A stretch of DNA of 35,150 nucleotides, from IMG/VR virus record IMGVR_UViG_3300018063_000344, positions 1 to 35,150 of that record; one strand, written 5' to 3'. Of this stretch, positions 1 through 35,150 are shown piece after piece (the first letter of the stretch is position 1; every line of letters starts with the position of its first letter). The notes beneath the pieces are model-generated. The model had not been told where the DNA came from. It made no database searches and worked only from the letters and a program-made list of their open reading frames with translations. This stretch comes from a virus. Both the position numbers and the translations under genes were made by a program.

Positions 1-1078
1 ACACCGGCTGAACCGGTGCACCGATCGCCATCTCTGCGGATGGCATCGGCGCGGGCGCTCCGGCCCCGGGTGTGGCGGCGGCGGGATGTGGTTCCGGCGC
101 CGGCGGGAGCGCCCTCGGCTCGATCGCCGTCTGGATGATGCGCGCGCCTGCCGTGGGGTTCCCCGCGCGGGCGGCGATCTCGGCGGCGGCCTGCACGCCC
201 GGCGGCGGCTCGATCTGCGGCGCCACCTCCTCCAGGTAGCCTGCGGGCCGCGGGCCGCGCCGCGGCGTGACATCTCGCGCGAGCGCGGACGGACTCCCAG
301 GCAGCTCCGGGAAGGGCATGAGCTCGCCCTGGACTATGCGGGGGCGCTCGGACGGGACGATGGACGTGTCGAGGCGCCGTGGACGCGGTGGCGGGGCGCC
401 CTCCTCAGCCACGCGCCCTCGCCCACCGGGCACGAGCCCGAACCCCATCGCGGCCATCGCGGCGTCGACGGCGGCGCGGGTCGCGTGCTCCGAGGCGTCT
501 CCGGTCCGGCCTTCGTCAGAGGCGGTCTTGGCCGCGTCGGCCTCCACGATCGCGCCGGCCGCCGCAGGGGCGGCGAACGCGAGCTTGCTGCCGGCGTGAA
601 ACGCCTTGCTCTTCAAGAGCGGCAGAAGCACGCCGGGATCTACGATCCTGCCAGCTATGCGACCCACGCCAAGCGCGGTCCCGGGATCCATGAAGATATT
701 CGTGCCCTCTTCGAGCAACGTGCCTGCGATCCTCCTTGCTCTCGAGTCCTGCGGCCCAGTGGCACCCAATCCTGCCGTGGCCCTGACCATCGAGCCGAGA
801 GTCGCGTCGTCGCCTACCGGCAGGCCTTGGAGGCGGGCCACGCGGCGCGCCAGAGGGTCGCGGATGTAGCGGCTGTAGCCGGTGAACGGGAGGGTCGCGT
901 ACTCGAGGCCGGTGGCCACCCCTTCCCCGACGCGGTCCAGGAAGGTTCCGTCGCTCTGCGGCAACCGCCTCGGCCGCTTGATGATGCGGTCGATCTCGGT
1001 CTCTCCACTCTCGTCGTACGGACCGCCGATGTCGAAAACCCCTCCGGGACCGAACTCGTCGTCGTAGCTACGGGCCAT
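1..1078 (-). CDS. Large probable internal virion/ejection protein, partial (C-terminus beyond left edge)
   Basis: An open frame runs from an ATG at 1078 to the left edge without a stop (359 codons visible). It is absent from simple complete-ORF listings because its end lies outside the window. Codons have strong G/C third positions. The N-terminus carries YDDEFGPGGVFDIGG (residues 5-19) followed by ETEIDRIIKR (26-35), a segment shared with the divergent plus-strand gene. Around residues 160-180 is an Ala-rich hydrophobic stretch (KLAFAAPAAAGAIV), and the visible C-terminal part is rich in Pro, Ala and Arg. It follows a run of Ala/Gln/Pro-rich genes downstream of the tail nozzle gene, where P22-like phages keep ejection proteins, so an ejected virion protein is the best inference. 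No enzymatic domain is recognisable in the visible part. Confidence 0.75.
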   Translation of the reverse strand, partial: MARSYDDEFGPGGVFDIGGPYDESGETEIDRIIKRPRRLPQSDGTFLDRVGEGVATGLEYATLPFTGYSRYIRDPLARRVARLQGLPVGDDATLGSMVRATAGLGATGPQDSRARRIAGTLLEEGTNIFMDPGTALGVGRIAGRIVDPGVLLPLLKSKAFHAGSKLAFAAPAAAGAIVEADAAKTASDEGRTGDASEHATRAAVDAAMAAMGFGLVPGGRGRVAEEGAPPPRPRRLDTSIVPSERPRIVQGELMPFPELPGSPSALARDVTPRRGPRPAGYLEEVAPQIEPPPGVQAAAEIAARAGNPTAGARIIQTAIEPRALPPAPEPHPAAATPGAGAPAPMPSAEMAIGAPVQPV

Positions 1079-1091
1079 GTTCGAACGACCC

Positions 1092-1128
1092 TTGACTGGC
1101 CTCCAAGCCTATGCCTACGCTCGGGGCA
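1092..1128 (+). promoter_or_regulatory. Promoter-like sequence giving a leaderless start for the plus-strand gene
   Basis: TTGACT at 1092-1097 is separated by 18 nt from TACGCT at 1116-1121. The ATG of the following gene begins at 1128, six bases after the -10 hexamer, so a transcript starting at the usual distance would begin at or next to the start codon. No good Shine-Dalgarno sequence precedes this ATG, which fits a leaderless mRNA. Two minus-strand sites in this window have the same layout. Prediction by eye only. Confidence 0.45.
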
Positions 1129-1460
1129 TGAAAGAGAAGCTGATACCGCTGTCCATCCTGGCCATGGCGCTCGCGGTGGTCATTGCCGTTGCTGTCTGGG
1201 GCGTCGTCACCGACCGCGAGGGCCAGCGCAGGGACCAACCCCCCTGGGGCCAAGACCAGCGACGCACGAGCGGGTTCGATACAAGCAACACCGCGACGCC
1301 GACGCCGCGCGACTGCACGAGGCCGAAGAAGGCCTATGACCCCGACTTCGGTCCGGGTGGCGCCTTCGACACCGGCCGCGATCCCAGGATGCCGGTACCG
1401 GAAACCCAGATCGACGCGATCATCTACCGCGGGTGCCCGCCGCCGGATTCGACGCGGTAG
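1128..1460 (+). CDS. Small membrane-anchored protein sharing a motif with the neighbouring virion-type protein
   Basis: A 110-residue protein and the only plus-strand gene I accept. Residues 5-27 form one hydrophobic segment after a short N-terminus (MKEK), so a signal anchor is likely. A polar linker follows. Residues 70-101 contain YDPDFGPGGAFDTG and ETQIDAIIYR, matching residues 5-35 of the divergent minus-strand gene. Two cysteines (63 and 103) bracket this segment and could form a disulfide if it lies in the periplasm. Third codon positions are overwhelmingly G/C, which together with the homology shows it is not a shadow frame. The start at 1128 was preferred to the upstream in-frame ATG at 1077 because the hydrophobic segment then begins at the N-terminus and the promoter-like sequence fits. 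Function unknown; a moron or superinfection-exclusion role is inference. Confidence 0.75.
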   Translation: MKEKLIPLSILAMALAVVIAVAVWGVVTDREGQRRDQPPWGQDQRRTSGFDTSNTATPTPRDCTRPKKAYDPDFGPGGAFDTGRDPRMPVPETQIDAIIYRGCPPPDSTR

Positions 1461-1485
1461 CTCGGTCCGTACCGCCATCCGCGGT

Positions 1486-2502
1486 TCAGGGCGAGCCGAG
1501 GTCGAGGCTTGCCGGTCGGCTGCCAGTGATCGGTCGCCCCGCGATCGACGAGAGCATGAGCTCTGCGTCCCGCAGGATTCTCTCGTATGTGGCACGTGCA
1601 TCGTTGATCGTGGCTTCGTCGCGAGTCGCGTAGGCGCGGTTTAAGGCGGCGCCCTCCCTCCTGAGATGGTCGAAGATGACAGCCTGCTGCCTCTGGGCCA
1701 CCGTGGCCGGCGGCCGCTGCTGGACATTTTCGATCACGCCTTTGCCCACCTCGAAGGCTCCGCCCTCACCCTCGAGCGGCCGTGGCTGCGACGTGAGGGC
1801 GGTCGCCTCGGCGTTGAGCTTCCTCGCGGCGAGGTCGCGCTCCTGCGGGCTTCCGCCGCCGGCCCGCTCCGCCGCACCGATGGCCGCCAGCCGGTTGATG
1901 TGGCGCCCCTCGATCATCTGGCGCGCGCGCTCGTTCGCCTCCATCCCCGCCTGCGAGACGTCGATGCCCCACGGGTCGGGGGTGAACTGGAAGGCCCGGT
2001 CGCGAATCCCCTCGTTCAAACCGCCGAACTGCTGTTGCTCGGTGGGAGGCCCAACGAAGTTCGGCTGCACGCGAGGAAGCCGCGCCGGCCGCGCTTCCAT
2101 GCCGCCACCGGACGCCGCTCGGACAGCCGCCCCGGGCGCGGTGGCCTCCTGGATCGCCTTCGCGAAGGCCACGCCCGTGAGACCTGCACCGGGGTGCTTC
2201 ACCGCCTGCGCGTTCGTGGAGGCAGGCGTGTCCTTCCCGCCGGCCGGCGACGGCTGCTCCCCATCGGGCCCGAGCGGGCGCTCGCCCTTGATCTGCTGCG
2301 CGAGCTCGCCGGTCGGGAGCGTGCGGCTTCGCTGGCCTGGGTACGCGGGGGCCAGCGCCGTCATGCCGCCCCTCGCTCTCTCGAGGATTTGCCGGCCCGC
2401 GTCGACGGCGACGGGCACCCCTGCGATCAGGGAGCGGTACCCCGTCGGGTCGTCCAGGTCGAGTTCGTCGATGGTCGGAAGGATCGACGGTCGCGTCGCC
2501 AT
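1486..2502 (-). CDS. Probable internal virion/ejection protein, 338 aa
   Basis: The ATG at 2502 overlaps the stop of the upstream gene by one base (TGATG), so the longer in-frame extension is not needed. The protein begins MATRPSILPTIDELDLDD and is rich in Ala, Gly, Arg and Gln. A central low-complexity region is followed by a helical C-terminal part (roughly residues 190-320) rich in Ala, Arg and Glu. No signal peptide, membrane segment or enzymatic motif is visible. Its place between the Pro-rich small genes and the large partial gene, all downstream of the nozzle gene, suggests an ejection or core protein like the P22 gp7/gp20/gp16 group, but I see no direct sequence match. It ends 25 bases from the end of the convergent plus-strand gene. 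Confidence 0.7.
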   Translation of the reverse strand: MATRPSILPTIDELDLDDPTGYRSLIAGVPVAVDAGRQILERARGGMTALAPAYPGQRSRTLPTGELAQQIKGERPLGPDGEQPSPAGGKDTPASTNAQAVKHPGAGLTGVAFAKAIQEATAPGAAVRAASGGGMEARPARLPRVQPNFVGPPTEQQQFGGLNEGIRDRAFQFTPDPWGIDVSQAGMEANERARQMIEGRHINRLAAIGAAERAGGGSPQERDLAARKLNAEATALTSQPRPLEGEGGAFEVGKGVIENVQQRPPATVAQRQQAVIFDHLRREGAALNRAYATRDEATINDARATYERILRDAELMLSSIAGRPITGSRPASLDLGSP

Positions 2503-2843
2503 CAGTAGCCTCGCCACATGCTGTTCGTCAGCATGTTCCAATCGGCGCTCGACTCCTTCTTCTGCGGCGGCGGCGGTGGTTGCGGCTGCTGCGGTCGTTG
2601 GGGTATCTGGTCACCCTCGACCGGGAGCCGACGCGGCCGCCCGCCTCCCATCCCGACTGTCCCGCGTCCCCACATGCCACCGGACTCGGACGCTCGTCCT
2701 TGTGGGAAGCGCGACAGGTCTGGGGCTTGCGGCGCCCGCGGCGCCCGAGGGCCTTCCGGCTGTGGCCTGCCCGTGATCGTCCTCGGCCTGGGTGTGGGCG
2801 GCTGGTTCTGATCGAACGCGAGGGCGTCGTAGAGGTTGGGCAT
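2502..2843 (-). CDS. Proline-rich small structural-region protein, 113 aa
   Basis: ATG at 2843, two bases after the upstream stop. The sequence is dominated by Pro, Arg, Gly and Gln, including a run of Pro/Gln/Arg just before KKESSADWNMLTNSMWRGY near the C-terminus. It is probably largely disordered, with a short structured tail. The tight coupling to both neighbours and location in the presumed ejection-protein operon suggest a virion or assembly accessory protein. No family recognised. Confidence 0.6.
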   Translation of the reverse strand: MPNLYDALAFDQNQPPTPRPRTITGRPQPEGPRAPRAPQAPDLSRFPQGRASESGGMWGRGTVGMGGGRPRRLPVEGDQIPQRPQQPQPPPPPQKKESSADWNMLTNSMWRGY

Positions 2844-2845
2844 GC

Positions 2846-3352
2846 TCAGTATCCCTGCCCCCAGTCCTGGCGACTCGACCGCGCGTCTTCCGCCTTCATC
2901 CGGTCGGCTATGGCCTGTAAACGTGGATCCTGTTGCTCCGCCGCCGAATTCGTCGGCAAGTACGCCGCCCGCTGGTACGCGTTCATCGCATTCACGTCCA
3001 TCGTGTAGCCGGGGACGATCCCGGCGCCATGCACCATCCGCATCGGCCCCCCCTCCGCCTGTAACCGAAGGATCTCGGCCCGCATCTGCGCGCTGCGAAG
3101 CTGCCGCGCCATGGGGTCCTCCCGGGGCCTTTCCTGCTGCACCGGCCCGGCGCGCCTGGCCGTTCCCGTGTACTCACCACCACCACCGGACTTGCGCGGC
3201 CTCTCCTGCGCCCGCTTCGCCCGTCGCTCTTGGTAGTCGTCCTTGCGGTCGTACGCCAGGGCCCGGAGGAGTTCGTACCCCTCGCTCGGCGCGGCCGAGA
3301 CGTTCGTCTCGAGCCTGTTCGGACCTTTGTAACCGCTGGTGATCTGCGCCAT
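2846..3352 (-). CDS. Hypothetical helical protein of the ejection-gene cluster, 168 aa
   Basis: ATG at 3352, three bases after the upstream stop. The N-terminal half is charged and Arg/Glu-rich (for example YDRKDDYQERRAKRAQERP). The C-terminal half is helical and Ala/Gln/Met-rich, with MNAYQRAAYLP and an ending near SSRQDWGQGY. No signal, membrane segment or known motif. It is probably a small internal virion or assembly factor by context only. Confidence 0.6.
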   Translation of the reverse strand: MAQITSGYKGPNRLETNVSAAPSEGYELLRALAYDRKDDYQERRAKRAQERPRKSGGGGEYTGTARRAGPVQQERPREDPMARQLRSAQMRAEILRLQAEGGPMRMVHGAGIVPGYTMDVNAMNAYQRAAYLPTNSAAEQQDPRLQAIADRMKAEDARSSRQDWGQGY

Positions 3353-3355
3353 TTA

Positions 3356-4129
3356 CTACCTCCACCCCCTGGGGCCGTGGCTAGAGGCTAGGCCCGTTGC
3401 GGCTCCCCCGGCGGCTCCACCAGCGCCGCTTCCTCCATAGACCGGCGCCGACTCGGGGTCGCTCTCTTCGTAGTACGTCGCCGGCTGCCTCTGCGGGTAC
3501 TGGTTGGAGAGCGCCAGCATCTGCTGGAAGCCCTGTTGCGCCTGCTGGAGCTGCGCGAGGTAGTTGTCGAGCCCCACGCGCTGCTGCGCCTGCATGGAAG
3601 CCGTCGCGCCCAGGGCAAGTTGCCCGGACTGCCCGAGGAGATCGCCGACGTTCTTGTGCTCCCCGAGGGCGATGTCCTCGTTCTGCTGAGCGAGCGCGGC
3701 CGCGAGTCTCTCCCCCGCCCGCCCCTTGATGATGCCCGCCGCGCCGCTCCCCCCGATCCCGCGCCGGGCCGAGTCGGCGTCGAGGGCCTTGTAGACACCC
3801 TCGTAGGCGTCGCGGGTCTTCATCCCGGCGGAGTCCATGGCCCGTTGTCCGAACTCGTCGGAGCCCTCGATGTACTTCTGGATGTTCGCCTGCGACTGAG
3901 CCACGTACGGATCGCGCTCGACGGTGTTCTGGATCGGTGCAACCGGCGAGTTCGCGGTGGGCGTCATGGGCGGCGGCGGAGGCGCCGAGGATGTCGGTGG
4001 GGCCGGCCCTGACGACGGACCGCGGACCGGGCCGATGCGGATGCCGCCTGGAATTGGCGTAGGGGTACCGGTCGAGCCGCCTGTTGCGGCGATCGACATC
4101 GGCAGTTGCTTCGGCCGGCCCTGGATCAC
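3356..4129 (-). CDS. Probable ejection protein, Ala/Gln-rich, 257 aa
   Basis: The frame is open from 4177, but the start was set at the GTG at 4129 because GGAGGAGG lies at ideal spacing in front of it; TTG codons at 4177 and 4165 are alternatives. The first 70 residues are Pro/Gly/Ser-rich. Residues from about 85 onward are helical and rich in Gln and Ala (AALAQQNEDIALGEHKN, LQQAQQGFQQMLALSNQY). A Gly/Ala-rich tail ends the protein. This composition is usual for podovirus internal virion proteins (gp14/gp7-like) that are ejected with the DNA, and the gene follows the nozzle gene. The assignment is by composition and context, not by a motif match. Confidence 0.6.
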   Translation of the reverse strand: MIQGRPKQLPMSIAATGGSTGTPTPIPGGIRIGPVRGPSSGPAPPTSSAPPPPPMTPTANSPVAPIQNTVERDPYVAQSQANIQKYIEGSDEFGQRAMDSAGMKTRDAYEGVYKALDADSARRGIGGSGAAGIIKGRAGERLAAALAQQNEDIALGEHKNVGDLLGQSGQLALGATASMQAQQRVGLDNYLAQLQQAQQGFQQMLALSNQYPQRQPATYYEESDPESAPVYGGSGAGGAAGGAATGLASSHGPRGWR

Positions 4130-4145
4130 AATGGCCTCCTCCGGC

Positions 4146-4190
4146 CCTTCCGGCAGAGTATACAAGGAACCATACAAGAGTTTTCGGGAA
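4146..4190 (-). promoter_or_regulatory. AT-rich gap with a -10-like TATACT, possible weak promoter
   Basis: This short gap between the nozzle gene and the next start is unusually AT-rich. On the minus strand it contains TTGTATGG and then TTGTATACT, whose TATACT is close to a sigma70 -10 element. No acceptable -35 hexamer lies 16-18 nt upstream, so the call is weak. If the TTG starts of the next gene are used, this stretch is partly coding. Confidence 0.2.
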
Positions 4191-6131
4191 TCACACGGGG
4201 CTACTCACTGGGAGCCGTGACCCGATCCCGGGTCGGTACTGTCCGCCGATGCCGCGGAACTTAAACCTGCTGCCCGAGCACGTGAAGCGGAAGGTGAAGC
4301 CACGGCCGCGACAGCGCATCGGACGATCGGGCCACACGGTCTTCGAGGCGTAGAGGGGGTTGGCGCCTCCGAGGATGAGCTGGCCCGCTGGCTTATCCAT
4401 GCCCCACGCGGCCGGTGCCGGAGCGAGCTGAGGGTCGATCGGAACCGCGTACTCGTCTCCCGGGTAGACCTCAACCCGCCAAGCCGAGAACTCCGACTCC
4501 ACATAGCTCCAGATGGCCTGCAGGGTCTTGCCGTCCTCCACCTGACCGCCAGGGTCCGCGAAGAACTGGTGGGCCGTGATGATCTCGCCGGGCTGCGGCG
4601 GGTTGAAAATGTCATTTTCCTCGTAAAGTTTGCCGTCGCACATCCCGTAGATGAGCTTCCCGATGCCGGAGGTGGGGTCCGAGACGTACTCCATCGAGTC
4701 GCACTGCGTGCTCGGGTTTGAATCTATGTTGAGCGGGCTATCGTTGCCCCAGATCGCCTGCCCCATGGAGCCTCCCACCTCCGGCACCACGTTTCCGTAG
4801 GACCCGACCCAAACTTCCGAGGTGTAGTTGTCGTTGTTGATGCCACCTCGACCCTCCGCGAACCGAGGGCAGAACTTGAACTCGTCGTTGCTCTCGTCGT
4901 CCACGGAGAAGCCGCCCTGGAAGGACTCGCGATTCGCCGCGTAGGCCGCCTGCCACTCCGAAAGACGGCTCAGGATCACGTTGTGCCAGGCGCCGTCGAA
5001 GACGTAGACGCCCTTACGGTTCGGGATCCAGCCGCGGCCGTGGATCACCTTACAGGCCGCGTGGTTGAATCCCCCGAGCTGGCCGTCCGAGATGTTCATC
5101 TCGATGTCGTCCTCCGTGTAGCCGGCGATCACGTAGGACGTATTGGGTGTCAGGACGAGCAGGATGTCCCGCAGGGGCACAAGGGCGACGATGGGCTCCC
5201 CGTTCCTGGTCGGAAGGCTGAAGCCCTGCCACCGCTCAGGAAAGAAGAGCATCGAGAAGTAGAGGATGTCCGGGTGCTTTTCGTCCCCCGCCATCACCTG
5301 GCGGTCATGCCACGCTACGTTGATCGTGCAGCGCGGCATCCGCGTGAAATCGTCGAGCGTCATACCGAGAGCGAGCGTCGGAACGCTCTCCGTCGCTGTC
5401 GTGACCCCGAGCTGACGCATTTCAGCCAGCCTGGGCAGGGCCCCGTTCGCCGAGACGAAGAGACCCACGTGCGACGCGCGCGGCTGGATCCGCACATTAA
5501 TCGTCTGGGCGGCGCCGGCGAGCAGCGTCTCCTGCGTGGTTAAGAGATCATCGCTGTCGATATCGGCGATGGTGGCGAACCTGGTAGGGGCTCCCGAAAG
5601 TGCGAGCTTGTCGCCGGGCCGGAGGGCCGAGAACCGCGTGAGCGTCCCTCCGATGCTGGTGGAGGGCGCGGCCAGCGTCACCTTTCCGTCGAAAACAAAG
5701 TCGTCTTCCGGCGTGCGGGCCTGAATCTGGGACCACGATCGGTTAGTGTCGCCCGTCACGCCCGCGCCCGCGGCCGAGAGGGGTCCCCATTCGTCCGTGA
5801 GGACGTCATAGAACGCCAGATACGGAACCTGGAAGGTCGTCCCAGCTCCCACCGAGATCACGGGTGGGTGGCTCGGCTGAACAACCCCCTGCCGGAGGAA
5901 GCGCCGGTGCTCGTCGATAAGCACGTTCTGGTTGTAGCAGCCAACGAGGTAGGGGCGGCTCTTGTAGATCGCTCTCGAGGGCCGCAGCGCAGTCGCGGTC
6001 ACACCGAACGGGGGGAACATCTCTTTCGCTTGAGTAAAGCCGTGTCGAGCGAGATAGGTGCGGCCACGGATCCGCCCAACCCCTCTGTCGGTTCCGCTGC
6101 CCTTGACGTAGTCTTGGACGAGGACGGGCAT
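4191..6131 (-). CDS. Tail nozzle/tail-tube accessory protein (P22 gp10-like), 646 aa
   Basis: ATG at 6131, one base after the upstream stop. The middle of the protein has the pattern of podovirus nozzle or stabilisation proteins: VAWHDRQVMAGDEKHPDILY, then VPLRDILLVLTPNTSYVIAG, then GWIPNRKGVYVFDG, all beta-propeller-type strands and turns. The C-terminus (CRGRGFTFRFTCSGSRFKF followed by a Gly/Arg tail) matches the usual ending of such proteins. In the virion this protein would form the lower tail tube below the head-tail adaptor. Length is within the usual range for the class. It is followed by the presumed ejection proteins and preceded by a second propeller-like protein, an arrangement consistent with a short-tailed phage. 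Confidence 0.75.
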   Translation of the reverse strand: MPVLVQDYVKGSGTDRGVGRIRGRTYLARHGFTQAKEMFPPFGVTATALRPSRAIYKSRPYLVGCYNQNVLIDEHRRFLRQGVVQPSHPPVISVGAGTTFQVPYLAFYDVLTDEWGPLSAAGAGVTGDTNRSWSQIQARTPEDDFVFDGKVTLAAPSTSIGGTLTRFSALRPGDKLALSGAPTRFATIADIDSDDLLTTQETLLAGAAQTINVRIQPRASHVGLFVSANGALPRLAEMRQLGVTTATESVPTLALGMTLDDFTRMPRCTINVAWHDRQVMAGDEKHPDILYFSMLFFPERWQGFSLPTRNGEPIVALVPLRDILLVLTPNTSYVIAGYTEDDIEMNISDGQLGGFNHAACKVIHGRGWIPNRKGVYVFDGAWHNVILSRLSEWQAAYAANRESFQGGFSVDDESNDEFKFCPRFAEGRGGINNDNYTSEVWVGSYGNVVPEVGGSMGQAIWGNDSPLNIDSNPSTQCDSMEYVSDPTSGIGKLIYGMCDGKLYEENDIFNPPQPGEIITAHQFFADPGGQVEDGKTLQAIWSYVESEFSAWRVEVYPGDEYAVPIDPQLAPAPAAWGMDKPAGQLILGGANPLYASKTVWPDRPMRCRGRGFTFRFTCSGSRFKFRGIGGQYRPGIGSRLPVSSPV

Positions 6132-6132
6132 T

Positions 6133-7461
6133 TCAGTAGGGAATGAGATCCAGGATTGGGAAGGTGGTCCCGCCCACGAGTCCGTTGCCCTGGAGGTATG
6201 AATCCCACCGACCTAGCGTGTCGATACCGACCGACGAAACTAAGGCGACTGGGACATTAGAGGCAAAACCGAAGGCGCCGCCCTGGAAGAACGCCGCAAA
6301 CAGGATGTCGCGGTAGCTCACGAGGGAGCGGACGAGGTGGAGGTTGCTGAGGTCGTGACCAGGGTTCGTCTGCGCGGTGAAGTCCTTCCAGGAGTCCTGC
6401 CACTCGATGCTGCCGGGGCCCGAGTTCGGATCGTACCGGCCGAGCATGGCGTGTACCGTACCGACGTCGTTCCATGCGTAGTACAGGTCGTTGTTGAAGA
6501 CCGCCACGGAGTTGATGCCACCCCCGACGCCTCCAGCGGCGGCGATGTTCCGAACCGAGACGAGGGTCGTGCCGTTGTAGGCGAAGATGTCCGTCCCTCC
6601 GTTCGCGAGGTAGAGGATGTCCTTGAAGGACACCATTGACGGCGCTTCCTGAGCGGCGACGCCCGCGGAGGCGACCGTCGTCCAGGTCCCAGGGACGGCG
6701 CCAGCGTCCCGAACGCGGATGTGCGCGGTAGCGGTCCCGAAGCCGGCCACGAGCTTGTTCCGCCAGATCCCGAAGCGCGTAACGGGGTTGATGCCCGTGA
6801 TGTCGAACGGCACCGTGACGCCATCCGACACGCTGAGCCCGTCCCACACTGCGATCTTCGAGAGGCCTGCGCCGCCGTCGAGGGCGATGAAGAGCTTTCC
6901 GTCAAACTCCTGCAGCGACGAAATGCGAAACCCGGGAAAGCTGAAGATGCTGGTGTCGAACGTGGTTGAAATCTGGTCGAGAGGCACGCCGTACGGAGCC
7001 CTGGTGATCGTGACCGCGCGGAGGTTTGAGCCCTCCCCCATGTAGAGCCGGCCATCGAACACGGCGATGGCGATCCTGCGGTCGGCGTCGGAGATGTACT
7101 GAACGTAGGCCTGAAGCTGCGGCTCCTGCTCCGGATCGAAGAGGAACACCGTACCGCCCTGCGCGCCGCCGAAGCAGCCGAAGACCACGATCCACATGCG
7201 TAGCGGGTCCGTGCGGTAGGAGAGGATGTTGTGGATGCAGGCAGCGCCGTCATGGAAGGCATCGCCGATCGGGGAGAGTCCCGGACGGACCCACCACTCC
7301 CCCTGCCGGTAGCGCATATTCCGCGCCCGCTGGAGAGCGTTGGGCGGGATGGCCGAGGGGTCACCCTCACTGACGACACCCGTCCACGCGGCCGGAAAGC
7401 CTTGCGCCCCGGGCCGAAGCTCGAAGCGCTTCTGCTGCGAGGATGGAGTCCCCTTCGCCAA
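6133..7461 (-). CDS. Beta-propeller-like tail protein, 442 aa
   Basis: Starts with TTG at 7461, four bases after the upstream stop, with AAGGCG just before it. The sequence has repeating strand-turn units in which small hydrophobic blocks end in aromatic or DG turns, for example IAIAVFDGRLYMGEGSN, GKLFIALDGGAGLSKIAVWD, DILYLANGGTDIFAYNG and NNDLYYAWNDVGTVHAMLGR. This is typical of a beta-propeller. No signal peptide. The N-terminal ARNMRYRQGEWWVRPGLSPI is like the start of phage tail proteins that sit beside the nozzle. It probably forms part of the tail hub or a receptor-facing appendage; which one cannot be decided. Confidence 0.65.
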   Translation of the reverse strand: MAKGTPSSQQKRFELRPGAQGFPAAWTGVVSEGDPSAIPPNALQRARNMRYRQGEWWVRPGLSPIGDAFHDGAACIHNILSYRTDPLRMWIVVFGCFGGAQGGTVFLFDPEQEPQLQAYVQYISDADRRIAIAVFDGRLYMGEGSNLRAVTITRAPYGVPLDQISTTFDTSIFSFPGFRISSLQEFDGKLFIALDGGAGLSKIAVWDGLSVSDGVTVPFDITGINPVTRFGIWRNKLVAGFGTATAHIRVRDAGAVPGTWTTVASAGVAAQEAPSMVSFKDILYLANGGTDIFAYNGTTLVSVRNIAAAGGVGGGINSVAVFNNDLYYAWNDVGTVHAMLGRYDPNSGPGSIEWQDSWKDFTAQTNPGHDLSNLHLVRSLVSYRDILFAAFFQGGAFGFASNVPVALVSSVGIDTLGRWDSYLQGNGLVGGTTFPILDLIPY

Positions 7462-7465
7462 CGCC

Positions 7466-7777
7466 TTACGAGGTCTTGTTCTTTCGGTAGTTGTTGTAGG
7501 CCGTGATCGCGGCGGCCGAGAGCGCGATGACCGCGGCGGTCACCTGTGCGGGGGCCCCGGCGGCGAGTAGCAGGTTGGTGAAGGCGACGGGGTCGGACGC
7601 AAGCCCGACGATCGCCGTCACGGCACCACCCAGCGCCACCTTGCCGAGCGTGATGCCCGCCTTCTTCGCGGTGATCTTCCAGTCGTATTTGTTCAACTTC
7701 CTCTCCTTTTCCACGGCGTCCGCGACGCCCTTCACGCCACGGCCGAACCTCAGCCAGTCGATCAGGCCGCCGAACAC
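7466..7777 (-). CDS. Putative holin-like membrane protein, 103 aa
   Basis: A GTG start at 7777, with GGAGAT about seven bases upstream, overlaps the end of the preceding gene by 16 bases; the longer frame from 7846 overlaps that gene far more. After a soluble N-terminus (VFGGLIDWLRFGRGVKG) and a charged stretch (KERKLNKYDWKITAKK), two hydrophobic segments follow: about residues 45-65 (GKVALGGAVTAIVGLA) and 75-95 (VTAAVIALSAAAITAYNNY). The protein ends in a basic tail (YRKNKTS). Small size, two TM segments and charged ends are holin-like, and the endolysin is in the same operon about 2.4 kb upstream. An unrelated small membrane protein remains possible. Confidence 0.55.
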   Translation of the reverse strand: MFGGLIDWLRFGRGVKGVADAVEKERKLNKYDWKITAKKAGITLGKVALGGAVTAIVGLASDPVAFTNLLLAAGAPAQVTAAVIALSAAAITAYNNYRKNKTS

Positions 7778-8292
7778 TGGGCCATCTCCGCGCGCATGTC
7801 TCGGTAGAGCCGACGCATCACGCTGTTCCAGGGGTCCCACCGCCAATGAATGATGCCGCCGTCGAAGGGCGCGTCGAGGACGCCGACGTGCTCGAGAACG
7901 AAGCTGAGCGACCCGCGCCAGCTCTCAATGCCCAGAAGGTAGTCCAGCGTATCGAGCCCGTGAAGCACTCGGTGCAGGAGCCACGCCTCGAAGGGGTACT
8001 CTTCTGGAACGACAAAGCGGCTCGCGAGCCGGACCTGCCGTTTGTAGTCCTCGCGTCTGATGGCCTCCCAGAGATCGCGCTGGTGTTGCTCGTTTTGCTC
8101 GACGCAGTTCCAGCACTTCATTGGGGCCCAGCCTTCGGAGGCGGCGGGACACAGTGCCGCTCGATCCCCAGGGGATCGAGGGCCGCGAGAGCCTGGGAGC
8201 AGCGTGCGCGCCTGAGCCTCACTGCTGCATAGGTTGCGACGAGATCGAGCGAGGATCAGCAACGCGACAAAGACCACGCGAGCCGGTCTCAC
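7762..8292 (-). CDS. Hypothetical protein with a hydrophobic N-terminus, 176 aa
   Basis: A GTG at 8292 overlaps the upstream stop as GTGA and gives a short hydrophobic N-terminus (VVFVALLILA) followed by a low-complexity stretch. An internal ATG at 8121 would give a 119-residue protein starting MKCWNCVEQNEQHQRDLWEA, whose codon bias is clearly coding, so the N-terminal 57 residues are less certain. The core is Trp-rich and helical (EEYPFEAWLLHRVLHGLDTL, IIHWRWDPWNSVMRRLYRDM). The CWNC pair could bind a metal. No family recognised. It lies between the putative outer-membrane protein and the holin-like gene. Confidence 0.55.
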   Translation of the reverse strand: MRPARVVFVALLILARSRRNLCSSEAQARTLLPGSRGPRSPGDRAALCPAASEGWAPMKCWNCVEQNEQHQRDLWEAIRREDYKRQVRLASRFVVPEEYPFEAWLLHRVLHGLDTLDYLLGIESWRGSLSFVLEHVGVLDAPFDGGIIHWRWDPWNSVMRRLYRDMRAEMAQCSAA

Positions 8293-9029
8293 GGCATGGG
8301 GACGCGGAACATCACGCCCCCCCTCCGCCTACCACCCGCCCCGCTCACCCAGTCGCCCACGAGCGCGAAGCGATGGAACTCCACGCTCCCGGCCAAGATC
8401 GCGCGCACGCCACTGGAGCACGCGCAAGCCGCGTCCGCAGCCCCGTCGCTGCCCGCCATGACGTAGGTCCAGGATCTGCCCCGCCCAAGGCGCAGCCCAC
8501 CCGCGTAGAGCGTCTGGTATCGCCACTCCACGGCGCCCTCGACCGGGACGAGCGCGCCGGCCGAAACCGCAAGGCCCATGTCGAAGCCGGCCACCTTCCG
8601 AGACCACGACAGCGCTCCGTAGGTCTCGATCGTGCGAAGGCTCTTGATGTCCAGGTTCGCGGTGTCGATGGCGCCCAGGCTCGTGAGGTCCATCCGGCCG
8701 CCGAAGCGGATGCCGAGAGGTAGTGGCAGTGCAGCCACGAGCCGGAGCGTCACCAGGTCCTGCCCGCGGTGGAGGGCCCCGCCCTGATCCTGGTCGAGGG
8801 TGAGGAGCGTCCCCAGATACAGGGCCGTCTCTAGCTCAGGCTTTGCGGCGGGGGCGGGGGCCGGCGCGACGTCGGCGGCGACGACGAACGTGGGCAGGCT
8901 CAGGAGCGCGCACAAGATCAGGATGGAGAGGTCCGATACCCTCGTGCCGACGATCGCGGCAGAACTGGCAACAGCACGAAAGGTCCCCACGCCTGTGCCC
9001 GGAACCGCCGACCGTTCGCCGCACGTCAC
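8289..9029 (-). CDS. Exported protein, putative outer-membrane beta-barrel, 246 aa
   Basis: The GTG at 9029 overlaps the lipoprotein stop as GTGA; the open frame extending to 9521 is a shadow of that lipoprotein. A hydrophobic core near residues 35-52 (LSILILCALLSLPTFVVAAD) looks like a Sec signal with an unusually long N-region. The mature part alternates hydrophobic and polar residues in blocks of about ten: LVTLRLVAALPLPLGIRFGG, SLRTIETYGALSWSRKVAG, FDMGLAVSAGALVPV, WTYVMAGSDG and GVMFRVPMP at the end, as in small outer-membrane barrels. It has no terminal Phe, which weakens this. Phage-encoded outer-membrane proteins of the Lom type act in lysogenic conversion or exclusion; a similar role here is inference. 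Confidence 0.55.
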   Translation of the reverse strand: MTCGERSAVPGTGVGTFRAVASSAAIVGTRVSDLSILILCALLSLPTFVVAADVAPAPAPAAKPELETALYLGTLLTLDQDQGGALHRGQDLVTLRLVAALPLPLGIRFGGRMDLTSLGAIDTANLDIKSLRTIETYGALSWSRKVAGFDMGLAVSAGALVPVEGAVEWRYQTLYAGGLRLGRGRSWTYVMAGSDGAADAACACSSGVRAILAGSVEFHRFALVGDWVSGAGGRRRGGVMFRVPMP

Positions 9030-10204
9030 GGGCATGCCTCGGTCAGGCAGCCACCGTCCGGCTTCACCGCACAGGCCGGGCTTCCCGCGATGACCCGGAT
9101 GCATACTTTCGTGCGCGGGTCGGCCGAGCCCTCGAGTTTCAGGAGCCCTGAGCCCTCGGCCACCTTGACCTTCGTTGACGTCCCCGCCCAGGGCGTGACG
9201 ATCCGTACGTCGCCGGCAACGACGCTCCAGGTCGGCGACCCGAAGAGCTTGTCCGCGCACCCCTGATTGCCCTTCTCCTCGGCGAGGAGGCAGCAGCGCG
9301 CGAGCCCATGGGGATGGTCGCAGGGGGGCCGCGGCGGATCTCTGAAGTTGCACGCCTGAGGGGTCGAGTCGATCGTCTGCGTCCCAGTCACCGGGTGGAC
9401 CTGGGTCCGCCACTCCGTCACGTCCGCGAGCGTGAAGGAGCAGCCGCTCTCTCCTTGGCCAGGACTCGGCGGAGTCGCCGGAGGGCTTGCCGGAGGCGGC
9501 GCAGCAGGTGGGATCTTCCATGCGCGCTCGACCTCCTCGATTGATTCCTCATCCGTCGGAGGCGAGCAGCGGCCACGCACCCCGCCCGGGAGCGACCAGC
9601 GGACCTTGCCCGCGGACGAGAGGATCTGGAACCACTCGATCGTTTGGGCGTCACGGCGCACCCCCATTTCCGAGTTCAGGCCGCCCGCGTTCCCGTGGTC
9701 GACGTCGTAGGTCACGCAGAAGCCCTGGGCCTTGAGAAGCCGCATGACCGCGAGCGTGGCCTCTTTCTGGGCCTTCGCCCCGCCGTCTCCCGCCGTGCAG
9801 TCGTCCCCGACCTGGCAGCCCGTCACCTGCGCCAGTGCCGCGTCGACGGCGGCCCCGTAGAGCGTGCTCGTGATGGGCGTGGCCGGCTCGTTGTGGAGGC
9901 CGATGCACTCGCCCGGGCCGGCGATCTTTGCACATGCTCCCGGCGCAGGTGGCTGCGTCGTCGGTGGCGCGTCGCAGGCGGGCGTCAGTTGCCAGTCCTG
10001 ACCAGGGGGTCGGTGCCAGCACCCGCACGCGCGCTGCACGTCGCGCCAGCAGACGGGCGACGGGTCTTTCGTGGGGCCTGGGAGGGTGGTCGTCGGCGGC
10101 GTGCCGGGCACGTCCGGCGGCCCTGGCGGCGGCGGCAGGAGCTTCACGATGCCGGCGCAGGAAGCGGAGCTGACGGCCAAGACGATGATCGCGAGACGCT
10201 TCAT
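9026..10204 (-). CDS. Large Cys-rich lipoprotein of the lysis region, 392 aa
   Basis: ATG at 10204 overlaps the endolysin stop (ATGA). The N-terminus MKRLAIIVLAVSSASC is a lipoprotein signal with a lipobox-type SASC, so Cys16 would be lipidated. A Pro-rich linker follows (LLPPPPGPPDVPGTPPTTT), as in outer-membrane spanins such as Rz1. Unlike Rz1 the protein then continues for some 340 residues with many cysteines (CWRDVQRACGCWHRPPG, GCQVGDDCTAG, CDHPHGLARCCLLAEEKGNQ), suggesting disulfides in the periplasm. A central segment (VTYDVDHGNAGG and EWFQILSSAGKVRWSLPGG) looks like a folded domain. Function unknown; an enlarged o-spanin or a cell-surface conversion protein are both possible. Confidence 0.65.
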   Translation of the reverse strand: MKRLAIIVLAVSSASCAGIVKLLPPPPGPPDVPGTPPTTTLPGPTKDPSPVCWRDVQRACGCWHRPPGQDWQLTPACDAPPTTQPPAPGACAKIAGPGECIGLHNEPATPITSTLYGAAVDAALAQVTGCQVGDDCTAGDGGAKAQKEATLAVMRLLKAQGFCVTYDVDHGNAGGLNSEMGVRRDAQTIEWFQILSSAGKVRWSLPGGVRGRCSPPTDEESIEEVERAWKIPPAAPPPASPPATPPSPGQGESGCSFTLADVTEWRTQVHPVTGTQTIDSTPQACNFRDPPRPPCDHPHGLARCCLLAEEKGNQGCADKLFGSPTWSVVAGDVRIVTPWAGTSTKVKVAEGSGLLKLEGSADPRTKVCIRVIAGSPACAVKPDGGCLTEACP

Positions 10205-10683
10205 CCTTCACCTCGAGTGGCCTGTCGGCACGCGAACCACGTGCCCAACGAGACGCGGTGGAACCACGAATGCCAGGAGCCGGGAGCGCCATTCGCGTAG
10301 GCCTTGCTCCGCACGGCGTTGAAACGGTGGAGGGCCTCCGGCCCCGAGGCTTGAGCTGCGGAGAGCGTTCGCGGGCCTGGAATGCCGTCGACAGGCACGC
10401 GGAGGGCCGTCTGAAGGAAACGGACCCCGGCCGCGGCGCCCTGGTTGAAGGCCGAGTCGAACACCGGGAACTGGAGATGGGCCGGCAGCGCGTCGCAGCG
10501 CGCGACTCTCCAGTAGTCGTTTTCGGCGAGCACCCGCGCCTGCGACTCGATCAGGCCGGCGATGTCGAGCCCCGGGTAGGCCCGTTGGCTGATGCCCCAC
10601 TTCGTGAGGCCACCCGCGTCCGTGACGAGCTTGTCCCCGCCCTCGATTTCCATGAGCAGGTTCCAGGCGTCGTCAGGGATCAT
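10201..10683 (-). CDS. Endolysin, GH108-type N-acetylmuramidase, 160 aa
   Basis: ATG at 10683 overlaps the upstream stop (ATGA). The N-terminal IEGGDKLVTDAGGLTKWGIS followed by QRAYPGLDI is the hallmark of glycoside hydrolase family 108 phage lysozymes; Glu14 of the EGG motif is the expected catalytic acid. The C-terminal region from about residue 95 (VPVDGIPGPRTLSAAQ) resembles the small peptidoglycan-binding domain that follows in this family. Length is normal. It has no signal peptide, so it would need a holin. Two single-TM genes lie directly upstream and a lipoprotein directly downstream, forming a lysis cassette. Confidence 0.9.
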   Translation of the reverse strand: MIPDDAWNLLMEIEGGDKLVTDAGGLTKWGISQRAYPGLDIAGLIESQARVLAENDYWRVARCDALPAHLQFPVFDSAFNQGAAAGVRFLQTALRVPVDGIPGPRTLSAAQASGPEALHRFNAVRSKAYANGAPGSWHSWFHRVSLGTWFACRQATRGEG

Positions 10684-11009
10684 TCGCCTCGTTTCTCCAG
10701 CCGATCGAGCCGAGCAGAGATCTCGATGCGCTCGTTCTCCGACACGATCAGGCGCTGCATCGACTCGTCGATCCTCCCCAGTAGGTCGCTTAGCCTCCGT
10801 GTCTCCACCGGTATCGACTCCTCGGCCGTCCGGATCCGGCGGAAGTCTGCGGTGATCGAGTCCATGTCCTGAACCACCGTCGCCAGGCTCACCTCGAGGC
10901 GCCCTACCCTACTTTCAAGGCTGAGAACGCGAATGTACCCAGCCAAGATGACGACGGCCAAGAACGTCGCCACGAGGAGTAGGACGACACTTAGTTTGTA
11001 GGGATCCAC
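10680..11009 (-). CDS. Single-TM coiled-coil protein of the lysis cassette, i-spanin-like, 109 aa
   Basis: GTG at 11009, directly after the upstream stop. An N-terminal membrane segment (about residues 6-26, LSVVLLLVATFLAVVILAGY) is followed by a long charged helix with heptad spacing (LSLESRVGRLEVSLATVV, LSDLLGRIDESMQRLIV, ISARLDRLEKRGE). An N-terminal TM plus periplasmic coiled coil is the i-spanin (Rz) architecture, and the following endolysin and lipoprotein genes fit. A holin-associated or other membrane protein is the alternative. Confidence 0.6.
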   Translation of the reverse strand: MDPYKLSVVLLLVATFLAVVILAGYIRVLSLESRVGRLEVSLATVVQDMDSITADFRRIRTAEESIPVETRRLSDLLGRIDESMQRLIVSENERIEISARLDRLEKRGE

Positions 11010-11309
11010 TCAGCCTACCTCTGGGTCTTTACGCTTCTTCCAACGGTCAGAGAACACGTCCCGACGGAGTCGATCGAGGTACAGCTTCTGGATCCGCTCC
11101 AACTGCTCTTTCGCTGCTTGGGCGGAAGACGGAAGGGTTTTGCTTGTCATGTGGACGTCGTAGCGCATCGCATCCACGTAGGTCGCGATGGCCTCGCGAA
11201 ACGTTTCGGCTTTCTGGAGTCGATTCTCGAAGTGGCGAAGGACGAACGCGGCGAGGGCCCCGAGGGCGCCGACCAGTGCGACGAGGAGGACGGCGGGGAT
11301 CTGGACCAT
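11010..11309 (-). CDS. Single-TM protein, candidate holin, 99 aa
   Basis: ATG at 11309 overlaps the upstream stop (TGATG). Residues 4-23 (IPAVLLVALVGALGALAAFV) are one hydrophobic segment. The rest is helical and charged and ends in a strongly basic tail (FSDRWKKRKDPEVG). It lies two genes before the endolysin. One-TM proteins with charged C-termini occur among class III holins, but the assignment is contextual. Confidence 0.55.
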   Translation of the reverse strand: MVQIPAVLLVALVGALGALAAFVLRHFENRLQKAETFREAIATYVDAMRYDVHMTSKTLPSSAQAAKEQLERIQKLYLDRLRRDVFSDRWKKRKDPEVG

Positions 11310-12304
11310 CAGAAGGTCGTCACCACGATCACGACGCCATTCCCGCCAGGACCTCCGGCCCCGGAGTTGTTGCCATTGAGCGATGCGCCGCCGCCGCCGC
11401 CGCCAGCTCCGTAATCCCCACCGATTCCGCCGGTACCGCCAGTGCCCGTGATGCTGCTTGCGCCGCCGCCGCCCCCGGCGCCGCCCATGAACTCCTGCGT
11501 TGCTGCGGAAGTTCCGACACCACCGTTCCCACCAGGGGTCGTGCCCGCCGCGCCTCCGGCCAGGGCCACAGCACGCGGACCTGAGTTTCCGATGACACCC
11601 GCTACAGACCCGACTCCACCGTTACCAGTGGCATCGGCGGCTGAGATCCCACCGCCACCGCCACCGCCACCGGCCGCGAGAAACCCGGTGAGAACCTGAC
11701 CATTGCCCCCGAGCGGAGTAGCCGCGCCGCCTGTACCGCCGTTGAGCCCGTTTGTGAAAGTGAAGGATGACGACGAGCCGAGTGTTCCGTTGCCGCCGGC
11801 CCCGCCGGCCGTTGTTCCTCCACCACCACCAGTCCCACCTCCTGAACCACCTCGAAGGAAGTCGCCAAAGCCGCTGTTCGTTCCGGTTGACCCAACAGTT
11901 CCGTTCGTGTCGTTCACGGTAATGGCTAGACCGCCAGCACCGCCCTGGCCAACTGAAACGGCTACTGTGGCAGGCAACGCTACGGCCGAGAACATCATGA
12001 AGGTGAGAGGGCTGCCGCCGCCGCCGCCACCAGCACCACGAGCCGTAGCGGCAGCACCGCGTCGTCCAGATCCACCTCCGTGGCCGCCGTTAGCCATCTG
12101 GACAACCACGAACTTCGCGTTCGGTGGCTTCGTCCAAGTCCCGTTGCTCGTGAAGACCTGGATGTCGGTAGGGGCGGCGCCGACGCTGACGCCGCCCCCA
12201 GCCCCGGCCCCGTTCGGAACGATGTCGGCCCTCCCATTGGGGGAGAAGATGGCTCCCACGGCAAGGGCGAGCGCCCAGGCGAGATATGGAATTCGCTTGT
12301 TCAT
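11309..12304 (-). CDS. Glycine-rich adhesin-like protein with a Sec signal peptide, 331 aa
   Basis: Two in-frame ATGs exist (12313 and 12304). The second is preferred because GGGAGG is too close to the first. The N-terminus MNKRIPYLAWALALAVGAIF ending near GRADIV is a Sec signal peptide. Next comes IQVFTSNGTWTKPPNAKFVV, the usual opening of Gly-rich phage tail-tip or fibre proteins. The remaining 220 residues are dominated by Gly with runs of up to nine, interspersed with Ala, Ser, Thr and Asn. In phages such Gly-rich domains are receptor-binding or tail-tip modules. The odd point is the signal peptide, which a virion protein assembled in the cytoplasm would not normally carry; a secreted or surface-displayed product is the alternative. 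Confidence 0.7.
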   Translation of the reverse strand: MNKRIPYLAWALALAVGAIFSPNGRADIVPNGAGAGGGVSVGAAPTDIQVFTSNGTWTKPPNAKFVVVQMANGGHGGGSGRRGAAATARGAGGGGGGSPLTFMMFSAVALPATVAVSVGQGGAGGLAITVNDTNGTVGSTGTNSGFGDFLRGGSGGGTGGGGGTTAGGAGGNGTLGSSSSFTFTNGLNGGTGGAATPLGGNGQVLTGFLAAGGGGGGGGISAADATGNGGVGSVAGVIGNSGPRAVALAGGAAGTTPGGNGGVGTSAATQEFMGGAGGGGGASSITGTGGTGGIGGDYGAGGGGGGASLNGNNSGAGGPGGNGVVIVVTTF

Positions 12305-12320
12305 TGGGGGCATCCCCTCC

Positions 12321-13151
12321 CTACCGGCTCGTGGTGACGGTGGCCGTCACGATTTCGAGGTTCGCGCCGGCGTCAGATGTGTCCGTCGTCTTCCGCTTGA
12401 AGCCCATGCGGACGACGTTCCAGGGGGTCTCGGTGACGTAGGTGGTCCGCGAAGCCTGGCCCGGAGTCGAGAAATCGCAGAACCGAGCAGCGAGCGTCCC
12501 TGAGCCGCAACTCCCGGCAGTGCCGGGGTGAATCTCGACGGGAAGCGAGCCGATCCCGGCGGCGCGTCCATACCAGCGGACGGAGAGGTTGTCGAGGTCG
12601 CCCTGTTCGTACTGCACCGTCATCGAGATCCACTTCGCCCCGGCCGCCTCTACCCAGCCGTCCGCATCGGTTGTCCCGCAGCGCGTCTTCAGGTAGCGGA
12701 AGGTGAAGCCGCCAGACCAGTCCACTGCGGTGTCGACGACGACCGTCGTAGGTGCGCCCGATGCGTCCGTTACGACACGGATGTCGGTCACCCCGGTAGT
12801 CAGGGACCGTGTAACCAGGATGATGTCGCCGTTTGCGAAGCCGGCGAAGGGGGCCGTGCTTGCGACGTTCTCCGTTACGCTCGTCGAGCTCCCCGTCGTC
12901 TTGATCTGAGGTCCGACCCCGATGCTTCCGCCGAAGGGGTCGCCGTTCTGGCCCGTGACGCGGCAGAAGGTCTCCGTCCCTGAGTCGACGTCGTACCGGA
13001 TCATGAAGTTGGCCGTGCGCTGCGTGTCCGCCCTGGCCGGGGCCACGCCGAGGGGTCCCAGTACCGATGAGATCGAGGCCAGGACCATCAGGGCCCAGAG
13101 CACCAGGAACGCCGCCAACACCCTGTCGAACCTTCCCAAGAACCGCACCAC
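12321..13151 (-). CDS. Secreted protein of unknown function, 276 aa
   Basis: GTG at 13151 follows an excellent AGGAGG Shine-Dalgarno sequence. Residues 1-42 form a Sec signal peptide: basic N-region (MVRFLGRFDR), hydrophobic core (VLAAFLVLWALMVLASIS) and an APARA-D cleavage site. The mature part is beta-rich with Thr, Val and Gly (GDIILVTRSLTTGVTDIRVV, WISMTVQYEQGDLDNLSVRW) and has scattered cysteines that could form disulfides. It looks like a structural or adhesin-type beta protein. Like the following Gly-rich gene it carries an export signal although it sits between the adaptor and lysis genes. No family recognised. Confidence 0.65.
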   Translation of the reverse strand: MVRFLGRFDRVLAAFLVLWALMVLASISSVLGPLGVAPARADTQRTANFMIRYDVDSGTETFCRVTGQNGDPFGGSIGVGPQIKTTGSSTSVTENVASTAPFAGFANGDIILVTRSLTTGVTDIRVVTDASGAPTTVVVDTAVDWSGGFTFRYLKTRCGTTDADGWVEAAGAKWISMTVQYEQGDLDNLSVRWYGRAAGIGSLPVEIHPGTAGSCGSGTLAARFCDFSTPGQASRTTYVTETPWNVVRMGFKRKTTDTSDAGANLEIVTATVTTSR

Positions 13152-13162
13152 GATTCACCTCC

Positions 13163-13882
13163 TCAGTGCATCCCGTACCGGCGAACGCCGCGCGAGCCCT
13201 TCCGCTCGAGCGCGTCCGAGCCCTGCTTGTAGCGGCTCTGGAGCTGCGCGAACCGTTCCTTGAACCGCGGCGACAACTGCTCGAGCGACCGCGAGTCGCC
13301 CGACTTCACCAGTAGCCAGTCCGAAAGCCCCATGCGGAAAAGGCTCCCGAAGTCGTCGGGGAAGAACGACCCGAGCTGGTCCGTGGGCGGAGCGGTCAGG
13401 GAGCAGGTTGGGCTCCGCCTCTGGAAGTAGACCTGCACCGTGACGGGAGCCGAGAGAAACGGATCGAAGAACAGGAATGGGACGCCCGCGGCCGAATCGA
13501 AGTCGAAGACGGTATAGGACCCTGGCTTCGAGCTCGGGCCGCCCTTCAGGTTCTCCCGTTGCCGAAAGAAGTGCGTCGGGTTCATGTAGTGGATGAGGTC
13601 GTCGGGACGCCCCACTGGGTAGATCGCGCCCTGCAGCCCGCATCGCTGGAACCCTGGCGGCGCCGCGATGCGGCCGTCGGTGTAGGTCTTGTTGGGTCCG
13701 GCCGGGACGGTCACCTGGGCCGAGGTGTACGAGAACGACCACTCCCGGTCTGACACGAGATCCACGGCCGTCTGGAGCTTGCGCAGGCCGCGCGCGCGCC
13801 ATTCCGCGTTGCCGGCGTCCAGGGGGTCGATTTCAAGCGTGTCCAGCAGCTCTTCGTCGACGATGCTCGAGCTCGTCAGCAA
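13163..13882 (-). CDS. Head-tail adaptor-like protein, 239 aa
   Basis: TTG at 13882 with GCGGAGGG at good spacing. The N-terminal part (LRKLQTAVDLVSDREWSFSY, then VTVPAGPNKTY) matches the pattern of podovirus adaptor or neck proteins, in which helices lead to a WxF motif and a small beta sandwich. The middle holds beta strands (GPSSKPGSYTVFDFDSAAG, VTVQVYFQRRSPTC). The C-terminus is helical and basic. Adaptor proteins of this class (P22 gp4, T7 gp11 type) bind below the portal. Its place after the head genes and before the tail genes fits. Moderately sure, as no catalytic or unique motif exists for the family. Confidence 0.6.
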   Translation of the reverse strand: MLTSSSIVDEELLDTLEIDPLDAGNAEWRARGLRKLQTAVDLVSDREWSFSYTSAQVTVPAGPNKTYTDGRIAAPPGFQRCGLQGAIYPVGRPDDLIHYMNPTHFFRQRENLKGGPSSKPGSYTVFDFDSAAGVPFLFFDPFLSAPVTVQVYFQRRSPTCSLTAPPTDQLGSFFPDDFGSLFRMGLSDWLLVKSGDSRSLEQLSPRFKERFAQLQSRYKQGSDALERKGSRGVRRYGMH

Positions 13883-13895
13883 CCACGTCCCTCCG

Positions 13896-14315
13896 CTAAA
13901 GGATTCCCCACTCCTTGGCCATCTTTCGCGCCGCGACGACCTCGGGCGGATCCGGCCGCGGCTTCAGGCCCCTCTTGACGTCGTCGGCTTGGGCCTTCTT
14001 GTGGCGCTCGAGAACAGCGCCGAGCGTCGTGCGCGGCCACAGGGCGTGCGCCTCCTCGGCCTCTTCGACCACCTTCTTGACAGCCTTGCTGTTGCCCTGG
14101 TCCTTGACCTCACGCACCCCGCGCACGGAGAGCGTCACCAGGACGTGGTGAAGCAGGCCCTCGGACGTGATGTCGTCCCGGCCCGGCGGCGGCTTGAGCT
14201 CGTTGACCTTGTTCGGCCGGAGCGTGAACTCCACGGAGCCGAAGGTGTAGGGAACGGGCTCGTCCGCCGGGTTGTAGACGGCGAAGACGGCGGCGGACAC
14301 CGCGCGGGCCGTCAC
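13896..14315 (-). CDS. Head-completion-region hypothetical protein, 139 aa
   Basis: GTG at 14315, one base after the upstream stop. The N-terminal 65 residues are beta-rich (VSAAVFAVYNPADEPVPYTF, VEFTLRPNKVNELKPP). The C-terminal part is a charged helix rich in Lys and Glu (KAVKKVVEEAEEAHALW). No family recognised. Codon bias and tight spacing on both sides show it is real. A small virion or assembly protein by context. Confidence 0.6.
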   Translation of the reverse strand: MTARAVSAAVFAVYNPADEPVPYTFGSVEFTLRPNKVNELKPPPGRDDITSEGLLHHVLVTLSVRGVREVKDQGNSKAVKKVVEEAEEAHALWPRTTLGAVLERHKKAQADDVKRGLKPRPDPPEVVAARKMAKEWGIL

Positions 14316-14316
14316 G

Positions 14317-14676
14317 CTACTCGGCCTCGAGCTTGTACCCGCCCCGCTTTGCGAGCGTGCTGCAGATGTGGTGCGCCACCTGCAGGGCCGACCAGTAGGG
14401 GTCGTTGCTCCGGACCTCGACGCGGCCGGGCGGGACGATGAGCGTGTTGCTCGCGAGCTGGACCTCGAACGACGTCTCGCCGTGGGTGATGAACACCGCC
14501 CTCTCGCCCTGGTCGGGCTTCCGGCCCTGGCCCGGGAACGTCAGGACCGTCGCCGCCGCGGCCTTGGCCTTCGACCTGGCGGGCGCGGACGCCTTCTTGG
14601 ACGCTGGCTTGCCGGCTGCGGCCTTGGGAGCGGGCGCGGCCGGCGCGGCGCCCGCCTTCGTCGTCGTCTTCGGCAT
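14317..14676 (-). CDS. Small protein with an Ala/Lys/Pro-rich N-terminal tail, 119 aa
   Basis: ATG at 14676 overlaps the upstream stop by one base. The first 45 residues consist almost only of Ala, Lys, Pro, Ser and Thr, histone-tail-like and probably disordered and nucleic-acid binding. The C-terminal 70 residues form a beta-rich domain (AVFITHGETSFEVQLASNTL, VPPGRVEVRSNDPYW). Found among head genes; role unknown. Confidence 0.6.
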   Translation of the reverse strand: MPKTTTKAGAAPAAPAPKAAAGKPASKKASAPARSKAKAAAATVLTFPGQGRKPDQGERAVFITHGETSFEVQLASNTLIVPPGRVEVRSNDPYWSALQVAHHICSTLAKRGGYKLEAE

Positions 14677-15698
14677 CAGACCTCCTTCGTGGCCGGCTTC
14701 GGCTTCCGTGCGCGGGCCCTCTTGGGGCCGGCCCTGCGGCGGCCGCCGCCCTTGAGCTCCGCGAGCTCGCTGGTGAGGTTCACGATCTGTCGCTGCATCG
14801 ACGTGAGGATGTCCTCGGCCTGGGCGCCCATCACAGCCCGCGCCTTCGCGCCGCCGGCGTACTCGGCGTCGATCCGCTCCATCTCCGCCTTCTTGGCGTC
14901 CCGCTTTGCGACACGCTCGTTCGCCTCGTCATCCTCCTCGGGGCGCAGGGCTTCGAATGGCGTCAGCCCGTAGATCGCGCAGCGGTCGGGGTGTTGCGCG
15001 ACGATGTGCGAGTCCCGCTCGTTCTTCTCCTGGAACTGCCAGGAGCATTCGGGGCACGCGTACTTCGCCTGGGGGTTGAACTCCGACTCGTACTGGGCGA
15101 CGTACTGCATGGCCGCCATCACCCGCTTCGACGGGGCCAGGCCCGGAAGGTCCGCCTCCCGCTGCTTCTGGTTGATCGCCATGTGGCTGTTCTTGAGGGC
15201 CAGGCAGATGCCGTACTTCGCCTCTCGCCACGCGATGCGCGAATCCTGCCGCGCCATGTCGTCGCGCTGGTCCCCGAAGAGGATCCTCACTCCCCTCTTC
15301 CCGAGCTTGCCGAGGGTGCCGTCCTCGCCGATCAGCTCCTTGACGATCTGCTGAGCCGTCATCGCCCGCAGGAGCGTCCCCGTCTTGGGGTCGGGGTACC
15401 CCGGCTGCTCTCGGATGGGGAGCACGCCCTCGAGGGGCTGCGCGTCGGCGTCGCGCCAGGGGCACCGCCGGGCGTGGCGTGCGCCTTCGCAGCGGTCCAG
15501 CCTGGTCGAGTAGACGACGCAAGCGATCTCGTCCGTCTTGGGGAAGATGAGCGACTCCGCGTTCACCATCGCCTCGAGCCGTTCGTCGGCGGGGCTGAAG
15601 AGATAGAACTGCGGCCGGGGACTGATCTTTGTGCGATAGTCCAGCCTCTGGGCGCCCTCCTGGGCGACAGGTTCGGCGGCAACGGCGACGCTGCTCAT
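14676..15698 (-). CDS. Head-region protein with a C2H2 zinc finger, 340 aa
   Basis: ATG at 15698 overlaps the upstream stop (ATGA); the open frame beyond it to 15962 is a shadow. Near residue 235 is YACPECSWQFQEKNE followed by RDSHIVAQHP, a full C-x2-C-x12-H-x4-H zinc finger with the central Phe. The N-terminal half contains beta-rich and helical segments (RPQFYLFSPADERLEAMVNA). The C-terminal 100 residues are a charged helical region ending in a Lys/Arg/Pro-rich tail (GPKRARARKPKPATKEV). No enzymatic motif seen. Its place between capsid accessory and adaptor genes suggests a virion-associated or assembly protein that may touch DNA. Confidence 0.65.
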   Translation of the reverse strand: MSSVAVAAEPVAQEGAQRLDYRTKISPRPQFYLFSPADERLEAMVNAESLIFPKTDEIACVVYSTRLDRCEGARHARRCPWRDADAQPLEGVLPIREQPGYPDPKTGTLLRAMTAQQIVKELIGEDGTLGKLGKRGVRILFGDQRDDMARQDSRIAWREAKYGICLALKNSHMAINQKQREADLPGLAPSKRVMAAMQYVAQYESEFNPQAKYACPECSWQFQEKNERDSHIVAQHPDRCAIYGLTPFEALRPEEDDEANERVAKRDAKKAEMERIDAEYAGGAKARAVMGAQAEDILTSMQRQIVNLTSELAELKGGGRRRAGPKRARARKPKPATKEV

Positions 15699-16375
15699 GA
15701 ATTGCTCCTCTTTCTCACTTCGACGAACGGCTTCTTCTTGAACTCGGTAGCGAAGCCTGCCTTCGCGTCGACCGATCCGATCTTCCCCGCGAGCTTCTGG
15801 AGGTACGCGTCGTCGTGGCTCCAGCGGTACTCGGTCTCCTTCTGGAGCTTCCCGAGCGCCTCCGACTCGCGCGCGCCCGAGGCCTTGAGAATCTCGTCCA
15901 TCGCGTGGTCGGGATCCGGGTCGTAGGTGTCCTTCATGAACTTCAACTTCCAGTAGACCCACCAGCCGAAGTCGATGTAGTCGCCGGAGAGGTTGCGAGC
16001 GCGCTGATAGGGAGTCGCCTCTTGCTCCAACGAATCCAAGGCGACGTTGGGGCGGCGCCCGGCGTTCACGCCGTACGCCGCGGGGAGGTAGCGGGGCGGC
16101 GCCTTCGGCTCGATCCGGTCACGCTGCTCGACCCAGAGCCAGTGGCGCCCCTCCTTCGTGATCGAGCTGTCGGGGTGCCGGTAGACGGTCCAGCACCACA
16201 TGGGGCAGAACTCGGGGTCGATGTCCCTGCGGATGGCCTCCACGATGGCGACGGGCCACGAGTGCTCGGCCGGGGGGTACGCCTGGAAGAACCGGCCGAG
16301 CACCTTGGCTTCGTCGGGCGGCTTCGGGACGGTCATCTCGAAGCTCGCCGGCAACATCCGCGTGATGACGTTCAA
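15695..16375 (-). CDS. Phage hypothetical protein of the head region, 226 aa
   Basis: The frame starts with TTG at 16375, preceded by AAGGCGG; ATGs at 16357 and 16336 are alternatives. The protein is Trp- and Pro-rich (CPMWCWTVYRHPDSS, IDFGWWVYWKLKFMKDTYDP) with a helical, charged C-terminus (GKIGSVDAKAGFATEFKK). No signal or membrane segment. No family recognised. It ends in an ATGA overlap with the zinc-finger gene, so the two products are probably made together. Confidence 0.6.
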   Translation of the reverse strand: MNVITRMLPASFEMTVPKPPDEAKVLGRFFQAYPPAEHSWPVAIVEAIRRDIDPEFCPMWCWTVYRHPDSSITKEGRHWLWVEQRDRIEPKAPPRYLPAAYGVNAGRRPNVALDSLEQEATPYQRARNLSGDYIDFGWWVYWKLKFMKDTYDPDPDHAMDEILKASGARESEALGKLQKETEYRWSHDDAYLQKLAGKIGSVDAKAGFATEFKKKPFVEVRKRSNS

Positions 16376-16390
16376 CCGCGCCGCCTTCTT

Positions 16391-16885
16391 CTACCGCTCG
16401 AGCGGGAGGCGCGTAGCGAGGATGCGGTAGAAGACCTCGGCCCAGATGTCGCCGGTCCCGGTGATGATCTCACCCGTCAGGATGTGGGCGACGAGCGCCG
16501 CGTTCTCCGTGTAGACGCCGAGGGTACCTGCGACCTCGGGCCGACGCTTCACCACCTTCAGGGCGCCGACGGTCTGGTCGAGCCAGCCAGTGGTCTCCTG
16601 GACCTCGGACGCGGTCTGGCCGGCAGCGTTGGTGTACTTCACCACCAGGTCCTCGCCGGCAGCGATGCCGGCATAGGCCACGGGGGGCGTCGCGGGGCGA
16701 TGCTCCCACAGGACCTCGTCGAGCAGGATGAAGCGACTCACGCCAGGCGCTGGCACGAGCGGGAACGGAGTCGCGAAGAGCGCGAGCACGGACGCCGTAG
16801 GAATGCGGACGAGCTTTCGCTGTGGGATGGCGGCCTGCAAGACGGCTTGCAGGTCTTTACGGGGGATTCCGGCAGCTCCGGCCAT
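16391..16885 (-). CDS. Probable capsid accessory/decoration-type protein, 164 aa
   Basis: ATG at 16885. Directly follows the major capsid gene, separated by a strong hairpin. The core (LVPAPGVSRFILLDEVLWEH, then AGIAAGEDLVVKYTNAAGQ) is a beta-rich segment of a type I associate with small proteins encoded next to phage capsid genes. The C-terminus (GTGDIWAEVFYRILATRLPL) is amphipathic. A head decoration or cement role is inferred from position; the family function is not established to my knowledge. Confidence 0.55.
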   Translation of the reverse strand: MAGAAGIPRKDLQAVLQAAIPQRKLVRIPTASVLALFATPFPLVPAPGVSRFILLDEVLWEHRPATPPVAYAGIAAGEDLVVKYTNAAGQTASEVQETTGWLDQTVGALKVVKRRPEVAGTLGVYTENAALVAHILTGEIITGTGDIWAEVFYRILATRLPLER

Positions 16886-16936
16886 TCTGTTCCTCTCTCT
16901 CCGGTCAGGCGATCATGAGGACCGCCCCTTTGAACG

Positions 16937-16966
16937 GGCCCGGGAGGCTGTTACGCCCCCCGGGCC
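16937..16966 (-). terminator. Strong GC hairpin after the major capsid gene, no U-tract
   Basis: GGCCCGGGAGGC at 16937-16948 pairs with GCCCCCCGGGCC at 16955-16966 with one mismatch and a 6-base loop. No T-run follows on either strand, so this is not a standard intrinsic terminator. It could be a partial terminator, or an mRNA 3'-end stabiliser that raises capsid protein yield relative to the genes behind it. Confidence 0.5.
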
Positions 16967-16978
16967 AGTGGAACGCGG

Positions 16979-18274
16979 TTACTCGGCGGGGTCGCCGCAG
17001 AGCTGCGGATCGAGCAGGTCTCGGATGACGAAGTGCCCGTTCGGCTGGAGGTTCCCGATGTTGGTCACGCTGTAGATCGTGGCCTCTTGGGTGGTCGTCC
17101 GACCGCTGGCGCCGACACCCTGCGCGAGGATCTGGCCCCCGCCGTGGTCGTACCAGTCGAGCTTCTCGACCTCGAAACGTCGGATGAGACTGGTGGTGAT
17201 CCCGAAGATGTTCCTCGGGGAGATGTCCTCCATCCGCTTGATGTGGCAGGTCTTTCCGCCCCACAGGAACTGGAGATCGTCTTCGCGGGCCCCCGTCTGG
17301 TAGGCCGGGACGCCCTTCCCGTTCACGTTGTAGCGACGCTGCGGGATGACGTTCTTCAGGTACTGGCGTATCTGCCCGCTGTTCATCAGCAAGCAGTCGA
17401 TCTCCTGGCCGGAGTTCTGCAGGGTCTGCGACGCGCCGTCGATCAGAAGCTCCTCGGTCTGCGGCCGCAGCACACCCCCGTTGTCGAGGACGGTGGCCTT
17501 GAGGCCGGGGAAGCTCGACCGGCTCTGGTTGTGGATGGTGGTCAGGAAGGTCCCGTCGTCCACCAGCCCCAGCAGTCCGTTGCTGGTGTTGTTGTAGTCG
17601 GGGTAGACGTACACGTGCTCGTTCGCCGAGAGCGTGAGCGCGGTGGCGAGGTTCACGGTACGCGTGGCGGGGACGACGCTGTTCACCTTGATCTGCGTGG
17701 CGGCGCCGGTGCTGGAGATGACTCCGCCCGAGTCGAGGGTGTAGACGTCGAGCAGCATGTTCGGCCGGATGAGGAGGGTCCCCTGCGGCAGCTTCGCGAC
17801 GAAGCTGGCCGTGGCCACGGTGGCGTCTTGCACCTGGCAGAGACGACCGGAGCCGTGGGAACCGGCCATTACCCGGTTCATGTGCTTCGTCACATCGGTG
17901 GTCGATTCCCACATGTGCCGCTGGATCTCGGTCTTGGAGAACGATCCGCGCTTCGTGCCGACCGCGGCCAGGATGAAGCTGATCTGGAAGCTGTTGATGA
18001 ACTGGATGGGGCGGACCCGGGCCTGTACTTCCGTCCGGGACTTGACGGGGGGTAGTGCGCCGCCCTCCGCGGGGGACCCCATGTTCTGCGGGGTCTCGAG
18101 GTAGAACGGCCAGAACGCGCCTTCTCCGTCCGCCTCGTGGTTCTTGCTCTGCTGGATCATCTGGTAGAACGGGGCGCGGTAGTTCTGGTGCAGCTCGAAG
18201 TAGTCGGGGTCGTAAATGCGCTTCAGCGAGTTCTGCAACCCGCCGAGCGTGCTGACCACCGAGGTGAACGCCAT
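16979..18274 (-). CDS. Major capsid protein, 431 aa
   Basis: ATG at 18274, with GGAG at good spacing (TAGGAGATTCCC). The N-terminus (LKRIYDPDYFELHQNYRAPF, YQMIQQSKNHE) and the following EGGALPPVKSR and QFINSFQISFILAAVG are typical of HK97-fold capsid proteins: N-arm, then a beta-rich P-domain. The C-terminal part includes FGITTSLIRRFEVEKLDWYD and a compact beta end. Length is normal for an unprocessed HK97-fold coat protein with a separate scaffold, which is encoded immediately upstream. The highly expressed coat gene is followed by a hairpin and then the accessory protein. No protease domain is visible nearby. Confidence 0.8.
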   Translation of the reverse strand: MAFTSVVSTLGGLQNSLKRIYDPDYFELHQNYRAPFYQMIQQSKNHEADGEGAFWPFYLETPQNMGSPAEGGALPPVKSRTEVQARVRPIQFINSFQISFILAAVGTKRGSFSKTEIQRHMWESTTDVTKHMNRVMAGSHGSGRLCQVQDATVATASFVAKLPQGTLLIRPNMLLDVYTLDSGGVISSTGAATQIKVNSVVPATRTVNLATALTLSANEHVYVYPDYNNTSNGLLGLVDDGTFLTTIHNQSRSSFPGLKATVLDNGGVLRPQTEELLIDGASQTLQNSGQEIDCLLMNSGQIRQYLKNVIPQRRYNVNGKGVPAYQTGAREDDLQFLWGGKTCHIKRMEDISPRNIFGITTSLIRRFEVEKLDWYDHGGGQILAQGVGASGRTTTQEATIYSVTNIGNLQPNGHFVIRDLLDPQLCGDPAE

Positions 18275-18283
18275 GGGAATCTC

Positions 18284-19531
18284 CTATCGACTACGTGCCG
18301 TTGCGAGCTCGTTGTCCCAACGAGCATTCGTTTCGGCCTCGAGATCCTCCAGAGTCGGCAGTCGTGGTCGCGTACCGGGCCGGGATTCACGCCGCGCGGG
18401 AGCTTCGCCGGATGGGACCCCCTCGGAGGCATCCGCGGCCTTGAGCCGCGAGTAGGAGGCGGAGTGGGCTTCGTGCCCGGCTTCGCCGTACCCCATGAAA
18501 TCCTTGGCCGCGTCCAGACAGAAAGCTAGGTAGTCGTCGATCTGGGGGAAGTTTCCAGCTTCGTCCGGTGTGAGGTAGGCCAGCGCGCGCATACGGGCGT
18601 AGCCCTGGCCCTTCTTTTCCTCATCAATGAACTTCTTTAGAAGCGGCTCCGGCATCTTCAGTTGCTTGGCCGCGGCTTTCGCGGCCTCGTAGAAGTTCGT
18701 CCGCATCACGGTACGCTTGCCTACGACTTCCGTTCTCTGGTCTCTCTCCGTTCTCGCTCGTTCACCGACCCGGAGCTTGTGGATTTCCAGGCGATCTCTC
18801 CGACGTTCGGCGTACTCGAGGTAGCGATCGTGCAGGGCTTGGTTGCGGGCGTCGCGGTCCTTGACCTTGGTGCTCAGAGCTCCGGCCTTCTTCTCCAGAT
18901 TCCGAAGCTTCCACTGGAGATCTTCGAGATCTGTCTTCGGGCCGGGGTCGTCGATTTCGCCCTTTACGTCCGCCATCTCCTCGCGTAGCTTCTCGAGGCG
19001 ATCTTCGTCGGCTGCGAGCAGGGTTTCGCTGGCGTTGTACGTCTGCGCCATGCTGTCGATGGTGCTGTTGAGCTGCGCCACGTCGTGCGGGACCTCTTCG
19101 GGTTGGCGCTCGCGCGGTGATACCTCGCGGGGCTCCACCTGCTCGGGACGCTGCTTGCCTCGCAGCTCCTTGAGCTCGCGAGCCATGCTCGCGTTTTGGT
19201 TCCGCATTTGGATGGCGTGTTTCGCGGCCGCCTTACGATCGCCCTTGTAGGCGGTCAGGAACTCGGCTTCGTAGTCGGGTTCCTCGCGGCCGCCAGCCTC
19301 CGCAGCGGGTGATTCCCGTGCTTCCGGCTCGTCCTCTGCTTCGGGGTGATCCCCCTCCGCTTCAGGTCCGTGGCCCTCGCCCTCGGGCTCGTCGCCTTCG
19401 GGCTCGGCTCTGGTGGGCTCGGCGGGTGCTTCTCCGCCTTCGCCCATTCCTCCCGTGATCTCGCGGTCCCATGCGTCTTCCGTCTTCGTCCGCAGGTCGT
19501 CTAGAGCCTGCGGCTCCCTTCCCAGCGCCAT
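18284..19531 (-). CDS. Scaffold-like protein with matching motifs at both ends, 415 aa
   Basis: ATG at 19531, with AAGGA in front. The protein is mostly acidic and helical. Residues 30-80 are an acidic Glu/Pro/Gly-rich region. Residues 85-290 are long charged coiled-coil-type helices (for example EDLQWKLRNLEKKAGALSTK). Residues 300-370 form a compact helical domain (FIDEEKKGQGYARMRALAYL). Acidic, coiled-coil proteins immediately before the coat gene are usually scaffolds; this one lacks an obvious protease motif. Residues 10-25 (LDDLRTKTEDAWDREI) and 394-409 (LEDLEAETNARWDNEL) are near-repeats. It begins downstream of a terminator, so its transcription is probably controlled separately from the portal operon. 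Confidence 0.65.
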   Translation of the reverse strand: MALGREPQALDDLRTKTEDAWDREITGGMGEGGEAPAEPTRAEPEGDEPEGEGHGPEAEGDHPEAEDEPEARESPAAEAGGREEPDYEAEFLTAYKGDRKAAAKHAIQMRNQNASMARELKELRGKQRPEQVEPREVSPRERQPEEVPHDVAQLNSTIDSMAQTYNASETLLAADEDRLEKLREEMADVKGEIDDPGPKTDLEDLQWKLRNLEKKAGALSTKVKDRDARNQALHDRYLEYAERRRDRLEIHKLRVGERARTERDQRTEVVGKRTVMRTNFYEAAKAAAKQLKMPEPLLKKFIDEEKKGQGYARMRALAYLTPDEAGNFPQIDDYLAFCLDAAKDFMGYGEAGHEAHSASYSRLKAADASEGVPSGEAPARRESRPGTRPRLPTLEDLEAETNARWDNELATARSR

Positions 19532-19562
19532 TCCGTTTTCCTTCGGGGTGATGCCCCGGGTG

Positions 19563-19609
19563 AAAAAGAAAAGGCCCGGCCCCGCTGGCGTTTTCCAGCA
19601 GGCCGAGCC
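19563..19609 (-). terminator. Intrinsic terminator/attenuator upstream of the scaffold gene
   Basis: On the minus strand a GC-rich stem of about 14 pairs (one arm at 19595-19609, the other at 19573-19588, with small internal mismatches) is followed by TTTTCTTTTT. This is a good rho-independent terminator. It ends the portal and small-gene operon, or, since a promoter-like site lies just upstream, serves as an attenuator for the scaffold and capsid genes. Confidence 0.8.
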
Positions 19610-19647
19610 GATCGTCGGTACTCAGCAGCGACAGTACGGTGCTACGT

Positions 19648-19684
19648 CTTGCCTAACCTACGCTTCTGCCGGCCCCTGCGTCAA
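19648..19684 (-). promoter_or_regulatory. Promoter-like site upstream of the terminator before the scaffold gene
   Basis: On the minus strand TTGACG (19684-19679) is followed after 18 nt by TAGGTT (19660-19655). The expected start would lie near 19648, about 40 nt before the terminator stem. The layout matches the plus-strand site at 1092 and the minus-strand site at 25003. Not verified by any model. Confidence 0.4.
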
Positions 19685-19698
19685 GCGCGTGGCAGCCA

Positions 19699-19902
19699 TC
19701 AGGACGTTTCCCGTATCCAGACCACGAGCTCAACGGTCACGATGACCTTCCGCGCGTGCCGTCCGTTCTCCTCCGGGCCCACGTAGCACGCCTTCGCCGA
19801 GACGGATCCACTCCGCCCCTCGAGCAGGTTGTGGGCGGCCGCCATCGTGGCCGCGACCTCGGGAGCGTTGAATGGGAACTCGGCGGTGGCGTTCGCGGTC
19901 AC
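19699..19902 (-). CDS. Small beta-rich protein, 67 aa
   Basis: GTG at 19902 overlaps the upstream stop (GTGA). The longer frame to 20181 is a shadow of the preceding gene. The sequence has FPFNAPEVAATMAAAHNLL and a strongly beta C-terminus (HARKVIVTVELVVWIRETS). No family recognised. It is the last gene before the terminator at 19563-19609. Confidence 0.6.
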   Translation of the reverse strand: MTANATAEFPFNAPEVAATMAAAHNLLEGRSGSVSAKACYVGPEENGRHARKVIVTVELVVWIRETS

Positions 19903-20351
19903 GGGAGGAGCGGGAGGTACTCGGCCGGCTCCATCAGCCGCAGGCGGTTGAACTCCGTGGCCGAGATGAGGGTGGTCATCTTGCACGCGGAGCAGCGGTA
20001 CCGCCACGGCCACTTCACGCCCTGCACGCTCCCCATGAAGTACGGGGACCCGTCGGCCATCCGAGCGACGGCCAGCTTCTGCCCTGGCCCCAGCGATGTC
20101 GTCAGATCCCCCTGCGGCGAGCAGTTCGTGCACGGGAGCGCCCGGAGAAGGTGTGTCTGCGTCGTCCCGCACGCACGGCACGTGACCGCGTGCTGGTGCT
20201 TGTCGGCCGGATCATCCGGCTCCGCCGTAACGAGCCGGCAGTTTGGGCACGGGCGCGCGTCGGCCAGGTCGTGCCCCTCGAGCACCATTCCCTTCGCCCG
20301 AACGTGGAGGTGGCCGCGGATCCCCCGCGGGTCGTGCCCGAGTCGGATCAC
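19899..20351 (-). CDS. Multi-zinc-knuckle protein, 150 aa
   Basis: GTG at 20351 overlaps the upstream stop (GTGA). Four CxxC pairs are visible: CPNC, CRAC, CTNC and CSAC, at roughly residues 35, 58, 73 and 120. These could form two zinc ribbons. Between the third and fourth pairs is a beta segment (KLAVARMADGSPYFMGS). Such ribbons bind nucleic acid or protein. Role unknown. Several other small genes in this window carry CxxC pairs. Confidence 0.65.
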   Translation of the reverse strand: MIRLGHDPRGIRGHLHVRAKGMVLEGHDLADARPCPNCRLVTAEPDDPADKHQHAVTCRACGTTQTHLLRALPCTNCSPQGDLTTSLGPGQKLAVARMADGSPYFMGSVQGVKWPWRYRCSACKMTTLISATEFNRLRLMEPAEYLPLLP

Positions 20352-20728
20352 CCGGCGATGGCCCTCCGTTGTTCCGCCCCGAGGGACGAGACTTTGTCCG
20401 TCGAGTGAGCCTCGTTCCAGCGCGTGCGGGCGTCGTTGTACTTCGACTGCCCGACGATGCCCGCGGGGAAGTCCTCGCGTTTCGGCTTCGCGGTGACCGG
20501 GTGGGGCGTCGGGGCAGGGCTCGGGGCCGCCTTGGGCCGCTCACGCGCGAGTCGCGCCTTCTCGGCTGCGGCGCTGGCGCCCGTGCCGGCCTTCGTGCCC
20601 TTGAACCGTCCCGTCTCCAACATCTCCGCCATTTCGGGATCGGCGCCCTCGCCCTTGGCATGCGCGCTGCCGTAGTCGCTCCCGGTCTTGGGGTCGTAGG
20701 TCGTGGTCGGCCTTTTTTCCGCCATCAC
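20348..20728 (-). CDS. Charged, low-complexity small protein, 125-126 aa
   Basis: Starts at GTG 20728 (GTGA overlap) or ATG 20725; GGAGGG is well placed for either. The sequence is hydrophilic with much Ala, Lys, Pro and Glu and is likely mostly disordered. It includes TTTYDPKTGSDYGSAHAKGE near the start and FPAGIVGQSKYNDARTRWNE towards the end. No family recognised. Confidence 0.55.
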   Translation of the reverse strand: MMAEKRPTTTYDPKTGSDYGSAHAKGEGADPEMAEMLETGRFKGTKAGTGASAAAEKARLARERPKAAPSPAPTPHPVTAKPKREDFPAGIVGQSKYNDARTRWNEAHSTDKVSSLGAEQRRAIAG

Positions 20729-20856
20729 TTCCCTCCTGCGATTGCGAGCCGTTGCTCGCGTCCCTTGCTCCGCTTCTTCTTCGGCGGCGGATACGTGCGC
20801 TTCAGACTCGTGGCCGTGTTCTGCGTCGTGCTCGGGGTGCTCGGATAGTCGACCAT
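20725..20856 (-). CDS. Tiny basic protein, 43 aa
   Basis: ATG at 20856 behind GGAGGT. It begins MVDYPSTPSTTQNTATSLKR and continues with a basic Pro/Lys run (TYPPPKKKRSKGREQ). It sits between two genes with tight spacing, and its stop overlaps the next start. A small DNA-, RNA- or capsid-binding peptide is plausible from charge; no function is assigned. Confidence 0.55.
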   Translation of the reverse strand: MVDYPSTPSTTQNTATSLKRTYPPPKKKRSKGREQRLAIAGGK

Positions 20857-20861
20857 TCGAT

Positions 20862-20996
20862 CTACCTCCGGTTCGCTCGCCGGCTGGCCTTCTGGAGCTT
20901 CTTCAGTCGCCGCCGGCGACGCCGATCTGTCGACACGCCGCGCTCGCGAGCCTGGGTACGACGCGGGATGATAAGGCCGTATCCGTAGTCGGGCAT
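20862..20996 (-). CDS. Tiny Arg-rich protein, 44 aa
   Basis: ATG at 20996 overlaps the upstream stop by one base (TGATG). The protein starts MPDYGYGLIIPRRTQARERG and its second half is almost entirely Arg and Lys with Leu, Ala and Ser (STDRRRRRRLKKLQKASRR). Net charge is extremely positive, suggesting nucleic-acid binding. It ends five bases before the next start. Confidence 0.6.
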   Translation of the reverse strand: MPDYGYGLIIPRRTQARERGVSTDRRRRRRLKKLQKASRRANRR

Positions 20997-21169
20997 CAGC
21001 GTAGAGCCTCGCGCTGTTCCTGGCCCTTCGACGTGCCGAACTTCTTGCCGCGGTCAGCCGCGAGGAACTCCTGAGAGACCTTTTCCGGCGGGCACTTCCC
21101 GCGCGCGTGCTTTTTGTTGTGCTTGCAGAGCGCCATGAAACGGTGCTGCTTCCCCGACACGCTAGGCAT
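20996..21169 (-). CDS. Small conserved-type phage basic protein, 57 aa
   Basis: ATG at 21169 behind GGAGGT, overlapping the end of the previous gene by eight bases. The sequence MPSVSGKQHRFMALCKHN, with EFLAADRGKKFGTSKGQ further on, matches a pattern I recognise from many phage genomes (SxxQHRFM near the N-terminus and a C-terminal DxGKKF). The function of that group is not known to me. It lies among small genes after the portal. Confidence 0.75.
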   Translation of the reverse strand: MPSVSGKQHRFMALCKHNKKHARGKCPPEKVSQEFLAADRGKKFGTSKGQEQREALR

Positions 21170-21449
21170 CGGATACCTCCACTCCGGGCGAGATCCGCGC
21201 GATGTCGCGCAGGATGAAGAGTCGGTCGCTCTCCGTGGGTGGGGCCTCGAAGTTGACCTTCTTCACCGCCCCGCACTTGCGACAGATGGATAGGGTCTTT
21301 CGGTCGTTCTCGGGAAGGTCGTGGAGTCCGCGGCACTGCCCGGTCAGGAACTCGAACACGTATTGCTGATCGAAGAGGGACGCTCGCGCCAGCCTCTCCA
21401 GTTCGGCCTTCGTGAGCGAGACGGGCCGACCGTTGGTGTCGTGCTTCAT
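21162..21449 (-). CDS. Small zinc-binding-type protein, 95 aa
   Basis: ATG at 21449 overlaps the portal stop by one base (TGATG). An N-terminal helical part (LTKAELERLARASLFDQQYV) contains a single cysteine in GQCRGLHDLP, followed by CRKC near residue 56, so a zinc site formed by these residues and a His is possible. The C-terminus is ESDRLFILRDIARISPGV. Function unknown; tightly coupled to the portal gene. Confidence 0.6.
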   Translation of the reverse strand: MKHDTNGRPVSLTKAELERLARASLFDQQYVFEFLTGQCRGLHDLPENDRKTLSICRKCGAVKKVNFEAPPTESDRLFILRDIARISPGVEVSDA

Positions 21450-24139
21450 CAGGCTACCGTCGGCGCCGGTTCCGTCCCGGCCGGCGTCTGCTCCGCGGCG
21501 GGTGCCGCGACCGCGGGCTGCCCCTGCGTTGCCTGCATCGCGCGAATCGTCGCGTACATGTAGTGCGCCTCCCCCACCGCTTTCATTTTCAACACCGGGA
21601 GCAACTCCGTGGTGGGCGTGACCTGCTTCTCAGCGAGCCTCTGTGTCCAGATTCCCAGGATGTGGAGCTCGATAGCTTGGGGCGGCGGCTGGTAGGCCTC
21701 CCACTCGGACACCGTCGCCTGCGCTTGTGCGTGCGCGGCTTGGGCCTGAGCCGCGGCGGCCTGCTGTGCCTGCTGCGCCTGGCCGGCCAACGCGGGGTCT
21801 GTCAGCCCAGCCGGGGGCGCGGGGACCGGCATCGGACCGCTCTTCGCCAGGGCCTGAGACTGGGCGAACTGCCCAGACAGGACCATCTGCTCGAACTGCT
21901 CTTCCCGCTGCTTCTGCTGACGGAAATCCTTCTCCCATCCGGCGATGATGGGAAGGATGGTCTCCCACTGCGACTCTTCCTTGATCTCGAGCCCCTCCTC
22001 GCTCTTCCACCCGAGCCCGTAGACCTCCCAGTACGTCTTGTGGTCGTCCTCGTTGGGCTCGATCGCGGGCACCGCGCGCGTCTTCGCGAACGCGTGCCAC
22101 TTCCGCTCGGCGTCGTCGAGCTGACGACTTTCCTGGTCCGCGACGTTGTTCTGGACCCCGAGCTCGCGGCGGGCCTCTCGGCGTGCGTACGCGGTGTCGG
22201 TGGGCAGAAGGCGCATGTCGATCGCCTTTACGGTCATCTCGCGGTCGAAGGCCTTCTTGTCGTAGTGCGGCTCCTCGTCGACGAGGACGTCGGTCTGACC
22301 GGCCAGGTCGGCGCCCTTGTACTCCTGCTCCTGCCACGTCTGTCCGATGCCCTTCACCCAATACTTCCGGGGTTCGCGGACGAACTCCTGCTTCAGGCAA
22401 AGGACCGCGGACCACACCTCCTTGCACGCGTCGATGAGCTCGGCGTCCCGCATCTCACCGCGCTCGGAGCTCTTGTCGGCCACGAGCTGGATGGCGGTTC
22501 CGCTCGTGAGACCCTGCGGCGCCTTCCCCAGATCCTGATCGTAAAGCCCGGAGAAGTTCTGCATCCGCTCGATCTGGAACTCGATCTCCTTGTACGCGTT
22601 CCTATCGGCCAGGCGGGACTCGAGGGTGACCGGCTTGTCGTCGGGACGCTCTGTGTCGTGGCTCCAGTAGATCACCCGCCCCGGATACCCCTCGGTGAAG
22701 CCGCGGGACTCCAGCCGGCCGCCCTCGGGCAGGAGGAGTGCGTCGACGCCGTTGCGCTCGCGGATGTCCGTGATCTGGGACCAGCTCATGTTGATGCGCC
22801 GCTGCTGGCTCCACATCCCGGTCTGGACGCCCTGACCGAAGTATTCGTCCTTCTTCGGGAAGAACCGTGAGGCCGCGTAGGTCACGCGCGGCACGTATTG
22901 CCCGCGCTCCTCTTTCCTCTCGACGAGGAGATCGCCGTTAATGAGCACGACCTTGTTCGAGAAGACGACGAAGCGGCCGCGAGGGTTGTCGCGCGTCGGC
23001 CCCTGGGCAAAGCGGAAGAGTCGGGAGTGGTTGGCCCAGAGGTTCCGGTTTCCGACGTCACGCCAGCCGCGGCTACGGGAGCCGTGCTCCCCCATCACGA
23101 ACCGCTGCCGGGCGATCTCCTCGGGGCTCTCTGGCTGCACCTTATCGCCAAGGTCGTGCCAGCAGGCAATGTTGTCGACGCTCTCGGGGCTGTCCTCCGC
23201 GTACCAGTTCGGGCAGCCGGGGCGCCCCATTGGGCCCGGGCGGAGGTTGATCCCGTCGTTCTCGACGAAGAAGTCGAAGAGCGAGGGCGCCTTGACGTGG
23301 GTGTCCCCGAGGGGTACGTCTTTCCCCATTGAGCGACCGAACAGGTCGTCCGCGTCCGTCGCCGGCCCGATCGGGGGCGCGTACGGCATCATCGGGGCGC
23401 CGCACTTCAGGCAGTGGTCGACGGAGAAGCTCTCCCACAGCCCGCCCTTGTCCATGTTGAACTCGCTCGTGCGGGTCACGTTCGCCCGCATCGAGTCGGG
23501 GAGCTTCATGAACATCTCGGGCTTGATGGCGTTGGCGGCCACGACGAAGCCGGGGACCTCCCCGGAGCCAGGGCAGGTCGGGCACTTCGCCCCCGTGAGC
23601 ACCCCGATCCGGGTCGTCTTTCGGAAGTCGGTCAGCCACTCCGCGCAGAAGATCCCGGTGCCGTAGAGCACGTTGCTGAAGACGTGGTCGCGGTAAGTGG
23701 CGTCCCAACGATCCTCGTCGCACGTGGCGTCGAGGACGTCGTCGCCCTTCGTCGAGGCGGCCTTCGCGTTCGCGTCGTCGCCGCGGCGTGCCCGGACGTA
23801 CCCGCGTGAGCGGCGCTTGCCCAGGCGCGAGCGGTGGGTGTCGGTGATCGGCAGGAGCTCGTTGTTGATCGTCTGCGGAACGTCTTCCTCGTCCTCTTCC
23901 TGCTCGACGATCCGCACCGAGCGCGCCGAGTCTGAGCCGACGAAGTCGAGCCACTGGATGCTCTCGTACATGAGCTTGTTGATGTACCACTCGATCTCGA
24001 GCTCGCGGCGGGCCTGCGTCTGGTGGTTGCAGACGCGCTTGAAGAACGCATCCCAGACGCCGGCGCTCTTCTCTTTCTTGTCCGGGACCTTGAAGGGCCC
24101 GAGGGAGCGCTGCGAGATCGCCGGGTACGCGGTGGACAT
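21449..24139 (-). CDS. Portal protein (podovirus type) with internal CxxC pairs, 896 aa
   Basis: ATG at 24139, three bases after the upstream stop. The N-terminus (residues 30-110) shows helices and the QTINNELLPITDTHRSRLGK segment seen in P22/T7-class portals, and the central part includes MQNFSGLYDQDLGKAPQGLT and SGTAIQLVADKSSERGEM. The C-terminal 150 residues are a long Gln/Ala-rich helical region, as in portals with an extended barrel. At 896 residues it is at the long end for this class. Residues 186-189 (CPTC) and 243-246 (CLKC) form two CxxC pairs, an unusual zinc-binding-type feature. The portal forms the dodecameric DNA gate at the capsid vertex and docks terminase. Confidence 0.85.
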   Translation of the reverse strand: MSTAYPAISQRSLGPFKVPDKKEKSAGVWDAFFKRVCNHQTQARRELEIEWYINKLMYESIQWLDFVGSDSARSVRIVEQEEDEEDVPQTINNELLPITDTHRSRLGKRRSRGYVRARRGDDANAKAASTKGDDVLDATCDEDRWDATYRDHVFSNVLYGTGIFCAEWLTDFRKTTRIGVLTGAKCPTCPGSGEVPGFVVAANAIKPEMFMKLPDSMRANVTRTSEFNMDKGGLWESFSVDHCLKCGAPMMPYAPPIGPATDADDLFGRSMGKDVPLGDTHVKAPSLFDFFVENDGINLRPGPMGRPGCPNWYAEDSPESVDNIACWHDLGDKVQPESPEEIARQRFVMGEHGSRSRGWRDVGNRNLWANHSRLFRFAQGPTRDNPRGRFVVFSNKVVLINGDLLVERKEERGQYVPRVTYAASRFFPKKDEYFGQGVQTGMWSQQRRINMSWSQITDIRERNGVDALLLPEGGRLESRGFTEGYPGRVIYWSHDTERPDDKPVTLESRLADRNAYKEIEFQIERMQNFSGLYDQDLGKAPQGLTSGTAIQLVADKSSERGEMRDAELIDACKEVWSAVLCLKQEFVREPRKYWVKGIGQTWQEQEYKGADLAGQTDVLVDEEPHYDKKAFDREMTVKAIDMRLLPTDTAYARREARRELGVQNNVADQESRQLDDAERKWHAFAKTRAVPAIEPNEDDHKTYWEVYGLGWKSEEGLEIKEESQWETILPIIAGWEKDFRQQKQREEQFEQMVLSGQFAQSQALAKSGPMPVPAPPAGLTDPALAGQAQQAQQAAAAQAQAAHAQAQATVSEWEAYQPPPQAIELHILGIWTQRLAEKQVTPTTELLPVLKMKAVGEAHYMYATIRAMQATQGQPAVAAPAAEQTPAGTEPAPTVA

Positions 24140-24142
24140 GCG

Positions 24143-24835
24143 CTACTCGGTGGCCGTCTCCGGAGCCGTCGGGACGTCGACCGAGACCGGCGCCCGCCCC
24201 GGCTCCGCGCCCCAGGGGTTCGCCGCGTCCTCGGCGGCGGCTTCCGAGAGTCCATCGATCGTCTCGTCGAGACTGATCGTCCTCGCCCGGGCCCGGGGCG
24301 GAGGCAGCTCGTCCTCGTCCAGGCGGCGCCGTACCGTGCGCACGGGGGCACGCCCCGGCGCCGGCGGGGACTCGGTCTCGCGACGGACCTGGGCGGCCAC
24401 GGCGCCTTGCGCTGTCGGGTTCTCGGTCGCCTTCACGTATTCGTTGTCGGCGAAGGCGACGCGGCGGAGGTACCGGATCTCATCCTGCTGCGCGGCGATG
24501 AGCCGGGCGTTGCCGTCGCTTCGCAGGAAGTGCTCGTTCAGGACCTCGCTCACCCGTTGTAGAGATCGGCCCAGACCTTCCTGCGTGCCCACGAGATCAT
24601 CGACGCCCTTGTCCGCCTCCTCCGCCCGGCGCGTGAGCGCCGCAAGAGCGCCCTCGGCGACCTCGCGATAGCGGGCGACTATGCTTATCAGGCTCCCGAT
24701 CGCCTGCGCGGTGTGGTCGTGGGATTCCTGCACGGCGCGCCGAAGCGCCAGCACGAAGAGCCCGTTGACGGCGATGGTCAATATCCCGCCGGCCACGATC
24801 GTCAGGAACATCGCCAGCGGCTGTCCCACGAACAC
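24143..24835 (-). CDS. Membrane-anchored coiled-coil protein before the portal, 230 aa
   Basis: GTG at 24835 is the frame start; GTG 24829 is an alternative. Residues 8-30 (AMFLTIVAGGILTIAVNGLF) form one membrane segment. Residues 35-130 are a helical, coiled-coil region (GALAALTRRAEEADKGVDDL, GLGRSLQRVSEVLNEHFL). The C-terminal part is acidic and Pro-rich. It is the first gene after the terminator at 24844-24903 and immediately precedes the portal. No family recognised; a role in membrane association of assembly is speculation. Confidence 0.6.
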   Translation of the reverse strand: MFVGQPLAMFLTIVAGGILTIAVNGLFVLALRRAVQESHDHTAQAIGSLISIVARYREVAEGALAALTRRAEEADKGVDDLVGTQEGLGRSLQRVSEVLNEHFLRSDGNARLIAAQQDEIRYLRRVAFADNEYVKATENPTAQGAVAAQVRRETESPPAPGRAPVRTVRRRLDEDELPPPRARARTISLDETIDGLSEAAAEDAANPWGAEPGRAPVSVDVPTAPETATE

Positions 24836-24843
24836 CCCCCGGG

Positions 24844-24903
24844 AAAAACGAAGAGGCCCCCGCCGTCAGGAGTCTCCGTGAGCTCCCGACGATGGGGGCC
24901 TCT
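24844..24903 (-). terminator. Intrinsic terminator closing the terminase-region operon
   Basis: Arms at 24852-24861 and 24894-24903 pair perfectly over 10 bases, with four more pairs inside (24864-24867 with 24888-24891). On the minus strand the hairpin is followed by TCGTTTTT. This separates the zinc-ribbon genes from the portal operon. Confidence 0.8.
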
Positions 24904-24923
24904 CTGGTGCGAGGCGCCCTACG

Positions 24924-24954
24924 CTCCCCGCCGGCATGGCCGGCTGCCAGGGAG
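24924..24954 (-). ncRNA. Leader hairpin between promoter-like site and terminator
   Basis: A second hairpin lies just upstream of the terminator: GCCGGC at 24930-24935 pairs with GCCGGC at 24939-24944, and CTCCC at 24924-24928 pairs with GGGAG at 24950-24954. With the terminator it makes two tandem hairpins in a transcript from the promoter-like site at 25003. This could be a short RNA or an antitermination-type leader. Structure seen in the sequence; role inferred. Confidence 0.4.
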
Positions 24955-24966
24955 TGTGGCTAAAGA

Positions 24967-25003
24967 CGAGGGGAGACTAACGCCGCTGATCGGTCGCCGT
25001 CAA
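24967..25003 (-). promoter_or_regulatory. Promoter-like site inside the end of the zinc-ribbon gene
   Basis: On the minus strand TTGACG (25003-24998) is followed after 18 nt by TAGTCT (24979-24974). The expected start near 24967 lies about 64 nt before the terminator stem. Same layout as the sites at 1092 and 19684. Confidence 0.4.
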
Positions 25004-25195
25004 GGCTTTCCGGTAGAGCGTGACCAGGATGGAGAAGCACTCTCGGCAGACAAGGTCCGCGCCAAGGTACTCGCCGCTGACATCGGGGCCCTCATGCGGA
25101 TCGGGCTCAACCGCTCGGATCTGCTTGCACGAGTCGCAGTAGGCGAACGGAGGGATCTCGGTCACACGAACGTCCTTCAAGACTTGATTCGACAA
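24977..25195 (-). CDS. Small zinc-ribbon protein, 72 aa or slightly shorter
   Basis: The frame opens with TTG at 25195. Alternatives are a TTG at 25180, which overlaps the previous stop as TTGA, and a GTG at 25165 with GAAGGA in front. Residues 20-23 (CDSC) and about 50-53 (CREC) form a two-knuckle zinc ribbon. The C-terminus is helical (FSILVTLYRKALTATDQRR). Function unknown. Confidence 0.6.
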   Translation of the reverse strand: MSNQVLKDVRVTEIPPFAYCDSCKQIRAVEPDPHEGPDVSGEYLGADLVCRECFSILVTLYRKALTATDQRR

Positions 25196-25401
25196 TTGCC
25201 TAACGCTGACACCTTTGCCCTACGGCAAAGCTCCTCTTCGTCGATCGTCTCGCCTCCGAACGAGACTCGCTCAACAAAATTGGCCGTGCCACAGAAATCG
25301 CACGTTGCCCTACCGAACACTCCCGCGCCACAAGGTCTTTCGCCAGACTCGTAGGGGTAGAGCATCGACGTATCGCACTCCACGCAAGCCGTAAAAATCA
25401 C
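25177..25401 (-). CDS. Small zinc-ribbon protein, 74 aa
   Basis: GTG at 25401 overlaps the small-terminase stop (GTGA). CVEC near the start and CDFC around residue 34 form a zinc ribbon of the general type MIFTACVECDTSMLYPYESG. The C-terminus is short and helical (TIDEEELCRRAKVSALGNC). Codon use is a little less GC-rich than its neighbours. Function unknown; possibly nucleic-acid binding. Confidence 0.6.
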   Translation of the reverse strand: MIFTACVECDTSMLYPYESGERPCGAGVFGRATCDFCGTANFVERVSFGGETIDEEELCRRAKVSALGNCRIKS

Positions 25402-26081
25402 GCCAGTCTTTTGGCCGTCGCCTCGATCGTCCGCTTCGTCCCGTGGGTGCGGGCCGCGATGACCTCGAACTCCGATTGCGCACGGTCGAGCAGGCGCAGC
25501 GTCTTCTCGTCCAGCATCAGGAAGTTGACGGTGAACGGCTGCGTCCGGAGGTTGGGCTGCAGGCCCGCGGTGAGCTCGTAGTGTTCGAGCAGTCGCGCGG
25601 CCGCGACCTGTGGGTTAGCCGTCTCGAGGATGAACTCCCCGTCTGCCTTCTGACGGATCGACGTCACGACCCCAGTGGGGGCAGCCTTGATTTTCTGGAA
25701 GTTGGGCACCAAGCCGATGATCTTGCGCTTCGTCTTCCCCTCGATCGTCCGCTTGACCGTCAGGAAGAAGTCCTGCGGTCGTGCGCGGAGCTGTGCGGTG
25801 AAGGTCGCGAGGATTTCGGCGAGGTTGGCGACGCTGTCGCGTGTGCGCTTCTCGGCGAGGGCGGTGGCCTCCTCGGTGAGCGCGTAGAGGTACTGGTGGA
25901 CACGCTCGAGCTTCGCCCACCGTGATCCCTGGATGGTCGCGCGGTCGGGGTGGACGCCGGCGGCCTTGGCCGCGTTGCCCTGGTGCCCGCCGTTGACTGC
26001 GAGCTCGTGACAGAACTTGAGCTGCATCTTCGTGAGCCTCAGCTCGCGTGCGATGGCCGAGAGTTCCTTTGGGGTCTTCAC
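25398..26081 (-). CDS. terS: Small terminase subunit, 227 aa
   Basis: GTG at 26081. The N-terminal LRLTKMQLKFCHELAVNGGH, then NAAKAAGVHPDRATIQGSRW, is the helix-turn-helix region of Terminase_2-type small subunits (pattern: LTxxQxxFxxEL, NAxxAAxxAG, xxSxLLK-like). The middle is helical (RDSVANLAEILATFTAQLRA). The C-terminal half has beta segments and a final helix (LDRAQSEFEVIAARTH). It recognises the packaging site and feeds DNA to the large subunit. It lies downstream of the large subunit rather than upstream, with eight small genes between them. Confidence 0.75.
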   Translation of the reverse strand: MKTPKELSAIARELRLTKMQLKFCHELAVNGGHQGNAAKAAGVHPDRATIQGSRWAKLERVHQYLYALTEEATALAEKRTRDSVANLAEILATFTAQLRARPQDFFLTVKRTIEGKTKRKIIGLVPNFQKIKAAPTGVVTSIRQKADGEFILETANPQVAAARLLEHYELTAGLQPNLRTQPFTVNFLMLDEKTLRLLDRAQSEFEVIAARTHGTKRTIEATAKRLA

Positions 26082-26096
26082 GGACGCGCGTTGCCC

Positions 26097-26351
26097 CTAT
26101 GAGCCCCTTCGCCGGCTTTCCTCGCGCATGGTCTCGAGCTCGCCGTCGGACGGCGGCACGACACGCCGCGACGCGTCCTCGGTTGCTTGGCCGAGGTTGC
26201 GGTGGTGCTCCTCGATCGACATCTTGGCCATCTCGAGCATGCCGAAGCAGAGGTGCTTTTGCCCGATTGGGCCGATGACGTTCACGCTGTTCGGGCCGGT
26301 GAGCTCGATCATGAGCTGCGGGCCCTCTTGGGGCGGGGCTTCCTTCGGCAT
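26097..26351 (-). CDS. Small hypothetical protein, 84 aa
   Basis: ATG at 26351 follows GTGGAGGA and the previous stop by two bases; the longer frame to 26459 is a shadow. The sequence begins MPKEAPPQEGPQLMIELTGP and has a short beta-helix core (NVIGPIGQKHLCFGMLEMAK) and a charged end. No family recognised. Confidence 0.55.
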   Translation of the reverse strand: MPKEAPPQEGPQLMIELTGPNSVNVIGPIGQKHLCFGMLEMAKMSIEEHHRNLGQATEDASRRVVPPSDGELETMREESRRRGS

Positions 26352-26353
26352 GG

Positions 26354-26671
26354 TCAGGCTCCTCCACTCAGATCTTGGAGTACACCGTTGCTCCGTGCGA
26401 TGCACCTCGGCGGGTTGCCGCCCTCGAACAACCAGATCGCGTCTTCCGTGAAGACCCACATGTGCTCGTTGTTGACGGCGCGCATCGCGGTGATTGGCGA
26501 CCCGAGGTCGTAGTAGGGCATCGGCCCGAACTCGAGCCAGTCGAGTTCCGGCGCGTGCTCAAGTACCTGGTCGAAGATGTTGACGGGCGTGCGGACGAAC
26601 GGTGCCAGCATCGGGCCGAGCACTGGCACGGCAAGCAGCGCCCCGAGGAAGCTGCGACGGGAGGTTCTCAT
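26354..26671 (-). CDS. Small protein with a twin-arginine (Tat) signal peptide, 105 aa
   Basis: ATG at 26671 overlaps the upstream stop (ATGA). The N-terminus MRTSRRSFLGALLAVPVLGP contains the Tat consensus SRRxFL followed by a moderately hydrophobic core. The mature part is about 75 residues long (for example FGPMPYYDLGSPITAMRAVN and HMWVFTEDAIWLFEGG). Tat export implies that it folds in the cytoplasm before export. No family recognised. Confidence 0.7.
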   Translation of the reverse strand: MRTSRRSFLGALLAVPVLGPMLAPFVRTPVNIFDQVLEHAPELDWLEFGPMPYYDLGSPITAMRAVNNEHMWVFTEDAIWLFEGGNPPRCIARSNGVLQDLSGGA

Positions 26672-27060
26672 GTCTCGACATCCTCGCCAGGACGCGCCAT
26701 CGGCGGATGAACAGGGCACGTCGGCCCAATGTTCTGCGGCCCACCAAGATCCTTCGGCGAAGGTAGGTCGCCGCACGTACAGTCAAGCAAGTTCTTGAAG
26801 TGCTGAAGCTGCGCGATCAGGTCGTCGAGCGCGTGCGAGTCGAGGACGCCGGGGCCCGCATTGCCAGCCCATTCGATCGTGACACCACGGCGTAGGCCAA
26901 ATCGACAATAGAAGTCGTCGCCATCCTCGCATGTGAGCGTAAGCACTGACTGCTCCCCCTTTGACGGGGACACCACCGCCTCTGGTAGGTAGGTGCCTAC
27001 GTTCATGGCTTGCGGGTGTCTGAACTCCAGAACCATCTTCCGTCCGCCAACCACTGTCAC
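26668..27060 (-). CDS. Small protein with CxC...CxxH motif, 130 aa
   Basis: GTG at 27060 overlaps the upstream stop (GTGA). A beta-rich N-terminal part (KMVLEFRHPQAMNVGTYLPE, SVLTLTCEDGDDFYCRFGL) precedes a helix (LDDLIAQLQHFKNLLD) and a metal-site-like segment, C94-x-C96 with C115-x2-H118 (DCTCGDLP and TCPVHPP). The same CxC...CPVH ending occurs in the gene at 31881-32378. Function unknown. Confidence 0.6.
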   Translation of the reverse strand: MTVVGGRKMVLEFRHPQAMNVGTYLPEAVVSPSKGEQSVLTLTCEDGDDFYCRFGLRRGVTIEWAGNAGPGVLDSHALDDLIAQLQHFKNLLDCTCGDLPSPKDLGGPQNIGPTCPVHPPMARPGEDVET

Positions 27061-27260
27061 GTCGTCGCCCCCTTCATCTCCCGCCGCCGCTTCCGCATCC
27101 TCCGGTCCAGCTCTCCGCGCAGCGACGGGTGATAGTAACCCTTCCGGTAGGTCTTCGGAGCGAGGCTTGCGAGCGTCGCGGCGCCGGCCAGGGCGAGGAA
27201 CCGGCGCCTACCCTTCACGCCGATCCTCCGGATCCGCCTCACGCGCTTCAGTCGCGTCAT
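27057..27260 (-). CDS. Small basic protein with a possible Tat signal, 67 aa
   Basis: ATG at 27260 has AAGGAGG at good spacing and overlaps the stop of the 192-residue frame (ATGA); a GTG at 27218 with GGAGG is a second possibility. The sequence has RRIGVKGRRRFLALAGAATL followed by ASLAP, a Tat-like RRxFL stretch with a short hydrophobic core. The C-terminus is very basic (LDRRMRKRRREMKGATT). The first 53 bases overlap the preceding membrane-protein gene. Function unknown. Confidence 0.55.
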   Translation of the reverse strand: MTRLKRVRRIRRIGVKGRRRFLALAGAATLASLAPKTYRKGYYHPSLRGELDRRMRKRRREMKGATT

Positions 27261-27633
27261 CGACGCCCTCCTTCTCGGATGCCACCCCACCTTCGCCATC
27301 CGTCGGCGAGGGGGCGACCTCCGGCCGCTGTTCTTCGAAGGCTAGCACCGCCGCGACCTTGCTGGCGAAGCCGGGGGGCACCTGGAAGTTCTTCCGGATC
27401 CGGCGCGCCGTGAGCCAGGTCAGGGCCCGGAAGGGCCACCACAAGAGCACCGACAACGCCCCCGCCAGGAAGTTGCGATAGCGCGCCGCCTTGCTCCGCC
27501 ACAGGTACGCCTCGTTGTGCTTGTCCATGAGGCGCCGGCGGAGCTGACGATTGGTCTCCTGCAGCATCTGCAGGTCGCTCGTCGCGACGACTGTCGTTCG
27601 CTGGTGTAGCTGTCCCGGCACCCGGATCCTCAC
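27208..27633 (-). CDS. Nested single-TM protein, 141 aa
   Basis: GTG at 27633 with GGGGAGG in front. This gene lies almost entirely inside the 27257-27835 frame, in the +1 phase, and its codons carry the G/C third-position bias, so in the overlap this is the frame under coding selection. It has a helical N-terminus (LQMLQETNRQLRRRLMDKHN), one hydrophobic segment near residues 50-72 (NFLAGALSVLLWWPFRALTW) and an acidic C-terminus. A holin, spanin-like or other membrane role cannot be separated. Confidence 0.65.
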   Translation of the reverse strand: MRIRVPGQLHQRTTVVATSDLQMLQETNRQLRRRLMDKHNEAYLWRSKAARYRNFLAGALSVLLWWPFRALTWLTARRIRKNFQVPPGFASKVAAVLAFEEQRPEVAPSPTDGEGGVASEKEGVDDATEAREADPEDRREG

Positions 27634-27835
27634 CCGCCACCTCCCCGCCGGGGACGATGATGTCCCAGGCCCCTGAAATCCGAGCCGCGACGACGCGGCC
27701 CGGGACGACCCTCACCACGATGTGGATGTCGCCCGTCTTGCCGCGCTCGAAGGCGTCGAACACCTCGCCCTCGAGCGCGGCCATGATGGCGTCGCGCCAG
27801 TCCTCGGGAGACGACCGGCGGCGGACGGGTCTCAC
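27257..27835 (-). CDS. Small protein overlapping the nested TM gene, up to 192 aa
   Basis: GTG at 27835 overlaps the GroES-like stop (TAGTG). The first 65 residues look like a real protein (SSPEDWRDAIMAALEGEVFD, then GDIHIVVRVVPGRVVAARIS). From about residue 68 on, the sequence is out of phase with the nested gene and has the Arg/Pro/Gly look of a shadow. Yet the only in-frame stop is at 27257, where it makes an ATGA overlap with the next start. Either the C-terminal 125 residues are a tolerated overprinted tail, or a frameshift joins the two frames. Confidence 0.5.
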   Translation of the reverse strand: MRPVRRRSSPEDWRDAIMAALEGEVFDAFERGKTGDIHIVVRVVPGRVVAARISGAWDIIVPGGEVAGEDPGAGTATPANDSRRDERPADAAGDQSSAPPAPHGQAQRGVPVAEQGGALSQLPGGGVVGALVVALPGPDLAHGAPDPEELPGAPRLRQQGRGGASLRRTAAGGRPLADGWRRWGGIREGGRR

Positions 27836-28188
27836 TACCCAGTCCGCCGGGCCCTCGGCGCTTTCTCGTCCAAGACGACGACGCCCATGACCTCGTCGAC
27901 GCGCAGGATCTTCAACTCCAGAACCTCCTGGGTCTCGTCCTTACCGGGATTGCCCACGAGCTTCAGATCCGAACCCGACAACTTCGCGAAGGCGACCATG
28001 TCGCCCTCCTTCAGCCCTGACGGTTTCCACGAGCCGTCTTGCAGCAGGAATCCCTGACCGACAGCGACGACCTCGCCTCGGAGGGCGTCGAGCCGGCCCT
28101 CAAGGAGCACGACTCCGCCGCGACCTTTGACCTCCGCAGCGGCGATCACGCGAACGGCGATGCGGTCTCCGAACGGAAGGAATTTCAT
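27835..28188 (-). CDS. GroES-like co-chaperonin, 117 aa
   Basis: ATG at 28188 with TGGAGG in front. The sequence follows the GroES pattern: start MKFLPFGDRIAVRVI, then a GGVVL element like the end of the GroES mobile loop (residues 24-28), GEVVAVGQGFLLQDGSWKPS (39-58), KEGDMVAFAKLSGSDLKL (60-77) and EVLELKILRVDEVMGVV near the end. Length is close to that of cellular GroES (about 95) plus a short tail. Phage co-chaperonins such as T4 gp31 replace host GroES to fold the capsid protein. Here the gene follows the large terminase rather than the capsid gene. Confidence 0.8.
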   Translation of the reverse strand: MKFLPFGDRIAVRVIAAAEVKGRGGVVLLEGRLDALRGEVVAVGQGFLLQDGSWKPSGLKEGDMVAFAKLSGSDLKLVGNPGKDETQEVLELKILRVDEVMGVVVLDEKAPRARRTG

Positions 28189-28330
28189 CAGTTGCCTCCA
28201 TTAGCCGGAGAGATCCTTCGGCCACGCGGTCCCACGCCCTCTTCAGACTCTCCACGGCGGACGGTTTCCACGACCCGTCTTGTAGCACGAAGCCCTGGCC
28301 GACCTTGAACCTCATGCTCATAGCTTTCAC
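28100..28330 (-). CDS. Small gene carrying a duplicated GroES segment, 76 aa
   Basis: GTG at 28330 overlaps the terminase stop (GTGA). Residues 10-24 (VGQGFVLQDGSWKPS) copy residues 43-57 of the GroES-like protein encoded next to it with one difference, and the DNA is about 88 percent identical over that stretch (28259-28303 against 28018-28062). The following SAVESLKRAWDRVAEGSLRL looks like a helix. The last 30 residues overlap the GroES gene out of phase and look like shadow sequence. It is either a small functional protein or the remnant of a GroES duplication. Confidence 0.45.
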   Translation of the reverse strand: MKAMSMRFKVGQGFVLQDGSWKPSAVESLKRAWDRVAEGSLRLMEATDEIPSVRRPHRRSRDRRCGGQRSRRSRAP

Positions 28331-29955
28331 CCCTTCAACATCCGGTACCGTGCCGGTCGCTTTTCTTTGCCCTTGCCCGCCGCGCGGTCTTTCGCCTTCT
28401 GAATCGACTTCCAGAAGGCCGCGCTGTCGAGCTTCTTCATCTCCGCCGCCCGCTCCTCCGGAGGTAACTCGCGTTCCTTCTCCGGCACCTTTCGCCAGGT
28501 CGTCCCCATCAGCTCCTCAAGCGCCTGCGAACAAGCGTCGACGTCGTCGTCGAATTCGGCGTTCGGAAAGCGGCAGAGCTCCTCGACGAAGTCGACGACC
28601 CAGGGAGCGACCGACGGGTCGGGGAGGAAGACGTTGCCGGCCTCGAAGAACGGGGCGACCGCGTCGAAACGCTGGACCTTACCGCGGCGGCCGCTCACCG
28701 GAACCGCCTTCATCCCGTGGAGCTCGTGCTGGAGCAGCTTCACGATCGCGGGCCCGCTCGCGGCCTTCTCTACGAGCTTGAGCGTCGCCTTCGGCCACAG
28801 CCGGCTCATGTTCCTCATGGCCGCGATCGTCTCCGGAGCGTCCATCCGGTCGTTCACGCGGTCCGCGAGGTACGAGCGGGCCCCTTTGGTCCCCCACACC
28901 TGCCCCGAGACGCGGTCGCTCCCTTCCTCGTCGTCGAACGTCGTGTCCCACGACTGGATCATCCGGTCGAGCGGATCCGGGAGGACCATGTAGTACTTCA
29001 TCCACGACCGCTTGACCCTGTTGCCCTCGAGCGCGTACGGACTCTGCTGGTAGAGCGCCGAGAACTTGTGGCTCCCCATGACGACGAGGGTCTTGAGCAA
29101 GTAGTCGGCCGGGAAGACCTCGGGCCAAAGGGCACAGCGTGGGTCGATCCTGAACGTCTTGCCCTGCTCTTCCGCCGTCCGGATCTTCTCGACCGTGATC
29201 TCACCGGCGTCGGGGCGGCCCAGGGGGTCGTTCTTCTGCGCGATCGCGGGGAGCTGATAGACCTCCCAGTCCTCGTATCCCTCCGACCCGGGCCCCTGCT
29301 TCTTCGCTTTAAGTAAGCGGCCCGCGAGGTCCCCTTCGTCCCATCGCGTCTGCACAAGGAGCACGCAATCGTCGGGGCGGAGTCGCGGCCGCGCGACCGT
29401 CGTCCACCAGTTCCAATTGCGCTCTTGGATGTGGGGCGAGACGCCTTCGGCATAGTCCTTCACGGGGTCGTCGATGATGAGCCGGTCGAGCGGACGCCCT
29501 GTCCACTGCCCCTCGATACCGGCGGCGTAGACGCCGCCTCCTTCGAGCGTGCTCCAGCGGTACGCGGCCTTGGAGTCCTGCACCATCCCGACTCCGAGGT
29601 GCTCGATGTTAGTCACGATCGTCCGACGGATCTCGCGGCCCCAGTGCTTTGCCCATTCCTGCGCGTACGAGGCGACGCCGAAGCGGAGCCCGGGGTTGTG
29701 GGCCAGGCCATATACGGGGGTCCAGTGCGAGCACAGCTCCGACTTGCCGTGCTGCGGGGGCATGAGGACCATGAGCCGCTTCGTCCGCCCTCCGACCCAC
29801 GACCAGAGCTTGAACGAGAGCTCCTCGAGGTGGCGTGCGCGGCGCCAGGCGCCCCCGGAGAGCGCAACGGCGGCGCTCGCTGGCGTGACGAGATGGCCGT
29901 CGAGCTCGAGGGCTTCGGCGAGGTCGGGGGCGTCGGAGGTGCGAGGCTGGCTCAT
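28327..29955 (-). CDS. terL: Terminase large subunit, 542 aa
   Basis: ATG at 29955 overlaps the upstream stop (ATGA). The ATPase domain has a Walker A-like MPPQHGKSE at 65-73 and Walker B LIIDDP at 159-164, with a VQTRWDEGDLAGRL coupling segment near 201-214. The C-terminal RNase H-like nuclease shows SWDTTFDD (335-342), LVEKAASGPA (394-403) and EFDDDVDA (467-474) with the expected acidic residues. The enzyme pumps DNA through the portal and cuts the concatemer. Length is normal. Confidence 0.93.
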   Translation of the reverse strand: MSQPRTSDAPDLAEALELDGHLVTPASAAVALSGGAWRRARHLEELSFKLWSWVGGRTKRLMVLMPPQHGKSELCSHWTPVYGLAHNPGLRFGVASYAQEWAKHWGREIRRTIVTNIEHLGVGMVQDSKAAYRWSTLEGGGVYAAGIEGQWTGRPLDRLIIDDPVKDYAEGVSPHIQERNWNWWTTVARPRLRPDDCVLLVQTRWDEGDLAGRLLKAKKQGPGSEGYEDWEVYQLPAIAQKNDPLGRPDAGEITVEKIRTAEEQGKTFRIDPRCALWPEVFPADYLLKTLVVMGSHKFSALYQQSPYALEGNRVKRSWMKYYMVLPDPLDRMIQSWDTTFDDEEGSDRVSGQVWGTKGARSYLADRVNDRMDAPETIAAMRNMSRLWPKATLKLVEKAASGPAIVKLLQHELHGMKAVPVSGRRGKVQRFDAVAPFFEAGNVFLPDPSVAPWVVDFVEELCRFPNAEFDDDVDACSQALEELMGTTWRKVPEKERELPPEERAAEMKKLDSAAFWKSIQKAKDRAAGKGKEKRPARYRMLKG

Positions 29956-30329
29956 CGCGGGGGCGCAGGCTCCTTGGCGGGTGGGATGAGGGCGCGGATG
30001 GCGTCCACAATGGCATCGGCCAAGCCGGGCGGTTCTTCCTCCAGATCAAATATGGTGTCGAACGCAATCTGCGCCGCCTTCTCCAGCGCCTCCCGTGCGG
30101 CCTCTAGCTTGGCCTCTTCCAGCCGACTCTCTGCAAAAAAAAGGTTACGGGCTACGATGTCGAGTCGTGCCTGAATCTTCGCCTCGCCCTGCTCGCGGGC
30201 CTCCTGCTCGCGGGCCCGGACGAAGACATTGAGATTCGTTGCTCTGTCTGGCTCCTCCGCATCGAGGAGATCCTCTTTCCACAGCCAGTCCTCGCATGTC
30301 TCCCGCAGATTATCGGTGGGGGCGGTCAT
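29952..30329 (-). CDS. Helical acidic protein before terminase, 125 aa
   Basis: ATG at 30329 overlaps the upstream stop (ATGA). Almost entirely helical and charged (RAREQEAREQGEAKIQARLD, ESRLEEAKLEAAREALEKAA), so probably coiled coil. It ends in a Pro-rich tail. No family recognised. Confidence 0.6.
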   Translation of the reverse strand: MTAPTDNLRETCEDWLWKEDLLDAEEPDRATNLNVFVRAREQEAREQGEAKIQARLDIVARNLFFAESRLEEAKLEAAREALEKAAQIAFDTIFDLEEEPPGLADAIVDAIRALIPPAKEPAPPR

Positions 30330-30529
30330 CGCTTGGGCTCCTGCTCGACGCGGGCGAAGGCGGCCATGACCTCACGCGCAAGCCGCAGCTTCTCGCAGAA
30401 CTTTCGCTTCTCTCTGATGCCCAGGTACTTGTCGCACGATTCGCACCATCCAAACCGGCCCGGAAGGAAGCGCTTGGCCTTGTTGTCATGCATCGTGACG
30501 ATTGCGGTGGCTAGCTCCGTGACCGTCAC
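30326..30529 (-). CDS. Small Cys-containing protein, 67 aa
   Basis: GTG at 30529 overlaps the upstream stop (GTGA). CESC near residue 29 and a single Cys at about 45 in a basic stretch (IREKRKFCEKLRLA) could bind a metal. The C-terminal VMAAFARVEQEPKR resembles the C-terminal IRDALARVEQEKP of the preceding gene, so the two may be related. Function unknown. Confidence 0.55.
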   Translation of the reverse strand: MTVTELATAIVTMHDNKAKRFLPGRFGWCESCDKYLGIREKRKFCEKLRLAREVMAAFARVEQEPKR

Positions 30530-31044
30530 GGCTTCTCCTGCTCGACGCGCGCGAGGGCGTCACGAATAGCAGCACCTAATCCTGGCATCCCGTCCTCGAT
30601 CTCTGTCTGATCTATCGTCGCCAGTGTTACGCGCGCCGCCTCCACAACCTCCCCCAAGAGCGCGAGCTTGGCGCGGAGAGCCTCCACTTGGTCTATCGCC
30701 TGACCTGCTACGGCGCGAAAGTGCTCCACCTCGGCCTCGGCGGCTTCGGCGCGTGAACGCTCGCCCGCCAAAGCAATATTGAGCGATGGCACGTCAGTCC
30801 CCGACCAAGCGGCAAACCGCGCTTCTGCCGCGTCCCCCTCCTCAAGCGCACGCTCCAGGGCGTCGCACAGAGTGAGTGTCTGGCAGGTAATGTCGCCACA
30901 TTCGGAGCAGTGTGGGTCGGCACGCCCGCTGGGATAGGGCTTATATGTACGATGCTTCTCTCTCGCCTGCTCGATCAGCTTCCTGGGGTCAAGGGGTGCC
31001 AATAGCTGTACGCCGGACGGGGTCCTCGGCCTCGGGTCGCTCAT
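30526..31044 (-). CDS. Coiled-coil protein with a small Cys cluster, 172 aa
   Basis: ATG at 31044 overlaps the upstream stop (ATGA); the longer frame to 31092 is a shadow. HCSECGDITCQTLTLCDA at about residues 44-61 is a Cys/His cluster. The rest is a long helix rich in Ala and Glu (GERSRAEAAEAEVEHFRAVA, VEALRAKLALLGEVVEAARV). Function unknown. Confidence 0.6.
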   Translation of the reverse strand: MSDPRPRTPSGVQLLAPLDPRKLIEQAREKHRTYKPYPSGRADPHCSECGDITCQTLTLCDALERALEEGDAAEARFAAWSGTDVPSLNIALAGERSRAEAAEAEVEHFRAVAGQAIDQVEALRAKLALLGEVVEAARVTLATIDQTEIEDGMPGLGAAIRDALARVEQEKP

Positions 31045-31316
31045 CGCACCGCCCCTGGCCCGACGAGGGCCCTGTCGGCCACCCGGTCCCACAGCGGCGC
31101 GTGCGCGCGACAGAGGTCACGCTCGCCAGAGATCCGCGTCGAGCAGCGATGGCAGATCGAACGGTCGCACGTCCCCGCCTTCCCGACGCGCTCAACGGGG
31201 AAGTCGCAGAGTCGGTCCCCTGCCCGCGAGCAGGACGAGCACTGTTTCACGCGACGGCCGCGCGTGCAGACGATCGCCATGCCGCCGGCGGGCAGCTTCA
31301 CGGGGTTACAAGGCAC
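31041..31316 (-). CDS. Cys-rich zinc-binding protein, 91 aa
   Basis: GTG at 31316 with AAGGAGG in front; it overlaps the resolvase gene by 11 bases. At least eight cysteines are arranged as single residues and CxxC pairs (CSSC, CHRC) with a His (CRAHAPLW), consistent with two small zinc sites. Positively charged. A nucleic-acid-binding accessory factor of the adjoining recombination genes is plausible. Confidence 0.6.
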   Translation of the reverse strand: MPCNPVKLPAGGMAIVCTRGRRVKQCSSCSRAGDRLCDFPVERVGKAGTCDRSICHRCSTRISGERDLCRAHAPLWDRVADRALVGPGAVR

Positions 31317-31884
31317 CGGACGCCTCCTTCTCTCGCTGGGCGAACAGATCCCCGCCCGCAAGCTTGCGCCGCCCCCACTCCGCGATCAGCAGCGCGTCCG
31401 ACAGCCCGTCGCTCGGCTTCCTTGAGCGCGCCGTGGGCAGGAGTGACGTCGTCGGGAAGAGCCGCTGAGCGGCTAAAATCGACCGCGTCTTGGTGTCGCC
31501 GGAGCCCGGATCGAGCATGGCCTTCTGCCACACCTGGGGATAAACCGGCTCGAATGGGATACCGAGTGCGGTGAGCCCGAACCGGAACCCTTGCCAAGAG
31601 CCTCCGCGGTTGTAGTTGGCGATCGAGCCGCCCGCGTGCTTCAGCTCGCCGCCCTTCGCGCGAAACATCGACGGGAGCGAACGCATCTTCTCGACCACCA
31701 CCAGGCGCTCCGGGCGATAGAGAGCGATGCTCAGGAGGCGGAGGATCTGCGGGACGTCGTAGTCGTCACGTCCATTCGGGGAGGGTGGAAGGAGGGGCAT
31801 GGGGTAGACAGTCGCCGTCCCAGTCCACCTATCGAGGACGGCAATCCCACCGTGCAGGCCCGGGTCGACCCCGAGGACGATCAC
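31306..31884 (-). CDS. RuvC-like Holliday junction resolvase, 192 aa
   Basis: GTG at 31884 overlaps the upstream stop (GTGA). The N-terminal MIVLGVDPGLHGGIAVLD carries the first RuvC catalytic Asp (residue 7). VVVEKMRS gives the second acidic residue (Glu65), and SDGLSDALLIAEW near 158-170 gives the last Asp residues. This is the RNase H-fold resolvase used by phages to clear branched DNA before packaging. Length is normal. Confidence 0.85.
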   Translation of the reverse strand: MIVLGVDPGLHGGIAVLDRWTGTATVYPMPLLPPSPNGRDDYDVPQILRLLSIALYRPERLVVVEKMRSLPSMFRAKGGELKHAGGSIANYNRGGSWQGFRFGLTALGIPFEPVYPQVWQKAMLDPGSGDTKTRSILAAQRLFPTTSLLPTARSRKPSDGLSDALLIAEWGRRKLAGGDLFAQREKEASGAL

Positions 31885-32378
31885 GCGCCGCCCGCCTCTT
31901 TAGCGTCTCCCGCGGGCTCGTCGGTCTGGTCAACTCCGTCACCGCCGGCACCGTGAGTGTCCGCGGCCGCGTCGGTCGGATACGGCTCCGCGCCCTCGAC
32001 GTGCGTCTCGGCCTTCCCGTTCACCCCGTGGACCGGACACGCCGGGCTCTTGATCTCCGCCTCGGCGCCGCCCTCGCACGTACACGCCCGCTGCGCGATC
32101 CCGTGTAGAGCGTCCATCGCCTCGCTCTCTCCGAACTGGAGATCGCCCTGCTTCCGGTTCTCCTGGTCCTCAGTCAGCACTCGCGCGAGCCGCTCCAGCT
32201 CGTCGAGATCTTCGTCGATCAGATCCTGCGTCGCCTTCGCGTCGACGCGCTTCTTCTCGCGCAGCGCTGCGATGTGGAGCACCTTGGCCGCCATGCTGAT
32301 CGCCCGCTCCGCTCGGTCGTCGTCCGTCAGGCGGACCGGCAGTTCCGGATCCGTGATCGTCGTGCCCCTCGAAACCAT
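31881..32378 (-). CDS. Hypothetical protein with CxC...CPVH motif, 165 aa
   Basis: ATG at 32378 with AAGGAGG in front; the longer frame to 32486 is a shadow. The N-terminal 80 residues are helical and charged (DELERLARVLTEDQENRKQG). C99-x-C101 and C114-x2-H117 (ACTCEGG and ACPVHG) form a metal-site-like motif also seen in the gene at 26668-27060. The C-terminus is acidic, with a DTHGAGGDGVDQTDEP region. Function unknown. Confidence 0.6.
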   Translation of the reverse strand: MVSRGTTITDPELPVRLTDDDRAERAISMAAKVLHIAALREKKRVDAKATQDLIDEDLDELERLARVLTEDQENRKQGDLQFGESEAMDALHGIAQRACTCEGGAEAEIKSPACPVHGVNGKAETHVEGAEPYPTDAAADTHGAGGDGVDQTDEPAGDAKEAGGA

Positions 32379-32410
32379 GTGCGCCTCCTTCCGAAAAAAG
32401 TTACCCGTGG
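32379..32410 (-). other. Short gap with a GGGTAAC direct repeat and T-run
   Basis: On the minus strand the gap reads as GGGTAAC-CAC-GGGTAAC followed by six T and then the Shine-Dalgarno sequence of the next gene. The repeat and T-run could be an operator or a weak pause site. No stable hairpin is seen. Confidence 0.25.
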
Positions 32411-33586
32411 TTACCCCTCCGCCGCCCCGTCCCGCGGTGGCGGAACCTCTGGCTCCGTGTCCTCGAGCCACCCGTCCGGTGGCCACTTCGCTGCGGTGTT
32501 GAGCCGCCCCACTGCGAGGAGGCTGTCGCGGACCTGCTCCGAGATGGAGGCAGCGACCTGCCAGAACGGGGTGCCTGCCCGGAGGGTGGCCTTGATTCTG
32601 TCTCTGGCGTCGAGGGGGGGTTGGTCCTGCATCTGGCCGTTGGCGACGCTGGCGAGGCGGAGCCAGATGCGAACGAGCTGCTCGACCTGGCTTGCTCGGG
32701 TGGCCCTTAGGTTCGTTCCCAGCGCTCGCGGGTTCGTCCCGACGGCACGAGGAGCCTCTTCGTCGGCGCTGGCCCCTTGGTCGGCCTGCTCATCCCTCTC
32801 CCCGTCTGGGGAGAGGTTAGGAGAGGGGTCCGTTATAGGCGTCGGCGCAGGCGACGGCGACGGCGGGTTAGGCATCCCGGTTAGGCGTTCAGTATCTTCA
32901 TTGATACGTTCGGTTAGGCGTTTCGTTAAGCGTTCAGCCCACCAAGTTGGGCGCAGGTCAACCTGGTCCTTGTGGCTCCTTGTGTTGCAGTTGCGGCACT
33001 TAGGCTGAAGGTTGCTTATCGCATCGCTACCACCAATGGAGATGGGCAGAATGTGGTCTTTGGTGAGCTGTTGGCCATACAGATCGGCCTCTGCGGCACC
33101 GCATTTCAGACAAACCCGCCCGCAAACGTCGAGGAGGGCCTCCCACTCCTCGTCTGTGTGCCGTCCGATCGCTCGGGCGGCCGAAAGCCTTTGCGCCCTC
33201 GTGCCCGGGATCGTGGTGGAATCCCACCTCTTGCTGGCGCTCACGGCGCCACGCCCGCGCTGCTCCTCCCGGAACTTCAACTCCGACTGGACGTCCCTGC
33301 GAACCCGCGACTGATAGAGCCTGTCGCCGTCGGGAAAGAGAAGCCTGCCGACGCAGAAGCGAAGGGCGGTCTCAACGTCGCGCTTTCGCATCTCGACGAT
33401 GGCAGAGAGCGCCTCAGGGTCGGCGGGCAGGTCTCCGCCGCTCGTATAGGAGGCGTCGAGGAAGTGCCGATAGAACGTCAAGGTGAGATAGTCCCGGCGC
33501 GCCTTGAGTAGACGAACATGCTCGTCGTTGTGGTAGTCCGCGGGCGCCCAACGCTGGATGTGGATGGGTTTCTGCCCCTGCTTCAC
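32411..33586 (-). CDS. DUF1376-type replication protein with HNH motif, 391 aa
   Basis: The GTG at 33586 overlaps the ATPase stop (GTGA); the longer frame to 33652 overlaps that gene and is not used. Residues 5-105 (RWAPADYHNDEHVRLLKARR, GDLPADPEALSAIVEMRKRD) match DUF1376 proteins, which are linked to phage replication initiation. Residues 155-205 hold an HNH domain: CLKC at 159-162, DHILPISIGG from 178, and CRNC at 197-200. The C-terminal 180 residues are a helical, Pro-rich region. Repeats possibly serving as a replication origin lie inside the gene around residues 216-240. The fusion of a replication-type domain and a nuclease motif is unusual. Confidence 0.7.
   Translation of the reverse strand: MKQGQKPIHIQRWAPADYHNDEHVRLLKARRDYLTLTFYRHFLDASYTSGGDLPADPEALSAIVEMRKRDVETALRFCVGRLLFPDGDRLYQSRVRRDVQSELKFREEQRGRGAVSASKRWDSTTIPGTRAQRLSAARAIGRHTDEEWEALLDVCGRVCLKCGAAEADLYGQQLTKDHILPISIGGSDAISNLQPKCRNCNTRSHKDQVDLRPTWWAERLTKRLTERINEDTERLTGMPNPPSPSPAPTPITDPSPNLSPDGERDEQADQGASADEEAPRAVGTNPRALGTNLRATRASQVEQLVRIWLRLASVANGQMQDQPPLDARDRIKATLRAGTPFWQVAASISEQVRDSLLAVGRLNTAAKWPPDGWLEDTEPEVPPPRDGAAEG
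32795..32816. repeat. REP-like palindrome inside the replication gene
   Basis: CCTCTCCCC (32795-32803), a 4-base loop and GGGGAGAGG (32808-32816) form a perfect 9-bp inverted repeat. It encodes SPNLSPDGER, a peptide that results when bacterial REP-type palindromes lie in coding sequence. It falls in the low-complexity linker, where an insertion would be tolerated. Confidence 0.5.
32866..32937. repeat. Iteron-like direct repeats, possible origin, within the replication gene
   Basis: GGTTAGGCGTTCAG at 32879-32892, GGTTAGGCGTTTCG at 32912-32925 and CGTTAAGCGTTCAG at 32924-32937 are near copies, with a shorter GGTTAGGC at 32866-32873. Between the copies lies GTATC-TTCATT-GATAC (32892-32907), a perfect 5-bp inverted repeat in the most AT-rich part of the gene. 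Lambda places its origin inside the O gene in the same way. The repeats also encode the protein repeat ERLT, so protein-level repetition is an alternative cause. Confidence 0.4.
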
Positions 33587-35150
33587 ACGTAGACCCCCGG
33601 GGTGGGCTTGATCGGGGAGCGTTCGGCGACGACCCCCATCGTCCGGAGCCACGCGAGGTTGGCGAGGAAGCGCCCGCCGTTCGGATGCAGGTCAAGCTTC
33701 TCAGCCAGGTCCTCGCGCGCGAGCCCCTCGGGGTGATCGAGGATGGCGTCGAAGAGGACCTTACGCGCGCCCTTGCCGCCGTCTTTCCCGCGGTCGAGAG
33801 CGTCCTTAACCCCTGCGGCGCCAGGCGCCGCGAGGATGGCCTCCTCGCCCGGACGAAGCGTGAACCCGTCGAGTTGGCCAGACTCTCGGAGCGCGGCTAG
33901 GTTTATGAGGTAGCGGCCGCCGTTGGGGTGGATGCCGAGCCAGCGGGCCACGGCTCCACGCGAGACGGGGATGCCGCGGTGCTCGAGCGTGGCAACGACA
34001 TCGATGATGGCCTCGGGCCCAGCCTTGCGCCCAACGGGGTGAGCGCGCGGGCGCGCAGGAACGGCGGAGGTGGGTCGGGACGAAATAGCCGGCCGACCCA
34101 CCCCCACGACACTGCGAACGGAGCGCGGCTGCGCATCTACGGGTTGATTTCGTGCGGCGGCGCCGGCCGCCTTGATCTGGTCTCGGAGCAGGCCCGCCTC
34201 GGTCACCACGATCTGCAGGCGCTGGGAGAGCGCGTCCACGTGGTGCGCGTGCTTCTTCAGGAGGAGGGTCGCGGCATCGCGGGCACGGTCGACGGCCACC
34301 TCAAGGCGTTTCACTTGGGCGTCCTTCAGGATGGGGGCCGACACTTTCAGTTTCGCGCCCGAAACGACGGCACGCTTCTTTTCGGCATCGCCTTGAAGTA
34401 TGAGGTTCTGGCGCTCCAGATCCGCCACCCGCTTCCGCAGTTCCGCAGGGTCGCTCGCCCGCGCGCGTTCCTTCGCGGCCTGCAGCTCCTTCGAAAGCGC
34501 GGGCACGTCAATGTCCGCGAGCGTCGCTGGCTTCGCCTGTCGCCCGTGCTCCGGCGTCGCCCCGGTGTCGAACGTGTCCATCTTCCGGAAGCGGACGCGC
34601 TCGATCTTCCCGAGAGCCTCCTGGGAGATCACCCAGGCTTCGCCATCCTCCAGCTTCGCCAGGGACTCCATGACCTCCTTGCGGAGACCGGGCTCGTTGT
34701 ACTTGAGCCAGCCGTCCACGGCCTCCTGGTCACGAGGCCCGGTCGTGCGGAACACGACGAGGGTCCCGATCATGTAAAGGAGATCCTTATTGATGGCCGC
34801 GGACCGCTGCGTGATAAGGAGGTCGCCGAGGCCCTTGAACCGCCCCCGCTTCACGAGGCGCTGGAAAACTCCGAGGGTCTTCGCGGCGGAACCGGAGACG
34901 CCACCACCACCACGGGGCTGCGGTGCGTAGTCGTCGGCCTCCTCCAAGATGAGGTTGAGCCACCCGGTCTCGCGTTTCTTGCGGCGGAAGAGACGGTCCC
35001 CGAAGTGGGCCAGGAACTCTCGCTTTGCGTTCTCGCTGAAGTCCTCGTGGCTGAGGTCCAGGATGCAAGAGAGCTTCCTATCGATGACGAGATCGGCGAC
35101 CTTCGGACCGCTCGCGGCGTCGATCTGGAGATCCCCGTGTTCACCGCCGA
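33583..35150 (-). CDS. HerA-like ATPase with duplicated winged helix, partial (N-terminus beyond right edge)
   Basis: The frame is open to the right edge; the only listed-type start at 34947 is a TTG inside the Walker B strand and is not a real start. Visible motifs are NLILEEADDYAP (Walker B with catalytic Glu) and GLGDLLITQRSAAINKDLL followed by TLVVFRTTGPRDQEAVDGW (sensor and arginine-finger type segment), as in HerA/FtsK-type DNA-pumping ATPases. A long charged helix follows. Two C-terminal winged-helix-like repeats share the signature GxHPNGGRYLxNLAxLR / LDLHPNGGRFLANLAWLR. The Walker A region is outside the window. Probably a DNA translocase or helicase of replication or transfer. Confidence 0.75.
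   Translation of the reverse strand, partial: GGEHGDLQIDAASGPKVADLVIDRKLSCILDLSHEDFSENAKREFLAHFGDRLFRRKKRETGWLNLILEEADDYAPQPRGGGGVSGSAAKTLGVFQRLVKRGRFKGLGDLLITQRSAAINKDLLYMIGTLVVFRTTGPRDQEAVDGWLKYNEPGLRKEVMESLAKLEDGEAWVISQEALGKIERVRFRKMDTFDTGATPEHGRQAKPATLADIDVPALSKELQAAKERARASDPAELRKRVADLERQNLILQGDAEKKRAVVSGAKLKVSAPILKDAQVKRLEVAVDRARDAATLLLKKHAHHVDALSQRLQIVVTEAGLLRDQIKAAGAAARNQPVDAQPRSVRSVVGVGRPAISSRPTSAVPARPRAHPVGRKAGPEAIIDVVATLEHRGIPVSRGAVARWLGIHPNGGRYLINLAALRESGQLDGFTLRPGEEAILAAPGAAGVKDALDRGKDGGKGARKVLFDAILDHPEGLAREDLAEKLDLHPNGGRFLANLAWLRTMGVVAERSPIKPTPGVYV

Follow-up and report, generated by a model that had tools for sequence, protein, structure and literature searches.

In phage P22, the inner-membrane protein SieA blocks injection of P22 DNA, and mutations that escape this block map to the ejection proteins gp16 and gp20 (PMC10883804). 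A second case is the virion protein pIII of endogenous filamentous phages: produced by the host, it saturates TolA and prevents superinfection (PMC7070036). Repeat domains of Ltp, a lipoprotein of TP-J34, reportedly interact with the tape measure protein (PMC3952083). Here, we analyze a phage locus in which a small predicted membrane protein and its divergently encoded, probably ejected neighbor share a short segment, and we consider whether the first could act as a membrane-tethered decoy of the second.

A P22-like genome and its late operon

The stretch of DNA that we analyzed (the window) is the whole of a virus record, 35,150 bases with 66.8% G+C. Judged by its genes, it comes from an unclassified short-tailed phage and is a P22-like podovirus, as it encodes both a P22-type portal and a related capsid protein. 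The landmarks are as follows.

10201-10683: GH108 lysozyme
16979-18274: capsid protein (phrog_14242, E 2.7e-17)
21449-24139: P22-type portal (PF16510, above its cut-off)
27835-28188, minus strand: GroES-like co-chaperonin (NCBIfam, E 4.8e-13)
28327-29955: large terminase
33583-35148, minus strand: HerA-like ATPase whose ORF continues past the right end (it weakly matches "anti-phage-associated HerA" models)

The capsid protein is 23-27% identical to those of three GenBank phages and has distant matches in ctLwi270 and Casserole. Relatives of the terminase in IMG/VR are just 26-32% identical, and no close relative of the genome was present in the collections searched. Searches of the record for tRNAs and Rfam families came back empty, and the proteins scanned included neither an integrase nor anything else suggestive of lysogeny. 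Downstream of the lysozyme gene, two long minus-strand ORFs overlap in different frames (9026-10204 and 8289-9521), either of which may be the gene; the former has a lipoprotein-like start (SASCAG). The genome also contains a 44-nt direct repeat (28019-28062 and 28260-28303, 89% identical), through which 18 residues encoded by the GroES-like gene recur upstream on the same strand.

Nearly all ORFs with coding-like codon usage lie on the minus strand. At the left end of the record, they are arranged around a single gene on the plus strand.

2-1078, minus strand: the left gene, which the record end truncates (359 aa or longer), with coding-like codon usage
1128-1460, plus strand: lone plus-strand gene, 110 aa, recognized by codon usage, with one predicted membrane helix
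1486-2541, minus strand: late-operon protein of about 340-351 aa, convergent with the plus-strand gene and without a family
2502-2843 and 2846-3352, minus strand: two small late-operon proteins, 113 and 168 aa
3356-4177, minus strand: late-operon protein of 273 aa that serves as the synteny anchor (similar to UOF78532 and to Casserole gp25, z about 5 each)
4191-6131, minus strand: 646-aa protein, probably a structural part of the virion (phrog_511, "internal virion protein", matched weakly at E 0.0011)

This order parallels that of two distant relatives. In podovirus ctLwi270, two small proteins and then the 1416-aa giant UOF78512 come after UOF78532, and in Arthrobacter phage Casserole, gp25 is followed by gp26 and then by the 1803-aa gp27. 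In the window, the 273-aa protein, whose match to UOF78532 is weak by tblastn (E 0.012), is followed by further proteins and then by the left gene at the giant's position. The 646-aa protein and the ctLwi270 stabilization protein match the same part of phrog_511, both weakly, and the former also matches two Paenibacillus phages, marginally and over part of its length (E 1e-3). The two small proteins of the window end alike (..SMWRGY and ..DWGQGY), which is perhaps a C-terminal motif.

The left gene lies in the late operon beside virion genes. Because this place matches that of the giants in two distant relatives, its product is probably a large internal or ejection protein, an assignment made by operon position only; for the "virion-type" label given to it in a preliminary description of this DNA, the support is likewise synteny. 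The protein is helical and rich in Pro and Ala, and it contains no cysteine in 359 residues. Profile searches returned no family match, its direct similarity to the 1416-aa and 1803-aa giants was inside the shuffle range, and, compared as a truncated fragment, it had no sequence match among known ejection proteins. Its predicted structure was poor (mean pLDDT 43) and was left out of the fold search. The frames would allow the left gene to continue, on a circular molecule, into the ORF at the right end, but we rejected this because that ORF encodes the HerA-like ATPase.

The lone plus-strand gene encodes a predicted membrane protein

The gene at 1128-1460 is the only clearly plausible plus-strand coding gene in 35 kb. 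Its codon log-odds (0.31) and GC3 (0.85) are phage-like and its other frames score negative or low, while the remaining plus-strand ORFs either have low codon scores or overlap stronger minus-strand genes. An antisense ORF at 1068-1601 was rejected as a true gene for its negative codon score. Starting instead at ATG 1077 would add 17 residues (127 aa). No promoter was found for the gene.

The protein consists of an N-terminal membrane helix, a disordered linker rich in R, P and Q, Cys63, the segment described below, Cys103 and a short tail. Its hydropathy (KD19) reaches a maximum of 2.84, and AlphaFold2 places a helix at residues ~8-34, with pLDDT of about 92 for residues 11-20. The remainder, which holds the segment, is mostly below 60 and disordered. 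The protein is predicted to be anchored by one N-terminal membrane helix, with a cleavable signal peptide as a possible alternative; a lipobox is absent. Residues 63 and 103 are its only cysteines and lie on either side of the segment. We infer that the C-terminal tail would be outside the inner membrane and that C63 and C103 could form a disulfide. The protein matched no entry in Pfam, PHROGs, NCBIfam or PADLOC at E 0.1, and by sequence in these collections it does not fall into a SieA-like family.

The membrane protein and the left protein share a segment

Residues 67-101 of the plus-strand protein (counted from ATG 1128) align with residues 2-35 of the left protein at 51% identity with one single-residue gap. 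Overall, the common segment is 34-35 residues long and 51-53% identical, and ETxIDxIIxR is in register across it.

1329-1430, plus strand: segment copy in the membrane protein, KAYDPDFGPGGAFDTGRDPRMPVPETQIDAIIYR
974-1072, minus strand: segment copy in the left protein, residues 3-35, RSYDDEFGPGGVFDIGGPYDESGETEIDRIIKR

The local BLOSUM62 alignment scores 83, whereas 2000 shuffles averaged 36 and never exceeded 67. A phmmer search of the record's six frames finds the second copy with E 2.5e-6, and tblastn of the record against itself recovers the segment with E 1.8e-5. Among the 34 proposed window proteins, this is the sole clearly significant pair in blastp (E 1.5e-5 to 4e-5). The coding DNA is also similar and forms two pairs of inverted arms.

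1025-1067 and 1334-1376: inverted arms, 43 nt, 77% identical
975-1003 and 1401-1429: inverted arms, 29 nt, 76% identical

Because the DNA match is weak by itself (blastn E 0.086), the evidence for the shared segment is at the protein level. We rejected an assembly or amplification artefact, as ~23% of bases differ between the arms, preferentially at third positions. The preliminary description had reported a shared segment with one short gap, roughly half identity and similar DNA, in a membrane protein with one transmembrane segment and two flanking cysteines, and our analysis bears out this account.

Neither protein, nor the whole segment, had a relative in IMG/VR, GTDB genomes, INPHARED, PLSDB or the PDB. 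IMG/VR was queried with both proteins, the 646-aa protein, the portal, the segment alignment and DNA patterns; GTDB with the segment and the capsid protein; and INPHARED and PLSDB by tblastn. The full segment was absent from GenBank phages and, in scans that begin with short exact peptide patterns and that very diverged relatives would therefore escape, from IMG/VR and from 84,980 bacterial and archaeal genomes.

Possible functions of the second copy

Our leading reading, at a probability of roughly 0.3, is that the plus-strand protein is a membrane-tethered decoy of the terminus of the phage's own ejection protein. The gene would be a moron-like accessory gene, set on the opposite strand within a P22-like late operon, whose copy of the segment arose by a short inverted duplication. 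Its small product would be exported and anchored to the inner membrane through a single N-terminal helix, and a flexible periplasmic tail would present the copy of the N-terminal segment of the neighboring large, probably ejected, protein. A C63-C103 disulfide might close the segment into a loop. The tethered segment could then occupy a periplasmic or inner-membrane site, or a companion ejection protein, needed by the N-terminus of the incoming large protein, and conduit assembly by a superinfecting sibling phage would thereby be blocked. In this scheme we infer the topology of the membrane protein, its disulfide, the docking role of the segment, that the left protein is ejected, and exclusion itself. 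That a dedicated tethered mimic of the docking segment, made by inverted duplication, excludes siblings by competing for the ejection protein's partner, a form of self-mimicry, is possible but unlikely.

We favor the decoy because the segment match is far beyond chance and the plus-strand gene is coding and clearly plausible as no other ORF on its strand is. A confidently modeled helix followed by a disordered tail would be expected of a tethered linear motif, cysteines flank the segment in a protein whose counterpart has none, and the left gene occupies the giant-protein position of the late operon. The decoy reading is weakened by the restriction of the plus-strand protein and the segment pair to a single genome among the collections searched, by the absence of a detectable promoter and, among the proteins scanned, of signs of lysogeny, by the 44-nt direct repeat as a further short duplication in this genome, and by the placement of the left protein in the virion through synteny only.

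About as likely as the decoy, and thus well short of probable, is that the segment is a passenger: a short inverted copy of the 5' end of the left gene that came to lie near the 3' end of a gene for a small membrane protein and serves no purpose linked to the left protein. The 44-nt direct repeat indicates that short copies arise in this genome without special function, and partial gene copies also occur in the comparison phage MW202458. There, a helicase gene and two adjacent small ORFs (16333-18924) share C-terminal parts, one pair being 68% identical over 71 aa. Across the 24 best-aligned codons of the two segment copies, differences number 4, 4 and 10 at positions 1, 2 and 3 (dN 0.20, dS 0.82), and 17 of the 24 core residues are identical. 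In simulations, drift of both copies was disfavored (P ~0.02), but drift of the plus-strand copy alone, with the left gene constrained, was compatible with the 17 identical residues (P ~0.29). The substitutions are therefore no proof of selection on the plus-strand copy, and to this extent they weaken the decoy reading. Drift is harder to reconcile with a reading frame that is uninterrupted across the copy and keeps typical codon usage, and with best-conserved residues that form two motif-like blocks around an unconserved middle.

There is a somewhat smaller chance that the segment is a recruitment tag through which both proteins bind one shared phage partner (the portal, the internal core or another ejection protein) and that the plus-strand product is a minor virion or assembly component and not an exclusion factor. 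Docking motifs often sit at the extreme N-terminus, as the segment does in the left protein, and the plus-strand gene is inside the late cluster. Additionally, the small proteins beside the giant in ctLwi270 share ~45 residues (29827-30526, 42% identity, E 6.5e-4); this fits a docking tag equally well and counts against the decoy. However, the plus-strand gene is on the opposite strand, hence off the late transcript, and an export or membrane helix would be unusual in a capsid-core protein unless that protein is ejected. The preliminary description had suggested either a decoy or a recruitment tag, an interpretation that our results partly support and that, in both forms, goes beyond what the sequence itself records.

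Convergence, in which FGPGGxFD is a widely used turn motif and the remaining match is luck, appears improbable. FGPGGxFD alone does recur in 39 viral stretches (some of them the same protein repeated), in unrelated proteins that include helicase-like and tail-like ones. The objection raised beforehand, that the segment might be a low-complexity or ubiquitous motif, therefore applies to this half-motif only, since the searches located no further example of the full segment with ETxIDxII. Chance would also have to account for 34-35 matched residues with the second motif in register, for a within-record E value of 2.5e-6 and for DNA that is 77% alike over 43 nt.

Finally, although the arms are inverted, in frame and flank both start regions, an invertible switch in which recombination between them swaps 5' ends and gives the large protein a membrane anchor is very improbable, as active invertible arms keep near-identity, these are just 77% alike, and no invertase was seen among the window proteins scanned.

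Comparison with known systems

If the decoy reading is true, phages can make superinfection excluders simply by joining a membrane anchor to a copied docking segment from a protein that they eject, and the shared segment would point directly to where a podovirus ejection protein makes contact, a little-characterized site. The giants UOF78512 and Casserole gp27 resemble the left gene in operon position, each following a protein like that at 3356-4177, but they have no significant match to the left protein and lack the segment. Ltp and HK97 gp15 are small membrane-bound phage proteins, as is predicted for the plus-strand protein, and their targets are the tape measure protein or the entry of DNA. 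In contrast to the arrangement here, the Ltp repeat domains reportedly interact with the tape measure protein and do not copy it; moreover, the plus-strand protein has no lipobox, and the hosts differ.

SieA is another parallel, being a phage-encoded inner-membrane protein of a P22-like phage, and the proposed target of the plus-strand protein is likewise the ejection-protein conduit. The plus-strand protein differs in being a 110-aa protein with a single predicted helix and no family match, for which exclusion is a proposal. To our knowledge, no sequence similarity between SieA and the ejection proteins that it blocks has been described. With pIII, the proposed decoy shares its logic: the binding part of a virion protein, displayed by the host, saturates an entry partner. 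There, the virion protein itself acts, whereas the plus-strand protein would carry a borrowed 34-residue piece. These two precedents add to the case for the decoy, since a tethered copy of the N-terminus of an ejection protein would unite the principles of both. We regard the locus as a modest but real oddity of a single genome and a possible variant of a known exclusion logic.
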